Part shown: piece by piece, positions 1-64,000 of the stretch
Layout of the letters: every line of letters starts with the position of its first letter
How positions within the stretch are numbered: the stretch's first letter is position 1
From: Clostridiaceae bacterium
Lineage (GTDB): Bacteria > Bacillota > Clostridia > Tissierellales > Sporanaerobacteraceae
DNA: 64,000 nucleotides
Direction: 5' to 3'
Assembly: GCA_019391515.1 (NCBI GenBank)
Contig: JAHXQP010000025.1
Location: 186,001-250,000 of the forward strand
Translations under genes and position numbers: made by a program
Notes under the pieces: generated by a model
Seen by the model: the letters and a program-made list of their open reading frames with translations, nothing else
What the model was told of the DNA's origin: nothing
Database searches by the model: none

Positions 1-1206
1 CTGTTCTAAATATTCATCAAAAGATTTAGCCAAAACTAAATCTATATCATCGGTTTTTGAAAATATTTTTAAAGCTTCATCTGTAGCCTCTTTTAGGTTT
101 CTAAAGCATACTATATTTCCATAAGGTTTTTTATCAGAGTCTAGTCTATTAGTTCTTGAATATGCTTGAAGTAAATTATGATATTTCAAGTTTTTATCAA
201 CATAAAGAGTATTTAACTTTTTAGAGTCAAATCCTGTTAAAAACATATTTACAACTAGAAGTATATCTATCTTTGTCTCCCTTACTTTCTTGTCTACATC
301 TGCTCTATATGCATCATAATTATCTGTAGAATAGTTAGTATTAAACATTTCGTTATAATCTTTAATCATTCTTTCTAAACTATCTCTTCCATGAACTTTA
401 TCTTCACTTAAATCTGGGTTTGGCTCATATGTAAATATACTAGCAATTTTAAAATCATGGTCTAGTTCTTTGAATTTATCATAATATTTTACTAAGGATT
501 CTATACCATCCGTTGCAAATATTGCGTTATAGCCTTTACTTCTTGCCCTTTGATCATGATACCCTATTATGTGTCTTGCCACTAAATCTATTCTATCATC
601 TGCCTGCCAAACTTCTTCAGTATTTATAGCTTGTACTTTTTCCGCAGCTATTTCATCTAGTTTAGCTCCAAGTGTATTTATATAGGTTACTAAAAAACCT
701 AGAACATTTCCATCATGAATTGCATCTTTTATTAGATAATAATGTAAACATTTATCAAATAAATCTGCTGTAGTTCTATCATCTTCTGATTTATTTTCTG
801 GAAGTCTTGGGGTACCTGTAAATCCAAAATACTGGCTGTTTTGGAAATGCTCTTTTATAGCTGTATGCATCTTTCCAAATTGAGATCTGTGACATTCATC
901 TATTATAAATATAACTTTTTTATTTTTATAAGGTTCCATAATATTCTTATATTTAGGATTTTTAATAGCATTACTCATTTTTTGGATAGTAGTGACTATA
1001 ATGGGATTCATAATATCCTTTATTTGTTCAACTAAATTATCTGTACTATCCGTTCTATCTACTGAACCGGGTTGAAAATCATTGAACTCTTTTTCTGTTT
1101 GATGGTCTAAATCCTGTCTATCTACTAAGAAAAATACTTTATCTATACCTTCTTCATTTGAAAGTATTTGACTTGCTTTAAATGATGTAAGTGTTTTACC
1201 TGATCC
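1..1206 (-). pseudogene. hsdR: Type I restriction enzyme R subunit, C-terminal fragment (interrupted)
   Basis: An open minus-strand frame covers bases 1 to 1251 and continues past the left edge. It encodes SF2 helicase motifs typical of HsdR: GSGKT (end of Walker A) at about 1190-1206, the DEAD-box variant DECHRSQFG near 890-910, and FGFTGTPR near 820-840. Further on come helicase C-terminal stretches such as [20 protein letters not shown] and AYSRTNRL. The sequence resembles HsdR only from GSGKT onward. Upstream residues read IIPLTRE instead of the expected IWHTTGSGKT-type context, and a stop follows at 1252-1254. The nuclease-containing N-terminal half is therefore missing here. This is a host gene cut by the element, different in sequence from the intact hsdR at 29506-32772. 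The identity is clear; that the cut reflects integration is inference. Confidence 0.85.
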
Positions 1207-1215
1207 CTCTCGTGT
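1200..1215. other. Probable left junction (attachment site) of the mobile element
   Basis: HsdR similarity ends abruptly between the GSGKT codons (1192-1206) and the next bases. About 700 bp further in lie three large serine recombinases, the usual position of an integrase gene at an element end. The exact crossover dinucleotide cannot be fixed without the other junction, which lies outside the window. Confidence 0.5.
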
Positions 1216-1243
1216 CAAGGGTATGATAGAAAATACTTGTAAA

Positions 1244-1765
1244 TTATAAATCTAAAAACTCCTTAATTCTTTCTCTTCTATATTTTCTTTTAATATACTG
1301 ATCCTCCCTTATCTCATGTCTTAATAGCCATCTTCCATTTTGCTTTTGTGCTTTATCATTGGGATAATATTTTTCATATTCAACTTGAAAAATTGGCTGA
1401 TATTCATTTATCTCACCAATCTCGGCATCTCTTCTATCTATTTCATTTAATAAACCAGTCTTTAAAACTTCAATTTTGATGGTTATTTTTCCAGCTTTAA
1501 TTTCTTCTATGTTTACTCCCCAAAGTTCCTTACCATCTTCTTCTAAAGCCCTCACATGCTCCATAAACCTTACACCCATTTGGCTACTTTCTCCTATAGC
1601 AATTGGAAGATTATTAAAACATATCATATAAACCCCTGAAACTTCATTTGTACCATTTACTTTATTATATTTTTTTACATACTCACCTACATTAGTATAT
1701 TTATCAATGAGCTGCTTTCCACGACTTTCATACCAGTCGTATGTTTCCTTTAAACCTTTTCTCAT
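1244..1765 (-). CDS. GIY-YIG nuclease-like small protein
   Basis: This 173-residue protein has a GIY-YIG-like core. GVYMI at residues 44-48 is followed by AIGES at 56-60, Arg66 and a later segment [14 protein letters not shown] that resembles the Glu/Asn part of the fold. The second signature Tyr is Ala (AIG instead of YIG), so catalysis is uncertain. It starts at ATG 1765 with a weak upstream purine stretch. It is the first gene between the hsdR junction and the recombinases, so it is probably element cargo rather than a host gene. The family assignment rests on motif spacing only. A role in DNA cleavage or recombination is possible but not shown. Confidence 0.55.
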
Positions 1766-1888
1766 GATTATTACATCTCCTGTTTATTTTGATTTTATAA
1801 TCACTACTTCTGTTCTTTTTTATAATCATCTTTTAGCTAATCTAATAAAATTCACTTAAGCTAATTTTTTATTTAAACCAATAACTAA

Positions 1889-1916
1889 GGAGACCCTATA
1901 ATGGATCTCCTTCTAT
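1889..1916 (-). terminator. Hairpin after the recombinase operon
   Basis: AAGGAGA and TCTCCTT form a 7-bp stem around a 12-nt loop just past the stop of the last recombinase gene. The T-run on the minus strand is poor, so termination is only a weak call. Confidence 0.35.
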
Positions 1917-1920
1917 TGTA

Positions 1921-3408
1921 CTATTGATATTCTATTCTTTCTATACCTTTTCCTGAAATATAAATTTTATCAATATATTTCTCGACAATTTCTTTAGTTA
2001 GACTGTCTATGCTACCTGCTTGTTTAAGTTCCTCGTCTATTGCTCCTATACGTTCCTTATTTTCTTCCTCAGATTCTTGTATCTGATTTTTTGTTTCCAT
2101 AAAATCTTCTCTTGAGATTTTACCAAACTTATAATTCTCAAACTCTATCCTTTTCTTTTTTAATAGTTGGTCATTCCTGTCATAAAGCTCTTTTTGTTCA
2201 TCAAGGAGCTTTTTCTTTTCCGTCTTATCTGTATGAAACTTATCCTTAAGGATTTTAAATACCTCTTTTTCTAATTCCTTATTATGAGGTAGCTTTTCTT
2301 CCTGCTCAAGCATTCTACAGTGATAGCAATAAAGATTTATACTTACTATTTCTTTTCCATTAGAACTAATGCCAAATCTGATTTTATAGCCACATTTATT
2401 ACATCTTACATAAGTTGCTAAGGGACTATTCTTATATTTGCGTTCACCCCACTTAAACATTTTATTCCTTTTTCTTGACTTTATAATATTATTAGCTTCA
2501 TCAAAGGTTTCTTTGCTTATAAGGGCTTCGTGATTATCATAAACTCTTATCCATTCTTCTTTAGGATGATAAGTAACCTTACCTCCATCAAGCTTACTTT
2601 TTCTTGATTTATTAAAAACAAAAGTCCCCGTATATGCTTCATTATTTGCTATTCTTCTAACCATACTGTGAGACCATATTGTATCTTCCACAGTAGATTC
2701 CCACCTATTTGCATAGGCATCATAGCCTTTAATCTCTTTCCTTCTTGCTCTTGCAGTCATAACACCTTCACTATTAAGAGTTTTTGCTGTTTCATTTAGG
2801 CTATGTCCTTCAAGAAGAAGTTGGAATATATATCTAACATTCTCAGCAACCTTTTCATCAACTATAAGCTTATAATTATCCTCAGGATCTTTTAAATAAC
2901 CATATGGCGGAGCTCCAGATGTGTACTTCCCTTGCTTTTTCGCTACAAGTAGAGCTGTTGTCATTTTTTCTGAAATATCCCTACTATAATAGTCATTAAG
3001 AAGATTTTTAAATTGGATATCTAATTCAGTTCCATTTTGAACTTCATTACTACTATCATAGCCATCATTAATTGCTATAAATCTGATCCCCATAAAAGGA
3101 AAGATATTTTCAAGATAATCTCCCATCTCTATATAATTTCTCATAAATCGTGACATATCCTTTACAATGATACAGTTTATCTTTCCTTGTTTTACCTTTA
3201 AAAGAAGCTTATCCAAGCCAGGTCTTGAAGTAGTGCTACCACTATAGCCCTCATCAATATACTCTTCTATATTTGCCTTTTTAAGCTCTTGGTCATTAAA
3301 GATAAAGTTCTTAATAATATTCCTTTGAGAATTTATTGTATCTTCTGTATGCCCTAGATTTCCTTTTTCAAGTACGGATATTCTAAGATAAATAGCAATA
3401 TTATTCAC
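1921..3408 (-). CDS. Large serine recombinase 1 (third in the operon)
   Basis: A 495-residue member of the resolvase/invertase large serine recombinase family. The N-terminal resolvase domain contains YLRIS (the Ser in this motif is the expected nucleophile), DEGYSGSTTSRPGLDKLL and IVKDMSRFMRNYIE. A recombinase domain follows (PYGYLKD, EWIRVYDNHEALIS). There is a zinc ribbon with the paired cysteines CNKC and CYHC, and then a coiled-coil region. Such enzymes integrate and excise elements through a Ser-linked intermediate without long homology. The start at 3408 overlaps the end of the upstream recombinase by 8 nt, indicating translational coupling. It lies nearest to the putative left junction. 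Confidence 0.93.
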   Translation of the reverse strand: MNNIAIYLRISVLEKGNLGHTEDTINSQRNIIKNFIFNDQELKKANIEEYIDEGYSGSTTSRPGLDKLLLKVKQGKINCIIVKDMSRFMRNYIEMGDYLENIFPFMGIRFIAINDGYDSSNEVQNGTELDIQFKNLLNDYYSRDISEKMTTALLVAKKQGKYTSGAPPYGYLKDPEDNYKLIVDEKVAENVRYIFQLLLEGHSLNETAKTLNSEGVMTARARRKEIKGYDAYANRWESTVEDTIWSHSMVRRIANNEAYTGTFVFNKSRKSKLDGGKVTYHPKEEWIRVYDNHEALISKETFDEANNIIKSRKRNKMFKWGERKYKNSPLATYVRCNKCGYKIRFGISSNGKEIVSINLYCYHCRMLEQEEKLPHNKELEKEVFKILKDKFHTDKTEKKKLLDEQKELYDRNDQLLKKKRIEFENYKFGKISREDFMETKNQIQESEEENKERIGAIDEELKQAGSIDSLTKEIVEKYIDKIYISGKGIERIEYQ

Positions 3409-5068
3409 TTGACCTCATCTCCTTTCCACCTAAAAAGCCTTTTAAACTAATTTCTATACTTTCATTATCATATACATCAATACGTTCAATATATTTCTGA
3501 ACAATATTTTCATCTAGCTTAATATCTTTATTAGAAAACAAGCTATCAAATAATCCTATCTCCTCCTCAGCTTGACTTTCTATTGAAAGTATTTCAAGGT
3601 CAAGATCACTTAGGCTCTTTTCATAGATGGCTAGGTCTTTTCTATTTAATATTCTTTTTTCAAGATAGTCTTCTTTCTCAATCTTTCCCAAACTATAATT
3701 TTCATATAGTCTTTTTAAGTCTGAATTATGTTTTGAAATCTTAAGAGAAATAGACTGGCGATTTCTTTCTACCATCTCAATTCTCATCTTGCATATATCA
3801 GTAATTCTATCCCTGCAATCTTTTCCACTTACATCAATGCTGAGTATATTTCTCAACTTATTTATTACTAGATTATCTAAGTCACTTTCCATTATAGAAA
3901 TATAGGGAGTTTCAAGTAAAATACCATTGTTTTCTTCATTTGTGAACTTATAATAATAAAAGTTGGCATTCTTCTTATTACTTCTTACTCCATTTCTAAT
4001 TAAAAGTAGGTTCGTATTTGCATCAAAAATTACACCTTTGTATTTATTAATTGGATCTCTTTTCATATCATGTCTTGTTATTTTAAATTCCGATTTATCT
4101 TTATTATTATCAAGTATCTCCTGGGCTATATTAAACATTTCTTCTGAAATAATAGCTTCATGGGCATTTTCTACAACAATCCATTCACCCTTAGGTTTTT
4201 GCCTATAATGACCGGACTTTTTCCCTTGGACATTTTCTTTAGTTCCTTGAACAAGGCAACCTGTATAGACTCTCTGTCTTAGCATATTAGCTATAGTCCC
4301 TTTTCTCCATTGTGGTTGTCCAGGTTCTCGTATAATAGACCTTGTTTTATTATAGGCACTTGATGTTGCGATGTTTTCCTCATTAAGTTCTTTAGCAATT
4401 TTAAGTGTATTAACCCCATCTACATACATATTAAAGATTCTTTGGACTATTTTCATGCTTACTTCATCAGGCTCTAATTTTCTTCCTCCATCTTTTTTTA
4501 CTACCTTATATCCAAAAGGTGGATTTGAACCTATAAAGAATCCCTGTTTGGCATGAACCTGCCTACTGGTTTTAATCTTATGTGATATATCCTTGGCATA
4601 CATATCATTAATAAGGTTTTTTATTAAGATTTCAAAAGATAGTTTTGCATCAATTCCCTTTTCTGTATCAATCTTGTCTATTACTGATACAAATCTTACT
4701 CCTAGGAAAGGAAATACCTTATCTACAAGTCTTCCCATTTCAAGATGTTCTCTACCAAGTCTTGATAAATCCCTAATTATAATGCAGTTTATAAAGCCAT
4801 TTCTAACATCATTCATCATTTCAATATAACCTGGCCTATCAAAATTAGTTCCAGAATATTCATAATCTGTATAAACCTTAACTAGGGTCATATTTTCTTT
4901 ATTAATATACTCCTGGCAAATCTCCACTTGTGATTCTATAGAATATGATTTATTTCTCCACTCTTCTGTTCTTTCCTGCGAAAGTCTTGTATAGATTCCA
5001 ACTCTTGATGAATTAATAGTCGCTTTTTCTTCTGTTTTTATTAAATCTCTTCTTGATATTCTAGCCAT
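3401..5068 (-). CDS. Large serine recombinase 2 (second in the operon), zinc ribbon cysteines absent
   Basis: A 555-residue large serine recombinase. IYTRLS near residue 27 carries the catalytic Ser. DYEYSGTNFDRPGYIEM and IIRDLSRLGREHLEMG belong to the resolvase domain, and PPFGYK and EWIVVENAHEAIIS to the recombinase domain. Where its two neighbours carry a four-cysteine zinc ribbon, this protein has a cysteine-free stretch (NKYKGVIFDANTNLLLIRNG). A coiled coil follows. The GGGAGGGGG Shine-Dalgarno lies just upstream of ATG 5068, inside the end of the upstream gene (8-nt overlap). The altered ribbon suggests a changed DNA-binding or partner role, perhaps as a subunit of a mixed complex; that part is inference. 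Confidence 0.92.
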   Translation of the reverse strand: MARISRRDLIKTEEKATINSSRVGIYTRLSQERTEEWRNKSYSIESQVEICQEYINKENMTLVKVYTDYEYSGTNFDRPGYIEMMNDVRNGFINCIIIRDLSRLGREHLEMGRLVDKVFPFLGVRFVSVIDKIDTEKGIDAKLSFEILIKNLINDMYAKDISHKIKTSRQVHAKQGFFIGSNPPFGYKVVKKDGGRKLEPDEVSMKIVQRIFNMYVDGVNTLKIAKELNEENIATSSAYNKTRSIIREPGQPQWRKGTIANMLRQRVYTGCLVQGTKENVQGKKSGHYRQKPKGEWIVVENAHEAIISEEMFNIAQEILDNNKDKSEFKITRHDMKRDPINKYKGVIFDANTNLLLIRNGVRSNKKNANFYYYKFTNEENNGILLETPYISIMESDLDNLVINKLRNILSIDVSGKDCRDRITDICKMRIEMVERNRQSISLKISKHNSDLKRLYENYSLGKIEKEDYLEKRILNRKDLAIYEKSLSDLDLEILSIESQAEEEIGLFDSLFSNKDIKLDENIVQKYIERIDVYDNESIEISLKGFLGGKEMRSSE

Positions 5069-6737
5069 AGAGAGCTACCCCCTCCCTTTCAGTGGATAGT
5101 CCTTTTATAGCCATGCTATTGAAGGATGCAAGATTAGAAGTCTTGGTTTTCTTAGCTCTCTTTAATATTCTCTTTAATATATCTAACTTTTCCATATCAT
5201 TAAAGAATACTGTTATTCTTGGTCTTCCTTCTTCATCCTTTTCCCCTACCAATATACGGTCAACAAAAAATGCTAGTGTCTGCCTATCAATACTTTCTAT
5301 ATTTTTATACTTTTCCAAGCCTGTAAGCCAATTTTCTTTGGAATTAAGTATCTCTTCTAAATCATTATAGGCTTTCCTTCTATTTATAATTTGCTGTTCA
5401 ATCTCTTTTATTTTAAACTGGTAGCTCTTCCTAAAGGATTGAAATTCCTCTTCATCTATAAGCTCATCTTCTAAGTCCATATAAAGAGAACGTCTAAGGG
5501 TTTCATACTTCTTTTTTTCAGCAAGTAGATCATCTAAATCAAGGTCATATTCTGATTTACTAAAATCAGTTTGCCTAATTCTTAAAAATAGTTCTTCTTG
5601 ATATTTAATATGTTGTTTTAGGATGTAATTCAAAGAAGATAAAATATCCTCTTCCTTAATACTATGCCTTGAGCAACCCTTACCACGATTGTATAAGCCA
5701 CATATATAATAAATTGTTTGTCCATTTTTTGTCTTTTGGTTTCTTCTTACTAGCTGATTTCCACAATCTGCACAATAAAGAAGCCCTGCTAAAAAATCAG
5801 GTTTGGTTTTCCTATTAAGAATATCTCTTCCCATCATCTTATTAGCTACATTAAACATTGTTTCTGTAACTATAGCTTCATGAGTTCCTTCAACCCTAAC
5901 CCATTCTTCTTGGGTAACTTTTATTTCCCTATTAGACTTATAATTAAGCTTGGTTCTCTTCCCCTGTTCTAAGTCTCCAAGGTAAACCCTATTCTCAATA
6001 ATCCTATTTATCATCTTAGCCTGCCACTTACTTTGATTACTAGCAAAGCCTGTAGCATAATTTGATCCATTACTTTCCTTATAAGCTTGTGGAGTTTGAA
6101 TACCTAGCCTATTAAGTTCATCTGCTATAGCCTTTGAAGAATATCCTTCTACTTTCATCTCAAAAATTCTTCTAATAACATAGGCTACATTCCTATCAAC
6201 TATAAGATGATTTTTCTTTTTTGTGCTTTTCCTATATCCATATGGAGCAAATGCCCCTATAAATTCTCCCCTCTGTCTTTTAGTCTTTTGAGAGCTTTTA
6301 ACTTTCATGGATATATCCCTGCAATAACTATCATTGATAAAGTTTTTTATAGGAAGAATAAGATGTGTGTCATTTACATCAGCATTTTCACTATCATAGT
6401 TATCATTAACTGATATAAATCTAACCCCCATTTGTGGAAAAATCTTCTGAAGAATTTTTCCCGATTCAATATAATCTCTTCCAAATCTAGAAAGGTCTTT
6501 TACAATAATCGTTTTGCTAGCTTTCTTTTCAAGGTCACTAAGCATCTTTTTAAAATTTGGTCTTTCAAAGTTTGAACCTGTAAATCCATCATCAATATAT
6601 TCTTTGACAATTTTAAAACCAGCCTTATCAGCATAGCCTTTTATAAGTTCCCTTTGATTACCAATGGAATTACTTTCTCCTTCATCTCCATCATCTCTTG
6701 ATAAGCGAAGATACATATAAGCCTCGATCTTTTTCAT
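5061..6737 (-). CDS. Large serine recombinase 3 (first in the operon)
   Basis: A 558-residue large serine recombinase. The resolvase domain has MYLRLSRDDGDEG with the catalytic Ser, DDGFTGSNFERPNF and IVKDLSRFGRDYIESG. The recombinase domain has APYGYRKS and EEWVRVEGTHEAIV. The zinc ribbon is intact (CADCGNQL and a following CGLYNRGKGC), and a long coiled coil lies near residues 400-480. The architecture is that of the TndX/TnpX-type recombinases of clostridial transposons. It is the promoter-proximal gene of the trio and is preceded by about 100 bp of AT-rich DNA after the 76-residue gene. Confidence 0.94.
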   Translation of the reverse strand: MKKIEAYMYLRLSRDDGDEGESNSIGNQRELIKGYADKAGFKIVKEYIDDGFTGSNFERPNFKKMLSDLEKKASKTIIVKDLSRFGRDYIESGKILQKIFPQMGVRFISVNDNYDSENADVNDTHLILPIKNFINDSYCRDISMKVKSSQKTKRQRGEFIGAFAPYGYRKSTKKKNHLIVDRNVAYVIRRIFEMKVEGYSSKAIADELNRLGIQTPQAYKESNGSNYATGFASNQSKWQAKMINRIIENRVYLGDLEQGKRTKLNYKSNREIKVTQEEWVRVEGTHEAIVTETMFNVANKMMGRDILNRKTKPDFLAGLLYCADCGNQLVRRNQKTKNGQTIYYICGLYNRGKGCSRHSIKEEDILSSLNYILKQHIKYQEELFLRIRQTDFSKSEYDLDLDDLLAEKKKYETLRRSLYMDLEDELIDEEEFQSFRKSYQFKIKEIEQQIINRRKAYNDLEEILNSKENWLTGLEKYKNIESIDRQTLAFFVDRILVGEKDEEGRPRITVFFNDMEKLDILKRILKRAKKTKTSNLASFNSMAIKGLSTEREGVALYG

Positions 6738-6837
6738 CTCTACACTCTCCTTAATAAATTATTTTGGGTGCAATTTATTAAGGATTTCAGAAACTTTATA
6801 TTTTTATCTTACCGCACTTATATATATCTGTCAGCCC

Positions 6838-7068
6838 TTAAATCCTTAATTCTAACTTACATAAATCTGATACAAAATCATCCATGCTAACCCTTGTATT
6901 TCCTATACAACAATTAACAACAACATTTCCTACTTCTATAAAAACATTCTTTTTATCTTCTGGAATCTCTTGTAATTTTTGATCCAAATACGCTCCCATT
7001 GATTGTTCATCTTTATATCCATAATTAACAGAAGAAGAGTTTTGGTTTTTCTTATTAATATTTTCCAT
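6838..7068 (-). CDS. Small hypothetical element protein upstream of the recombinases
   Basis: A 76-residue protein with a polar N-terminus (Asn/Ser/Lys rich) and a second half containing EVGNVVVNCCIG and ending in LCKLELRI. It has a convincing ribosome site, AGAGGTAATTAA before ATG 7068. No domain is recognised. Its position directly ahead of the recombinase trio and behind two tiny genes suggests a role in controlling or assisting recombination, for example a directionality factor. That is only a positional inference. It lacks an obvious helix-turn-helix. Confidence 0.65.
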   Translation of the reverse strand: MENINKKNQNSSSVNYGYKDEQSMGAYLDQKLQEIPEDKKNVFIEVGNVVVNCCIGNTRVSMDDFVSDLCKLELRI

Positions 7069-7099
7069 TTAATTACCTCTTCTTTCTTAATATTTTATT

Positions 7100-7138
7100 T
7101 TAAGTTTTATGACATTGACAGGTGCTTTGGCAGCTCAT
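7100..7138 (-). CDS. Twelve-residue cysteine-rich peptide MSCQSTCQCHKT
   Basis: A 12-codon reading frame lies behind a strong Shine-Dalgarno (GGGGAGAGGTGAAATTCCT before ATG 7138). It ends 31 nt before the start of the 76-residue gene. Three cysteines and one histidine in 12 residues (CxxxCxC...H) could bind a metal, or the frame could act as a translated leader for the next gene. It is too short for composition statistics; the ribosome site is the main evidence. Confidence 0.45.
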   Translation of the reverse strand: MSCQSTCQCHKT

Positions 7139-7248
7139 AGGAATTTCACCTCTCCCCTTTTCTCGGTGGGAAGCAACAACGTATAGAAGTATCATTATCA
7201 CCATCTAGATTTTTGCAAAAAGTTTTGCCAATACTTTTTTGTAGCAAA

Positions 7249-7350
7249 CTATTTCTCGCTCTCATCCTTATATCCCATACATTTAGCGTTATGTAGGTAT
7301 TCATTTAAACCAAAGTCACCTTTAGCAGAATGGTCATGACGTAGTTTCAT
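7249..7350 (-). CDS. Thirty-three-residue hypothetical protein
   Basis: This short gene starts at ATG 7350 behind TTAAGGAGCCAGT, a good ribosome site, and ends at TAG 7249. The product is polar, starts MKLRHDHSAKGDFG and contains one Cys (HNAKCMGYKDE). No family is recognised. It sits in a chain of small genes between the sigma-like gene and the recombinases. Its high charge and His content make a regulatory or nucleic-acid-binding role conceivable, but there is no direct support. Confidence 0.5.
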   Translation of the reverse strand: MKLRHDHSAKGDFGLNEYLHNAKCMGYKDESEK

Positions 7351-7427
7351 ACTGGCTCCTTAAACGGATAATGTCCTGTCCTGGTCTATTAAGTTGTCAA
7401 AGTTCAAAAATATATAATTTTTTATTC

Positions 7428-7461
7428 TTATATAAGGGGCTGTATTTGCCCCTTATATATA
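7428..7461 (-). other. GC-rich hairpin after the sigma-like gene
   Basis: AAGGGGC and GCCCCTT, extended by AT pairs, form a strong stem with a 7-nt loop 46 nt past the sigma-like stop. There is no T-run on the minus strand after it, so it may be an RNA-stabilising or processing structure rather than a terminator. Confidence 0.5.
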
Positions 7462-7506
7462 ACAGTGAAAAAACCACCCTCTTGATTCGCTTTTTTAAAA
7501 AAGATT

Positions 7507-7944
7507 TTATTTTTCACCCCAATCTTCTAAAAAGACCTTTAACTTCTCTAGGGTTTTTTCTTTCCTCCTAAAGACTGCCCCTTGGCTAATATTAAGTGTT
7601 TTCGCCAGTTCCCTTTGGGGTATCTCATCAAAAAAAAGAGCCTGAATAATTTCCCTTTCTTCTGGGCTTAATTTATCCAAGGCTTTATTAAGTGCTTCTA
7701 TTTGCATTTTCACTGCTACTAATTTCTCTAGGTCAACGGCTTTATCTATTAGCCTCTCTTCCATGCTCCTATCTGCTCTATCTGATATAAACTCAGAGAA
7801 ATAACCTAATTTATTCTCCTTGTCTAGCCTATTAAGATAATTCTCCCTATTGGTTTCTTGCCAATATCCCTTATATACTTTTTCAGATACATCCACCTTG
7901 CTATCTCCAAGGAATATATAATAATTTTTTTTATTTTCTTTCAT
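7507..7944 (-). CDS. Sigma-70-like factor, region 4 (element transcription regulator)
   Basis: A 145-residue protein. The C-terminal half (about residues 85-140) is a sigma region 4 / Tn916 Orf7-like helix-turn-helix: LSPEEREIIQALFFDEI followed by QRELAKTLNISQGAVFRRKE. The N-terminal half has no clear domain. In the Tn916/CTn families such genes control excision or transfer functions. Here the gene lies upstream of the small genes and recombinases. Its start ATG 7944 follows GGGGGG, which abuts a 12-bp stem-loop (7958-7992), so translation initiation could be controlled by RNA structure. Confidence 0.8.
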   Translation of the reverse strand: MKENKKNYYIFLGDSKVDVSEKVYKGYWQETNRENYLNRLDKENKLGYFSEFISDRADRSMEERLIDKAVDLEKLVAVKMQIEALNKALDKLSPEEREIIQALFFDEIPQRELAKTLNISQGAVFRRKEKTLEKLKVFLEDWGEK

Positions 7945-7957
7945 TTTCCATAACCCC

Positions 7958-7992
7958 CCAATTTTAAAATCAAAATGAATTTTTAAAATTGG
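7958..7992 (-). promoter_or_regulatory. RBS-adjacent inverted repeat before the sigma-like gene
   Basis: CCAATTTTAAAA and TTTTAAAATTGG form a perfect 12-bp stem with an 11-nt loop. The G-rich ribosome site of the sigma-like gene follows the 3' arm immediately. It lies 3 nt after the stop of a 13-codon leader frame, a layout suited to ribosome-coupled control. Confidence 0.55.
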
Positions 7993-7995
7993 AGA

Positions 7996-8037
7996 TCATG
8001 GATACCTAGCAATATAGGTTTCCCAACGTCTTTTCAT
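7996..8037 (-). CDS. Thirteen-residue leader peptide MKRRWETYIARYP
   Basis: A short frame starts at ATG 8037 behind AGCAGGTG and stops at TGA 7996, just ahead of the hairpin that abuts the sigma-like gene's ribosome site. Its size and position fit a regulatory leader peptide. A stalled ribosome would be placed at the foot of the hairpin. No protein function is proposed. Confidence 0.5.
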   Translation of the reverse strand: MKRRWETYIARYP

Positions 8038-8102
8038 ATGCACCTGCTCTTTCTTTTAATTTCAGAGCCGGCGCATTAACGAAAGTATTTTGGGTACAAA
8101 AA

Positions 8103-8162
8103 AAGAGCCACACAAAACAGATTTATCTTTTCAGATAAAAACTTCCGTTTTGCGTGGCTCTT
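8103..8162 (-). terminator. Strong terminator hairpin upstream of the sigma leader
   Basis: AAGAGCCAC and GTGGCTCTT close a long, nearly continuous stem, followed on the minus strand by TTTTTTT. It would end transcripts from the zinc-ribbon/LexA side, or act as an attenuator before the sigma-like gene. Confidence 0.75.
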
Positions 8163-8242
8163 AAGGATTCTTGTCCAGTTCAGACCAGTCAACAAACTCT
8201 TGATTTATAACTGTTGTTTCTAAGGGTTCTAGCCCAGTCCAA
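8158..8242 (-). repeat. ~85-nt imperfect direct repeat, copy B
   Basis: On the minus strand this unit begins TTGGACTGGGCTAGAACC and ends with CAAGAATCCTTAAGAG. It matches copy A at 8348-8429 at both ends, with a diverged AT-rich middle. It overlaps the base of the following terminator hairpin. Confidence 0.6.
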
Positions 8243-8347
8243 CACCTCTGTATAAATCTCAGCTATTCAATTTTGCCTAAAATATTTAAGGGAGAACTTT
8301 TTTACAATCTAGATTCTGATTCTAGATTAAATATTTTATCTATGTAA

Positions 8348-8429
8348 CTCTTGACGGTTTTAGCCGAATTCAGTCTCCTATAGATTTTTAATTTATATTC
8401 CTATTCCTAAAGGTTCTAGCCTAGTCCAA
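8348..8429 (-). repeat. ~82-nt imperfect direct repeat, copy A
   Basis: The minus strand begins TTGGACTAGGCTAGAACC and ends CTAAAACCGTCAAGAG. Its end motifs resemble those of copy B. The whole 7945-8469 interval has no ORF longer than the leader peptide; these repeats and the hairpins are what it holds. Confidence 0.6.
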
Positions 8430-8469
8430 TAGCCAAAATATAAATTGCACAGAAACTCACTTAAGTATC

Positions 8470-8691
8470 TTATTTTATATCTTCATAATCAGCTGAACAT
8501 TCAGCTACCATGGATAATCTCTTATCTGGATGATAAGTAATTATTCCATTTGTAATTTCTACTTCTAAATTTGCTCCACACCTAGAGCATTTGATTTCCA
8601 TGTCACTAAAACTACTTGTAAAACCACTTTTACATAATTCCTTGCCACAGTATGGGCATACTATAATAAATTTTTTCTTTTTTTTCTTCAT
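8470..8691 (-). CDS. Small zinc-ribbon protein
   Basis: About 73 residues starting at ATG 8691 (AAGGA six bases upstream of the alternative TTG codon supports this start). A lysine run is followed by CPYCGKEL and CSRCGANL, a classic four-cysteine zinc ribbon, then a short acidic tail. Proteins of this kind usually bind nucleic acid or other proteins. The gene lies between the LexA-like repressor and the sigma-like factor, so a role in element regulation is plausible but unproven. A diverged short copy of its 5' end seems present at about 8790-8825. Confidence 0.65.
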   Translation of the reverse strand: MKKKKKKFIIVCPYCGKELCKSGFTSSFSDMEIKCSRCGANLEVEITNGIITYHPDKRLSMVAECSADYEDIK

Positions 8692-8886
8692 CTGCAATCC
8701 TTCTTTTCTTATTGCCTTCTAAGTGGATTGGGGAAAGAAAACTACAGATGACTTACTAATCTAACACCCAAGTACCACAGAAGGCTATCATTTTTTTCCT
8801 CATCATTAATCCTTCTTTTCTAAGTTTGTTATTAGAGGCTGGCCAATACCAACCCCTAACCTTTAAACAATTTTTGACCCTAGAAA

Positions 8887-9492
8887 TTATACTAGGTCTT
8901 TCATAATTTTTACAGCTATTCCTTGGATAGAACAATTTGCTGTCACTATATCTTTCATATTCTTATTTTCTGGCTTAAGTCTTACACACTTTTTGCCTTG
9001 GTCAAGATATAATCTTTTTAATGTAGTAGTTCCATCTTCCAGTAAAGCAACAACTATTTGACCCTCATTAGCTTCTTCTTGTTTTCTTATAACTACTAGG
9101 TCACCATCTTCTATCCCAGCCTCTATCATGGAATCTCCATTGGCTCTAAGGATAAAATAATCGCCCTTATCAAAAAACTTTGCAGGTAAAGATACATAGC
9201 TTTCTATATGCTCTTCTTCCAAAAGGGGAAGTCCACAAGATACAGATCCTAAGACAGCCGCTTGTATCATGTCGGTTTCCATCTTTTTAATTGTTGGTGT
9301 AATAATTTCTTTGCCATTGTATTCAAGCATACCTTTTTCATTCATTTCCACAAGATAACGATATACAGTACCATTATCAGTTTTTACAGCTTTTGCAATT
9401 TCTCTGGTAGAAGGAGAAGTCCTATAGTGATTTGTATATTGATTTACATAGTCAATTATTTCTTCCATTCTTTTGGGACTTTTGGTTCTCAT
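8887..9492 (-). CDS. LexA-like self-cleaving repressor
   Basis: 201 residues. The N-terminal winged helix-turn-helix lies at about residues 1-65 (RTSPSTREIAKAVKTDNGTV). The C-terminal S24 peptidase/LexA domain has the catalytic Ser in NGDSMIEAGI and the catalytic Lys in TTTLKRLY. The scissile region is LGSVSCGLP (a Cys-Gly bond in place of the usual Ala-Gly). It would repress until RecA-stimulated autocleavage after DNA damage, linking element activation to SOS. A consensus promoter with a palindromic operator lies immediately upstream (9510-9565), suggesting autoregulation. It is divergent from the membrane-protein gene at 9694. Confidence 0.9.
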   Translation of the reverse strand: MRTKSPKRMEEIIDYVNQYTNHYRTSPSTREIAKAVKTDNGTVYRYLVEMNEKGMLEYNGKEIITPTIKKMETDMIQAAVLGSVSCGLPLLEEEHIESYVSLPAKFFDKGDYFILRANGDSMIEAGIEDGDLVVIRKQEEANEGQIVVALLEDGTTTLKRLYLDQGKKCVRLKPENKNMKDIVTANCSIQGIAVKIMKDLV

Positions 9493-9509
9493 TTTCTACC
9501 CCCTTTCTA

Positions 9510-9565
9510 ATCGCCAACACTTTGTTGGTGATTACTATTATAATATTAAATCCAAATTATTGCAA
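9510..9565 (-). promoter_or_regulatory. Promoter and palindromic operator of the LexA-like gene
   Basis: On the minus strand, TTGCAA (9560-9565), a 17-nt spacer and TATAAT (9537-9542) form a near-consensus promoter. Just downstream the palindrome CACCAACA/TGTTGGCG (9510-9532) covers the expected transcription start, a typical repressor position. Confidence 0.75.
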
Positions 9566-9595
9566 TAGTTCTTTTGGAAAAATTAAACTTTATAA

Positions 9596-10218
9596 TATTT
9601 GAAATTTAGGTCTGGCAGCCAGCCCCAAGTAAGTGGTATAATTTATTTATAAGATGATACAGGAAATACAAATATCAATTTTAGGAGGTCAATATGCTTA
9701 TAGGATTATTTATAGGAATATGTTTAACCATAACCATTCTCTTTGTAAAACTTTATAAAAATATTACTTTATTTTCTTTTAAGACCTTGGCTTTTGGAGT
9801 TGATTTCTTTGTTATATTTTTTTACTCAATATACTTCTTCCATCCCAATGTATCAGTAAAACTTGTTGATGGTAAATTGCAATATCTTCTTAATGCAGGT
9901 GTTGGAATCCTTGCAATACTTATGTATGGACTTTTAATTTTATTTATCAACGATACCTTCCCTACGATTAGCAATGCTCTTAACCTATTCATAGCATTTG
10001 TAGGGGTGTCTGTTGCCGTCCCTTTTGCAATTGGACTACTGAGTCCTGTAATCCAAATATTTATTCATGGTTTTACTTTTAATGGAGATATTGTTCTATC
10101 ACAGAATCATATGTTAAGTCTTTTCTTGAAGTATATGGTCTTTGGGCTAATTGCACTCCCTGTATGGAGATACCGAATAAGTAAGCTTGAAGAGCTTTAA
10201 TAAATTAGACATAAAATG
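9596..10218 (+). repeat. ~620-bp direct repeat flanking the tet(T) cassette, copy 1
   Basis: This stretch, including the promoter region (GTCTGGCAGCC..., TATAAT at 9637-9642), the RBS and the membrane-protein gene, recurs in the same orientation at about 13909-14525. Differences are scattered substitutions and small indels. Confidence 0.85.
9694..10200 (+). CDS. Small multi-pass membrane protein (intact copy)
   Basis: 168 residues with about four hydrophobic segments: 1-20, 30-48, 70-90 and 105-125, followed by a last one near 145-160. AGGAGG lies just before ATG 9694, and a TATAAT box is 50 nt upstream. No domain is recognised; it could be an immunity or stress membrane protein. It is divergent from the LexA-like gene, so the intergenic operator might affect both. 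A frameshifted relative lies at 14005-14509 on the far side of the tet(T) cassette. Confidence 0.75.
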   Translation: MLIGLFIGICLTITILFVKLYKNITLFSFKTLAFGVDFFVIFFYSIYFFHPNVSVKLVDGKLQYLLNAGVGILAILMYGLLILFINDTFPTISNALNLFIAFVGVSVAVPFAIGLLSPVIQIFIHGFTFNGDIVLSQNHMLSLFLKYMVFGLIALPVWRYRISKLEEL

Positions 10219-10262
10219 ACGAAGTTTAAGGTCTTCTTTCTTGACCTAAACTTCGTCATTTT
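10213..10262 (+). terminator. Terminator after the membrane-protein gene
   Basis: AAAATGACGAAGTTTAAGGTC pairs perfectly over most of its length with the downstream arm ending CTTCGTCATTTT, with a 9-nt loop. The A/T-flanked stem could work in both directions. Confidence 0.8.
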
Positions 10263-10468
10263 AGTATTTATAATTATCTCAATTTATATAACATTTGTAA
10301 GGTACTCATTATTGCTTAATTAATAATAATATTATATACTTTCCCCAATAAACTCAAAGTTATTTAAAAGGTTAATTCTCATTTTATAGAAATCTAATAA
10401 ATCCCTTTTATAAATCAAGACTTTCTAATTCACTATTAATATAATATCCCTATATAACTAAAAACTGT

Positions 10469-10606
10469 TTATCTAACACTTGTATATATCTTTTTTAGGT
10501 CAATAAAAATACCATCTGCGTACTTTTGCCTAAAATCAATACCCATATATGATAACTTTCTCGATTCTGTAACTCCAGTTACTACAGTAATTGCATTCTT
10601 TGACAT
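10469..10606 (-). pseudogene. Short C-terminal remnant of an unrecognised gene
   Basis: An open frame of 45 codons ends at TAA 10469 and has coding-like composition (TVVTGVTESRKLSYMGIDF, DGIFIDLKKIY). No ribosome site precedes ATG 10606, and the frame runs back into the metallo-beta-lactamase remnant. It looks like the tail of a larger gene left by deletion. The remainder of 10263-10468 is AT-rich with nothing recognisable. Confidence 0.35.
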
Positions 10607-10628
10607 TGTGCCATCTATGCTCTTTAAA

Positions 10629-11275
10629 TTATTTGTATTTACTTGCTTTTGTGAACCTAACTAATCTTCCTCCGTGAAGCAATAATAATTATCTGCATTC
10701 ATTGAAATAATTTTTTTCAACGAATCTTGAGCCATATTCAGGTCAAGTGCAAATTGCGGATTTGCAATTACTAATTCACCATTTTCTACAACTGCCGCAT
10801 CACCTGTTACAATGGAATTAGTCTCTGTTAAAAATAATGAAATATGACCTGGAGTGGAGATAACCTGACATCCTCCTGCCCAATCCAAACTATCTCCATC
10901 TTTAACTATTATATCTACATTGACAGGTTTAACTTTTCTTAATGTTTCACAGAAATCAATTCCAAATTGTTGCTGTTCTTTTGGCATTATTTTTAATAAT
11001 TCCTCTGCTTGCAGCAATCTAAGAGATTTATCTTTCCCAGAAATATACTTACTCTCTATTTCACTTGAAACTACCTTAATATGTGGATGTCTTTCTTTAA
11101 TTTCATATATGGCCCCCATATGGTCATCATCATGATGTGTAATCAGTACTTTTGTCAATGAATCTGCGTCTATTCCTTTTGATCTCATTTCATCTTCTAA
11201 TAAGGATAAGAAATTAGGGTAACCACAGTCAACTAAAACAACATCGTTTTTACTTACTAATAAAACAGGATTTAT
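10629..11275 (-). pseudogene. Metallo-beta-lactamase-fold hydrolase, truncated and frameshifted
   Basis: The sequence contains the metal-binding signature HHDDDHMG (the HxHxDH motif) and later motifs STPGHISLF and IVTGDAAVV, so it derives from an MBL-fold hydrolase. The 5' end is lost: the frame is open up to a stop at 11285-11287 with no start, and the frame begins mid-protein at NPVLLVSKNDVVLVDCGY. Near 10675 one base appears missing, so the main frame stops at FTEED. The alternate frame gives HGGRLVRFTKASKYK, the expected kind of C-terminus. An internal ATG at 11188 would give a 175-residue product lacking strand 1. Likely non-functional. Confidence 0.75.
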
Positions 11276-11277
11276 GA

Positions 11278-11436
11278 TTTTCGTTTAGGGATTCCCCCGC
11301 TTCATTTGATTTGAATAGAACATTTCCACTTTGAATATATGTCTTTACTTCATAAAATTCAATTGATTCAAATACTCGTTTTAAATCTGTCATCTTAATT
11401 ATATTTTTCCCATCATACAGAAGTGAAAATCACCAA
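11278..11436 (-). pseudogene. DUF1697 family protein fragment
   Basis: The frame GKNIIKMTDLKRVFESIEF followed by VKTYIQSGNVLFKS matches the conserved N-terminal part of DUF1697 proteins (normally about 180 residues). It then runs into the metallo-beta-lactamase remnant without its own C-terminus. The first residues before GKN are also altered. It is a deletion-joined relic. Confidence 0.6.
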
Positions 11437-11438
11437 TT

Positions 11439-11549
11439 TCATTTTTTTAGTAATGTACTACCATTCAAGTTTTCTAATTGATACAGGTATGCATCCTCAC
11501 CAACTATTTTTAAGCTAGGATTTCTCGATTCTATTTCAAATTTTATATC
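11439..11549 (-). pseudogene. Unrecognised coding remnant downstream of tet(T)
   Basis: A frame of about 36 codons reads FEIESRNPSLKIVGEDAYLY and ends in STLLKK at a TGA. It has no start and immediately follows the tet(T) stop. The composition looks coding; the source gene is unknown. Confidence 0.3.
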
Positions 11550-11555
11550 TAGGCC

Positions 11556-13511
11556 TCAATTTTTATCCTGTTTCTGAAATAAATATCTTAACCCTTCCTT
11601 GTTACTATCGTTATTGTCGTTCACAATATCATTAATTATCGGCTCAGCATTATATATATCATACCCATAAGGCTCAGTAATAAATATACCCTTTCCATTT
11701 GAATAAGAAAGTAATTCTGCCTGATAGGATTTCGATGTATCAACAGGTATCCTTCCACTTAAAGTTGTCTCTTCTCCCTTGCCTATTATATCTTCAATAG
11801 AAGCCCTCATCTTCCTGAGATCACTCATAACTCTTCCGCAGAAATCATTTGGAACTTGAACTGTATATTTTAAATAAGGTTCTAATATTTCAGTTCCTGC
11901 TTTTCGAAGAGCTTCCCAAAATACATATGGTGTTAAATTTCTAAAGTCAGAGGGGGTACTTACTGGACTATAGTATAATCCGTAGTCAAAAGTTACCTTT
12001 AAGTCTGTAATCTCCCAGCCATAAAGTCCTTCTTTACAAGCATTTTCTACAGCTTCTCTTACTGCATATTGAAATGAATTATTCAGATATCCATATGACA
12101 CAGTGGTCTCATACGATAATCCTAATCCTATTGGTAGTGGTTCTATAGACAATCCAACAGATGCCCAATAAGGATTTGGTGGAACTTCTATATGGATTAC
12201 TGCTTTGGAGTTTCTTTTAGGTCGTTCTTTATATATTGTTTTCAGTTCACCAAATCTAGCATCTATTTTGTATCTGCTTTTAAGTAGTGATTCTATTACT
12301 TCCATTTGAATATTTCCAAATAGCTTCAATATGATTTCTCCAGTATCTCCATTAATTTCACAATCTAGAAATGGATCTTCTTCAGTTAATTCAAACAACG
12401 CTTCTATCAGTTTACTTCTTTCACTTAAATCACAAGGCTTAATAGAGGCTCTTAATAATGGTTGAGCTATCCCCGTATCCAACGCCTCATCATATTTATG
12501 TCCAATATAATCTCCTATCTTCAAGGAATTAGCATTGAAAATGATGGCAATATCTCCACTACCAACCTGATCCATCTTAACAATTTCACCATTTATAATT
12601 GATCCTAAGTTTCTTACCTTGAAAACTTCTTCTCCACCATTTATAAAAGTTTCCTGACGTATTTTTATACTACCTCTAAATATTCTTAAAAAAGTCATCT
12701 TTCGGGATTTTTCATCCCTATCAATCTTATAAACATATGCTGATAAAAGGTCTTCAGTATTATAACTATTAGTAGGAAGATAGTTTGTAATAGCAAATAA
12801 TAGCTCGTCAATTCCAATATTTTTTAAAGCCGAACCATGAAATACAGGATAAAGATTGCAATTATTAACCTCATCCAAAAATACATCATTATATTCTTTT
12901 CCTGTAATCACATCTCCATTTATATATTTTTCTGCCAACTCATTATTTATATCTAACAATTTTTCGGATATTTGATTTTGAATTACTTTATCATCCTTTA
13001 TATTTGTCAATTCAAAATCATCTTTATCTTTTATTCTAACTGATTGCATTATTGCAAGATTAGAAGTTAATTTCTCCTGTATTTGGGCATATATCTCATC
13101 CAAACATACTCCCTTTCGATCTATTTTATTCACAAATATAAGTGTTGGTATATTTAATTTCACTAAAGTATTAAAAATCACTTTAGTTTGAACTTGAATT
13201 CCTTCTTTTGCTGAAATTACTAAAATAGCTCCATCTAACACTTTCAGAGTTCGTTCAACTTCAGCTATGAAATCCATGTGCCCAGGTGTATCTATGATAT
13301 TCACCTTTGTATCATTATAATTAAATGAAACTGTAGACGCCCGTATAGTTATCCCCCTATCTCTTTCAAGTTCCATCGAATCCGTTATCGTTGTAGCATT
13401 ATCGACCCTTCCAATTTTATTAATTGCCCCACTTTTATATAATAAACCTTCTGTAACAGTTGTTTTACCTGCATCAACATGTGCCAATATTCCTATATTA
13501 ATAATTTTCAT
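11556..13511 (-). CDS. tet(T): Tetracycline resistance ribosomal protection protein Tet(T)
   Basis: A 651-residue translational GTPase related to EF-G. G1 is AHVDAGKTT, the switch region follows with RGITIRAST, G3 is DTPGHMDF and G4 is NKIDRKG. Domain IV carries the YYSPVSTPSDFRNLTPY segment characteristic of ribosomal protection proteins. These proteins use GTP to eject tetracycline from the 30S decoding site. The length (651) and the N-terminal sequence agree with what I recall of Tet(T) of streptococci, more than with Tet(M) or TetB(P). The allele was not checked by search. It starts at ATG 13511 behind GGAGGT and is preceded by a leader-peptide/attenuator arrangement. Confidence 0.88.
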   Translation of the reverse strand: MKIINIGILAHVDAGKTTVTEGLLYKSGAINKIGRVDNATTITDSMELERDRGITIRASTVSFNYNDTKVNIIDTPGHMDFIAEVERTLKVLDGAILVISAKEGIQVQTKVIFNTLVKLNIPTLIFVNKIDRKGVCLDEIYAQIQEKLTSNLAIMQSVRIKDKDDFELTNIKDDKVIQNQISEKLLDINNELAEKYINGDVITGKEYNDVFLDEVNNCNLYPVFHGSALKNIGIDELLFAITNYLPTNSYNTEDLLSAYVYKIDRDEKSRKMTFLRIFRGSIKIRQETFINGGEEVFKVRNLGSIINGEIVKMDQVGSGDIAIIFNANSLKIGDYIGHKYDEALDTGIAQPLLRASIKPCDLSERSKLIEALFELTEEDPFLDCEINGDTGEIILKLFGNIQMEVIESLLKSRYKIDARFGELKTIYKERPKRNSKAVIHIEVPPNPYWASVGLSIEPLPIGLGLSYETTVSYGYLNNSFQYAVREAVENACKEGLYGWEITDLKVTFDYGLYYSPVSTPSDFRNLTPYVFWEALRKAGTEILEPYLKYTVQVPNDFCGRVMSDLRKMRASIEDIIGKGEETTLSGRIPVDTSKSYQAELLSYSNGKGIFITEPYGYDIYNAEPIINDIVNDNNDSNKEGLRYLFQKQDKN

Positions 13512-13539
13512 TTTATACCTCCATAATTATATAAAAAAT

Positions 13540-13570
13540 CCCCTGTGATAAAATACTCTCTTCACAGGGG
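13540..13570 (-). terminator. Attenuator hairpin before tet(T)
   Basis: CCCCTGTGA and TCACAGGGG form a 9-bp stem followed on the minus strand by a T-rich tract (ATTTTTTATAT), 29 nt before the tet(T) start. This matches the transcriptional attenuator known upstream of tet(M)-type genes. Confidence 0.75.
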
Positions 13571-13780
13571 AACTTATTTTTATATAATTACTTAAAGTAA
13601 ATATAACATACACAATTAGATATAACATCAAGGTGTTACATCTACAGTCTAATCAATGCTATATAATACATAAAAATATAAATTTATTGTTATGAGAATA
13701 TTTCTAAATAAAAGTACAATTAATAAGCCATACAAATATCCTTTTGCATGGAAAACGTACTTGTTCTATTTTATTAATAG

Positions 13781-13804
13781 TTATTTAAAAATATTATGCC
13801 TCAT
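13781..13804 (-). CDS. tet(T) leader peptide MRHNIFK
   Basis: A seven-residue frame starts at ATG 13804 behind AAAGGAG and stops at 13781, between the promoter and the attenuator. In the tet(M) model, translation of a leader under tetracycline lets polymerase pass the terminator. The same logic is inferred here. Confidence 0.5.
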   Translation of the reverse strand: MRHNIFK

Positions 13805-13837
13805 ATGATAAAACTCCTTTGATTAATACTACATTTT

Positions 13838-13866
13838 ATAATACTTAATTTTATTTTATTTGTCAA
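13838..13866 (-). promoter_or_regulatory. tet(T) promoter
   Basis: Minus strand TTGACA (13861-13866), a 17-nt spacer and TATTAT (13838-13843) form a strong sigma-A-like promoter about 330 nt upstream of tet(T). The long untranslated region between holds the leader peptide and attenuator. Confidence 0.7.
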
Positions 13867-13908
13867 GTAAGACTCAGAATCTTTTTTAGAAAAATAAACT
13901 TAATAATA

Positions 13909-14525
13909 TTTTAAATCTAGGTCTGGCAGCCTGCCCTAGCTAAGTGGTATAATTTATTTGTAAGATGGCACAGAAAATATAAATATTAATTTTAGGAAGT
14001 CAATATGCCTATAGGATTATTTATAGGAATATGTTTAATCATATCCATTCTTTTTGTAAAGCTTTATAAAAATATTACCTTGTTTTCTTTTAAGACCTTG
14101 GCTTTTGGAGTTGATTTTTTTATTGTATTTTTTATTCAATATATTTTTTTCATCCCAATATATCAGTAAAACTTGTTGGTGGTAAATTGCAATATCTTCT
14201 TAATACAGGTGTTGGAATCCTTGCAATACTTATATATGGACTTTTAATTTTTTTATCAACGATACCTTCCCTATAATTAGCAATGCACTTAATCTATTCA
14301 TAGCATTTATAGGTGTGTCTATTGCAGTTCCCTTTGCCATTGGGCTACTAAGTCCTGTAATTCAGATATTTATTACTGACTTTACCTTTAATGGGGATGT
14401 TGTTCTATCACAGAATCATATGTTAAATCTTTTCTTAAAGTATATGATTTTTGGACTAATTACACTCCCTGTATGGAGATACCGAATAAGTAAGCTTGAG
14501 GAAATTTAATAAAATTAGGCAGAAA
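13909..14525 (+). repeat. ~620-bp direct repeat flanking the tet(T) cassette, copy 2
   Basis: This copy recapitulates copy 1 (9596-10218) from the GTCTGGCAGCC segment through TATAAT, the RBS (weakened to AGGAAG) and the gene to just past its stop. More base changes and two single-base deletions show it has decayed. Confidence 0.85.
14005..14509 (+). pseudogene. Frameshifted copy of the small membrane-protein gene
   Basis: It aligns with the 168-residue protein at 9694-10200. One T is missing from a T-run near 14130 and one base from another run near 14252. The start (MPIGLFIGICL) and the C-terminus (from 14315, ending WRYRISKLEEI) are therefore in different frames. The RBS is also weaker. 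It is the duplicated and inactivated partner of copy 1. Confidence 0.85.
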
Positions 14526-14569
14526 AAAGCGACTACTGTAGAAATAATTTTTCCTAATAGTAGTCGTTT
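14526..14569. terminator. Terminator between the repeat and the kinase gene
   Basis: AAAGCGACTACT and AGTAGTCGTTT pair around a loop of about 20 nt. It sits between convergent genes (the membrane pseudogene and the histidine kinase), so it may serve both strands. Confidence 0.65.
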
Positions 14570-14614
14570 AATTTGTGTAAAGAATAAAAATAATCTCTGG
14601 TTAGTTTATTTACT

Positions 14615-15988
14615 CTATCCTCTCACTAGTGGTATTATAACCTGAACCACCCCACCTCCATTTTTGTCATTGGATAATATAAGCTCCCCATTATAGTTTT
14701 TAATAATATTATTTGTAATATATAAACCTAATCCATGATGCCCAGATTCTGTTCTGCTTTCATCTTCCATAAAAAATTGTTCTTTTCCGTGCTTTAGTAT
14801 CTTTTCAGAAAATCCTTTTCCCTGATCCTTTACCTCAATAATTAAATTGCGATTTTTTATATTAGCATTAATGGTAATAGTTGAGTTGTTTGGGGAAAAG
14901 TTAACTGCATTTGTTATAATGTTCATAAATGAACGTTCCAATTCAATTTCATTTCCCTTTAAATGTAAACCTTTATCAATCTCTATATTACATATAATAC
15001 TAATATCTTTTATCTTTCCTAAAGCTTCCCCTTGGTCTTTTAGTGAAAGTATAAACTTTCTAATATTAATGATATTGTCTAACTCACTATTGCCTATTTC
15101 TTCTTTAGTTATTGATAATAATCTTTGTAAATATTCTTCCATCTGATTACTGCTTTTTTCAATATAGTTACAGTAATTTTTCTGTTCATCTGTGACATCA
15201 GTTTCCTTTAGTAAACCTACATTTCCCTTTACTATAGTAAGGGGCGCCCTTACATCATGGGCGAGAGCAGATATTTGTTCTTTCTTTTTCTGTTCAAAAT
15301 TCCACTGTTCTTCTAAAGCAGTCTTTAAAGAATTCTTCATCATATCAATACCTTGAAGAACCAGATTTATCTCCCCTATATTACTTACACCTACATCAAA
15401 GTCTAAATTATGTTCTTCTATTTTCTCTACAGTATTCAAGAGATTTCTTAACTCGCTATTTATCCTTTTAGCTAATCTATTCGACCATAGAATAATCAAT
15501 ATAAATAATTGAAACAAAAATGAAAATATAATTGTTAATTCTGCATTAGGCAAAGTTTTTCTCAATCCATCATTTGTAAACTGCATACTTAAAGGATAGC
15601 TAATAATCAATACTTCTTCTTCCCTCTCAATACTAATAATATAGTCTGATAGTCCAATTGTATTTTTCCCCTTCCTATAGTTATCCCAACTATCATCTAT
15701 ATATTTAACAGAAAAATTACCATATAAAAAATCTCCTGCTTCTGAATAGACCCCAAAATTACACATTGGTGTCAATAAATCCATATTTACCTTAGGTGAA
15801 TTTTTTAGTTCATCATAGTTTTTTTGAATTATTCTTTCAGAATAATTTGCTGGGTATACTCCAATTGAAGCTATCCCAAATACTAAATAATTCACTAACA
15901 TTAGGGTTGTAATAAATACTCCAAGATATAAAATATATTTTATAAATATTGTACGAAGACTTTTGCTTTTACTTCTTCTTAATCCCAT
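14615..15988 (-). CDS. Sensor histidine kinase of a peptide-antibiotic response system
   Basis: About 457 residues from ATG 15988, which follows GGGGAGTAGG; an in-frame ATG at 16006 lies further upstream. A transmembrane segment near residues 20-40 and a second near 150-170 bracket an extracellular domain of about 110 residues. HAMP-like sequence follows, then the H-box ALAHDVRAPLTIVKG (phospho-His), the N-box IITNAVNFSPNN and G-boxes DQGKGFSEK and HGLGLYI. It overlaps the response regulator by 10 nt. With the ABC genes upstream it resembles systems that sense lantibiotics or similar peptides (for example clostridial Cpr), a family-level inference. Confidence 0.9.
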   Translation of the reverse strand: MGLRRSKSKSLRTIFIKYILYLGVFITTLMLVNYLVFGIASIGVYPANYSERIIQKNYDELKNSPKVNMDLLTPMCNFGVYSEAGDFLYGNFSVKYIDDSWDNYRKGKNTIGLSDYIISIEREEEVLIISYPLSMQFTNDGLRKTLPNAELTIIFSFLFQLFILIILWSNRLAKRINSELRNLLNTVEKIEEHNLDFDVGVSNIGEINLVLQGIDMMKNSLKTALEEQWNFEQKKKEQISALAHDVRAPLTIVKGNVGLLKETDVTDEQKNYCNYIEKSSNQMEEYLQRLLSITKEEIGNSELDNIINIRKFILSLKDQGEALGKIKDISIICNIEIDKGLHLKGNEIELERSFMNIITNAVNFSPNNSTITINANIKNRNLIIEVKDQGKGFSEKILKHGKEQFFMEDESRTESGHHGLGLYITNNIIKNYNGELILSNDKNGGGVVQVIIPLVRG

Positions 15989-16638
15989 TTGTAACCTACT
16001 CCCCAAACTGTCTTGATTGGTTCTATGCTAAATTGTATAAACTTGGCTCTAATGTTTTTTATATGCTCAGCTATTACATTTAAATTGCTTTCCTTTTCAA
16101 AGCCAAAAACGGATTCAAAAATTTGTTCCCTTGAAAAAACTTGACCTCTATTAAGGGCTAAATACTCACTTATTTCATATTCACTTTTAGTTAGAGATAC
16201 CCTATTATCTAATACGAAACATTCTTTACTTGATAGCAAGAATTTAACATCACCTATATTTATATAGTTTATCTTTTCCCTTTCTTCTCTTCTAATATGG
16301 GCATCTACCCTTGCACGAAGTTCCTGAACTCCAAAGGGTTTAGTTAAGTAATCATCTGCACCTAATCCTAGCCCCCTAATTATATCTGCTTCGTCTGATT
16401 TTGCTGTAAGAAATAAAATAGGTGAATCTACCTGTATCCTTATCTTAGAACATAAGCTAAATCCATCAATTTCAGGCATCATTACATCTAGAATTATTAA
16501 ATGATAGAAACTTAAATCTTCAGAAAGAACCTTTTCGGGTTTATCTATTTTTTTAATAAAATGATTGCTTTTACTTAATATGTTTTCAATCAAATCTAGA
16601 ATAGCTTTATCATCATCCACTACTAAAATATTGGCCAT
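15979..16638 (-). CDS. OmpR/PhoB-family response regulator
   Basis: 219 residues. The receiver domain has the acidic pocket VVDDD near residue 7, the phospho-acceptor Asp in LIILDVMMPEIDG near 52 and Lys in DYLTKPFGVQELRARV near 100. The C-terminal winged helix (about 125-218) contains SLTKSEYEISEYLA and ends VWGVGYKWD. It is paired with the kinase by overlap. The three 10/11-nt direct repeats at 18892-18920, upstream of the ABC operon, are a likely binding site because OmpR-type regulators bind direct repeats. Confidence 0.92.
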   Translation of the reverse strand: MANILVVDDDKAILDLIENILSKSNHFIKKIDKPEKVLSEDLSFYHLIILDVMMPEIDGFSLCSKIRIQVDSPILFLTAKSDEADIIRGLGLGADDYLTKPFGVQELRARVDAHIRREEREKINYINIGDVKFLLSSKECFVLDNRVSLTKSEYEISEYLALNRGQVFSREQIFESVFGFEKESNLNVIAEHIKNIRAKFIQFSIEPIKTVWGVGYKWD

Positions 16639-16648
16639 TTAATACCCC

Positions 16649-17404
16649 CTACTCTTCGGTTCTATTTCCTTCCCAGTTTTTAAACCATACTAACATAATT
16701 ACAAATGATATAAAAGTTAAAACTATAGATATAATAATTCCTAGTTTTAAATCTTGGTCTAGCAATATGTCTTCAGCACTTTGATACTTCATAAGCAATG
16801 ATGAAGTAAACCTAATACTCCATGAACTTGGAAGAAAAGGCCATCTGCCATCCCCCATTCCTGTTAAAAATAAGGCTGCTACAAGAGATTCAGCAATACC
16901 CACTCCAATAGAAACTGCCTTAGAAAATCTAAAACTTAAAAATAAATGTAGTATATATAAGAATATATTGGACCCTATTAGAATTGCCACAATAGCCAGG
17001 TTTATATAAATAGGATAGATATTACTATCTATAAAAGAATAACCTATATAAAAACCAACAACTGCCAATATAGTACTTAAACTTCCAAATAATAAACATA
17101 AGGTAAATTTACTCATTATACTTAAATTCTTTGTCTCTGAAGCAATTAAAATATTTTTAAAGCCCCCTGCTATATATTCTTGCTCTGCTACTATTGAAGT
17201 GATTATTCCTATTAACATTGGAAATGTTATGCTTAAAACTTGTAAATAAGCTGATATCTTGCTAAAACTAGTCCAAGGTGTATAAGAATAATAGCTTAAA
17301 AATATGATTAACCCTAATATAGGGATATACAGGTGCATCCATGGAATTTGGGTAGATTTAAATTTTATTATATCAGCTTTTATAAGCTTTTTAAATTCTA
17401 TCAT
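16649..17404 (-). CDS. ABC transporter permease, lantibiotic-immunity type (second permease)
   Basis: 251 residues with six predicted transmembrane segments (about 22-42, 50-75, 95-120, 130-155, 165-190 and 225-245). It belongs to the ABC-2 permease group found in NisEG/MutEG/BcrB-like immunity transporters. It starts one base after the upstream permease stops, so they are translationally coupled, and lies 10 nt upstream of the response regulator gene. With the partner permease and ATPase it would expel or displace membrane-active peptides. Confidence 0.82.
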   Translation of the reverse strand: MIEFKKLIKADIIKFKSTQIPWMHLYIPILGLIIFLSYYSYTPWTSFSKISAYLQVLSITFPMLIGIITSIVAEQEYIAGGFKNILIASETKNLSIMSKFTLCLLFGSLSTILAVVGFYIGYSFIDSNIYPIYINLAIVAILIGSNIFLYILHLFLSFRFSKAVSIGVGIAESLVAALFLTGMGDGRWPFLPSSWSIRFTSSLLMKYQSAEDILLDQDLKLGIIISIVLTFISFVIMLVWFKNWEGNRTEE

Positions 17405-18130
17405 TTAATTCACCTCTTTTTTTCCGAACCATATTGTAGTAAGAATAGCCAATATCAGAAAGATAATAATACTGATTAAAGTACTGCCTAATACCCCAGT
17501 TCTATTTGGCATTGAGTTGATTTCTGGAGCTGGAAGGCCATTTGGTAGAATACCTAAAATTGGAACCATTAGAGCGGATGATGTCCCATAAGGTAAGATC
17601 TTTAAAATTAAATTTATTCCAGATCCATAGCTTATAATTCCGAAAATTGTCATTCCTAGATTAAAAATAACAGCAAGGAAAATGTTGAACTTAGCAGTTA
17701 AAAACATAATGATAGGAATATTAAATAAAAATGTAAAAATTAATACAATAGTTCCTAATATATTTGCTCTTAAAGGAATAGTAGAGCCACATATTAAAGC
17801 AAATACCTCTGCTCCTAACATAAATATCAAGTTGGTAAATACTAACAAAATACTAATGTATAGTATCTTTCCTATCCATATCCTCTCTTTACTTTGAGGA
17901 TACAAAAGCATCCCCTTATAGGAAAGGTTTTTCTCCTTTGTAATTGTTTGGGCAGATATAAGAGCTAACATTCCTGGAAGGAACATAGCATACCACCAGT
18001 TATATGCACCATTTTGACCTCCTCCCCATAAGGCAGATAATATAAGAGAAAAAAATGGTGTTATTAGGATAAATTTATTTGTTGATGTTCTTTTGTTTTT
18101 TAAGAATTCTGATTTTACTATATCAATCAT
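17405..18130 (-). CDS. ABC transporter permease, lantibiotic-immunity type (first permease)
   Basis: 241 residues and about six transmembrane segments. The N-terminal MIDIVKSEFLKNKRTSTNKF followed by a first hydrophobic helix is typical of lantibiotic-immunity permeases. Its start overlaps the ATPase stop by one base. The substrate is unknown, but the pairing with an adjacent two-component system points to antimicrobial-peptide resistance. Confidence 0.82.
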   Translation of the reverse strand: MIDIVKSEFLKNKRTSTNKFILITPFFSLILSALWGGGQNGAYNWWYAMFLPGMLALISAQTITKEKNLSYKGMLLYPQSKERIWIGKILYISILLVFTNLIFMLGAEVFALICGSTIPLRANILGTIVLIFTFLFNIPIIMFLTAKFNIFLAVIFNLGMTIFGIISYGSGINLILKILPYGTSSALMVPILGILPNGLPAPEINSMPNRTGVLGSTLISIIIFLILAILTTIWFGKKEVN

Positions 18131-18834
18131 TAATTTTCACCCCTGTTTCTTTTTATAATTTCTTTAAACAAATATTCAAGATCATCTTCCTTGCTTAACT
18201 CTCCGTCATAGCCAATAATACCATTGGATATGATTCCCACCTTATCAGCCACTTGTGCTACTTCTGATAAAATATGGCTAGATAAAATCACTGTAATTCC
18301 CATGGCAGGAAATGAACGAATTAATTCCCTTAATTCTTCTATTCCTATTGGATCAAGTCCATTAGTAGGCTCATCCAGAATAAGCAGTTTGGGATTATTT
18401 ATAATAGCCATTCCAAGTCCTAATCTTTGTTTCATCCCCATGGAAAAATTCCTTACTTTCTTTTTTTCAGCCTGCCTAAGACCTATAATGTCAAGTACTT
18501 CTTCTACTCTCTCCTTTGGCAGTCCATAAAGAGTAGAGGCAGCCTTCAAGTTTTCTCTTGCAGTTAAATTTGGATAAATTGCTGGTTCTTCAATTAATGC
18601 TCCTATATCTTTTAAGTCCTTTCTTGTCCACAGATGGTCTTCAAATAATATTTCTCCAGAGGATGGTTTCATTATCCCTGTAATCATTTTTAATATGGTT
18701 GACTTTCCAGCACCATTTGGTCCAAGTAGTCCATATACAGAATTCTTCCTAATTGATATAGAAACATTATTAACAGCTACTTGACTCCTAAATTTTTTAG
18801 TTAATCCCTTTACTTCTAAAATATAATCTGACAT
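18130..18834 (-). CDS. ABC transporter ATP-binding protein, lantibiotic-immunity type
   Basis: 234 residues. Walker A is GPNGAGKST near residue 38, the signature is FSMGMKQRLGLG near 130, and Walker B is LLILDEPTNGLDP near 150, followed by the switch SSHILSE. It is close to the BcrA/NisF/CprA group. AGGAGG-type spacing (CCTCCT on the plus strand) precedes ATG 18834. It is the first gene of a five-gene run (ATPase, two permeases, regulator, kinase) with overlaps or very short gaps. Confidence 0.9.
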   Translation of the reverse strand: MSDYILEVKGLTKKFRSQVAVNNVSISIRKNSVYGLLGPNGAGKSTILKMITGIMKPSSGEILFEDHLWTRKDLKDIGALIEEPAIYPNLTARENLKAASTLYGLPKERVEEVLDIIGLRQAEKKKVRNFSMGMKQRLGLGMAIINNPKLLILDEPTNGLDPIGIEELRELIRSFPAMGITVILSSHILSEVAQVADKVGIISNGIIGYDGELSKEDDLEYLFKEIIKRNRGEN

Positions 18835-18891
18835 TCCCTTACCTCCTAAATTAATCTTATATTTAATCTATAATTAAAGTATACAAGGTAA

Positions 18892-18920
18892 TTATAAGGA
18901 ATTTATAAGGATTTATAAAA
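18892..18920 (-). promoter_or_regulatory. Tandem operator repeats upstream of the ABC/two-component operon
   Basis: TTATAAGGA at 18892-18900 and 18903-18911, then TTATAAAA at 18913, repeat at 10-11 nt spacing about 60-85 nt upstream of the ATPase start. This is one helical turn apart, as expected for an OmpR-type regulator site near the -35 region. Confidence 0.5.
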
Positions 18921-18989
18921 ATAGTTTTTTAGAAGTTTGTCTGGCTATGGAAATCCTAATCCGATGGATAAATAGCCTTATGGATCTAA

Positions 18990-19308
18990 GTCTAGGTAAT
19001 CGGGTAAGAGATAAATAATTAATTTATTTACCGACCTCCCACACCCCAGGTAAGAACAACAACCTTCATCCCATGTAACCGTCACATTTACTGTGTATAG
19101 TTCGGGTAGTATTGGACTTTGTTTTGTATCGTAAACTCGTCCACTCTAAATCAGCCTGATGTGATTTCTGTTCGTCGGTTCGGGATTTTGCTTCCAGTTT
19201 CCTTCAGATTCCACGTCGCCGTGGACACCCTTGCTCTTAGCTAACGGTTCCTACTACCAAGCCCGTAGTGGACTTTCACAACCAAGTTGTTGCCCATACT
19301 GGGCATAC
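18990..19308 (-). mobile_element. Truncated group II intron (5' domain I portion, no reverse transcriptase)
   Basis: Reading the minus strand from 19308, GTATGCCCAGTATGGGC resembles a group II 5' end. It is followed by GAAAGTCCACTACGGG and then conserved domain I blocks such as AAGGGTGTCCACGG, GTGGAATCTGAAGGAA, GACGAACAGAAATCACAT and ACAAAACAAAGTCC. No reverse-transcriptase frame or domain V follows, so only the 5' part remains. The right-hand limit is exact to a few bases; the left limit is approximate. It is a different intron type from the intact one at 40340-42850. The interval 18921-18990 holds nothing else that I recognise. Confidence 0.65.
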
Positions 19309-19316
19309 AATCAAAA

Positions 19317-19342
19317 AACTGCGTCCCAATAGGGACGCAGTT
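19317..19342 (-). terminator. Terminator of the YobI-like gene
   Basis: AACTGCGTCCC and GGGACGCAGTT form an 11-bp stem with a 4-nt loop, followed on the minus strand by a T-run, 37 nt past the stop codon. The intron fragment begins 4 nt after the T-run. Confidence 0.9.
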
Positions 19343-19378
19343 AAAGTAGATATGTGGTTCTAACCTAATCAATATATG

Positions 19379-22300
19379 TTATAGAAGTTCATTAGGAAGT
19401 TCATCTTGTAACCTTCTACCAAAAGCACGATAATACCCTGAGTCATCTTTATCAACTTCGTATTTCGTTATCCAATTTTTATCCTTGAAAATTTCTAATA
19501 TCCGTTCATTGACATTGTTAACTACAAATTTGGGTCGACCCAAATCAAACAATCTTACATAATCCTTCAAATTCAATTTATCTAGATAAATGATTGCTTG
19601 TCTTTTGTCAAAAGTCGGAAGAATAATAATGAAAAATTCCACTTTATCTTCATAAGTAAGCCTTGTATCTGCGAGTAGTTTTTCAAATAACTGCATAGAA
19701 AATGGATATGATTCAGAGAAAATCACTTGTTTTTGTCGAACTGTTAGATTTTCAATTTCTATTTTCATAGGACTATTCTCATGTAAATACGCAGTAAGCA
19801 GTTTAGGTATATCATTTTCTTCCAAATTATTGTTAAGTATATAAATCTTTACCGTATTAGAGTAATCAGTATCTATAATTGATATAGCTTCATCTGTAAA
19901 TTTAAGAAGATTAATTTTATTTTCATCGCTAGTATCTAAAGAAAGCACATCTACCATTTCATTAAAATCAAAGGTCTCCCCAGAGATAACATCATTCACA
20001 TATGAATCAATATTCTTTTTTATAAAGTGAAGTGTATTGGTTGGATATTCATCCCTAATAAATAACAAAGAGTCTTGTGACATTCTTATGGTTTCTAAAT
20101 CAATTAGAATATCTATTTTCTCATTTGAAATCCCCTCGGTTTTGAATGAATCATAATATCGCCTAAGCGACCTCATTATTTCTCTATATTTTTCATTGTT
20201 TAAATCGTTACATACAATTGCAACCTTGAAAAAACTAGATGAAGCATCTTTACCAAAATCATTGATTGAATCAGAAAAATCCAAATGATTATCTTGGCTA
20301 TTTACAAATTCAACTAAAATGTCGTCTAAGTTTTTTTCACTATTAAAGAAATATTCGAGAATATTATTCTCCGAATATACGACTAGGTTATTTTGAAGTA
20401 ATAATGACCAAGTATCCTTATCTGAAACTTTTTCGAGTAAAGTTATTGGTGTTTTTAGAACTTTAATATATTCAAGTTTATTTTCAAGAGTAATCTCATC
20501 ATTATTTAACATAGATAACACAACCGATTCATCGTCTACAATACTTCCTTCACAATGATTAATTATTATTTCTATATAGTAATTAATATTTCCATTAATA
20601 TATTGTGCCAATGGCGATTCTGGCAATGATAAAATCAATGTATAGTTTTTATGATTGAAATCTTCACTTTCTTCTATACCATAGAAGGTTTTGAGCATCA
20701 AAGTAATATGCCCGAAAGTGATTTGGTATAATCTGTTTTCATAAACTGCTATAAATAAGTCTTTATTTGCTATGTCATAATTAATTGATTTGAAACATAT
20801 ATTAATTAGCTTAAATCCTTTTATAAGTTTATCAATATTAGGATTTTCAATATCCAAGTAATTAGAATTATCAGAGATATAGTCGGTTAGGGATTTTTCA
20901 TTGTTTACCATATTTATAATATCTTGAGAGTAATAAAGTGTATATATGGAATATAACTTAACTTGAGATTCAGTAAAAACACCATTGCTTAAAATTTCAG
21001 AAAAGAAATTTTGCCATTGATTATTGAGTTTAAATACTAATTGCTGGATTTCTCTTTCGGAAATAAAAAAGCCTTGAATAAATTTGAAATTCTTCGTATT
21101 CTTTAACTGCAGCAAAAACCTATGAAGTTGCATATCATATTCAGGAGTTGTCAGCAGAAAACAAAATAAATCAAAATTAAGAATTTCTTCCTCATCAAAA
21201 CTCACATCACTCAATCTATCAATTACCATTCGAGGACTTTTTAGTTCATATGTATATTCTTTCGCCTTTTTATCGCTAACACTTCTTAAAAATGTTTTAT
21301 CAATACGACTTAAGCTATTTTCATAGAAATAGGTCATGTAATCTGCATAACTCTCATCAATATAACCGTTGCGGATAAGATATTTAATTAAATCAAAATA
21401 AGGGGTTTCCTTTATCTCATTAAAATCTCTTTCCACCCCTATTTCATTTATATATGTAGTTTTAAAAATATTATCAATGTTGTTTCGTGAGATAATATTG
21501 CATAACTTTTTATTTTTAAGCATCTCTAGCTCTTCCTGAAGATTAAAAATATCCTGCTTGATTCTTTCGATATTTTCTACTTCCTTATTTTTAACAGCTT
21601 CCTTACGTTCATCCCATTCCTCGTTTAATATTTCTTTTTCTTTATGCCGATAATATCCAAGTTCTTCAATCTTTTTACTGTATACCATAGAAAGCTCTTC
21701 ATCAGAACACAAAATTTCTTTTTGAGCTTTATCAATTTTTTCATTTAAGGTATCTATCTTTTTATTTATATTATTTTTTTCATCGCTAATAAACCCTTCT
21801 TTTTTTGCGAAAAGGGTATATATAAATCCTTTATTTAATTGCAAGTCACTAAAATCTCTTGGGAAGATATTTTTATAAATTATGAGAGCCAGAAGTTTAT
21901 TATAATCTTGTTCCGTAGTATTGATTCTGTTATTATAGACCACAAACTCGTTATAAATATTTTTGAGTATACGCATATCATCAACATACAAAGAAACATC
22001 TTGCAAAAAATTCTGTTTAAATAATTCAAAAATCCCCCCTGCCTTAAAATGTGCAATGAACTGATCGTATGAGTTAGAACTATCAATAACAGGGACAACT
22101 GGCATTATATAATCAAAAAATTTCGTTCTATCCTTAGAAATGAATATATCATCACGCAAAAGATAAAAAAATCTTAGAGGATTTTTATTTTCCTTTTTTA
22201 ATTGATTATTTACAAGAGTATTGACCTCCCTCAACCTTTGAAATATTTGGTTTACATTATATCTATCCATATCTTCAAAAACTATGACATCTGCATCCGA

Positions 22301-23002
22301 ATTTTCAAAAAGATATAAGACTTCATTTAAATATTTATCAAAATAGGAGTCCTCATTTTCTTCAAAAATTTCTATTTCGTTACCTTGTAGACTGATTTTC
22401 TTTAAGATATTTTTATTTTTTTGGATTTTTATAATTTTACCCCAAATAACACCAAACAGTATAAAAAGGATAGTTCCGCTAAAAATTCGTGTTTCACTAT
22501 AGGCTGTTAGTAACAGTATATTTTTAAGCCAGATAAACCAATTAATAGAAATGCTATTTACAAAAGCTTGCCAAGAATTAAACATTGTCAGATGCAATAT
22601 CATAACAATAGTAATCATTATTAGAACTACATTTTGAATAATTTTTTTATTGTCGAGTTGTCTTTTAATCTTAAAATTCGTTTGAGGAATTTTATCAGAA
22701 TTAATTTGATGAATCAGTTGATTAAGGATCTTACCCTCTAAAACAGATTCTTTTATTTCTGCTTCTTCATCTTCTTTTTCCATTGGTGACTTAAAATGTG
22801 CAAGGGAAATATGTAAAAACTTAATATTACTATGTTTCTTTTTATATGTTTCAAGAACACTACTCTTTCCAGCACTATATGCACCCGAAATAGCAATGTT
22901 TTTAACATCATCATTTTTAAAAATAAAGTCTAAGGCATGATCATAAATATTTAATTCTACATCATTTATTGGAGTAAGTTTTTGAAAATTATATTTATCC
23001 AT
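19379..23002 (-). CDS. YobI-like P-loop NTPase, large membrane-anchored protein
   Basis: 1207 residues. The N-terminal P-loop domain has Walker A GAYSAGKSS at residues 40-48 and a Walker B-like DVIVFEDMDRY near 240. Two hydrophobic segments (about 127-147 and 172-195) interrupt it, as in the YobI-type NTPase family. A coiled coil lies at about 400-490. The long C-terminal part is helical without a recognised domain. It starts 5 nt after the small upstream gene and has its own terminator. The architecture (P-loop sensor with TM helices and a big helical arm) is reminiscent of anti-phage NTPases, but a defence role is inference from neighbourhood and architecture. Confidence 0.72.
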   Translation of the reverse strand: MDKYNFQKLTPINDVELNIYDHALDFIFKNDDVKNIAISGAYSAGKSSVLETYKKKHSNIKFLHISLAHFKSPMEKEDEEAEIKESVLEGKILNQLIHQINSDKIPQTNFKIKRQLDNKKIIQNVVLIMITIVMILHLTMFNSWQAFVNSISINWFIWLKNILLLTAYSETRIFSGTILFILFGVIWGKIIKIQKNKNILKKISLQGNEIEIFEENEDSYFDKYLNEVLYLFENSDADVIVFEDMDRYNVNQIFQRLREVNTLVNNQLKKENKNPLRFFYLLRDDIFISKDRTKFFDYIMPVVPVIDSSNSYDQFIAHFKAGGIFELFKQNFLQDVSLYVDDMRILKNIYNEFVVYNNRINTTEQDYNKLLALIIYKNIFPRDFSDLQLNKGFIYTLFAKKEGFISDEKNNINKKIDTLNEKIDKAQKEILCSDEELSMVYSKKIEELGYYRHKEKEILNEEWDERKEAVKNKEVENIERIKQDIFNLQEELEMLKNKKLCNIISRNNIDNIFKTTYINEIGVERDFNEIKETPYFDLIKYLIRNGYIDESYADYMTYFYENSLSRIDKTFLRSVSDKKAKEYTYELKSPRMVIDRLSDVSFDEEEILNFDLFCFLLTTPEYDMQLHRFLLQLKNTKNFKFIQGFFISEREIQQLVFKLNNQWQNFFSEILSNGVFTESQVKLYSIYTLYYSQDIINMVNNEKSLTDYISDNSNYLDIENPNIDKLIKGFKLINICFKSINYDIANKDLFIAVYENRLYQITFGHITLMLKTFYGIEESEDFNHKNYTLILSLPESPLAQYINGNINYYIEIIINHCEGSIVDDESVVLSMLNNDEITLENKLEYIKVLKTPITLLEKVSDKDTWSLLLQNNLVVYSENNILEYFFNSEKNLDDILVEFVNSQDNHLDFSDSINDFGKDASSSFFKVAIVCNDLNNEKYREIMRSLRRYYDSFKTEGISNEKIDILIDLETIRMSQDSLLFIRDEYPTNTLHFIKKNIDSYVNDVISGETFDFNEMVDVLSLDTSDENKINLLKFTDEAISIIDTDYSNTVKIYILNNNLEENDIPKLLTAYLHENSPMKIEIENLTVRQKQVIFSESYPFSMQLFEKLLADTRLTYEDKVEFFIIILPTFDKRQAIIYLDKLNLKDYVRLFDLGRPKFVVNNVNERILEIFKDKNWITKYEVDKDDSGYYRAFGRRLQDELPNELL

Positions 23003-23007
23003 AGGAT

Positions 23008-23256
23008 TTAAACCCCTTTTGATTTTGTTATCTGATATTTTTGTTGTCCAGAAGTTGTTTTTTGAATAGCCTTAATGCTTGTAGTTCCCTTATTAATATG
23101 GTGTAGAAATAATGTTCCAAGTAATATTCTTTCACTTCGTGGTATTCTGTTCCACTCATAGCCTTTAAACAACTCTTTTACTAAAAATATTTCTTCTTCT
23201 TTTAAATTTGCCGTTTCCTTAATAGCTTCATTTAATAATTCATTAACATCATTCAT
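23008..23256 (-). CDS. Small protein partnered with the YobI-like NTPase (DUF1413-like)
   Basis: 82 residues using ATG 23256 (GAGGGGTGAGCAAT upstream). The longer frame from 23352 lacks a comparable ribosome site. The core VKELFKGYEWNRIPRSERIL and LGTLFLHHINKG resembles the DUF1413 pattern, an assignment from memory. A basic tail ends QITKSKGV. The 5-nt gap to the 1207-residue gene implies co-translation. It could be a DNA-binding adaptor or an accessory subunit. Confidence 0.6.
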   Translation of the reverse strand: MNDVNELLNEAIKETANLKEEEIFLVKELFKGYEWNRIPRSERILLGTLFLHHINKGTTSIKAIQKTTSGQQKYQITKSKGV

Positions 23257-23490
23257 ATTGCTCACCCCTCTTATAATAACCTTGCCGACAACATTGTTAA
23301 TATCATTATACATTTTCTTTTTCCCTTTTACAATGTAATTAAGTAGTAGCAACTAGAAGTATATATTAAGGAATCTTATATATAATTTTATATTTTACGC
23401 TGACATTAGCCACATAGTGCGGTAATATAGATATATAAATCAAATACTTGGCTTAATGCCTGCTTTTAAAAAACTTTAATAGCAAGCACA

Positions 23491-23565
23491 GTAAGTGTAG
23501 ACACACTTACGAGAAAATTGATGAAGCGGACCCCTCTAGGCTCGCTTCTTTTTTATCCAATTTTC
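23491..23565 (+). other. Probable origin of transfer (oriT)
   Basis: The non-coding region ahead of mobC holds GTAAGTGT-AGAC-ACACTTAC (23491-23510), an 8-bp perfect inverted repeat. A nested structure follows, with GAAAATTG (23513) pairing to CAATTTTC (23558) and GAAGCG (23523) pairing to CGCTTC (23543). Inverted repeats next to mobC/relaxase genes are the usual form of MOBP oriT sites. The nick position is not determined. The rest of 23257-23490 is AT-rich with no gene seen. Confidence 0.6.
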
Positions 23566-23641
23566 TACTTGTTCCTATCGGAATGATTTAGGGGTCACCC
23601 CTAATACCCTGTTGTAAATGAAAAAGAAAAGGAGAATTCGT

Positions 23642-23995
23642 ATGGCAAATAGACTTAGAAAAAATGATATTCATGTAATGGTTACTGATGAGGAGAAAGA
23701 CCTTTTTAACAAGAAACTTGAGATGAGCAAGTCAAAATCTATGGGACATTTTATAAGGAAAAGTGTTCTTGAAGCCCCTATATTTGTAATTGATATGAAT
23801 GTTTTTAGAAGGCTACAAACTCTTATAGGAAAAAACTCTAATAATCTTAATCAAATTGCAAAGAGGGTAAATAGTACAGGAATAATCTATAGAGAAGATA
23901 TTGAGGATCTAAAAAAAGAAAATGATGATATATCAAGAGAAATAATAAAAATTCAAAATATCCTAACAAGGAAATATATGAATAGGTCTGATTGA
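23642..23995 (+). CDS. mobC: MobC-like relaxosome accessory protein
   Basis: About 117 residues from ATG 23642, chosen because AAGGAGAATTCGT precedes it; the frame is open 24 nt further upstream. The N-terminal ribbon-helix-helix-like part (RKNDIHVMVTDEEKDLFNKK) and the middle IGKNSNNLNQIAKRVNSTG are typical of MobC/BmgB proteins, which bind oriT and help the relaxase. A helical C-terminus follows. It ends one base before the relaxase start and is immediately downstream of the inverted repeats. Confidence 0.85.
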   Translation: MANRLRKNDIHVMVTDEEKDLFNKKLEMSKSKSMGHFIRKSVLEAPIFVIDMNVFRRLQTLIGKNSNNLNQIAKRVNSTGIIYREDIEDLKKENDDISREIIKIQNILTRKYMNRSD

Positions 23996-23996
23996 T

Positions 23997-25340
23997 ATGG
24001 CTATTACAAAGATCCACCCTATCAAATCCACCCTTAATCTTGCTATTGATTATATTACAAGTGATGATAAAACTGATAAACAAATATTAATAAGTTCAGA
24101 TGGTTGCTCTCCTGCAACTGCCCATTTACAGTTCATGAATACTAGGGAAACCAATGATACTAGAGGGACAGTTTTAGCTCGGCATTTAATACAAAGTTTT
24201 GTTCCTGGAGAAGTAAGTCCTGATAAAGCACATGAGATAGGGATTGCCTTAGCCAAAGAAGTTTTAAATGGTGAATATGAATATGTACTAGCCACCCATG
24301 TAGATCGTAACCACATTCACAACCATATTATTTTTAATAATGTTAATTGGAAGACAGGAAAATGCTATCAATCTAACAAGCGAAGTTACCATAAAATAAG
24401 ATACCAAAGCGACAAGTTATGCAAGGAAAACAACCTAATTGTTATAGATGAATATTACGAAAAATATAAGAAGAAATATAAGACCAGGGGTAAATCCTAT
24501 AGGGAATATCAAGAAGATAAAAAGGGAGCTTCATGGAAAAGCAAACTCCAATTCGATATAGACAGAGCTATTAAAAAAGCTAAGGATTGGGAGGACTTTC
24601 TCCATCTTATGGAGCAATATGGCTATGAAATTAAACATGGAAAACATATTGCTTTCAAAAAAATAGATGGGCAACAGCGTTTTACAAGGGCAATGAGGAT
24701 AGGGGAAGATTATACTGAGAAAAGATTAAAAAAACGTATCCTAGAAGAAGTTGATATGAAGAACAAGCGTCCTAAAGCTCCTTTTAAGCCTTTAGATAAT
24801 GTCATTGATATAAGTGCCAATGATAAAGCTAAAAGCTCTCCTGGATATAAATATTGGGCAACAAAGCACAATCTGTCTACCATGGCAGATACTATAAACC
24901 AGGTTAGAAATGAAGGTTTTAAAACACGAGAACAGCTAGAAAAAGCTATCCATGAAAAAGCTACTGAAGTTCAAAATCTTCTTACAGAAAATAAAGAAAT
25001 AGAAAAACTTATAGAAGTAAAAAAGAAGATTATGGAGAACCGCTATACTATAGAACAATATAAAGAAATCCATAAATATGCTAAGGCACACCCTGAAGAT
25101 AAAGCTTTCATTAATGAATATAACCCTCAACTTATGCTTTATAAAAAGGCAGTTGCTGAAAGTTTCCAAGACTCTAATATTCTACCCACTACCAAGCAAA
25201 TTTATGAAGACCTTGAAAAACTTCATACAAAAAAAGAGTCTCTCATTGAGAAACTCAGTCAATCTCGCCAGGAGCAGGATAGGCTATATAAGTATAAGAA
25301 AAACTATGATAATTATTTGGGGAAAGGGGTCGAGAGATAA
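23997..25340 (+). CDS. Relaxase, MOBP type
   Basis: 447 residues. The N-terminal relaxase domain has a candidate catalytic Tyr in LAIDYITSDDK (near residue 19) and the metal-binding histidine motif THVDRNHIHNHIIFNN (about 100-115). A basic linker and long coiled-coil C-terminal helices follow, as in Tn1549-family relaxases. It nicks oriT, stays linked to the 5' end and is led to VirD4. Together with mobC it is one of the few plus-strand genes in the element. It ends 17 nt from the end of the convergent CBASS operon. Confidence 0.93.
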   Translation: MAITKIHPIKSTLNLAIDYITSDDKTDKQILISSDGCSPATAHLQFMNTRETNDTRGTVLARHLIQSFVPGEVSPDKAHEIGIALAKEVLNGEYEYVLATHVDRNHIHNHIIFNNVNWKTGKCYQSNKRSYHKIRYQSDKLCKENNLIVIDEYYEKYKKKYKTRGKSYREYQEDKKGASWKSKLQFDIDRAIKKAKDWEDFLHLMEQYGYEIKHGKHIAFKKIDGQQRFTRAMRIGEDYTEKRLKKRILEEVDMKNKRPKAPFKPLDNVIDISANDKAKSSPGYKYWATKHNLSTMADTINQVRNEGFKTREQLEKAIHEKATEVQNLLTENKEIEKLIEVKKKIMENRYTIEQYKEIHKYAKAHPEDKAFINEYNPQLMLYKKAVAESFQDSNILPTTKQIYEDLEKLHTKKESLIEKLSQSRQEQDRLYKYKKNYDNYLGKGVER

Positions 25341-25357
25341 TCTCGATCTCAACCTAG

Positions 25358-26200
25358 TTATTCTTCTTCAAAAAATCTATATATTTTCTTCCTTTTAGAA
25401 AACTTACGTGTATTTTCTTTTTCTTGTTGATATATATATAACTCTTTTATATTGCCTCTATTGGCAAGAGAAAAAGCCTGTTTGGCTATTTCATAATTAT
25501 GTCTTGGGTTAGTTGTAGAGTAAATATTAACAATAGCTTTTTCAGGTAAAGCTCTTACTTCTTTACATATTTCTTTCACAAATTTAGTATTATAAACTCT
25601 AGAAACATCATCTTTTCTATCATGCTCTATTATTATGGTTCGCAAGGGCTTTTTAGATTCGGGAATTTGATTTTTGGTTATAGGGTAAGTATCTTCTAAA
25701 ATTAAATTAACCTCGTTGACATTTTCTGCATCCTTATTGTGATACTGAACTACGACATTTATATCTTTTTCTGGGAAACTTTCCTCAGGAATTGAATATT
25801 TTTCAAATGTTCCTCGTATTACAAGTTTATACTGCATTGCAATTGGAACTAATATTAAGTTGCAACTATTATATCCAAGAATTTTAGAGCAAAACCAAAA
25901 CCATATATATGAGTAATCGTGATAAATATTTCCACTAAATAAAATTTTATCCTCATTACTTTTACGAATATATTTAAACAAGACAATTATTACTAATAAT
26001 ATTCCCATTGTCCAGTTTCCTGATTGCATAAGGTAATAATATTTAGCAGTAGAAAAATCAGGACTTTGACCTCCAAGTAATGTTCTTATTATCTCCGACA
26101 AATTTACAAGCTTAGGGAAACAAAAGCAAATTACAAGCAATAACATTTGAAGAATTGCTCTTCCATTATCTATTACTTTACCAGTCAGTCTTTTTATCAA
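25358..26200 (-). CDS. Candidate CBASS effector: two-TM protein with an unrecognised alpha/beta domain
   Basis: 280 residues. Hydrophobic segments occur at about 15-35 and 61-77, and an amphipathic, aromatic-rich stretch at 95-125. The soluble part of about 150 residues alternates strands and helices (LRTIIIEHDRKDDVS, AIVNIYSTTNPRHNYEIAKQ, IKELYIYQQ). It is the last gene of the CBASS set, overlapping cap3 by 23 nt with a TTG start at 26200 behind GGAAGG. Membrane effectors that open after binding a cyclic nucleotide are known in CBASS (two-TM Cap14/Cap15 types), but I could not match this C-terminal domain to them. The effector role is inferred from position and topology. Confidence 0.6.
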   Translation of the reverse strand: MIKRLTGKVIDNGRAILQMLLLVICFCFPKLVNLSEIIRTLLGGQSPDFSTAKYYYLMQSGNWTMGILLVIIVLFKYIRKSNEDKILFSGNIYHDYSYIWFWFCSKILGYNSCNLILVPIAMQYKLVIRGTFEKYSIPEESFPEKDINVVVQYHNKDAENVNEVNLILEDTYPITKNQIPESKKPLRTIIIEHDRKDDVSRVYNTKFVKEICKEVRALPEKAIVNIYSTTNPRHNYEIAKQAFSLANRGNIKELYIYQQEKENTRKFSKRKKIYRFFEEE

Positions 26201-26684
26201 AGTCTACCACATCCTTCCAATATATTGTTTTTATCAAATCAGGATTCTTTAATAATTTTCCAAACTTCCAAATTCTTATTGCTTTACTGCCAACTATAAT
26301 ATGAAAATGCTCTATATTTCCTGGCGATTCTTTCATTATTTTCTTCCAGTTTTTCAAGTCTAATCTGGAGTAATCAGGCAAATCTTCATCATGGGTATGC
26401 CATTCCCCAATATAGCAATATATTTCATTGCTTGAATTAAAAACCTCGTTAAATATATCAATATGTCTTTTATCTTTTCTAATAAATTTATTATATCTAC
26501 GTTTATCACTTGCATAAGGCTCAGTAATATATCTAATAATAATATTATCATCTGATATATTTTCTTTACCTATTAAAATACCACCTGCTTCTAAGGATCC
26601 AGCTCCTAGCTGAATATATTTTTTCATCACTTGAAAAACAGAAGAACAAATCTTTATCTCTATATTATTTGAATTAATTTTCAT
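26178..26684 (-). CDS. cap3: CBASS Cap3-like JAB/JAMM isopeptidase
   Basis: 168 residues from ATG 26684, whose first base is the last base of the cap2 stop (TAATG). The JAMM motif is complete: Glu32 (SLEAGGILIG), His96 and His98 (EWHTHDED) and Asp109 (YSRLD). Cap3 removes proteins to which Cap2 has joined the CD-NTase C-terminus. Its place directly after the E1/E2 gene and CD-NTase defines a type II CBASS operon. The remaining sequence is typical for short prokaryotic JAB proteins. Confidence 0.9.
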   Translation of the reverse strand: MKINSNNIEIKICSSVFQVMKKYIQLGAGSLEAGGILIGKENISDDNIIIRYITEPYASDKRRYNKFIRKDKRHIDIFNEVFNSSNEIYCYIGEWHTHDEDLPDYSRLDLKNWKKIMKESPGNIEHFHIIVGSKAIRIWKFGKLLKNPDLIKTIYWKDVVDFDKKTDW

Positions 26685-28426
26685 TATTTGCCACCACATA
26701 CATTACAAGAAGTATTTTTAAAATCATTACCTTTTATTATAGAAATTTTATCTTTTTGATTATTATAGTTATCTGATAAAACAAATCCTGCTTTTTTAAA
26801 ATAATAATCATCACCTTTTTCTGAAACTATTATATTTTCTTCTATCCTTCCTTCAGTAAAGGTTTTAAGTAGATCAATAAATAATATGCTACTTTGAATA
26901 GATATTAGAGAGCCATAAGGTATAAATGTGCCACTACAACCAGATACATTTTTAGTAACATTTTGTCCTGGCCTACAGTATGAAGTAGAATCATATAACC
27001 CTAATACCTCATCTCGTTTAAAAATACATTCATAGCAACCTGCTTTATCAAATTGGATTACTGCTACATGAGAACCTATATCTAGTGTCTCATTCCAAAT
27101 ATAAAATACAGGAGTATTAATTTTATTAGTATTTATATAGTCATTTATCCACATATTTAAAATCGCATTTCCTGTTGCTGCAATTACATAATCATAATCA
27201 TTAAAATCTATACCACTATCATCAATTGCATCCTGTATTTTTTCAGCAACAGTTTTAATTTGTAAACCAGGTAAACTTTTCTCTCCAAATTTTCTAAGTG
27301 CTTCTACTTTATAAACCCCAATATAATCTCTTCCGAGTAAATGTCTATAAATGTTTTCTGACCCTAATTTATCATGATCTATCAATGTAATATTTTTACA
27401 TCCTGATTTTATCAAGTTATTAAACACATATCCACCTATTGAGCCACATCCTATTACAAGATACTCTTTATTAGATAAAATATTTTCGTCAAAAGAAGTT
27501 CTATTTAAAAGACTACGTTCATCCAGCCTTTCTACATATAACGGAATTATTTCCGTCTTTTCTATTAGTTCAAGAGTAGAATCCATATTAAAACATGGAG
27601 TTTTTATAACAACGCCAAAAGTATTAGAAATACCATTTGGTTGTTTGACTTCAAATATAATAAACAATTCTTCTTTAGCTTTTCTTATAATTTTTCTTAC
27701 ATCTGATGTAACTTTTACACCTTCAAAAATTACATTCAAATATTCTACAGATATTGGTTTGTCTATTTCAGGTGGATAAATAATATCCTTAGCTTCACTA
27801 TATAAATACAATCCATTTTTAATTGAATTGTTGTACCCCCATTCCTTAAAATCATTTGTATCTATACTTGCAAAATAATCATTTACTTCAGTTCTTTTTA
27901 GATATTGTGAATAGGATTCATTCTTTCTTCTTTGTTTTTTTATTTCCTTTATCGAACAATAAGATATTTTTTTACTTGATTCTAAATTTGGTATAATTAC
28001 TTTAGCTATTTTCCATCCTGGTAAGCATAATATATAAGAATCAAATTCTTCTAAAAAGTCATTCCAATTTTCCTTACTTATCCCTTCTTCAATTATCAAT
28101 TTTGCCCGCAAAATACATTGATTTAGGATCCCCAGCAAATCCTTCTCTATGATAGAACCCTCTAAATCATATAAGCAAAGCTTACCTTTATTATCAATAT
28201 GAGGAATATATGGTATTTCTGCCAATGCAATATAAATATCAACAAGATTCTGTCCCCAATCATTAGGAATTCCTATTATTATTGGAAACCACGAACTGCC
28301 TACCTTTAACTCACATTTAATCTTCACATCATAGCTTTGATTTTTATAACTCTCATTATTCTTTATCTTAATGCCTGATAAATAAGGTTTATCCAATAAA
28401 TCATTTTTTATTAAATTCAAATCCAT
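26684..28426 (-). CDS. cap2: CBASS Cap2-like E2-E1 fusion (ThiF family)
   Basis: 580 residues. The N-terminal E2-like domain has a candidate catalytic Cys84 in KGKLCLYDLEG. A linker and a C-terminal E1/ThiF adenylation domain follow, with VIGCGSIGGYVFNNLI (nucleotide loop), LIDHDKLGSENIYRHL, and later cysteines in GCYECIFKRDE and NVSGCSGTFIPYGS that may hold the E1 Cys and zinc sites. Cap2 activates the CD-NTase C-terminus and links it to target proteins, priming its activity. It ends with CNVCGGK. It starts 5 nt past the CD-NTase stop. Confidence 0.9.
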   Translation of the reverse strand: MDLNLIKNDLLDKPYLSGIKIKNNESYKNQSYDVKIKCELKVGSSWFPIIIGIPNDWGQNLVDIYIALAEIPYIPHIDNKGKLCLYDLEGSIIEKDLLGILNQCILRAKLIIEEGISKENWNDFLEEFDSYILCLPGWKIAKVIIPNLESSKKISYCSIKEIKKQRRKNESYSQYLKRTEVNDYFASIDTNDFKEWGYNNSIKNGLYLYSEAKDIIYPPEIDKPISVEYLNVIFEGVKVTSDVRKIIRKAKEELFIIFEVKQPNGISNTFGVVIKTPCFNMDSTLELIEKTEIIPLYVERLDERSLLNRTSFDENILSNKEYLVIGCGSIGGYVFNNLIKSGCKNITLIDHDKLGSENIYRHLLGRDYIGVYKVEALRKFGEKSLPGLQIKTVAEKIQDAIDDSGIDFNDYDYVIAATGNAILNMWINDYINTNKINTPVFYIWNETLDIGSHVAVIQFDKAGCYECIFKRDEVLGLYDSTSYCRPGQNVTKNVSGCSGTFIPYGSLISIQSSILFIDLLKTFTEGRIEENIIVSEKGDDYYFKKAGFVLSDNYNNQKDKISIIKGNDFKNTSCNVCGGK

Positions 28427-28431
28427 ACAAA

Positions 28432-29457
28432 TTACTCCATTCCAGAAGAACTAGAACTTGGTATATAATTATATTGTTTCTTTGCTGTCTTTTCTTCTTC
28501 TGGAACCTCAAAATCGTCTCCAAATATCTTTTGGAGTTTTTTGTACTTTTCATGTTCATCAGTTTCATTCTCTACACCATTTAAATCAGATTGTAGCTTT
28601 TCTGCCTTTTCTTTAAAATCAGTCATTTGTCTATCACTCATCTTTTCAAAAACATCTGAATTTAATTCAAAGTCAAGTTCTATTGGTAGTGGTGATTTTA
28701 TTCTATATAAAAAGTCTCCATCTTTGTCAATTCCTTCAAATCTAAAGCTATTAACAATAGAATCTACTATATGAATTAAAGCACTTAAATCATCTTCTTC
28801 ATAGTATATAAAATTATCCAAAGCAATTAAATTAAGTCCAATACTTGATGGTTCAGAGTGTCCTTTTGCATCAAATCTTCTATGTTTCCATCTTTTAAGA
28901 TACCTTAACATCCTCCTAAATTGATCTCTTTGTTTCCCCATTTCCACTCCATTATTTATATGCTCTACCAACCCCTTGGGATCAGCCTTGTCCCATTTCT
29001 GAGAATCTTTATTGCCTTTAATTCCCTTTGCAATATAAATCTGACTATCAGTATTATCTTTATCTTCATAAACATAAACTACTAGATCTACATGATAGGA
29101 AGGTTCTCCATCTTTTTTATAAGTTACTGTCACACAGGGCTTCTTTATTTCTGCACCATATTCTGTATGATTTTTCAAAAGTTTTTCTATATCTTCCTTT
29201 AAATCCATAGGATCATACTCAGATTTATTAACATTAAATCTCAAACCTACGTCAATATCATATTCCCTACCATCTCCTGGCTTTATTCCTGTATACATAG
29301 CATAACTTCCTTGGTCTAATTTCTTAAACGATGGTAAGTCCTTATCATTTTCCAAAATCCTCAATAAAGTATCCCTTTTCTCCGCAAGTTCCGAATTGGT
29401 TCCATAATCAAGTCTTATCTTTTCATTAAATTTTTTGAACTCTGATTGAATACTCAT
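28432..29457 (-). CDS. CBASS CD-NTase (cGAS/DncV-like nucleotidyltransferase)
   Basis: 341 residues. The active site is GS (residues 50-51 in LDQGSYAMYTGI), DID (Asp67 and Asp69 in REYDIDVGLRF) and the third acidic residue Asp124 in SYHVDLVVYV. The helical region RRMLRYLKRWKHRRF also occurs in DncV-like enzymes. On phage infection it would make a cyclic oligonucleotide for the effector; the product cannot be read from sequence. The C-terminus is a flexible SSSSSGME tail, the expected Cap2 substrate. AAGGAGGAAGATT precedes the ATG. It lies 48 nt after hsdR with no terminator between. Confidence 0.9.
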   Translation of the reverse strand: MSIQSEFKKFNEKIRLDYGTNSELAEKRDTLLRILENDKDLPSFKKLDQGSYAMYTGIKPGDGREYDIDVGLRFNVNKSEYDPMDLKEDIEKLLKNHTEYGAEIKKPCVTVTYKKDGEPSYHVDLVVYVYEDKDNTDSQIYIAKGIKGNKDSQKWDKADPKGLVEHINNGVEMGKQRDQFRRMLRYLKRWKHRRFDAKGHSEPSSIGLNLIALDNFIYYEEDDLSALIHIVDSIVNSFRFEGIDKDGDFLYRIKSPLPIELDFELNSDVFEKMSDRQMTDFKEKAEKLQSDLNGVENETDEHEKYKKLQKIFGDDFEVPEEEKTAKKQYNYIPSSSSSGME

Positions 29458-29505
29458 AATCTTCCTCCTTAATTTTTAGGTCACTTTATCTTTACTGTTG
29501 ACCCT

Positions 29506-32500
29506 TTACTCATCTTCTCTCGCATTAATATTTGTTTCTGCTACTCTTAAATTAATACTTTGTATATTATCTTTTGTGGGATATTTAATTAGTTTATTTA
29601 ATTTACTCTCTTTATCAAAAGATAATATATTGCTATCGTCGATTACATTTTTCTTGAAATTCTCTGCTTGTTCCATCACCTTTTCAAATATCTCTTCATC
29701 CCATTCTGGAGGGTAACCATGTTTATATAATAAAACAGTCAAATCCATATTGAGTTGATTTTTTATATCATCTCGACTAGCCCAGTCTGCATATTGAGAT
29801 TTATCATCTACCAATTCTTTAATAGCTTTAGCTAGGATTAGACACTTACTATCTTCATAAACAAAATCATTATCATCTCTGACCTTTATCAAGATGTCGT
29901 AGAATGCTTTTTCCTCATAGCTAATACCCATCTTTTCAAAAGATATTTTATCTTCTTGAAGAGCTTTTAATATCTCTAACAATTCATCTGATAAACTATT
30001 AATAAAATCATAAACAACTTCACTAACAAAAACTTGGGAATCACGATTGTTATAGGATTCAACCACTCTTTTTAGCCTTTCGGAAAATTCTATAGCTTTA
30101 ACCTTATTATTTTCTCCATATTTACTTATTGCCCTTCGTAGTAGTTTTAATAAAGCATTAAATTTTGATATAGGCATATCTATCTCATCAACTTGTTTTT
30201 GAAACTCTTCACCAAATAGCTCATCAGTACCTTTATTAACTATATCTTCAACACCTGTAGATGTTATAGCATCATATACCATCTTTTCAACAACCCTATT
30301 CATAACTTCAGCATCAGGAGCATTTCCCTTTGTTTGCTTATAAATTATTGAACGAATTGCCAAATAAAATTGTGCTTGATTTGTTTCCTTATCTGTAAGC
30401 TGTCCCGAAGGATACGATATTTCGTAGGCAGCTTTCATCTTCCTAGATAAATCCATAAACTTCATCTCTGTCTCTTTTGAAGTTTGTATGAACTCAGAAC
30501 CCAAGTTTAAGCATAATAGTCGTTCCGTGGGATTACCATTGAAAAACTTTGATGAATCAAATTGAATAAACATATCCTCTATTAAAGATAAATGATTTCT
30601 AAAGATACTTAAAGAAATACTTAATTCATCGATAGGACTTTCTTGTGGACTTCCATATTGTTTTGCCGCCTTCAGCATTTCTTCCTTTATTCCAATATAA
30701 TCCACAACAAGACCTGTTTCCTTGCCCTCAAATACTCTGTTGACCCTTGATATTGTTTGAATTAAAGTATGTTTCTGTAAAGGCTTGTCTATATACATAA
30801 CGGCAAGAGAAGCTACATCAAAGCCAGTAATCCACATATCCACTACTATGGCAATTTTAAAATTGGAATCATTGTTTTTAAATTGTTCATCTAACATTTG
30901 ACGGTGACTTTTATTGCCACATAAATCAAATAATTCTTGTGGATCATTATTCCCTTGAGTTGCAACTAAATTTACTTTGCTAAGCTCTTTTAGTTTTTCA
31001 AGTTGGGTATCATCTAAGTCCTCTCTTTCAGTCTTTTTTGCATCAAACCATTCTGGTTTAATATCTTCTAACTTTTTATAAACTAAAAAAGCTAGAGTTC
31101 TATTAGCACATACAATCATTGCCTTCTGCACAATGTTTGGTTTTTCACTACAGAGTCTTGTGTAATGTTCTACAATATCATAGGCTAATTTACTTATTCT
31201 ATCAGGATGTCCAAGTATTTTGCTCAACTTACTCATAGCACGTTTACTTGTTTCTACTTGTTCTGGATTGGAGCCTTCCTTAATAACCTCTTCATAGTAT
31301 TTATCTATTTCCCTTACCTGCTCTTCAGATACTATAACTCTAGCCAATCTAGGCTCATACTGGATTCTTACTGTAATTCCATCGTCACTACTTTCTTTCA
31401 TAGTATAACTATCAACTATTTCACCAAAAACATGAATAGTTTCATCTATTGGTGTTCCAGTAAATCCAACATAAGTTGCATTAGGAAAACTATCCCTTAA
31501 ATATTTAGCAAAACCATAGGTAGTTTCCACACCTTTTTCAGTGTATTTTAGTTTTGAGCCAATATTGGTCTGTGACCTATGAGCTTCATCTGAAATACAA
31601 ATAATATTATTTCTTTCAGAAAGTAAGCCTGTAGTCTCACAAAATTTTTGGATAGTGGTTATATAAATTCCACCACTTTGATTGTTAGCAAGTTCATCAT
31701 TCAAAGCTTGTCTATCTGGAATGGACATTACTTTTTTATCCTTTAGAAATTGTTTTGAGTCCTCAAATAACTTACTAGTCTGCTTATTTAAGTCATCTCT
31801 ATCTACAATAACAATAATAGTGGGAGCATCAAAAACATCCCTATAATGAGTAGCCAGCATTCTCGATAAAAAAAGCATTGCATAAGTTTTCCCACTTCCT
31901 GTTGCTCCGAAGTATGTACCACCCTTACCATCACCCTTTGGTTTTAGATGTGCTTTTATGTTTTCTAGCATTTTATTAGCAGCAAAATATTGTGGGTATC
32001 TGGTAACAATAGCCAACTCCTTACTTTCATCGTCAGGATAATAAATAAAATCTCGTAATATACTTATTAAGCTCCCTTTACTAAAAGCTCCCTTTATCAT
32101 GGTAAGCAGGGCAGAAATACCATTTGAAACCTTCTCATCTTCATTTGCTTTATTCCATGAGTAATAGTATTCATATGGAGTGAAAATACTACCCATTTTT
32201 GTATTAGCACCATCTGATAAAACAGATAGGAAACAATATTTGGTTAAGTTAGGAATATCCCTATTATAACGCATATGAATTTGTTCCCATGCATCATAAA
32301 TAGTAGTATCTTCTTTGATAGCTGTCTTAAATTCAAAAATTACCACGGGAATTCCATTAATGAAGATTATCATATCTGGTCTACGGTCTCTCGTTCCAGA
32401 AATAGTAATTTGGTTTATAACCTTAAAGATATTGTTAGTTGGAGCTTCAAAATCAATAAAGTCAATGTGTAAGGGCATTTCATTGTTATTGTCCCGGCTT

Positions 32501-32772
32501 AAATCAAAACCTTCATTTATTAAAAAGAATGCCTGCCTGTTAGAAGAATAAAGAGGATATGTGGAAATGTGCTTAATCTTATTAATTGCCTTTTCCAACT
32601 CTGTCTCTGTCAACCCAGGATATTTTGAGTATAAAAAGCTAGATAAATCCTCTTCAAGTATGATTTCATCGTATTTCCGATGTAACTCCTCGCCTTCTTG
32701 ATGAATATAGTCCTGCTTAGTGAATAAATCGATTATTGCAAATTCAAGTTGCTCTTCATTAAACTGTTTCAC
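29506..32772 (-). CDS. hsdR: Type I restriction enzyme R subunit
   Basis: About 1088 residues from GTG 32772, chosen because GAGGAGG lies just upstream; it overlaps the hsdS end by 14 nt. The N-terminal PD-(D/E)XK nuclease core is PDMIIFINGIPVVIFEFKTA. The SF2 motor has ATGSGKTYAML (Walker A), ISDEAHRSQ and GFTGTPIDE, plus DMWITGFDVASL and QTISRVNRVF. It translocates DNA from unmodified sites and cuts it. It is intact and clearly different from the interrupted hsdR at 1-1206. It is transcribed after hsdM and hsdS. Confidence 0.95.
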   Translation of the reverse strand: MKQFNEEQLEFAIIDLFTKQDYIHQEGEELHRKYDEIILEEDLSSFLYSKYPGLTETELEKAINKIKHISTYPLYSSNRQAFFLINEGFDLSRDNNNEMPLHIDFIDFEAPTNNIFKVINQITISGTRDRRPDMIIFINGIPVVIFEFKTAIKEDTTIYDAWEQIHMRYNRDIPNLTKYCFLSVLSDGANTKMGSIFTPYEYYYSWNKANEDEKVSNGISALLTMIKGAFSKGSLISILRDFIYYPDDESKELAIVTRYPQYFAANKMLENIKAHLKPKGDGKGGTYFGATGSGKTYAMLFLSRMLATHYRDVFDAPTIIVIVDRDDLNKQTSKLFEDSKQFLKDKKVMSIPDRQALNDELANNQSGGIYITTIQKFCETTGLLSERNNIICISDEAHRSQTNIGSKLKYTEKGVETTYGFAKYLRDSFPNATYVGFTGTPIDETIHVFGEIVDSYTMKESSDDGITVRIQYEPRLARVIVSEEQVREIDKYYEEVIKEGSNPEQVETSKRAMSKLSKILGHPDRISKLAYDIVEHYTRLCSEKPNIVQKAMIVCANRTLAFLVYKKLEDIKPEWFDAKKTEREDLDDTQLEKLKELSKVNLVATQGNNDPQELFDLCGNKSHRQMLDEQFKNNDSNFKIAIVVDMWITGFDVASLAVMYIDKPLQKHTLIQTISRVNRVFEGKETGLVVDYIGIKEEMLKAAKQYGSPQESPIDELSISLSIFRNHLSLIEDMFIQFDSSKFFNGNPTERLLCLNLGSEFIQTSKETEMKFMDLSRKMKAAYEISYPSGQLTDKETNQAQFYLAIRSIIYKQTKGNAPDAEVMNRVVEKMVYDAITSTGVEDIVNKGTDELFGEEFQKQVDEIDMPISKFNALLKLLRRAISKYGENNKVKAIEFSERLKRVVESYNNRDSQVFVSEVVYDFINSLSDELLEILKALQEDKISFEKMGISYEEKAFYDILIKVRDDNDFVYEDSKCLILAKAIKELVDDKSQYADWASRDDIKNQLNMDLTVLLYKHGYPPEWDEEIFEKVMEQAENFKKNVIDDSNILSFDKESKLNKLIKYPTKDNIQSINLRVAETNINAREDE

Positions 32773-33895
32773 CTTTAACCACCTCCTCAAGTGAACCTTT
32801 TATTAAAACTGGGCAAATATCATTAATTTGTCCTTTTAACTGTTCATTAATTTCCATCCTTGTAATATAGGCATTATATATGTCCACAATGGAATTTTGA
32901 ACTTTAATATCTGGTATTGGAATTTCGACTTCTACTAAATCATCCCACATAAATGTTTCACGAGCTGACCCCCAAGAATGGAACCTCGTATAGCGGTCAA
33001 ACTCTGACCTTTCAAAAAACATAAATAGATATTCAGGATTTAATAATTCAGGTTTTGCTATATTAAAAACTATATATGAAGAAGAAACAATATAAGTGTC
33101 CTCAGTCCTGTTATAAGCCATTGTAATTCTATCACTATTTCTAGAAGTTACAGTTACATAAGCAAAAGATTCTGGCTTTACAACTTTATAGGAAGTTAGT
33201 GATACCCCACTTAAATTTGCTTTGGTTTCAATAAATTCCTTTTGTATTGAAAGGCCTTTAACATTACTAATATCATACAATTCTTTGTTATTCCTACCAT
33301 CTAAAGGCTGTATATAATCTTTTATTTTTTTACTAGGCATTTCTCCTCTAAGTTTTTCTATCGTTGTATCGCATACCAGTTTTAAATCTTCTAAGCCTTT
33401 CTCATAAACTTCTTGATTTTTCAACATTGATTTATATACAGCAACATATTTTTTTTGAATTTCAATTGAAGGTACTATTATTTCTATTCCACAAAACACT
33501 TCCCAATCTAAGTTTGCTCTTATGCTTCCATCACTTAAAAATGCACCATATCTATCTTTCTCTGAAGATTTAAAAATCATAAATAAATATTCTGGTAGGA
33601 TTTTTTTCTTATCTACTTCAAAGGTAGTATAGGCTGGCGAAACCAAAACATCAGATTCTCTCTCATATAGCCCAATTCTTATGCATTGATCTCTTCCTGT
33701 TTGCATACCACTGAAGATGAATCTACCATTTGTCATTATCTTATATTTTTTTTTGTCAACATTAGAGGTATTTGCTACTGTTGGCATAAATTCCTTATTT
33801 TTATTGATGCCATAAATAGGTAAATTGTAATCTTCAGTATTGGTATAATTACATAATTTTATAAATTCTCCTATTTTTAACCGACTATATTTCAT
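32759..33895 (-). CDS. hsdS: Type I restriction-modification specificity subunit
   Basis: About 378 residues from ATG 33895, overlapping the hsdM end by 11 nt. Two target-recognition domains have similar ends: a first half ending near IEIIVPSIEIQKKYVAVYKSM and a second ending EVEIPIPDIKVQNSIVDIYN. Each is followed by a helical spacer, the usual HsdS half-site design. It sets the bipartite DNA target for HsdM and HsdR; the target itself cannot be deduced. Confidence 0.92.
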   Translation of the reverse strand: MKYSRLKIGEFIKLCNYTNTEDYNLPIYGINKNKEFMPTVANTSNVDKKKYKIMTNGRFIFSGMQTGRDQCIRIGLYERESDVLVSPAYTTFEVDKKKILPEYLFMIFKSSEKDRYGAFLSDGSIRANLDWEVFCGIEIIVPSIEIQKKYVAVYKSMLKNQEVYEKGLEDLKLVCDTTIEKLRGEMPSKKIKDYIQPLDGRNNKELYDISNVKGLSIQKEFIETKANLSGVSLTSYKVVKPESFAYVTVTSRNSDRITMAYNRTEDTYIVSSSYIVFNIAKPELLNPEYLFMFFERSEFDRYTRFHSWGSARETFMWDDLVEVEIPIPDIKVQNSIVDIYNAYITRMEINEQLKGQINDICPVLIKGSLEEVVKGETV

Positions 33896-35477
33896 ATCCA
33901 ATCCCCCTAAAAGCATCTTCTAGGCTTTTTTGTGATTCTTTTTCAAGTTTCATTATATATTTCATTTCGGTTTGAATACGCACCATTTCTTTTTCATAAT
34001 CAATATCCAAATCCCTATCTATAAACTCTACATACTTACTTGGGGCAAGAGAATAGTTAGCCTCCCTGATTTCCTTTAAACTTGCAGATTTGCAAAGTTC
34101 AGGAATATCATCATATCCTTGACTTGTTTGCCATGAAAAATAAAGGTTCTTTATTCTATCTATTTGTTCATCTGTTAAAACCGTTTTTCTTTTCTTGCTT
34201 CTTTTGGAAATATCATATTCTGCAATATTTTCATCCCAGGTACGTAAATCTACAAATAATATTTCATTTGTCCTGTCTTTGACTTGCCTATTATTCAATG
34301 TTCTTGCTTTTTTATTATTATTTATAATCCATAGGGTCACTGATATATCTGTTGTATAAAACATATCTCTCGGCAAAACAATAATTGCTTCTATTTTATC
34401 ATTTTCTATAAGTTTTTTTCTGATTTCATATTCTACTCCATCAGAATTTAAAGCTCCGTTAGCAAGCAAAAATCCAGCTACACCATTTGTTACATCTAAT
34501 TTTGATAACATATGAAGTATCCAAGCATAGTTAGCATTTGATTTTGGTGGTGTTTCATAGCCATGCCAGCGTGGATCGGTTAATAGTTCATTATCCCCTC
34601 GCCAATCCTTTAAATTAAATGGTGGATTAGCCATTATATAGTCAACTTTTCTATTTAAATGTTGATCGTCTGTAAAAGTTGAGCTTTCACCAACTGCCTT
34701 TTCTCCTAAGTCATAAGCAATTCCACGTATAGCTAGATTCATTTTTGCTAATCGCCTGGTATCTGGATTTTTCTCCTGCCCCACTATAGAAACCTTTAAT
34801 TTATTACCATGATGTCTTTCCACAAACTTCATAGATTGAACAAACATACCTCCAGAGCCACAACAGGGGTCGTAAACTGATCCACTATATGGTTCTATTA
34901 ACTCCGCAATCAATTCAACAAGACAAGCTGGTGTGTAGAACTCACCCTCTTCTTTAGTGCTTGCTACAGCATAGCTTTGTAGGAAATATTCATATACTCT
35001 TCCAATTAAATCTTCCTCTTGAAATCTCTCTTCATTTATTTTATTAATCTCATCTATTAAGTTTTTAAGTGTTCTAATATCCGCCCCTAAACTACTATAA
35101 AAATTAGAGAGCAATGCTCCCTGTAATGGAGGATTGTCCTTTTCAATATCAGCCATTGCTGTATCTAACTTTACAGCAATATCGTTACTATTAGCCTCTT
35201 TTACAATATATGACCACCTACAATGTTCTTGTAAATAAAAAACATTCTTAGCTAAATAAAAAGATTTCTTTTCTAGAAAAGCAGGTATATCACCATATTC
35301 TTCCTTAAGTTCTTTACGTCTTTTTTCAAATTTATCTCCAGCAAATTTTATGAATACAAGACCTATAACAGCATCTCTGTTTTTTTCTGTTCCTCCAGCA
35401 CCTCTTAGTGCATTTCTACAATTAAATAATATTGATTCTAAAGTTTGTCCATTCTCTTGCTTATTATTTTTAGACAT
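33885..35477 (-). CDS. hsdM: Type I restriction-modification DNA methyltransferase subunit
   Basis: 530 residues. The N-terminal HsdM helical domain begins ESILFNCRNALRGAGG. The methylase domain contains GEFYTPACLVELIAEL, the SAM-binding VYDPCCGSGGMFVQ and the N6-adenine catalytic motif IMANPPFNLKDW. It protects element and host DNA from HsdR. It is the first enzyme gene after the XRE regulator (26-nt gap). No frameshift is seen. Confidence 0.95.
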   Translation of the reverse strand: MSKNNKQENGQTLESILFNCRNALRGAGGTEKNRDAVIGLVFIKFAGDKFEKRRKELKEEYGDIPAFLEKKSFYLAKNVFYLQEHCRWSYIVKEANSNDIAVKLDTAMADIEKDNPPLQGALLSNFYSSLGADIRTLKNLIDEINKINEERFQEEDLIGRVYEYFLQSYAVASTKEEGEFYTPACLVELIAELIEPYSGSVYDPCCGSGGMFVQSMKFVERHHGNKLKVSIVGQEKNPDTRRLAKMNLAIRGIAYDLGEKAVGESSTFTDDQHLNRKVDYIMANPPFNLKDWRGDNELLTDPRWHGYETPPKSNANYAWILHMLSKLDVTNGVAGFLLANGALNSDGVEYEIRKKLIENDKIEAIIVLPRDMFYTTDISVTLWIINNNKKARTLNNRQVKDRTNEILFVDLRTWDENIAEYDISKRSKKRKTVLTDEQIDRIKNLYFSWQTSQGYDDIPELCKSASLKEIREANYSLAPSKYVEFIDRDLDIDYEKEMVRIQTEMKYIMKLEKESQKSLEDAFRGIGYEI

Positions 35478-35503
35478 AAACTATCTCCCTTATTTTATAT
35501 TTT

Positions 35504-35725
35504 CTAATTAGTTAATTCAATTCTATCACCATTTGGTAAAGTAAATGATTGCTCATAAGTTATACCTAATATATCAGCTATTTTTTTAAGATCTTTTTCT
35601 CCAACTGTTCCTCTTTTTAATTTAGCATTAAAGTTCTGAGGTGAATAACCTATCCGCCTTGCAAGTTCTGAAACACTTATTCCCATTCTTACACACAAAA
35701 CTTTTATTTGCTCTGATGTATCCAT
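35504..35725 (-). CDS. XRE-type regulator of the defence operon
   Basis: 73 residues forming a compact helix-turn-helix: VRMGISVSELARRIGYSPQN followed by LKKIADILGITYEQSF. The start ATG 35725 has GGAGGTGTACT upstream. It precedes hsdM and lies just behind a promoter with a TATAAAC/GTTTATA palindrome over the -10. It probably acts like a controller (C) protein that delays or limits operon expression, including the CBASS genes. The function is inferred from position. Confidence 0.85.
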   Translation of the reverse strand: MDTSEQIKVLCVRMGISVSELARRIGYSPQNFNAKLKRGTVGEKDLKKIADILGITYEQSFTLPNGDRIELTN

Positions 35726-35754
35726 AGTACACCTCCATAATCATCTTATTTTAT

Positions 35755-35783
35755 ATTATAAACGATTTAGTTTATATATTCAA
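35755..35783 (-). promoter_or_regulatory. Promoter/operator of the restriction-CBASS operon
   Basis: Minus strand TTGAAT (35778-35783), 17-nt spacer, TATAAT (35755-35760). TATAAAC and GTTTATA (35757-35776, 6-nt centre) form a perfect 7-bp inverted repeat overlapping the -10, suited to binding by the adjacent XRE protein. Confidence 0.7.
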
Positions 35784-35814
35784 TAAACAAAGGTTATGAA
35801 AAAATAAAAAAATA

Positions 35815-35834
35815 GGGCAGACCGAAGCCTGCCC
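35815..35834 (-). terminator. Terminator after the RadC-like gene
   Basis: GGGCAG and CTGCCC form a stem with an 8-nt loop, followed on the minus strand by TATTTTTTTATTTTTT. It separates the conjugation-side transcript from the defence operon. Confidence 0.85.
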
Positions 35835-35862
35835 ATATCCAGTCTTGCTAATGCTACTGTAC

Positions 35863-37707
35863 TTATATCTCCCTATCCTTCTTCTTATCCCCTAGCTTGT
35901 CCTGTAGCTTATCTCCACTATCCTTTGCAACTTTATCTTTAAGCTTGTTAAGTTTTTCAATAGTAGATTCTTTTTTATTATCCTTTTTTTCTTTTATAGC
36001 ATTTGTTTTTTCTAGGTTTTTATCTTTACTCTCTTCAGATATATTTAGCTTACTTGCTTCAGCCCAGCTTATGAAATCAATATCGTGGAAAGATTTCTCT
36101 AGTGGGTAATTTTCTGCAAAATCATAATCTATATCATACATTGCATTAGATAAATCTGTATAAGCATCTACAAAGCCATCTATTTTGTTAAAAAATTCTT
36201 TCTCCTTACTTGGTATGTCAATTGATTTTATATCCTTTTCTCTACCACTTGCAATATCATACTCTAGGTCATATATAAGCTCATCAAAGTAGTCATTGAT
36301 TAGATTTACTCCATCGTTATTCATAAACCTGTCATAAAGTTCGTCTAGCAGCTCTGGATCTTCTATCCCATTCTCTATAGTAATCATAGCTTTAACGAAA
36401 CCTTTATAGTCTTCATCTACCATTTTATTTATTTTATCGATTATTGTACCGTCTTTCTTCTGGGGATAACTATCAGAGTAGTTGCCCTGATTCCAAAAGA
36501 ATTTATCATTATCACATTGTAGGCCAGAAACTTCAACAAATTGTCTTCCATCAAATAAGATAGCATTATCCTTATCTACATCTAAGACAATGGTTTCATC
36601 TGATAGTGCAGTTTTAATCTTATCTCCCACTTCTACAATAGCCTTTTCCCCATCATAGATAGGCCTATCCTCCTTCACAGTTGACAACCTTTCCATCTTA
36701 TCCTGATAGCTTGAATTATTGCTTAGAAAGCCACTTACTTCTTGTGAAAAAGATAGGGTCTTCTCCTTACCTACTATAAAATGGTCTAAAAGCTCCAAGT
36801 CAAATATTTCTGTCATGCTTTCTAATCTCCTAGTCATGGATACATCTTCACTGCTAGGAGTAGGATTTCCACTAGGGTGATTATGAAATACTGCAAATCC
36901 TTTTACATCTTGATAGTTAAACAATGTTCTAGCCATAATCTTTAGGTCTACAATTGAAGCATCTGTAGACCCTTTAAAAAGCTCTTCAGCTCCAATTATT
37001 TTCTCATTACTATCATAGATTAGCATACCAAAGACTTCTTGTTGATGATGTTGAAAGCCTATCTTTAGCAACTCCTTTATTTCATCTATATCTTCTACTA
37101 CATTTAAATCTACTAACTCATTACTAGCTAGATAACTTGTAAAATCCTCATATTTATTTTTCAAACTATAATCCTTTTCACCATAAACCACTTCTGAATC
37201 ATTAGCCAATCCATAGGACATAGATGGATAGTAGGTTTTGCCTGCCTTTTTAGATAAAAAACTATTATTTTCCTTCCCATAATTTATGGTGTCTATAACT
37301 TTCATACCTATTTTTTCAAAGTAATCTTTGGTTTCTTCCATTCTTTCATGGGGAGTCTCACTGGAAAAAGCCATGAATACCCTATTAGCCCCTGCCATTA
37401 AACCTTCCTTTAAAGCCTCCTTCACACTATTTTTCCAACTTAGCCTAGTTCTTTTTAAGTGAACAGGATGATTCTTTGTATTTACAAAAATAATAGTCCC
37501 AGTATCTTTAGTAGGTAAGGTTGTTGATTTTACATAATCTACTAGGACATCAGGACTATCTATTGCTTTTTTATTGTTTTTAATATTAGACTTGGCATAG
37601 TCTAAGAATTCTAAAAGAGGTTTTATCTCATTATCTTGTCTTTTTATTTTTTCATAAAGTTCTTCCTTGCTATTACAATTAAATTCCCTATATAAGTTAT
37701 TTTTCAT
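35863..37707 (-). CDS. RadC-like JAB-domain protein of mobile elements
   Basis: About 614 residues from ATG 37707 (GGGAGGTGGATAGGA upstream; the TTG at 37728 is less likely). Around residues 225-325 lies a RadC-type JAB domain: GFAVFHNHPSGNPTPSSEDV holds the HxHPSG...D metal site and is preceded by MLIYDSNEKIIGAEELFKGS. The rest is acidic and helical with a lysine-rich C-terminal tail (KEKKDNKKEST and following). RadC-like proteins are common on ICEs and plasmids; the biochemical role is unsettled. It overlaps the 56-residue gene upstream by 11 nt. Confidence 0.82.
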   Translation of the reverse strand: MKNNLYREFNCNSKEELYEKIKRQDNEIKPLLEFLDYAKSNIKNNKKAIDSPDVLVDYVKSTTLPTKDTGTIIFVNTKNHPVHLKRTRLSWKNSVKEALKEGLMAGANRVFMAFSSETPHERMEETKDYFEKIGMKVIDTINYGKENNSFLSKKAGKTYYPSMSYGLANDSEVVYGEKDYSLKNKYEDFTSYLASNELVDLNVVEDIDEIKELLKIGFQHHQQEVFGMLIYDSNEKIIGAEELFKGSTDASIVDLKIMARTLFNYQDVKGFAVFHNHPSGNPTPSSEDVSMTRRLESMTEIFDLELLDHFIVGKEKTLSFSQEVSGFLSNNSSYQDKMERLSTVKEDRPIYDGEKAIVEVGDKIKTALSDETIVLDVDKDNAILFDGRQFVEVSGLQCDNDKFFWNQGNYSDSYPQKKDGTIIDKINKMVDEDYKGFVKAMITIENGIEDPELLDELYDRFMNNDGVNLINDYFDELIYDLEYDIASGREKDIKSIDIPSKEKEFFNKIDGFVDAYTDLSNAMYDIDYDFAENYPLEKSFHDIDFISWAEASKLNISEESKDKNLEKTNAIKEKKDNKKESTIEKLNKLKDKVAKDSGDKLQDKLGDKKKDREI

Positions 37708-37867
37708 TCCTATCCACCTCCCTATCAAGGTCTGTAGAATAGGTTTTAAATAATTCCTTTATCTCCTTAACCTTTTCATCCCCTGGATTTTCCTTAATAT
37801 AGGTCATTATTTCATCATAGCTATTAAGGCCAAAATACCCCAATAGCCTATTTCTTTCATTAAACAT
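37697..37867 (-). CDS. Small hypothetical protein upstream of the RadC-like gene
   Basis: 56 residues from ATG 37867 (AAGGAGGAATATT upstream). It starts MFNERNRLLGYFGLNSYDEI and ends with a charged helix. The RadC-like protein begins with a similar phrase (YREFNCNSKEELYEKI), so both may carry a related short helical motif. It overlaps the next gene and is probably its partner. Confidence 0.65.
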   Translation of the reverse strand: MFNERNRLLGYFGLNSYDEIMTYIKENPGDEKVKEIKELFKTYSTDLDREVDRNEK

Positions 37868-37937
37868 AATATTCCTCCTTACGGTTTTCATTTATAATTC
37901 TTTTTACAATGCATTTATGGTTTTTAAAAATAGGAAA

Positions 37938-37959
37938 AACTCCGAGTTTCCTCAGAGTT
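37938..37959 (-). terminator. Terminator after the helicase/methylase gene
   Basis: AACTCTGAG and CTCGGAGTT form a GNRA-looped (GAAA) stem with one mismatch, followed by TTT on the minus strand. A second hairpin, AGGGGG/CCCCCT at 37974-37991, lies between it and the gene end. Confidence 0.7.
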
Positions 37960-38053
37960 TATTTCAGGGCATCAGGGGGCTACACCCCCTAATAACCCCT
38001 GTGGACTTTATTTCTAATAAATTCGTAGAATTTACCAAAAATAAAGTATTATA

Positions 38054-40339
38054 TTATCTTGCACCCTTATCCTTTTCCTTGTCTATATCTTCCTGAGATA
38101 GACTAAGTTCCTCCCTAATCTTCGTCTTATACTTTTCAAGTTTTCCAAGTGTAGACTCCTTATCATCTTTTTTAAGACCATCTACATCATAGGTAGATTC
38201 AAAATAGTTACTACTCCTAAAATCACTGTCATACCTATCTGGAATACCATCATTATCCATATCCTTTTCAAGGGGATCATAATAATTTCCATCATCATCT
38301 ATTTCAAGTCCTAATTTTTCTCTTAAATCATTTTCATCAACCCTTACATAGTCATCAAATTCCCCATATTTAAGGTCTAAAAGAAAGCCTTCAAGGGCTT
38401 GCTCCTTATTTACTGCCTCGCCATCTTCATCTTCAAGATAAGACCTATTGGATACTTCCTTATTATCTACATATTGTGTCCAGGAATAATCTTTAAGGCT
38501 TATTTCATACTGTATTTCATGGTTGCCATCTTCAGTGGTTGTATAGGCAAGCCCAATATGTCCTTCATCTGGGAAAAGTGTATTAAAGTCTTCATAAGCA
38601 TGATCCTCTCCAAATTCTTTATTTAAATAATCAACTATAGCTCTTTTAACATCTTCAATCAGTGGACTTAAGTTTTCCAATTCCTCTACTTCACCCATAT
38701 CTAGGAGTTTATTGATTTCAGCTAGTCTTGCTACCTTGTTTTTTAGTTCTTCTGCCTTATCAAAAGGTTTCTTTACTTCTTCTTTGGCAATTTCAAATTG
38801 TTCTTTAGTAGCTACAAGCCTTTCCTCAAACCTTTTTAGACTATCTGGAATTTTATCTATTACATTGTCCATTCTTGTAATGTTTCCATCTCTGTTTTGC
38901 CCCAAGTCCCCGTAATGATTATTAGAACCCTTTAGGTTAAAGTTATGTTCATTGGTAATAATGCTATAGGTTACTTCTATAGGAAATCCCCTATATTCTC
39001 CAATAACCTTCTTATCTCTAAGCTTTATTCCCTTAATAGCTTCTAGGATTTTATCTCCTGCAACTTTTCTATCCTTTATTTCTTCATCAGTAATTTTAAT
39101 TGAAGTAAATTTATTATCTCCTGTACCCTGTGGCTCAGTTCTTTCAATATCCTTCTTTGCTCCCTCAATTAATTTTTCATATTTCTCAATTTCTCTAGGA
39201 TAGGTCTTTATAATCTTATCTTCAAGACTATAGAGGTTACTCTTGTAATTCCCTTCCATCATCTTTAATTTTGTAACTTCAATATCCAGGTCCATCTTTT
39301 CTTTTATAAGGGGATTACCTGTTGCTAAAGCCTTTATTTCGGCATATGATAGGGTATTCTCGTCAACATCTTCTGCCACTCTAGCAGGAGTTTTTGATGT
39401 CATAATCTGAGATATAAATTTTTGCTTATTTTCTATGGTCTGCCAGAGGTAGCTATCAAATGTGTTTTCCGTAACATACCTAAAAATTTTTACCTTATCA
39501 TTTCTATTACCACGTCTTACTATTCGACCCGCCCTTTGCTCCAAGTCAGCAGGCCTCCAAGGTACATCAAGATCATGAGTTGCTATAAGTCTTTCTTGCA
39601 CATTAGTACCTGTCCCCATCTTTTGAGTAGAACCTAAAAGAATTCTAACATTACCTTTTCGTACTTTTGAAAATAATTCATCTTTCTGTTTTTCTGTATT
39701 GGCATCATGGATAAAGGCTATCTCTTTTTCAGGAACTGCCATATCTAAAAGTTTTTCCTTTATATCATCATAAACATTAAAAGTTCCATCATTTTTTGGG
39801 GTAGACATATCAGAAAAGATAAGTTGTGCTGAACGTTCTCCCTTTGTTTTATCCCATATGGAATAAATATTTTTAACACATACATTAACCTTGCTATCTG
39901 GATCATCTGGTAATAAGGGATTGATAAGCCTTTGATCTAATGCTAGTTTCTTACCATCATTTGTGATTTTTAGCATATTATCCTCTTCTGGCTCAACCCT
40001 TCTATCTCTAACCCTATCTGCACGTTCAGAAATGCCTTTTAAGACCTCTTTCTGCTCCTGGGTAGGCATTGTTACTATTGTTTCGTATTCAGCTTCAGGA
40101 ACCTTTAAATCGAGCATATCTGCTGTTTTAATATCTGCAACTTCCTTAAACATAGCCATAAGTTCAGGAAGATTATAAAACTTGCTAAATCTTGTCTTAG
40201 TTCTATACTTATCTCCTTCAGGGGAAAGTTCTACTGCTGTTACAGTTTCACCAAATGTACTAGCCCATGAATCAAAGTGTTGTAAGTTATTCTTTTCAAG
40301 TTCATTAAATTGCAAATATCTTTGCATGGTGTAAAGTTC
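38054..40339 (-). CDS. Giant methylase/helicase, exon 2 (C-terminal 761 residues)
   Basis: This is the 3' exon of the gene that begins at 48064. It starts at codon GAA (40337-40339) with ELYTMQRYLQFNELEKNNL, continuing the helicase fold. Motifs include LLGSTQKMGTGTNVQERL and RAGRIVRRGNRNDKVKIFRY (SF2 helicase C-terminal arginine motif VI). Then come a long coiled coil (about 350-560 of this part) and an acidic tail. The frame upstream of 40339, to an ATG at 40447, is intron sequence and not protein. Joined to exon 1 the gene would be 7500 nt (2499 residues). Confidence 0.9.
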   Translation of the reverse strand, partial: ELYTMQRYLQFNELEKNNLQHFDSWASTFGETVTAVELSPEGDKYRTKTRFSKFYNLPELMAMFKEVADIKTADMLDLKVPEAEYETIVTMPTQEQKEVLKGISERADRVRDRRVEPEEDNMLKITNDGKKLALDQRLINPLLPDDPDSKVNVCVKNIYSIWDKTKGERSAQLIFSDMSTPKNDGTFNVYDDIKEKLLDMAVPEKEIAFIHDANTEKQKDELFSKVRKGNVRILLGSTQKMGTGTNVQERLIATHDLDVPWRPADLEQRAGRIVRRGNRNDKVKIFRYVTENTFDSYLWQTIENKQKFISQIMTSKTPARVAEDVDENTLSYAEIKALATGNPLIKEKMDLDIEVTKLKMMEGNYKSNLYSLEDKIIKTYPREIEKYEKLIEGAKKDIERTEPQGTGDNKFTSIKITDEEIKDRKVAGDKILEAIKGIKLRDKKVIGEYRGFPIEVTYSIITNEHNFNLKGSNNHYGDLGQNRDGNITRMDNVIDKIPDSLKRFEERLVATKEQFEIAKEEVKKPFDKAEELKNKVARLAEINKLLDMGEVEELENLSPLIEDVKRAIVDYLNKEFGEDHAYEDFNTLFPDEGHIGLAYTTTEDGNHEIQYEISLKDYSWTQYVDNKEVSNRSYLEDEDGEAVNKEQALEGFLLDLKYGEFDDYVRVDENDLREKLGLEIDDDGNYYDPLEKDMDNDGIPDRYDSDFRSSNYFESTYDVDGLKKDDKESTLGKLEKYKTKIREELSLSQEDIDKEKDKGAR

Positions 40340-40401
40340 ATAAGGTAGGCAACACCACGCCATACTAATTTTCATCAGCGGTCTTGGTGTAACCCCCTTC
40401 A

Positions 40402-40435
40402 GAACCGTGCTTACGCCTCTCAGCGTACACGGCTC
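40402..40435 (-). ncRNA. Group II intron domain V
   Basis: The 34-nt hairpin has GAGCCGTGTACG opposite CGTAAGCACGGTTC, with the conserved catalytic AGC near the 5' side. It is the most diagnostic RNA element of the ribozyme and appears undamaged. Confidence 0.9.
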
Positions 40436-40450
40436 GCCATTTTTCATAGT

Positions 40451-42259
40451 TTAAGTGATTTTTTTCTTTACTTCTTCATAACATTTTGGGCATAAAGCCA
40501 AAGATTTCCGTCTTTTTTCAATCATCAACAATTCAAATTTATTATCAGCATTTAAGTCTTTCATACGTTTTACATGGTGCATATATACTTTGATAGAGTT
40601 TGCTCCACAAGCTTCACAAACACCACTTTTAAGCCTACCAGCAAGACTGTTAGGTCTTATTTGGACTCTGTATTGTGGCATTATATCGGCAAATTGTGGG
40701 GCATCACTTTTATCCCTTTTAAATCCATCATTATAAAACTCACAGCGTTTTATTCCACTTTTTGTCTTATAATTAGCACCAAAGTCTGCATTTTTACTGC
40801 GATATTTTGTATACATTTTCATAACAGATGAGTTGTATTTAGCAGCCAATGTTTTTAGACAACTTCCACGCATAATAGAATGAAATTTACCTAAGTTGCA
40901 AGCATTGATTGCCATGCGATAATAATTGTATAGTCCTCTGATTTCTGAATTATATTTACTGATGATTGCAACTTCATCCAAGGGCATTAATGCACCCCTA
41001 TGAATTGGTTTCCAGATTTCTTTACCATTTCCGTCTTTTTTGATTTTCAAAGCCTTGTATTCGTGCAACTTAGAAATCCATTTTTCTTTAGGTACATATA
41101 GTTGTACCTTCCCATACCATACACGTTGTAATCCTTTCTTGGTGCGTTTAAAATCTTGACTCCTAGATACTCTAATATCGTAACCTAGATATCGCACCAT
41201 TTTAGAGGAGTGGGTAATATGAGTCTTTTCTTCTGACATCGTAAGCTTGAGGGTATCTTGTAAAAACACTCTTACTAACTCTTTTATTTTTTGTGCGTCT
41301 TCTTTTGAACCTGTTATGGAAATTAAAAAATCATCAGCATAACGGTTGTATTGTATACGCTTAAAACTATTATCCATTTCATCTAAATGTGGAGTAGACA
41401 ACATAGTTTTTCGAGCTTCTTTAAATGTCTTTATATTTTCCTCATTACGATTATTTTCTAAGTTTTTCTTTGATTTTCTATAAGCCCAACGGACTTTCTC
41501 ATGGTCTTCGTGTACCTTGCGCTTTCTTGTTTCTCCCATATCGAATTCATTTTTCAGCTCTTCCATAAATATATCAAGCTCATGTAAATATATATTTGAT
41601 ATTATCGGACTCATGCCCGACCCTTGTGGAGAGCCAGAGTATGTCGTATGGTATATCCATTGCTCCATATATCCTGCTCTTAGAAATTTCCACATTAGAG
41701 ATATAAATGCCTCATCATCAATGCGTCTTCTTAGAAGATTTACGGTTACATGGTGGTCAAAACTATCGAAACAAGCCTTAATATCACCCTCAATTATCCA
41801 TTTAGCACCAGTAAAAATTGTAACAACCTCTCTTAATGCCGTATGACAACTTCGGTTAGGTCTAAAACCATGTGAGTTATTAGAAAACGTTGGTTCATAG
41901 ATTGCTTCTAATATCATTCTGATGACTTCTTGTATTAGCTTGTCATCAGTTGACGGAATACCCAAAGGTCGTTTTTTCTTGCTATTTTTCTTTGCAATGT
42001 AGACACGCCTTGCTGGGTTTGGTTGGTATGAGTGGTCTTTTAATCTTGCAATAATATTTTCAATACGCTCCATGCTCATACCATCAAGAGTAAGTCCATC
42101 TGACCCTGCTGTCATACTACCCTGTGAGATAGCAATATTTTGATATGCAAGTAGATAGAATTCTGGATTATATAGGTTGCGATATAACCTTTCAAACCTA
42201 TAGTTTTCTTTTGTTGCTTGTTCACTTAAACTTTTCAATACATTTTCGGGACTTCTCAT
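40451..42259 (-). CDS. ltrA: Group II intron reverse transcriptase/maturase with HNH-like domain
   Basis: 602 residues. Reverse-transcriptase motifs in order: RPLGIPSTDDKLIQEVIR, EPTFSNNSHGFRPNRSCHTA, WIIEGDIKACFDSFDH, SGSPQGSGMSPIISNIYL and RYADDFLI (the catalytic YADD). The maturase X region follows (SRSQDFKRTKKGLQ and beyond). The C-terminus CEACGANSIKVYMHHVKR with LCPKCYEEV is an HNH-type endonuclease with two zinc-binding Cys pairs. It helps splicing and retrohoming. It is encoded in domain IV. All catalytic motifs are present. Confidence 0.95.
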   Translation of the reverse strand: MRSPENVLKSLSEQATKENYRFERLYRNLYNPEFYLLAYQNIAISQGSMTAGSDGLTLDGMSMERIENIIARLKDHSYQPNPARRVYIAKKNSKKKRPLGIPSTDDKLIQEVIRMILEAIYEPTFSNNSHGFRPNRSCHTALREVVTIFTGAKWIIEGDIKACFDSFDHHVTVNLLRRRIDDEAFISLMWKFLRAGYMEQWIYHTTYSGSPQGSGMSPIISNIYLHELDIFMEELKNEFDMGETRKRKVHEDHEKVRWAYRKSKKNLENNRNEENIKTFKEARKTMLSTPHLDEMDNSFKRIQYNRYADDFLISITGSKEDAQKIKELVRVFLQDTLKLTMSEEKTHITHSSKMVRYLGYDIRVSRSQDFKRTKKGLQRVWYGKVQLYVPKEKWISKLHEYKALKIKKDGNGKEIWKPIHRGALMPLDEVAIISKYNSEIRGLYNYYRMAINACNLGKFHSIMRGSCLKTLAAKYNSSVMKMYTKYRSKNADFGANYKTKSGIKRCEFYNDGFKRDKSDAPQFADIMPQYRVQIRPNSLAGRLKSGVCEACGANSIKVYMHHVKRMKDLNADNKFELLMIEKRRKSLALCPKCYEEVKKKIT

Positions 42260-42850
42260 AATGCCTCACGCACCTTTCCTTTTTTATTGTATTGAAGAAA
42301 AACTGTCTCCCTTCGCCATGTGGACGGCTTTCCCGTCCTCGGACTACTACGAAGACTCTGTTACCCTAACAAATATTCAAAGTCGCTTTTTTTCATAGCA
42401 CTTATAGCCAATTTATTGGCATTTTGTCTTAGGTAATCCCCTTTTAGAACTGTAATAACATAAGCTTGTTATGATTTCGGATGTGACTTTCGTCGTTTTC
42501 CACTTCTTGTGGCTAGTTTAATTTGGATATCTTGTGAATACGCATGACTGACTCATATTCACCAAAATACATGGGAGTTTAACTTCCATACCCATGGAGC
42601 AACATTTTGCCCAACCTCCGACTATCATTTAGGCAGTTTAGCTTTCATCCTTATTCATAACTTTTCATCACTACCACGCAAACGCCTTGGAAGTTTCGGT
42701 ATTTCGTGTCCTCCGACATGCTGCACTCCCCGTCAGGTTTCCCATTTCGGATAAGTCGGGTGATGATAGGTTGTAGACTTTACATCTACTTTGATATCTT
42801 TACCTATTACTTGCTCAAGGTAAAATTATTACAGCCCCTTATGGGCGCAC

Positions 42851-45800
42851 CGTCATACTATTGGATATTGGGGTTCCTGTAGCAAATACAACTCCTCTAC
42901 CTCCAGTCATTTCATCTAAATATCTGCATTTCATAAACATATCAGAGGATTTAAGTGCTTCACTCTGTCCTATTCCTGCTACATTTCTCATCTTTGTATA
43001 AAGAAATAGGTTCTTATAATTATGGGCTTCATCTACATAAAGCTTATCAACACCAAGTTCTTCAAAGGTTACCACATCATCTTTTTTGAAGTCATCATTT
43101 AATTTCTTAAGTCTTCCCTCAAGTTTCTTTTTAGTATTTTGTAACTGCTTTACTGTGAAGTTCTGACTTCTATCGTACTTATACTCTTCAATATAATTTA
43201 GGATTCCATCTATTTCACTTCTTATATGATTCTCTTGATATTCTTTACTCATTGGTATTTTTTCAAATTGTGAATGGCCAATAATAATCGCATCATATTC
43301 CCCTGTAGCTATTTTACCTATGAACCTCTTTCTATTATTAGGTTGAAAATCTTTCTTTGTAGCAACCATAATATTAGCTCCAGGATAAAGTTCCATGAAA
43401 TCTCTACCTATTTGCTCAGTTAAGTGATTGGGAACTACAAACAAGGCTTTACTACTCATTCCAAGTCTTTTTGATTCCATTGCTGAGGCAATCATCTCAA
43501 AGGTCTTACCTGCCCCTACTGAATGGGCAAGAAGGGAGTTGCCACCATAAAGCGTCCTGGCAACTGCATTTTTTTGATGGTCTTTAAGGATAATACCTGT
43601 ATTCATTCCTTCAAAATGAAGATTAGAACCATCATATTCCCTATTGCGTACAGAATTAAATTTTTCATTGTATATTTTTTCTAAACGGTGTCTTCTGTCT
43701 GGCTCATTAAATATCCAGTTTTTAAACTCTTCTTTTAAAAGTTCCTGTTTCTGACTTGCTAACATTGTTTCTTTTTTATTAAGTATAGAGGATGTACTAC
43801 CATCTGGATTAGTAACCCTATCCCACACCTTAGTTTCCTTAAGATTTAAAGCATCCTCTATGATTTTATAGGCATTCACTCTACTAGTACCATAGGTCAT
43901 ATTTGCTAGGTCATTTCCTCCATCTTTACTTTTTCCTTCAATCCTCCATTCAGCAGTAAAGGGTGAATACCTAACATTAATATCCCATCTTGCAAATCTT
44001 GGTGTCTTAAGGGTTGCAAAAATAAATTCTTCAACATCCTTAGCCGGTACCCAGGTAGCCCCAAGTCTTACTGTAATTTCTGACGCTGTAAGTTCCTTTG
44101 GCATTACCTCTTTAAGGCTTTCTCTTTGCACTTTTAAATTTAGTAAATTGCTTTCTACTTCTCTAAGATTTGTGCCATCATTTTCATCTATAAAACGTAG
44201 TGATCTTTCAATTGTTTCAATATATTCATCTAAAACACCTATCTTTTCCCTAATGTTTCCACTTAAATATTCATCAACACTCACATAGTTAAATGCCATA
44301 GGATTATGCTTTTCTTTTTCTGTAAAGGGTAGGGCATTATTTTCTCTATCAAACTCCTTAATATCAAGAAAGATTTTTCCCTTTAGGCTATCTACCAAGG
44401 TTTTTTCATCAATATCTGTAAGCTCTTCCATATAGTCAAGGTCTACTCTTCCTTTTTCTGCTATAGAAAGAATAAGTGCTTCATCTGGTGTATCAACATG
44501 GCTTACAGGAATAGCCTTTTTAATTGTACGTTTTGTAAATATGTCGCCCTTTTCCTTAAACTTTCCTTCTTCTAACTTTTCAATACTTGAAATAAGGGCA
44601 AAGTTACTGTCTTCAGATAAAAGCCTAGTATTCATCCTTCCATTAATATAACCATGGTCTTTACTAAAGGCATCGTAAATCTTATTTAGATGTTCCTGAG
44701 TTTCCTTAATTTCTCCTTCACTTCTATCTTCCAATTGTGAATCAATTACATCTCTAAGGACATTTCCAAGAGCAATATAGTCTCTGATTTTATCAAGGTC
44801 ATTATCGTTTCTATTAACCTCCCTCATTATGGAATCTTCTCTCATATAAATCTTTCCATCTTTTTCAGTAAAGGAGAAATTCTTCACATTATCATCAGCT
44901 GGAATAATTTCAGGTTCTCTATCCCCATCTTCTCTTTCTATCTTTATAGGCTCTATTTTTCCTTTAATATTCTTAATGGATTCAAAGAGTTCAACCTTTA
45001 AGTCATGATTGTCTTTTGCCTTACAAGTTATGGTATTACCAAATCTTCCTGATACCTCTACCATTTCACCTAGTATCATTTCAGGATTTTCTACAAAGTA
45101 ACTATTGTAGCTAAGACCACTTTTATCAGTTTTTAGCTCATACCAAGGTTCTTCTTTTTCTATTACTGAATCCTTCTTTTGAAGGAAGATAATATCACTG
45201 GTTACTTCTGTTCCTGCCATACCTTTAAAGGTATTATTGGGTAGCCTTATTGCTCCCAGAAAATCACATCTAGCACCTATATATCTACGAATAGAATCAT
45301 CTTTTTTATCCATTGTTCCACTTGAAGTAATAAAGGCAATAACACCACCACTTCTAACCTTGTCTATGGATTTTGCAAAGAAGTAATCATGTATTAAAAA
45401 ATTATTTTTATCATATAGTCTATCGTTTACCTTAAATTCTCCGAAAGGAACATTTCCAACTGCCACATCAAAAAAGTTATTAGAAAATGAAGTTTCCTCA
45501 AAGCCTTTTACCTGGACCTTGTTTTCTGGATATAATTTCTTTGATATATTTCCTGATATACTATCAAGCTCTACACCATATACCTTTGATTCTTTCATAC
45601 TTTTAGGAAGGCTACCCATAAAGCTACCAACTCCACATGAAGGCTCAAGTATGTTCCCCTTTTCAAACCCCATGTTTTCAAGTCCTTGATAAATCCCATC
45701 TATTACTACTTTAGGAGTATAGAAGGCTGTAAGAGTTGATTCCTCACAAGCTTCATATTCACTTGGGCTTAGGTTTTCTTTAAGAAAGTTCCTTGCTCTT

Positions 45801-48064
45801 TCCCATTGACCAGTTTTATTTTCATCAAATACTTCTGATAAGCCTCCCCAGCCTACATACCTAGCTAAGATTTCTTGTTCCTCCCTACTAGCCCCCCTAT
45901 CCTCTTCTTCTAGCATTTTAAGAATTCTTATAGCATTGATATTGTTTTCTAACCTTTCTTGTGGTGGAAGGCTTTCAGCTAGTATTTCATCAGTGATTAT
46001 AAAATTTTCAGCCCTTGGTCTTTCTATGATTTCTTCTTGCCTATCCTCACCATCTTCAAAGTTATCAAGAGAAAAGGTCATTTGTTCCACTTCTCTGGAT
46101 TTTTCTTCATCAAAATCATAAAGCTCTGCATTATAAAGAAATTCATTCAATTCATCTATATCTTCAAATTGTAGTCTTCTAACCTGTCTTGCATCAAGAA
46201 TATACTCATCTTTAAGTTCATAGGGAAGGATTTCAATAGATAGGAGTTCCTCTTTTATACTTTTAACAATAAAGGGATTATCCCACACTTTTATAACACT
46301 ATCTCTTGTAATAGGCCTTTCATTTAATTCTTCTCCTTGCATGAAAAGAATTTCTGGATCTATTTCATCTTCAATTTCAACCTCTATGGGACTATCAAGC
46401 TGCCCAAAAAACACCCTGTGAATTTCTTCTTCACTTAACTGTTTTTTAAGTTCACTATCTTTTAATTCCTTAAATGTCTTAGGAAAATCTTCAAGTATAA
46501 GTCTTTCTGCTCCGACTTCCCTAAGCTCCTTAATATTAAAGTAACCCCATTCTGGCTCTATACCTATTACAAGACCAAAGGCATCTTCTGTTTCAGGGTC
46601 ATACTCTGTTAAATACCAGGTCCAGTTACTTCTAAAGGGAATGATATAGGCTGCATGGACTGTTTTATCCCCTGCAGAAACCTTTTCTGTTTCTCCTAAT
46701 CTAGGAACTTGTTCTAAAATTTCATCACTCATAAGTTCCTTAGGATTAACCTTTGAATAATATTGGGAAACAAAAAAGGAAGTAGATTCATTGTCTACCT
46801 CCTGGTCCCCATCTTTACTTATTTCTTCATCTAATTGTAAACGTACTCCTTCATTGCTAGTTCTCTCAGCTGATGATTTAGATTCTCCATCAACCCTACC
46901 CACTTCATCTGGTCCTCTGCCTTTAGTTTCTCTGTCAGTCCAAAGCTCTCCATCATCCTCGGTTTCTCCATCTCTATAAATTTCCTGGCTGTCTCTTCTA
47001 CCTCTAGCAAGTGATTCATTAGGCTCTTGTCTAGGAACATCTCCTGAAATAATTCCTCCTTCTCCTCTGCTATGAAGTTCAGTCTGGCCTTGGCGAACCT
47101 GTGGGTCTGGTAGGTCTGATCTTTCATCAGAACTTCTTCCGATACTTCCTTCATCTTCAAGATTATCTCTTCCTGTGTTTCGCATTGTCCAAACATCATC
47201 TGATATTCGTTCTCTATCTTCTCTTCCTTCTGGTATGTTTCCAGCATTTCCTCGAAATTCATCATCCATCCCTCCTATATTTTCTTCATTACCTCTATCT
47301 TCTATATTTTCATTGTACCGCTCTACTGGCCTTTTTGTCAGCACCTTATTTTTATCAATTTCTTTATCTATAGTAACTGTTCTCTCGAGGATACTTGCAA
47401 CCATTGAATTTAGCTCATTTCCTACTATTGATAAGGAAATTTCATCAAGACTTCTTAGAATATTATTAATTTTACCTCTATCTACCTCATAATTTATATC
47501 AAGTCTACTAGCATAGCCTATTTTTATAGACTCTGTAAGAAAATCATTAAATATCTTCCTACTACTAGGAGCTACCTTAAGTTCATTTAAGACATAATTA
47601 CCCCTATTTATTACTTCTGTATATGCAATATTTTCAAGGATTTCATCTATTGTCATATCAGCTATTTCATCTTCATTAAAAGCACCATCAAACCCTAAAG
47701 CTTCTTTTAGGCTTTCTTCTCCATTATTTAGTTTCCATAACTCAACTTGATTTGTTGCTCTTGACATTGATACTGTTTGGCTAAGGTCAAAGATGTAGGT
47801 TACTTTACCATATTCTCCATAATTCTTATATATAGGAATTCCTTTTTCTCCACGTTTTACAGTTCTATTAAATTTCTTTCTCCAAAAATCAAATTCCCCA
47901 CAGGCTCTTGCACTAGCATTCTTATCATAGATACTAAGTTGGCTAGTAAAATCATATTTATAATTATTTCCAATAGTTCTCATAAGTGAAATATACTCAT
48001 CGCTACTAGAGAGAACCCTTGACTTGATTTCTTGTATTAAATGCTCAAAATCATTTATCCTCAT
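42851..48064 (-). CDS. Giant methylase/helicase, exon 1 (N-terminal 1738 residues)
   Basis: The N-terminal domain ([38 protein letters not shown], then GIPIYKNYG) resembles the LtrC/ArdC-like region of ICE proteins. A low-complexity acidic/arginine-rich stretch lies at about 265-420. An N6-methyltransferase domain follows, with [22 protein letters not shown] and a NVPF motif in place of NPPY. A SNF2-type helicase comes next: [15 protein letters not shown] (Walker A), DEAHNYKNL (Walker B) and [13 protein letters not shown], where the intron interrupts. Unspliced, translation would stop three codons into the intron. These giant proteins are typical of Tn1549-like elements and probably process or protect transferred DNA. 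Confidence 0.92.
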
Positions 48065-49046
48065 ATTTTCCTCCTTCTTCCATAATAAAATATAAGCTAC
48101 AATTATGAATCTCCTTTATTATTTCTTCTAAAACATCAACCACTATGCTATTACCAGCTTGTTTATACAGAATACTCGACATACAGTTTTTCCTTCTTGG
48201 AAATATCTTTATAAGCTTATCAAAGTCACTATCATCAAATCCCATTAACCTAAAACATTCTCTTTCAGTAAGATACCTATATCTGTTACCACCTATGGCA
48301 AGTATTCCTGAATTAGGTACTCTTACTTGTTTAGTGGATATGGTATAACAAAAGTCTTCTATTACTTGAAGCCTTCCTTGAAATTGTGGCTTATAGGATG
48401 GATCATGGAGTATTTTTAACATTGAAGGCTGTTTAACTAAAAATATATCTCCATACCTTTCCATTACATCATTTTCAAGAAAATCTGATAAATGCTTGGC
48501 TCTTTTGTGTTTTAAATTATTAAATTTAAAAGGATTTTTACCTAAATAACTAATGGCAAAAATCCTTTCCCTCTTTTGTGGTATTCCAAAATTCATCGAA
48601 TTAAGAATCTCATACTTGGTTTCATAACCCAGTCTTTTCATTTCTTTAAGGTAATAAAAAAAGGAAGTTCTCATATTTTTATCGAGAACTCCCTTAACAT
48701 TTTCCCATATTACCAATCTGGGCTTATCCTGTTTTTCTTCTATTATCCTTATAGTTTCAAATAGAAGACTGCTCCTTGTCCCACTTCCTTTCTTTCCTCC
48801 AAGTTTTTCCCCTATCCTGGAAAAATCCTGACAGGGACTACCATGCATTAACAAATCAATTTTTTTATCTGGAAGGCTATAATTACATACACTTCTTGGC
48901 TCATAATTTTCATTAAAAAGTGCATTATAGCTTTTAACACAATTCTTATCTATTTCAACATAATCTACAATCTCAAAGGGAATTTTACTATTGATGTAAG
49001 CCTTCCTTATTGCACCTATACCACCAAAAAGCTCTACAACCTTCAT
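48051..49046 (-). CDS. DNA (cytosine-5) methyltransferase
   Basis: 331 residues with C5-methyltransferase motifs: [13 protein letters not shown] (motif I), [11 protein letters not shown] (motif IV with the catalytic Cys), ENVKG (motif VI), IPQKRERIF (motif VIII) and near the end [10 protein letters not shown] and [13 protein letters not shown] (motifs IX-X). No restriction partner lies next to it, so it may be an orphan methylase protecting the element from host restriction. It overlaps exon 1 of the helicase gene by 14 nt and follows topB by 2 nt, in one operon. Confidence 0.94.
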
Positions 49047-49048
49047 CC

Positions 49049-50740
49049 TTATGAAATAACTTCCCTTATTCTTTTTTCTACATCTCCTATAAAATCCTTT
49101 AAATCAGCTTTTCCCTCTGAGATTTCATATAGTTTTACTTCCCAATCTACTGTAGTATTTGGATTTTTAAGGAAGTCTGCTACAAGAGATACTAACTGCT
49201 CTCCCTTATCTGTTGAAATAAGTTTCCTGCCTTCTCTATTTATAAGCTCTTTTTGGATAAGATTTTCAATTATTCCTGCCCTAGTTGCTGGTGTTCCTAA
49301 GCCTTTAGTTTCTATACCTGTATCTTGTTTTGCATCTTTACCTGCCAGCTCCATATCCTTAAGCAGAGTATCCTCTGTATAAGCTTTAGGTGGATTTGTA
49401 TATTTTTCATTTGCTTTCTTATCCTCAATCTTAAGACTATCACCTTTATTTAACCTTGGAAGAACCTTGTCTTCTTTTTTCTTAGTATATGAAGTAAGGT
49501 ATTTAGTAAATCCTTCATCTATTACTACCGTTCCTCTACTTGTAAATTCATAGCCTTCTACATCACATATAACCTTGGTGTTTTCAGTAATTAAATTTCC
49601 TGCTCTTGCTGCTAGAAGCTTTGCTTTAATAAGCTCAAATACCTTTTCCTCTGAAGCTTGTAAACTTCTAGTGTCAAAGTTAAGAGAACCACTTGTTGGT
49701 ATTATGCCATGATGATCTTCTACCTTCTTAGAGTCAAAAATACTCTTAAAATTCTTTTCATCAAAATCATTACCAAAAGAATCTATATAAGCTTTAACAC
49801 TAGAGACCATATCGTCAGTAAGAAACCTACTGTCTGTCCTTGGATAAGTTATAAGTTTCTTTTCATATAGGCTTTGTGCATAGTCTAAAGTCTGCTTTGC
49901 ACTATAGCCAAAATACTTATTACACTCTCTTTGAAGTGTTGTTAAATCAAAAAGTCTATCAGGTTTAGTAATTTTCCTTTTCTTCTCTATTTTCTTTATT
50001 TCAAGGTATTCAGGTATAGATAGTAAAAGTTTTTCTGCCTTTTCTTTTTCATTAATCCTTGATGTCTCCAAGTCAATATCTTGTGCCTTTATCTGAACTG
50101 TAAAATACTTTTCTTTCACAAAATTTCTTATAGACTTATCCCTATCTACAACCATTGCAAGTGTTGGCGTTTGTACCCTACCTACTGAGTAGTTATTACT
50201 ATGAAGGCAAGAATAATATCTGGAAAGGTTCATTCCAACTAGCCAATCTGCTTGACTCCTTGCTAGTGCTGACCGATATAAGGTTTCATACTCTCTTCCA
50301 TCTTTAAGATTATTAAAACCTTCTTTTATTGCCCTATCTTCCATGGATGAAATCCAAAGTCTTTTAACAGTTTTTTTGCACCCTGCCTGATTATAGACCA
50401 ATCTAAAAATAAGTTCTCCTTCCCTTGCAGCATCACAAGCATTTATTACTTCTCTGACATTCTTATCTGTTAGTAGTTTTTTTAAAATACCATATTGTTT
50501 CTTAGTGTACTTTGAAACTTCATATTTATATTCTTTAGGAAAGATAGGAAGATCTTCTATATTCCATTTTCTATATTTTTCATCATAAATTTCAGGATTA
50601 CTCATTCTAATAAGATGTCCTACACACCAGCTTACAATATAATTATTTCCCTCAATATATCCATCTTTTCTTCTTTTAGCACCTAATACTTTGGCTATAG
50701 TCATTGCTACACTGGGCTTTTCTGCTATTACTAATTTCAA
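49049..50740 (-). CDS. topB: DNA topoisomerase III (type IA)
   Basis: 563 residues. The toprim domain is MKLVIAEKPSVAMTIAKVLG with NACDAAREGELIFRL. The active-site Tyr is in KLITYPRTDSRFL near 303. Other family motifs are SVGRVQTPTLAMVVDRD and GLGTPATRAGIIENL. It is shorter than chromosomal topoisomerase III and lacks a C-terminal zinc region. It relaxes or decatenates single-stranded intermediates in transfer. It is the first gene after the terminator at 50775-50810. Confidence 0.94.
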   Translation of the reverse strand: MKLVIAEKPSVAMTIAKVLGAKRRKDGYIEGNNYIVSWCVGHLIRMSNPEIYDEKYRKWNIEDLPIFPKEYKYEVSKYTKKQYGILKKLLTDKNVREVINACDAAREGELIFRLVYNQAGCKKTVKRLWISSMEDRAIKEGFNNLKDGREYETLYRSALARSQADWLVGMNLSRYYSCLHSNNYSVGRVQTPTLAMVVDRDKSIRNFVKEKYFTVQIKAQDIDLETSRINEKEKAEKLLLSIPEYLEIKKIEKKRKITKPDRLFDLTTLQRECNKYFGYSAKQTLDYAQSLYEKKLITYPRTDSRFLTDDMVSSVKAYIDSFGNDFDEKNFKSIFDSKKVEDHHGIIPTSGSLNFDTRSLQASEEKVFELIKAKLLAARAGNLITENTKVICDVEGYEFTSRGTVVIDEGFTKYLTSYTKKKEDKVLPRLNKGDSLKIEDKKANEKYTNPPKAYTEDTLLKDMELAGKDAKQDTGIETKGLGTPATRAGIIENLIQKELINREGRKLISTDKGEQLVSLVADFLKNPNTTVDWEVKLYEISEGKADLKDFIGDVEKRIREVIS

Positions 50741-50774
50741 AATATCTCCTCCCTTTTATTTTTGGACAAAAAAA

Positions 50775-50810
50775 TAGCGACCCAGATATATTTACTTATC
50801 TGAGCCGCTA
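50775..50810 (-). terminator. Terminator after the VWA surface-protein gene
   Basis: TAGCGGCTCAGATA pairs with TATCTGGGTCGCTA (mismatched in the middle) and TTTTTTTG follows on the minus strand, 20 nt past the stop. It separates the mating-channel operon from topB onward. Confidence 0.8.
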
Positions 50811-50830
50811 TCATCTATCTATTTATCTTT

Positions 50831-53149
50831 CTACCAGGACTGATTAGGGTATTTAAGGGTAAATGTATATATAATTTTCATCTTGCCTTGGGTACTCTCA
50901 TCATATTTAGCAGTTTTTGTCTTTAGATTAAACTCCCATCCCCTATAACTACTCTTAAAGTCTTTATAATCAACATCTTCTGTTTCCCTTATATATTTTC
51001 CATTGCTTTTTATTACACGAGTAAATCTCATTTTCATTCCAGTCATATCTATGCTTTCACCATCATCATAGGTATTTTTATCAGGTAGGCTTACTAGTTT
51101 TTCAGGATACCATTGATTAACTTTGACACCCTCAGGAAGATTCATATCCTTTAAATTGTTTTTATCCTTTTCTTTTTCAAGGCTTTCCCTCAAATCCTTT
51201 ACATCATCCTCAAGATTCTCAAATTTTCCCTTGTATTTCTCATTGTCCTTTTTAAGTTTGTCCTTCTCTTTACTAAGGTTTGAGATTTTATCATCTAGTT
51301 TATTTATCTCATTATTTAGCTTTTCCTTGTCCTTACCTGACTGGTTTTTTTGATTTTCTAGCTCTTTTTCCATCTCTTCCTTTGCCTTTTTCAAGGCTTC
51401 TATTTCTTTATTCATCTCATCTAGTTCTTTTCTTAAATCTACTTCAAGTAAGTCCTTATCCTTAGCTAATTGTTCAATTTTATCTTCTAGTTCTTCCACC
51501 TTTTTATCAAAATCCTCTATAGCTTGATTTAGATTATCCTCAAGCCTTTCTTTTTCCTTATTTATTAAATCTAAGTCCTTATTTAACTCTTCAATTTCCT
51601 CCTTAAGTTTCTCTCTTTCCTCCTTGGTCTTGTTTTTTTCATCAGCCAGTTCTTTTTCAAGTTCTGCCTTTTCTTCATTCATTTCTTCAATTTTCTTATC
51701 TAGGTTATCAATACTATCTCTTAATTCATCTCTTTCTAACCTAGACTCTTCTATTTCCTTTTCAAGTTGTTCTTTAATTTCTACCTTTTCCTTATCCAAT
51801 TGGTCTAGCTTATCATTAAGGTCAGAAATCTTGTTATCAAGCTCCTCTTTGTCTTTCTCATACTCAGCTTTTTCTTGCTCAAGCCTGTCTTCAAGCTCTT
51901 TAATTTTATTATTAAGTTCTTCTTCTACTAAATCTTTTTCCTTTCTTAGATCTTCAAGATTCTTATCTAATTCTGCAATATCATTTTCAATTTCTTTTCT
52001 ATCCACCTCCATCTTATTTATTGTATCCTCTAGTTCTTTTTCTAGGTTTTCCTTAGCTGCATTTAGGTCATCAGTTTTTTGTTTTAAATCGTCTATCTCT
52101 TTTTCAAGAGCTTTTTTATCTTCCTCTGATTTTTCCTTCTCATCTGCTAATTCTTGTTCTAACCTGTCCTTGGCTTTTTCAAGTTCATCAGTTTTATCCT
52201 TCAAATCATTTATTTCCTTATTAAGCTCTTCCTTATCCTTGGCTGCCTGCTCCTTCTCTTTTTCAAACTCCTTTTCAAGTTCTGCCTTTTCCTTATCTAG
52301 TTCATCAATCCTATTATTTAGATCTTCTAGTTCCTTCTCTAATTTTTCCTTTTCTATCTTATCCTTGATTTCATTAGTTAGATCATCAAAAACATCTTCT
52401 AAATCATCTGTATCTGAATCTTTAAATTTATCCTTATCACTGGCCACATCCTTAAGGAATTCTTTTGCCTGTTCGTTACAATCGACTGCTACCGTATAAA
52501 TATCAAGGACATCTATATTATCGCTTTTTGCAAGATTTGCTTCTGCTAAGGCACAAAACTTACCCTTGGCAACTGTTGTATCTTGCCCAGCCTTATCATA
52601 ATAAAAACTTCCTTCAAGAACCTTTTTATTATTGTTCATGTAGTCATCAAGGTCAATCTTTGGTTCATAAATACGATTAGCTTCTCCATCTGAAAGAAGG
52701 ACTATAATCTTTTTATCTCCTGTAGACTTTTTAAATATCATCCTTGCTTCATGAATTCCCCCTTGTGTAAAGGTCATATCCTTTGCAACAAGCCCATCAA
52801 TAACATTAAATAATTTGCTCTTATCTTTTTTCTGGAAAAAATCTGTTCCATCATTTTTATAATGGATCACATCAGATGCAAAGCTAATAAGTGCTATATT
52901 GGTGTTTATATTATGAGCCTCTTGCTCCTTCCATATAGCCTCAGCCATATCCTTAGCTGACTTCTTAGCCTTTGTCATTTTAGTCCCACTCATTGATCCT
53001 GAAATATCAACTACAAGCACCATATCAACCTCATAAGAAAATCTATCATTCTTATCATTTGCTAATACAGGGGTTACTAGCCCACACATTATAATAAGGC
53101 TTAGTGTCCCCGCTAAGATTTTATTAAATAACCCTGTTTTTTTACCCAT
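50831..53149 (-). CDS. Secreted VWA-domain protein with a very long coiled coil
   Basis: 772 residues. A signal peptide covers about residues 1-30 (LSLIIMCGLVTPVLA). A von Willebrand A domain lies at about 36-245 with the MIDAS DISGSMSG, followed by TFTQGGIHEARMIF and LLSDGEANRIYE. An almost uninterrupted coiled coil of Glu/Lys heptads follows (about 255-660). A C-terminal beta-rich domain (VNQWYPEKLVSLPD, YIRETEDVDYKDF) of about 110 residues ends the protein. No LPxTG or C-terminal anchor is seen. It is in the conjugation operon, overlapping DUF4366 by one base, so a role in donor-recipient contact is plausible. Confidence 0.82.
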   Translation of the reverse strand: MGKKTGLFNKILAGTLSLIIMCGLVTPVLANDKNDRFSYEVDMVLVVDISGSMSGTKMTKAKKSAKDMAEAIWKEQEAHNINTNIALISFASDVIHYKNDGTDFFQKKDKSKLFNVIDGLVAKDMTFTQGGIHEARMIFKKSTGDKKIIVLLSDGEANRIYEPKIDLDDYMNNNKKVLEGSFYYDKAGQDTTVAKGKFCALAEANLAKSDNIDVLDIYTVAVDCNEQAKEFLKDVASDKDKFKDSDTDDLEDVFDDLTNEIKDKIEKEKLEKELEDLNNRIDELDKEKAELEKEFEKEKEQAAKDKEELNKEINDLKDKTDELEKAKDRLEQELADEKEKSEEDKKALEKEIDDLKQKTDDLNAAKENLEKELEDTINKMEVDRKEIENDIAELDKNLEDLRKEKDLVEEELNNKIKELEDRLEQEKAEYEKDKEELDNKISDLNDKLDQLDKEKVEIKEQLEKEIEESRLERDELRDSIDNLDKKIEEMNEEKAELEKELADEKNKTKEEREKLKEEIEELNKDLDLINKEKERLEDNLNQAIEDFDKKVEELEDKIEQLAKDKDLLEVDLRKELDEMNKEIEALKKAKEEMEKELENQKNQSGKDKEKLNNEINKLDDKISNLSKEKDKLKKDNEKYKGKFENLEDDVKDLRESLEKEKDKNNLKDMNLPEGVKVNQWYPEKLVSLPDKNTYDDGESIDMTGMKMRFTRVIKSNGKYIRETEDVDYKDFKSSYRGWEFNLKTKTAKYDESTQGKMKIIYTFTLKYPNQSW

Positions 53150-54027
53150 TATATCAAATCCTCCTTTGTGTATTCTGTTTCCTCATCTTCTTCGAAACTT
53201 TCTTCATCATCTGAACTAAAGAAATCATCATCTGGAATTTCATCATCTTCAAAATCCTCAAATCCATTATCATTGGATTTTACAACCTTAAAGTAGTAAC
53301 CAGCTCCTCCTACTCCTGCTACTATAAGTAGGACAATTAAAAAAGAACCCTTAGAATCTTTCTTCTTAGGTTCTTCTGGTTCAGCTTCTTCTTTTTTCAC
53401 TACTTCTTTTTTAGGTTCTTCCTTAACTTTAGTTGTTCCATTTCTTTCCTCATCTTGCTCAATCATATTTAGTAAATCCTGTTCAGAAACTTCTGTTAGA
53501 AGCTGAACATTTGAATCTGGCTCATCATGATTAATAATAAGGTGAAATACCTTGCCACTCTTTGTTTGGAAGGTAAGAAATTCTCTTGCATCAGCCTGTG
53601 GTCTTTCCTTCATTTGACCACTACTAGTTTCTTCTATAATATCTGTAATCTCACTTCTCCTTGGATATTCCCTATTATCAGCTCCAACAGACTCTGTAAT
53701 AGTTCCTCTTGCCTGGCTAGGATCTGTAGGCTCATAAGGATTTTCCTTTGGTATAGTTGATCCTTCCTTGGGCTTATTTACATCTATTAGAAAACCATTG
53801 CCTGTTTCTGCTGGATTTAGTGAAGGACTATTAACATCAACAGTTATATTATCCTCCCTATCCTTGGTAATATCAGGACTAGTAACATCTATTACAAATT
53901 CCCTTTCAAGTTCGCCATTAGAGTCAGCTGCAAAGACTCTAGGCATATAACTTGTTCCAATTGCTCCCACTATAACTATTGCCAACAATATTTTTATAAC
54001 TTTTCTCTTCTTATTATTCTTTTCCAT
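53149..54027 (-). CDS. DUF4366 conjugative-element membrane protein
   Basis: 292 residues. A signal/anchor segment lies at residues 10-32, with AxA-type cleavage near MPRVFAADS. A Pro/Glu-rich middle follows, and then the DUF4366-like core REFLTFQTKSGKVFHLIINH with LLTEVSEQDLLNMI. A Lys/Glu spacer, a second transmembrane helix (FLIVLLIVAGVGGAGYYF, about 235-255) and a strongly acidic cytosolic tail complete it. It is common in Tn1549-type conjugation operons; its function is not established. The gene overlaps its neighbours on both sides. Confidence 0.85.
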   Translation of the reverse strand: MEKNNKKRKVIKILLAIVIVGAIGTSYMPRVFAADSNGELEREFVIDVTSPDITKDREDNITVDVNSPSLNPAETGNGFLIDVNKPKEGSTIPKENPYEPTDPSQARGTITESVGADNREYPRRSEITDIIEETSSGQMKERPQADAREFLTFQTKSGKVFHLIINHDEPDSNVQLLTEVSEQDLLNMIEQDEERNGTTKVKEEPKKEVVKKEEAEPEEPKKKDSKGSFLIVLLIVAGVGGAGYYFKVVKSNDNGFEDFEDDEIPDDDFFSSDDEESFEEDEETEYTKEDLI

Positions 54028-54286
54028 AGCTTACATTCTCCTTTTCAAATTCTTTAAATACTTTGTTTTCATTTTTTCTAGTCTTTTCATTTTCAGTAAA
54101 AATTTTCACTGCATCTAAAAGATTTATTTTCTGTTCGTAGCATATGGCCATTATTTCTTGACCCGCTATTTCCTCTTCTTCTAATCTTAGTAGTTCCAGT
54201 TCATCTTCACTTTTTTTAATTTGCTCTTTCAACTTCTTTTGATCTCTTTTTATTTTCTTATATCTGTTCTCTGTTTTTTTATCCAT
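54014..54286 (-). CDS. DUF4315 small coiled-coil protein
   Basis: 90 residues, mostly one charged helix (KKIKRDQKKLKEQIKKSEDE) followed by EIMAICYEQKINLLDAVKIF. This is the pattern of DUF4315 proteins that always sit beside DUF4366 and the NlpC gene in these elements. It overlaps DUF4366 by 14 nt. The role is unknown. Confidence 0.82.
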   Translation of the reverse strand: MDKKTENRYKKIKRDQKKLKEQIKKSEDELELLRLEEEEIAGQEIMAICYEQKINLLDAVKIFTENEKTRKNENKVFKEFEKENVSYGKE

Positions 54287-54305
54287 CCATTAAAACCTCC
54301 TTCTT

Positions 54306-56744
54306 TTAATAGGGGAATCCCCATTTTGCACTACTTCCATAGTAGGCAATCCAATCTGAAAGCTTGGTATCCTTTACAATACCAATATTTTCTCTTATGA
54401 TTCCATTGCCGACATAAATACCCACATGGCCATATTTCTTACCTGCCTGAGTATGATTATGAGTAGGTACTGCTACCATCATTCCAGGCCTCAGCTCTGA
54501 AAGGTCACTACTGTCACAATACCAATAATACTGGTCATTTGCGTTGCCTCCAGGTCTTGGATAACCTGCATTTACATAAACATTGCTTATCCAGGCTGCA
54601 CAGTAGCCACCTCCAGCTGTAGGTGTCCTATAAGCTGCTAATACAAGAGCCTTTTCCTTATCCGATAAGTTAGGGTTGTTTACCAGTTCCCCTATTATTG
54701 TGCTATCTGGAATAACAGGAGTTATACCACTCCCACCAAAGTACTCTTCCATGTTCCCACCTGTTTCAAGGAGTGCTTCATAGTGGGCAAGATTTTCCTC
54801 ATATCCAGCAAATTCCTCTCTTGCAACAGTATCCAGTTCCTTTTTAGTGACTGTAACCTTTAGGATATACCAATCATAAGGCTCCATTTCACAGTATCTA
54901 TCTTCACCACTTCCATAGCACACCTGCCTATATCTGGTTTCAACTATGGTTTCATAATCAACTTTATACATCTTATTAAATAGGCTTTTTAATTCACCAC
55001 TTAGGCTCGATACATTAGTTACTTCTCCATGTTTGGCAGTTATAAAGCTTAAAAGTTCATGAATATCATGACCTATATCAGTATTTCCTCCTACATGATA
55101 CTCATCATAGCCTGGATAATAACTTTCTATATTGGCAAGTTCATCTGCTAGTTCATACTCTAGCTTGGTAAACTCACTATTCATATCTGCAAGAGTATCT
55201 TCGCCTGACAAATAAGTTGTACTCATAACTTGGCTAGTTACTGATGATATTCCAGCTAGAAAAAATGTTGCTACTTGGCTCAGGGTCATAAAACCTATAA
55301 TGGCTATAGCAAGAAGAATAAGGAACTTTCTTATATTTCTTCTTATTAGTTGGGAACTTCCTTTTAAGATATTTTCCATTCCTTTTTTAAGCCTATCCTT
55401 GAAGCCAATCGCAATATTATGCTCTTCATAGATTTTCTTTTTCATCTTCCTTCTTTTAATCAATTTCTTATAGGCAGTCTTTTTTTGAAATTCTTTTTCA
55501 CCCTTCAAGCCCTTAATTTCAGTTTTATATTCAGCTCTTGCCAAATTCTTCTGATGCTTTAAATCTAGCTTTCTTTCAAGCTTTATAGGATTCCTTCTTT
55601 GTCTTTGAAGCTTATTTTGGGCATGTCTTGTCATACTTGCATTTAAGTATAAACCTTTTTCACTTGCATCAATAGCTACATTTTCATCACTTCCAGTCCT
55701 AATATATTCAGCAACCAGATAGCTTGCCCCTGAAATTCCCCCTACAAATTTGCCTGTCTTGTCATACTTAGGCTTATGATAAAGCTTACTTGCCTTTTTC
55801 CTTTTTTGAATCAGTTTGCTTTCGCTTTTTCTATATTGTTTTTCTACCTTCCCATCAAGGGCTATAGCTTGACTTGGAGCTTTTGCACTCGTCTTATGAG
55901 CCATGCCATCTTTAAGGTCTTTAACGTCATCTGTAGTTAATTTTCCATCTTTCTTCTTTATTTTCTTCTGATTATCATATAGAAGTTTTCTCTTATAATA
56001 ATCTTTCTTCTTACTCTTATCTTTGAAATTATCTACACCACTGGCTCTTTCCTCAAAATCTTCTACCTTGACCTCATCGTCTTCCTTATTAGAAATAATG
56101 AGATTCTTGGCATCATCTTTAAATAAGGTATTACTTTTTGTTTCCTTATCTAAGGCTTCATATTTTGGGTCTTCTATCTTCTGCTTTAAATTGTTTATCT
56201 GTTTCTGTTTTTTTGCTTTTTCTACATTTATTGAATTATCTTGTAAATTATCTAAAGAACCCTTATCATATCCTTTTCTGTCCTCGGATTCATTGACCTT
56301 CTTGTTGGTAACCTTAATTTTCTTATGCTTTAATTTTGCTTTCTTTTTTATAACAGAATCATCAAATCTATCCTTCTCATGAACTCTTTTATCAAGATAA
56401 TTACTGGTCTTTACCCTTTCACCTATATCTAGATTTTTTTCTTCTATTATGACTTCCTTTACTTGGCTACTTTCAGTAGTAAGCTTTTCTAAATTATTTA
56501 GATCACCAGTCCTTTCTTCCTTAGTCCTATGTTTTTCTATTTGCTTTTGAGATAAAGAAAGCCCACCTTTTTTATAAGTGGACTTAATTTCTTTCTCAAA
56601 ATTATTTAACTTAGACTTCTTTTCTACAATACTTTCTTGAAATCTTTCACCATCCTTGGTTCTTTTATCCTTGTAATCCTTTGCTTTTTCACGTTTACCT
56701 ATATCTAGATTTGTTCTCCTTTTTACCTTCTTCTTATCTTTCAT
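54306..56744 (-). CDS. Conjugation-associated NlpC/P60 peptidoglycan hydrolase
   Basis: 812 residues. Residues 1 to about 470 are very basic and low in complexity, predicted cytosolic. One transmembrane helix follows (KFLILLAIAIIGFMTLSQVA, about 474-495). The outer part ends in an NlpC/P60-type domain: GGGYCAAWISNVYVNAGY carries the catalytic Cys near 713, and GKKYGHVGIYVGNG the catalytic His near 778. No lysozyme/SLT domain is visible. It would locally open peptidoglycan for the mating channel. It belongs to the CD1108-type family of clostridial elements and ends before the DUF4315 gene. Confidence 0.88.
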   Translation of the reverse strand: MKDKKKVKRRTNLDIGKREKAKDYKDKRTKDGERFQESIVEKKSKLNNFEKEIKSTYKKGGLSLSQKQIEKHRTKEERTGDLNNLEKLTTESSQVKEVIIEEKNLDIGERVKTSNYLDKRVHEKDRFDDSVIKKKAKLKHKKIKVTNKKVNESEDRKGYDKGSLDNLQDNSINVEKAKKQKQINNLKQKIEDPKYEALDKETKSNTLFKDDAKNLIISNKEDDEVKVEDFEERASGVDNFKDKSKKKDYYKRKLLYDNQKKIKKKDGKLTTDDVKDLKDGMAHKTSAKAPSQAIALDGKVEKQYRKSESKLIQKRKKASKLYHKPKYDKTGKFVGGISGASYLVAEYIRTGSDENVAIDASEKGLYLNASMTRHAQNKLQRQRRNPIKLERKLDLKHQKNLARAEYKTEIKGLKGEKEFQKKTAYKKLIKRRKMKKKIYEEHNIAIGFKDRLKKGMENILKGSSQLIRRNIRKFLILLAIAIIGFMTLSQVATFFLAGISSVTSQVMSTTYLSGEDTLADMNSEFTKLEYELADELANIESYYPGYDEYHVGGNTDIGHDIHELLSFITAKHGEVTNVSSLSGELKSLFNKMYKVDYETIVETRYRQVCYGSGEDRYCEMEPYDWYILKVTVTKKELDTVAREEFAGYEENLAHYEALLETGGNMEEYFGGSGITPVIPDSTIIGELVNNPNLSDKEKALVLAAYRTPTAGGGYCAAWISNVYVNAGYPRPGGNANDQYYWYCDSSDLSELRPGMMVAVPTHNHTQAGKKYGHVGIYVGNGIIRENIGIVKDTKLSDWIAYYGSSAKWGFPY

Positions 56745-56745
56745 T

Positions 56746-59196
56746 TTAATCTACTTCCTCAGGTTTTGTTGTCATTTTTTGATACAAGATTGTATCTTTA
56801 GGGAACTTGTCAACAAAGGGAACAATAGTATTCCCAAAGAATAAAAGCCCCTCTCCTGCATTAGAATTTGTTACATAGTTTAATTGAAAAGGAGAAATTT
56901 TAAGTTTTTTAGCTAGGATTTCCCTATCTCCAGAAGCCTGGTTAAGCATAAGGACAAAGTCTGTATTATCAAAGATATTTTCAATTTCTGCACTTCCTAA
57001 AAGGTCTTTTACGTTTTGTGTTATACCTGTTGGAACTCCACCCCACTTTCTAAATCTTTTCCATATTTCAACTGAATATTGGGCAGTTTGTTGGTCTTTT
57101 AAAAGCAAGTGAAACTCATCAATATAGTATCTTGTTGCCCTATTAGCCCCCCTATTTGAGGATACCTTATTCCATACCTGGTCCTGTATAACTAACATTC
57201 CTATTTTCTTCAGTTGATTTCCCAGTTCCTTTATATCAAAGCATATAAGCTTTTTATTAAGGTCTACACTGCTTCTATTATTAAATACATTTAAAGAACC
57301 TGTAACATAGATTTCCATTTCTGTAGCCAGTTTCCTTCCTACACTTTCTTCCTGTTCTTGGAGAAGGTTATAAAGGTCACTTAGTATAGGCATATTTTCA
57401 GGTTTAGGGTCTGCAAAATAATCCTTGTATATCTTAGGCAAACACCTATCTATTACAGACTTTTCAGCAGCAGTTAAACCACTACCCCCTACTACAAGTT
57501 CGAGCATACTCATTATAAAGTTCGCCTTATCTTTAAGAGGTGCATCTCCATCCCCATAATTCATATTAATATCAAGGGGATTTAGATAATCCTTAGACTT
57601 AGCTGAAATTTTAATAATCTCACCCTTAAATTGTTTTACAAGACTTCCATACTCTCCCTCTGGATCTGTGATTATTACATCATCATCTGTTACTAAAATA
57701 GCATTTGCCATTTCCCTTTTGGCTGCAAAGGATTTACCAGACCCTGGTGTTCCTAGAATAAGCCCATTTGGATTTTTTAATTTCTTCCTGTCTGCCATTA
57801 TGAGGTTATGTGAAAGGGAATTAAGCCCATAATACAAGCTTGTATTTGAACTCATAAAAAGTTCTTCTGTTGTAAAAGGCATAAATACAGCAGTTGACGA
57901 AGATGTTAATTGCCTTTTTATTTCAACCTCATTTACCCCTAGAGGAAGGACAGACATAAAACCTTGCTCCTGTTGGTGGTCTAGTCTTTTTAAGGCACAG
58001 TTATTACGGTTACATATAGAAGATATTTGGGCTATAGTGTTATCTAGCTTTTCCTTACTTTTGCTTAAATTCATAATAGTAAAGGTTACATAAAACATTC
58101 TCTCATCCCTAGATTGAAGGTCGGTCAAAAGATTTTTTATATCGCTTCCATATACATTAAGGTCTGATGGGATAATATCCATATCATAACCAGCTCTTAC
58201 AGCCTTTTTTTGTTCTTCTATCATCATCTTTTGAAGGTCTGTATTCTTTCTCTTTACCATCTTAATAGCATCTACCTGATCTATGGCATGGATATGAAGA
58301 CTTACATACATATTATCTTCAATAGAAAGAATTTCAGATAAAAACCTATCTGAAAGCTCACTTGCTAAAATCTGAAAATGACTTAAGGCACAGATGTAAT
58401 TTCCCATCTGCATATATTTAGGACTTATGAACTTGAATGCACTAGGCATTATAAGCTTTCTTGTGTCCCTATTTTCAAGTCCTTGTCCATCATAATCAAA
58501 GCTATTATCAGGATTTAACATATCATGGAGTAGCTTAAGCCTTTCATGACCTACTAAGGTTTCAGCCCTTACACCCATACTTTTTAAATTTGATAGGACA
58601 TCTATCTCTATCCTCTCAAGAACAGGTTTGGCTTGGTCATAGCTTTCTGATTTTGTATTAACAACGATATACTTTGATTTTCTAAGACCATTATTACCCT
58701 TTGAAAGCTGGTCCTTAAGCATTCCCCTAAATTCTTTTCTTATCTCATCAAAATCATCTCCCTTATCTGGTATTGTAATTGCATTTTCCATTTCCTTAAT
58801 TCTTCCTACCTGGTTAACAAAGCTTAGTTGAAGCTCTGTTGTTGAATCAAAGGAATTTAAAAAGCCTGCAAATTGATTGAAGATAAGATCCCTATCTTCC
58901 TCAAGTGCAAGCTGATAATTTATATCCTCATATTTTATAACCTTATTGTACTTTCCCTCACCGATATAACAAATACCATTCCTATACATCTTTTTATAAG
59001 GAATGGTATCTTCTATGGTATATCTTTTCTTGTCCTTCTTTAAGAAATCAAGGAATGAAGAGCTTTTCTTATGACTGGACTTAAGATTTCTTGTTTCCCT
59101 AGCTACTCTTTTTAGCTCTTTTTCCTTTTTTTGAAGCTTTTCTTCCTGTTTTTTTCTTTTTTCTAAATTTCTTTGCTGAATTTGATTTTTTCCCAT
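56746..59196 (-). CDS. virB4: VirB4-type conjugation ATPase
   Basis: 816 residues. The N-terminal basic stretch comes first. The C-terminal ATPase domain has GLILGTPGSGKSFAAKREMA (Walker A), DDDVIITDPEGEYGSLVK, YYIDEFHLLLKD (Walker B) and FRKWGGVPTGITQNVKDLL. It energises assembly of the type IV secretion channel at the membrane. Its first 98 nt overlap the end of prgI in another frame. It is followed after one base by the NlpC gene. Confidence 0.95.
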   Translation of the reverse strand: MGKNQIQQRNLEKRKKQEEKLQKKEKELKRVARETRNLKSSHKKSSSFLDFLKKDKKRYTIEDTIPYKKMYRNGICYIGEGKYNKVIKYEDINYQLALEEDRDLIFNQFAGFLNSFDSTTELQLSFVNQVGRIKEMENAITIPDKGDDFDEIRKEFRGMLKDQLSKGNNGLRKSKYIVVNTKSESYDQAKPVLERIEIDVLSNLKSMGVRAETLVGHERLKLLHDMLNPDNSFDYDGQGLENRDTRKLIMPSAFKFISPKYMQMGNYICALSHFQILASELSDRFLSEILSIEDNMYVSLHIHAIDQVDAIKMVKRKNTDLQKMMIEEQKKAVRAGYDMDIIPSDLNVYGSDIKNLLTDLQSRDERMFYVTFTIMNLSKSKEKLDNTIAQISSICNRNNCALKRLDHQQEQGFMSVLPLGVNEVEIKRQLTSSSTAVFMPFTTEELFMSSNTSLYYGLNSLSHNLIMADRKKLKNPNGLILGTPGSGKSFAAKREMANAILVTDDDVIITDPEGEYGSLVKQFKGEIIKISAKSKDYLNPLDINMNYGDGDAPLKDKANFIMSMLELVVGGSGLTAAEKSVIDRCLPKIYKDYFADPKPENMPILSDLYNLLQEQEESVGRKLATEMEIYVTGSLNVFNNRSSVDLNKKLICFDIKELGNQLKKIGMLVIQDQVWNKVSSNRGANRATRYYIDEFHLLLKDQQTAQYSVEIWKRFRKWGGVPTGITQNVKDLLGSAEIENIFDNTDFVLMLNQASGDREILAKKLKISPFQLNYVTNSNAGEGLLFFGNTIVPFVDKFPKDTILYQKMTTKPEEVD

Positions 59197-59527
59197 TAAT
59201 GCTTTGCTCCTCCTTCCTCATTTCTATAAACCTCTCCTTACTAACCCTAACCTTAGGTTGGTGCCTTTCATGGAGATAAATATATTTCAGATATTTCTCA
59301 CATGTAAGCCCATCCTTCTCATAAAAAACTACAAAGAAAATAGGGATAGTTAGTATAATCATTAAAAATACAGCTAGGTCATTACCAAGAATATTTCTTG
59401 TTTTTAGATATGTTGGAATACCAATAATACCTGCTACTCCAAAGCCTATGAGCTGCCTTCTAGTAAGATTAAAAGCTACTTTCGTTTTAACATTGGTTAA
59501 ATCTTTGGGTATCTGAACATAAGCCAA
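59099..59527 (-). CDS. PrgI family membrane protein
   Basis: 142 residues. The N-terminus MAYVQIPKDLTNVKTKVAFN precedes two transmembrane helices (about 28-45 and 50-70), as in PrgI/VirB3-like proteins that sit beside VirB4. A typical segment DGLTCEKYLKYIYLHERHQP follows. The last 40 residues are very lysine-rich and are encoded in the region shared with the virB4 start. Confidence 0.85.
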   Translation of the reverse strand: MAYVQIPKDLTNVKTKVAFNLTRRQLIGFGVAGIIGIPTYLKTRNILGNDLAVFLMIILTIPIFFVVFYEKDGLTCEKYLKYIYLHERHQPKVRVSKERFIEMRKEEQSINGKKSNSAKKFRKKKKTGRKASKKGKRAKKSS

Positions 59528-59558
59528 TCTTTATCACCTCACTACTTCCTTAGCTTTT

Positions 59559-59963
59559 CTATTCTTCTTCACTTTCACCTGTGTTATCTCCAAATTCATT
59601 GGGGTCATTATTTAGTATTGCTAAATCTTTACTCACATCCTTTCTATTTTTCTTAAGCTTATTAAGCTCTTCAAGGTGGCTGTAGATAGTAGCAATTTCA
59701 TCTTCAATTTCGTAAAATCTTTCATCAAAGTCTTCATAATCCCCTATTCTCATTTTTATTAAGCTATTATGAGACTTAGCAATTTCCTTCATAGACCTAT
59801 TTAAACTCCATGTTTTTTCCTCAAGGTCTTCTAAAAAATCTTCTGTATTGTTAAGTCTTTCAGTAAGCATACCTAACTTCTTCCTGTTTTTTATTTCAGA
59901 AACTAGAAGACCTATTCCTGTAAGTGCCAAACCTATTATTAATTTTTCCTTTTTTATTTCCAA
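59559..59963 (-). CDS. Small membrane-anchored coiled-coil protein
   Basis: 134 residues. One N-terminal transmembrane helix (LIIGLALTGIGLLVSEI, about 8-24) precedes a helical, heptad-rich region and an acidic end (GESEEE). The gene order between VirB6-like and PrgI suggests an accessory channel component. No family is recognised. Confidence 0.65.
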   Translation of the reverse strand: MEIKKEKLIIGLALTGIGLLVSEIKNRKKLGMLTERLNNTEDFLEDLEEKTWSLNRSMKEIAKSHNSLIKMRIGDYEDFDERFYEIEDEIATIYSHLEELNKLKKNRKDVSKDLAILNNDPNEFGDNTGESEEE

Positions 59964-59984
59964 ATCTTTTCCTCCTCTATATTT

Positions 59985-60854
59985 TTAATGAGCATTCATT
60001 ATGCTCTTTGCAATTGTTCCACTCTTTAGCATCATAATCCCAAGAAGTACCGTATATCCAAGAACTCCGAATATGCTGGCATGAATATCTGTGGTTATAT
60101 GAATTGTCTTTACAAGCACCGCATATATTCCAAGGCATATCATTAAGAGCAATCCCTGAAGCCCAAGTGCAAATAATCCCTTGATATAATTTGTTCCAAT
60201 CTGACCCCATTCTTTATTTCCCATAGTTGCAAATGGAATTGCTGATACTGAGCTATACAAACAAATTTCAATCATTCTTCCGTAAGTTATTACAGTAACT
60301 ATGATTGATACAACCTGGATTGAAAGCTTCACAAGTGAAGTATCCATGGCTATCAGTATCAAATTCCATAAACTCTCATCCTTTAGATGTTCTACCATTG
60401 TGGCCACATCCAGAGCATCAAGGGATGCACTTGTATTTATCACTCCCGCCGCCTTAGTTACCAAATTCTGTGATACATCAAATACTGCCATCGAGAAGGT
60501 GAAAGCATTACTTACAAACCATACTGCTATCCACATCTTGATAATGTATTTAAAGAAATCAAATGTATCTGTATCAGAGTGCATATTGTTTTTCTCCATG
60601 ACCATGTTTATGAGTTCTATGCACAAGACGGCGGTTATGATAATTCCCGCTATGGGAATAACTACAGTGTCGTTAATATTCTTTACAAAGCTAAATACTT
60701 CTGCATTCCAACCACTTGGTATTTTACCGACTTCTGTAGCTACAAGACTTACATTCTCATTTATATCTAAGAACATTGCTTCAAGGTTTGCTTGGATAAT
60801 TCCGATAAAAATCTCCTGAAAAAATTCAGTTATCTTGTCGAAAAGTCCAAACAT
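59985..60854 (-). CDS. VirB6/TrbL-like polytopic channel protein
   Basis: 289 residues with an amphipathic start (MFGLFDKITEFFQEIF) and about six hydrophobic segments (about 73-93, 107-125, 155-195, 225-250 and 262-280). This is typical of the CD0411/VirB6-like proteins of Tn1549 elements that form the inner-membrane pore. It follows the Maff2 gene by 18 nt. Confidence 0.83.
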   Translation of the reverse strand: MFGLFDKITEFFQEIFIGIIQANLEAMFLDINENVSLVATEVGKIPSGWNAEVFSFVKNINDTVVIPIAGIIITAVLCIELINMVMEKNNMHSDTDTFDFFKYIIKMWIAVWFVSNAFTFSMAVFDVSQNLVTKAAGVINTSASLDALDVATMVEHLKDESLWNLILIAMDTSLVKLSIQVVSIIVTVITYGRMIEICLYSSVSAIPFATMGNKEWGQIGTNYIKGLFALGLQGLLLMICLGIYAVLVKTIHITTDIHASIFGVLGYTVLLGIMMLKSGTIAKSIMNAH

Positions 60855-60872
60855 TTTTTATCTACCTCTTTC

Positions 60873-61088
60873 TTAATTAAGTGTATTCGCAAGTAATGGT
60901 ATAAGCTTCATTCCAATAAGAACAATACCTCCACCTGCCATTAGTTGCTTGATTCCTTGTGACTTTGCCCCAGGATTATCGTTCCCATAACCCTCCATAA
61001 GGTTAATTACTCCCCATGCCCCTAAACCTGCACCAATTGCTGTAACTAAAGTCTTTAAAACTGCTATTCCCTCTGTAAAAAATGCCAT
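60873..61088 (-). CDS. Maff2 family conjugation membrane protein
   Basis: 71 residues from ATG 61088 (AAGGAGGAAAAATA upstream); the longer frame to 61118 lies inside the ssb gene. MAFFTEGIAVLKTLVTAIGA and ending LIPLLANTLN flank two transmembrane helices with a glycine-rich turn (GGGIVLIGMK). This matches the Maff2 family that accompanies VirB6-like proteins, resembling a VirB2-type pilin-like subunit. It starts one base after the ssb stop. Confidence 0.88.
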   Translation of the reverse strand: MAFFTEGIAVLKTLVTAIGAGLGAWGVINLMEGYGNDNPGAKSQGIKQLMAGGGIVLIGMKLIPLLANTLN

Positions 61089-61089
61089 A

Positions 61090-61410
61090 TTATTTTTCCT
61101 CCTTATTTTCTTTTTCAATTTTATTCATATGCTTTACTATAAAATTCTTATATAGCTTGTCATTGTTTCTTCTTTCTTTGATATAACCAAAGACATGGAT
61201 AAGATCTCCTGGCTTTAGTTTCTTTGCTACTTCTGACCATTCCCCATAGGCTGCACAATTTGTATAGTGCCTTTTACCATTCCTTTTTTCTACAAGAGAA
61301 AAGTTTGTTACATTTATTGTTTCACCATCCCAGTCAAAGGAAGCTGTTTTTACCTCCCCCACTAGATTAGCTGTTACATTTTTCATATCTCTTTCTTTTA
61401 AATCTGCCAT
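61090..61410 (-). CDS. Single-stranded DNA-binding-like OB-fold protein
   Basis: 106 residues. ANLVGEVKTASFDWDGETIN, FSLVEKRNGKRHYTNCAAYG and LKPGDLIHVFGYIKERRN follow the beta-strand pattern of SSB proteins. It lacks the usual acidic C-terminal tip and is shorter than chromosomal SSB. It probably coats transfer-strand DNA. Confidence 0.75.
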   Translation of the reverse strand: MADLKERDMKNVTANLVGEVKTASFDWDGETINVTNFSLVEKRNGKRHYTNCAAYGEWSEVAKKLKPGDLIHVFGYIKERRNNDKLYKNFIVKHMNKIEKENKEEK

Positions 61411-61452
61411 ATCCTATTCCTAGCCTCCTATTTTCTTTTTTGAAATAAAAAA

Positions 61453-61483
61453 AGCGACTGGACTTGTTTCTTATCCAATCGCT
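61453..61483 (-). terminator. Terminator between the regulator pair and ssb
   Basis: AGCGATTGGA pairs with TCCAGTCGCT (one mismatch), followed on the minus strand by TTTTTTTATTT. It would end transcripts of the regulator pair. Confidence 0.75.
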
Positions 61484-61571
61484 ATTATCTATTCTATATT
61501 TTTATTATAAACTATTTAGTTGGACTTCTTATCCTTTTCATATTGATCTCCTTGTTCTAGACATGAAAAAA

Positions 61572-61597
61572 GATGATAGATTCTACTGACTATCATC
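61572..61597 (-). terminator. Terminator right after the XRE regulator gene
   Basis: GATGATAG and CTATCATC make an 8-bp stem with a 10-nt loop, then TTTTTTC on the minus strand, 22 nt past the regulator stop. Confidence 0.8.
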
Positions 61598-61618
61598 TTC
61601 TACTAGATTTCTTTATTA

Positions 61619-61828
61619 CTATTCAAAATAAAATAATTCTTCAAATTTTTTATCTAATGCTATACAAAGTACTAATGCTAATCTCGCTGTAGGACTAAAT
61701 TGTCCTGTTTCAATAGAACTTATTGTATTTCTTGAAACTCCAACCATTTCTGCTAATTCAGTTTGGGTTAGCCCTTTTTTATTCCTAATTTCTTTTAAAT
61801 TATTTTTAAATTCATATTCTTTTTTCAT
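61619..61828 (-). CDS. XRE-type HTH regulator
   Basis: 69 residues with a clear Cro/CI-type helix-turn-helix: LKEIRNKKGLTQTELAEMVG, VSRNTISSIETGQFSPT. It begins 5 nt after the membrane gene upstream, in the same transcript. Compact regulators of this YozG/XRE type are often paired with DUF6442-like membrane proteins. It likely binds the paired CAAGT-type palindromes over the promoter at 62162-62211, giving autoregulation. Confidence 0.88.
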   Translation of the reverse strand: MKKEYEFKNNLKEIRNKKGLTQTELAEMVGVSRNTISSIETGQFSPTARLALVLCIALDKKFEELFYFE

Positions 61829-61833
61829 AATTA

Positions 61834-62145
61834 CTAACCCAAACTATAAAGAATATGATTAATAAGGAATACCACACAGGCAATACCAGCACATATAGCC
61901 CCAAATTTATTTGATTTATCTCCTGAAAATTTATATAAGGAATGGTTTTCTGCAGCAATAAATCCCCAAAATAGTGATTGAACTGAATAGGTTTTTTGAC
62001 CAGTAAATAAATTAAAAATAATAATTATAATACTTAGTGCTAAAAAAATCTTGTAACCTATGCCTAGTCCCTTATTTTTAATATGTTCAACTCCTTCATC
62101 AATATTTTCAGTTCTTACCTGTTCTAAAATTCTATCTTTATCCAT
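61834..62145 (-). CDS. Small membrane protein (DUF6442-like) paired with the XRE regulator
   Basis: 103 residues from ATG 62145, chosen because GAGGGAGGAAGCGAA lies just upstream; the open frame continues to 62211. A charged N-terminal helix (DKDRILEQVRTENIDEGVEH) precedes three hydrophobic segments (near 32-50, 57-65 and 82-100). I believe it is DUF6442, from memory. It may sense membrane state for the adjacent regulator. Confidence 0.65.
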   Translation of the reverse strand: MDKDRILEQVRTENIDEGVEHIKNKGLGIGYKIFLALSIIIIIFNLFTGQKTYSVQSLFWGFIAAENHSLYKFSGDKSNKFGAICAGIACVVFLINHILYSLG

Positions 62146-62161
62146 TTCGCTTCCTCCCTCG

Positions 62162-62211
62162 CCAAGTTTACTTTGCATCTTTATTGTATATTTTCCAAGT
62201 AAACTTGTCAA
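62162..62211 (-). promoter_or_regulatory. Promoter with two palindromic operators for the regulator pair
   Basis: Minus strand TTGACA (62206-62211), 17-nt spacer, TACAAT (62183-62188). Two copies of CCAAGTWWACTT (62162-62173 and 62195-62207) flank the -10, and each is itself a dyad (CAAGT/ACTTG). This arrangement is typical for a Cro/CI-type autoregulated promoter. Confidence 0.75.
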
Positions 62212-62281
62212 GGGTTTTTATAAATTATATAATATATTTTATATATTAACTATATTGGGTTTTTACCTTCATAATTATTAC

Positions 62282-64000
62282 CTACAATCTTGTTATTATA
62301 GACTCCTTACCTAGCCTTGCCTTACCCTGCCTTTTCATATATTCTTCAACATCAAAAAAGTTCCTATCATCATAATCTTCTAGGAATTTATAATTCTTAT
62401 GTTTTGTAATATCAAACTTCTCTGATAGAAATGGTCTCACACCTCTAAGTTGCATAATACACTTGCTTCCATCCATTACAAAAAGCTCATCCTTGGTCAT
62501 AAGCTCCTTACCAGTCTTTTGATAATTAAGACCAAAGGACTTTTGATTACTCCTTGTTTCCGATGTATTAAATAGGTCAATAGTTTCCTTACCTAATGTT
62601 TCTGAAATCTCTTTTAAAGTTCCATTCTCCTTGCCTCCTAAGAATAGGGTTGTATCACAGTTTCCTATTATGGTATCTGCATTATCCTTGTATATTGCCT
62701 TTAGTTGGGATTGAGCCTGCAATACGATACAGGCACTTATCTCCCTTGATCTTATTGTAGCTATTAGTTTTTCAAATTTTGGAATCAAGCCTATATTTGC
62801 AAACTCATCTAGAAGACACCTAACATGGATGGGTAGCCTTCCACCATATACATCATCAGCCTTATCACAGAGTAGGTTAAACATCTGAGAATACATGAGT
62901 GATACAACAAAGTTAAATGTATCATCTGTATCTGAAATAATTACAAAAAGAGCAGTTTTTCTGTCTCCTAGAATATCTAGTTCCATCTCATCCTCACTCA
63001 TTAAATCCCTAAGTTCCTTAATATCAAAGGGAGCTAGCCTTGCACCACAGGATATTAAAATGGATTTTGCTGTCTTTCCAGCTGCTAACTTATATTTACG
63101 ATATTGCTTAACTGCAAAATGATCTGGATTCTTTTCTTCTAAGGCTTCAAACATATAATCTACCGCATTTTTAAAATTCTCATCCTCCTCCCTAACCTCA
63201 CTAGCATCTATCATGGCTAGTAGGGTTGTAAAATTTTGTTCTTCTTTTGGTGTTTCATAAAAGATATAGCCAATTAAGGCTGTATAGTAAAGCCTTTCAG
63301 CTTTCACCCAAAAATCCTCTCCTGACTTTTCTCCTTCTCCTTTGGTATTGGCTATGATAGTCTGGACCAGTTTCAAAATATCTTTTTCACTTCTAAGATA
63401 GGCAAAGGGATTATATTTCATACTCTTTTTAAAGTTAATGGTATTTAGAGTTTTTATCTCGTAACCATTCATTTCTAACATCTTGCCACACTCATGAAGT
63501 AGACTTCCTTTAGGATCAGTTACTACATAGCTAGAATGGAGTTGCATAAGATTAGGCTTTACAAAGAATCTTGTCTTCCCTGAACCAGAACCACCAATTA
63601 CAAGAACATTTTTATTCCTTGCATACTTGGGATTTTTAGGTCTACTATTCATAGTAATTCTTTCTGTTTCTGTAAGAAGGAGATTATTTCTATAATCTTC
63701 ATCCATATAAGGAGCAATATCCTTTGAATTTCCCCATCTTGCTGAACCATATTCCTCACCTTTTCTAAATTTTTTAGCATTTTTACCCTTGTTATAGATA
63801 ATAAACTTAATCAATATAGCTAGGATAAATCCTGCAAGTAAGTCCTTGGGGTCTAGGCTAGGATATAGTCTAATTGTTTCTATTTCCAAGACCGCTTGGA
63901 ATAAACGGTCTATTAAATCACCTCCTACATATGAATTTATATGGTGAGAAAAAATATCCCCTAAATAGAAAAATGCAAGATAAGGTATGTTCTTCTTAAG
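62282..64000 (-). CDS. virD4: VirD4/TraG type IV coupling protein (5' end beyond the window)
   Basis: The minus frame is open from the stop at 62282 to the right edge and beyond, so the start is outside. It contains a transmembrane helix LLAGFILAILIKFIIY, preceded by another hydrophobic stretch in the last 100 bases. Then GSARWGNSKDI, Walker A VIGGSGSGKTRFFVKPN, DPKGSLLHECGKML, Walker B CLLDEFANIGLIPKFEK and VLQAQSQLKAIY follow. It recruits the relaxase-DNA complex to the channel. An apparent TTG start at 63889 is only internal. Confidence 0.94.
   Translation of the reverse strand, partial: LKKNIPYLAFFYLGDIFSHHINSYVGGDLIDRLFQAVLEIETIRLYPSLDPKDLLAGFILAILIKFIIYNKGKNAKKFRKGEEYGSARWGNSKDIAPYMDEDYRNNLLLTETERITMNSRPKNPKYARNKNVLVIGGSGSGKTRFFVKPNLMQLHSSYVVTDPKGSLLHECGKMLEMNGYEIKTLNTINFKKSMKYNPFAYLRSEKDILKLVQTIIANTKGEGEKSGEDFWVKAERLYYTALIGYIFYETPKEEQNFTTLLAMIDASEVREEDENFKNAVDYMFEALEEKNPDHFAVKQYRKYKLAAGKTAKSILISCGARLAPFDIKELRDLMSEDEMELDILGDRKTALFVIISDTDDTFNFVVSLMYSQMFNLLCDKADDVYGGRLPIHVRCLLDEFANIGLIPKFEKLIATIRSREISACIVLQAQSQLKAIYKDNADTIIGNCDTTLFLGGKENGTLKEISETLGKETIDLFNTSETRSNQKSFGLNYQKTGKELMTKDELFVMDGSKCIMQLRGVRPFLSEKFDITKHKNYKFLEDYDDRNFFDVEEYMKRQGKARLGKESIITRL

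Follow-up and report, generated by a model that had tools for sequence, protein, structure and literature searches.

A probably active group IIA intron in the methylase-helicase gene of a Tn1549-like conjugative element

The locus examined here raises a simple question: is a helicase gene of an integrative and conjugative element (ICE) destroyed by a reverse transcriptase-bearing insert, or is the insert an intron whose removal gives the gene back? The window, by which we mean the whole 64,000-nucleotide stretch of DNA that was analyzed, belongs to a Clostridiaceae bacterium, and a sequence-only reading of it had proposed an intact group II intron within a helicase motif. We asked what the insert is, which gene it occupies, how it recognizes its target, and how it may have spread.

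Results

An intact group IIA intron with an LtrA-like protein

The insert is a complete group IIA intron of the same kind as Ll.LtrB; its 2511 nt run from position 42850 down to 40340 on the minus strand. Its 5′ end, GTGCGCCC, lies at 42850 and its 3′ end, ...CCTACCTTAT, at 40340, and these termini (GTGCG...AT) are the 5′ GUGYG and 3′ AY ends of group II introns. Domains V and VI are matched by the Rfam model RF00029 at 40437-40340 of the minus strand, scoring 60.6 bits where the gathering threshold is 40. Domain V (GAGCCGUGUACGCUGAGAGGCGUAAGCACGGUUC, 40402..40435, minus strand), located by the Rfam match and covariation, shows the AGC triad and a GAGA loop in the arrangement GAGCCGU...GAGA...ACGGUUC, with pairs conserved over 17 relatives. 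In domain VI (40340..40400, minus strand), the covariation alignment places a bulged branch-point A at 40346, 7 nt from the 3′ end (column 97 of the alignment). No Rfam model matches domains I-IV of the intron at gathering score, so domains I-III rest on a covariation fold, in which 77 of the 108 predicted pairs show compensatory changes in an alignment of 18 introns; for domains V and VI, the corresponding figure is 18 of 32 predicted pairs in an alignment of 17. The λ-ε′ loop, CCTTGAGCAAG, contains an AGC that is invariant in the 18-intron alignment. This is a IIA feature, for which the published criterion is a loop of about 11 nt with AGC (PMC12350094). The compensatory pairs, together with empty-site homologs that are collinear at the junction, argue that the intron is not a product of chance.

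The intron-encoded protein (IEP; 40451..42259, minus strand), recognized from its ORF and profile matches, is a 602-residue homolog of LtrA with a reverse transcriptase (YADD), maturase X, and HNH organization. Its ORF is uninterrupted and matches RVT_1, Intron_maturas2, and an AI2M-like HNH domain. Among solved structures, the closest is that of LtrA from Ll.LtrB (5g2x, E 2.3e-149), whereas the next structure, from another group II reverse transcriptase class, reaches only E 4.6e-37; the score against NCBIfam TIGR04416 is 272, below the cut-off of 300. The element is an intact, probably active mobile group IIA intron of the mitochondrial-like IEP class, a relative of Ll.LtrB. The sequence-only reading had named the 5′ end, domain V, and 3′ end of a group II intron with coordinates that proved exact to the base, and the folding that it had suggested, carried out for domains I-III, V, and VI, yielded the compensatory pairs given above.

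Removal of the intron would restore a probable anti-restriction protein

The 5′ exon (42851..48064, minus strand) has 1738 codons and, by its Eco57I and ResIII matches, encodes an adenine methylase-like N-terminal part followed by the first half of a SNF2-type helicase that terminates in ...GTPISNSMT. The 3′ exon (38054..40339, minus strand), with 761 codons and a stop, begins ELYTMQRYLQ and carries the helicase C-terminal domain (Helicase_C match). When joined, the exons form a 2499-residue frame in phase 0 with zero internal stops, whereas the unspliced frame reads V-R-P and then meets a TAA stop as the fourth intron codon. The earlier proposals that exact removal joins SNSMT to ELYTMQ in frame, that the insertion falls inside a conserved helicase motif (here GTP[IV]SNSM), and that naive annotation would yield two broken genes are all borne out.

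Among 398 sampled genomes of the phylum, 19 contain the gene; nearly all copies are uninterrupted across the junction, and none besides the window's own copy is split at the same codon. The best empty-site homolog (82% identity, 169/171 residues) is collinear across the junction, an alignment shows continuous junction residues in eleven of the homologs, and plasmid and phage relatives of the gene are likewise continuous at this point. The comparison with empty-site homologs, also suggested at the outset, therefore finds the helicase unbroken at this codon.

The interrupted gene had been described as a giant transfer gene, a label that its features do not support: they are those of a DarB-like polyvalent anti-restriction protein, in which a methylase is combined with an SNF2 helicase, and not of a relaxase. 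Phage homologs of the protein are annotated as DarB-like antirestriction and SNF2, and the combination that defines the DarB-like type, an adenine methylase fused to a SWI2/SNF2 ATPase in a Tn1549-like ICE, is found here; a VirD4 CD1115 family protein is encoded in the same ICE. A methylase and SNF2 pair has been described as the counter-restriction module of Tn1549-like ICEs (PMC5512222). On these sequence features, the host protein is a probable DarB-like polyvalent methylase-SNF2 anti-restriction protein.

Near-identical introns at one codon of divergent host genes

Querying GTDB genomes with only the IEP, irrespective of the host gene, returned 80 loci. Introns of the same clade occupy the same codon of the same gene at 13 further loci and are 77-100% identical among themselves. 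Eight of these 13 are 99.9-100% identical over about 2.5 kb and occur in eight genomes of unrelated gut bacteria, classified as Lachnospiraceae, Oscillospiraceae, Eubacteriaceae, or Clostridiaceae or left in unclassified bins, while their host genes, compared through codon alignments, share mostly 59-72% nucleotide identity (highest 87%), and their target sequences are all different. Near-identical introns in host genes that have diverged to this extent indicate that the intron moves between ICEs independently of the gene, and retrohoming of the clade into empty ICE copies is strongly implied by these comparisons. One clade member (L024) lies elsewhere, in a gene for a large serine recombinase (FRNIMN/EFYARD), a position that its sequence marks as an escape to a partly matching site. 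The window's own genome holds a single copy of the intron, with no local proliferation seen, and an exact-pattern scan of viral contigs found no occupied site. In the searchable literature, neither an intron at this site nor identical introns shared among these genera are reported; elements of this kind are already known, and the novelty lies in which gene is targeted and how broadly the intron has re-homed.

The intron has also traveled with its ICE. Positions 1192-64000 of the window, intron included, are ≈100% identical to contig NZ_KB892378.1 of Erysipelothrix tonsillarum DSM 14972, where the locus itself matches the window at 99.99% identity over 11.8 kb. That copy is embedded in a contig of 454 kb, and its genome measures 1.9 Mb compared with 2.84 Mb for the window's own. 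Such identity over 1192-64000 means that the intron-bearing ICE moved recently between different hosts. Divergence from E. tonsillarum begins to the left of base 1192, which is likely to be the ICE end, as read from this alignment. Since the 63-kb ICE is present in two hosts, transfer was evidently possible with the intron in place, which does not imply that splicing was needed for it.

Covariation defines how the intron reads its target

The EBS/IBS pairings were identified by covariation across relatives, using 46 distinct EBS/IBS combinations and, for comparison, permutations of introns and exons. EBS1 (AGTCAT, intron nt 302-307, 42544..42549) faces IBS1 (ATGACG, codons Met-Thr, 42851..42856), and EBS2 (ATGTTG, intron nt 246-251, 42600..42605) faces IBS2 (CAATAG, within the Ser-Asn-Ser codons, 42858..42863), all on the minus strand. 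Between EBS1 and the last six exon nucleotides, 5.13 of 6 positions are paired, compared with a permuted mean of 2.66 and a best of 3.30 in 2000 permutations, and offsets neighboring EBS1 give no covariation signal. For EBS2 against exon positions −13 to −8, the value is 4.00 of 6 compared with 2.46 when permuted. A placement of EBS2 in the loop at nt 261-275 was rejected, as covariation pointed to nt 246-251. In the window, both pairings reach 5 of 6, with the mismatch at −1 for EBS1 and at −8 for EBS2. Two relatives (L034 and L086) have the target ATGTGC (Met-Cys), and their EBS1 is altered to GCACAT, a perfect match. The δ nucleotide, assigned by analogy to IIA introns, is C at intron nt 301 (42550, minus strand) and is complementary to the G at +1 of the 3′ exon. 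Wherever a clade member's 3′ exon is available, TC precedes EBS1 and G stands at +1, and a δ-δ′ pairing of nt 301 with this G would be in keeping with other IIA introns.

Synonymous differences in the target are tolerated because a G of EBS2 faces the third-codon positions −13 and −10, where either C or U pairs, while position −7 lies in an unpaired spacer and −1 is usually unpaired or weakly paired. We infer that this tolerance of synonymous change is an adaptation. The near-identical 2506-nt intron in eight different target sequences constitutes a natural experiment in target tolerance. For anaerobic Firmicutes, the clade supplies LtrA-type introns that nature has already re-targeted and whose EBS/IBS can be read.

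Discussion

Probable splicing and homing, and competing explanations

We consider it very probable, on comparative grounds, that the intron splices, restores the helicase frame, and spreads by ICE conjugation together with retrohoming between divergent ICEs. After transcription, the intron RNA would fold with the aid of the LtrA-like maturase, EBS1 and EBS2 would pair with the 13 nt that close the 5′ exon, and lariat excision would restore the 2499-residue frame, a step to which anatomy and frame both point. The excised RNA-protein particle would then reverse-splice into empty copies of the codon in incoming ICEs, where the HNH domain, by the precedent of Ll.LtrB, would nick the other strand before the intron is copied in. 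The intron would thereby spread by two routes, being carried along when the ICE conjugates and retrohoming from one ICE to another, divergent one that shares the motif GTP[IV]SNSM/E. This account also explains the broken helicase genes that appear in automatic annotation of these ICEs.

That the insert is instead a retron-like or other reverse transcriptase gene that simply broke the helicase is a reading we give practically no credence. Weak retron/DRT matches appear in some libraries, and similar inserts are often annotated as "retron-type," but the anatomy refutes it, with domains V and VI, a maturase and HNH domain, exact junctions, and covarying EBS/IBS. A more serious alternative, and one we rate as unlikely, is that the helicase is dispensable and the intron a tolerated parasite in a gene perhaps already inactive. 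In three occupied relatives (L025, L028, and L034) the ORF of one exon is clearly shortened or broken, so the need for the host protein is not universal. Against this, the window's exons read through for 5.2 and 2.3 kb, neither exon frame is interrupted over the available sequence in most occupied relatives, and all clade members examined have intact splicing elements and an intact IEP. The sequence-only reading had held that the element depends on splicing for a probably needed protein; such dependence is likely, and the three damaged relatives limit it.

To the possibility that splicing is poor and the intron acts mainly as a brake we assign somewhat less than an even chance. Here, the lariat would re-open the spliced mRNA through EBS-IBS pairing and so keep the methylase-helicase, and with it counter-restriction or transfer, at a low level. 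Excised Ll.LtrB does re-target its spliced exons and damp the host-gene mRNA, an effect demonstrated for its relaxase gene that includes lower pRS01 conjugation (PMC6003770), and the EBS/IBS pairing that this requires is present in our intron. The target in the present case is not a relaxase, though, and such a brake is compatible with the spliced and homing intron that we favor rather than exclusive of it; by analogy, damping of the host-gene mRNA is a likely side effect. An earlier suggestion that transfer might be sensitive to temperature or magnesium found no support, and re-targeting of its own mRNA by the excised RNA, as in Ll.LtrB (PMC6003770), is the better founded idea.

Relation to known introns

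Several known systems resemble the element. The closest parallels are Ll.LtrB and Ef.PcfG, which lie in the conjugative relaxase genes ltrB and pcfG and share with it the IIA structure, an LtrA-type IEP, a GUGCGCCC start, and the choice of a conjugation element's core gene as host. A further likeness is that near-identical introns recur at a single conserved codon of diverged genes, with 99.7% identity for the intron compared with 61-72% for the exons (PMC5072309). Our intron differs from them in that its target is a methylase-SNF2 helicase, its EBS/IBS are different, and its identical copies extend over eight genomes assigned to several families. It thereby extends the story of Ll.LtrB and the relaxase to the anti-restriction helicase of gut ICEs. 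An intron in a phage DarB-like/SNF2 gene is similar in gene family, IIA class, LtrA-type IEP, phase 0 insertion, and an in-frame TAA as the fourth intron codon. Unlike ours, it occupies the codon equivalent to residue 1863 (DNMLKI/T) rather than 1738, it has a phage host, and its IEP is only 38% identical. A 2588-bp LtrA-like insertion reported in the vanB2 transposon Tn1549 of Swedish E. faecium (PMC4143159) is, as far as its description there goes, likewise an LtrA-like intron in a Tn1549-family ICE.

The nearest wider relatives, with IEPs about 50-60% identical, are LtrA-like introns that interrupt VirD4/T4CP genes on plasmids of E. faecium and in ICEs of Lachnospiraceae (L106, L107, and L058-L101). 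They too occupy ICE core genes but differ in their sites, at codons 149, 448, 463, and 474, with mostly one clade to each; recurrences at these codons are seen in L058-L075, L100, L101, L106, and L107, and Sporofaciens musculi carries several copies of such introns. Overall, 53 of the 67 relatives with exon sequence (the close clade included) sit in homologs of genes of this ICE, comprising 32 in the VirD4-like coupling protein, 19 in the methylase-helicase, and one each in a relaxase and a serine recombinase; the T4CP assignment of L048 (site about 249) was left out for its poor local match. The IEP tree assigns a separate clade to almost every site. T4CP448, T4CP463, and T4CP149 each fall on one side of a branch, and the helicase-1738 clade has support of 100/100 with one escape.

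Most identified sites are in phase 0, and the fourth intron codon in the exon frame is TAA in most clade members. This possible excess of phase 0, accompanied by a stop 3-9 codons into the intron when the exon frame is continued and shared by the distant phage intron, was noticed post hoc and serves as a lead only; an in-frame UAA at the intron edge possibly keeps ribosomes off the ribozyme. We offer tentatively, as a proposal that is more doubtful than not, that the IIA clade is a specialist of Tn1549-like ICE core genes, with subclades mostly devoted to one methylase-helicase or T4CP codon, a reading of the protein motif by the window's subclade that tolerates wobble at third-codon positions, in the manner of homing endonucleases, and a UAA that could block ribosomes. 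The window's site is within the top 6% of conserved positions in the helicase region. A preference of the clade for conserved protein positions is unsupported over eight helicase and T4CP sites (Fisher p 0.14), and a 2009 survey found group II introns to be without preference for conserved sites (PMC2814812).

Other features of the ICE

The ICE that carries the intron has further genes for defense and resistance. A complete type I restriction-modification system (29506-35477, minus strand) and a separate cytosine methylase (48051-49046, minus strand), the latter just upstream of the interrupted gene, share the ICE with the probable anti-restriction protein. CBASS-like genes at 26178-29457 (minus strand) encode a JAB peptidase, an E1-E2 fusion, and an oligonucleotide cyclase; they are followed by a 280-residue ORF (25358-26200) that has no NCBIfam match and may be the CBASS effector. 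A tetracycline-resistance ribosomal protection protein (11556-13511, minus strand) scores above the general family cut-off and far below the Tet(M) and Tet(Q) cut-offs.

The window also holds a second, incomplete group II intron at 19055-19225 (minus strand; RF02001, group-II-D1D4-3, 137.9 bits), an orphan piece from the 5′ side with neither an IEP nor a domain V adjoining it. This fragment lies between a lantibiotic-protection ABC operon and a 1207-residue P-loop ORF (19379-23002, minus strand), the first third of which matches the defense protein Tmn (PADLOC, E 1.1e-72). A pemK RNA motif (RF02913, 52.2 bits in Rfam) occurs at 7135-7198 of the minus strand.
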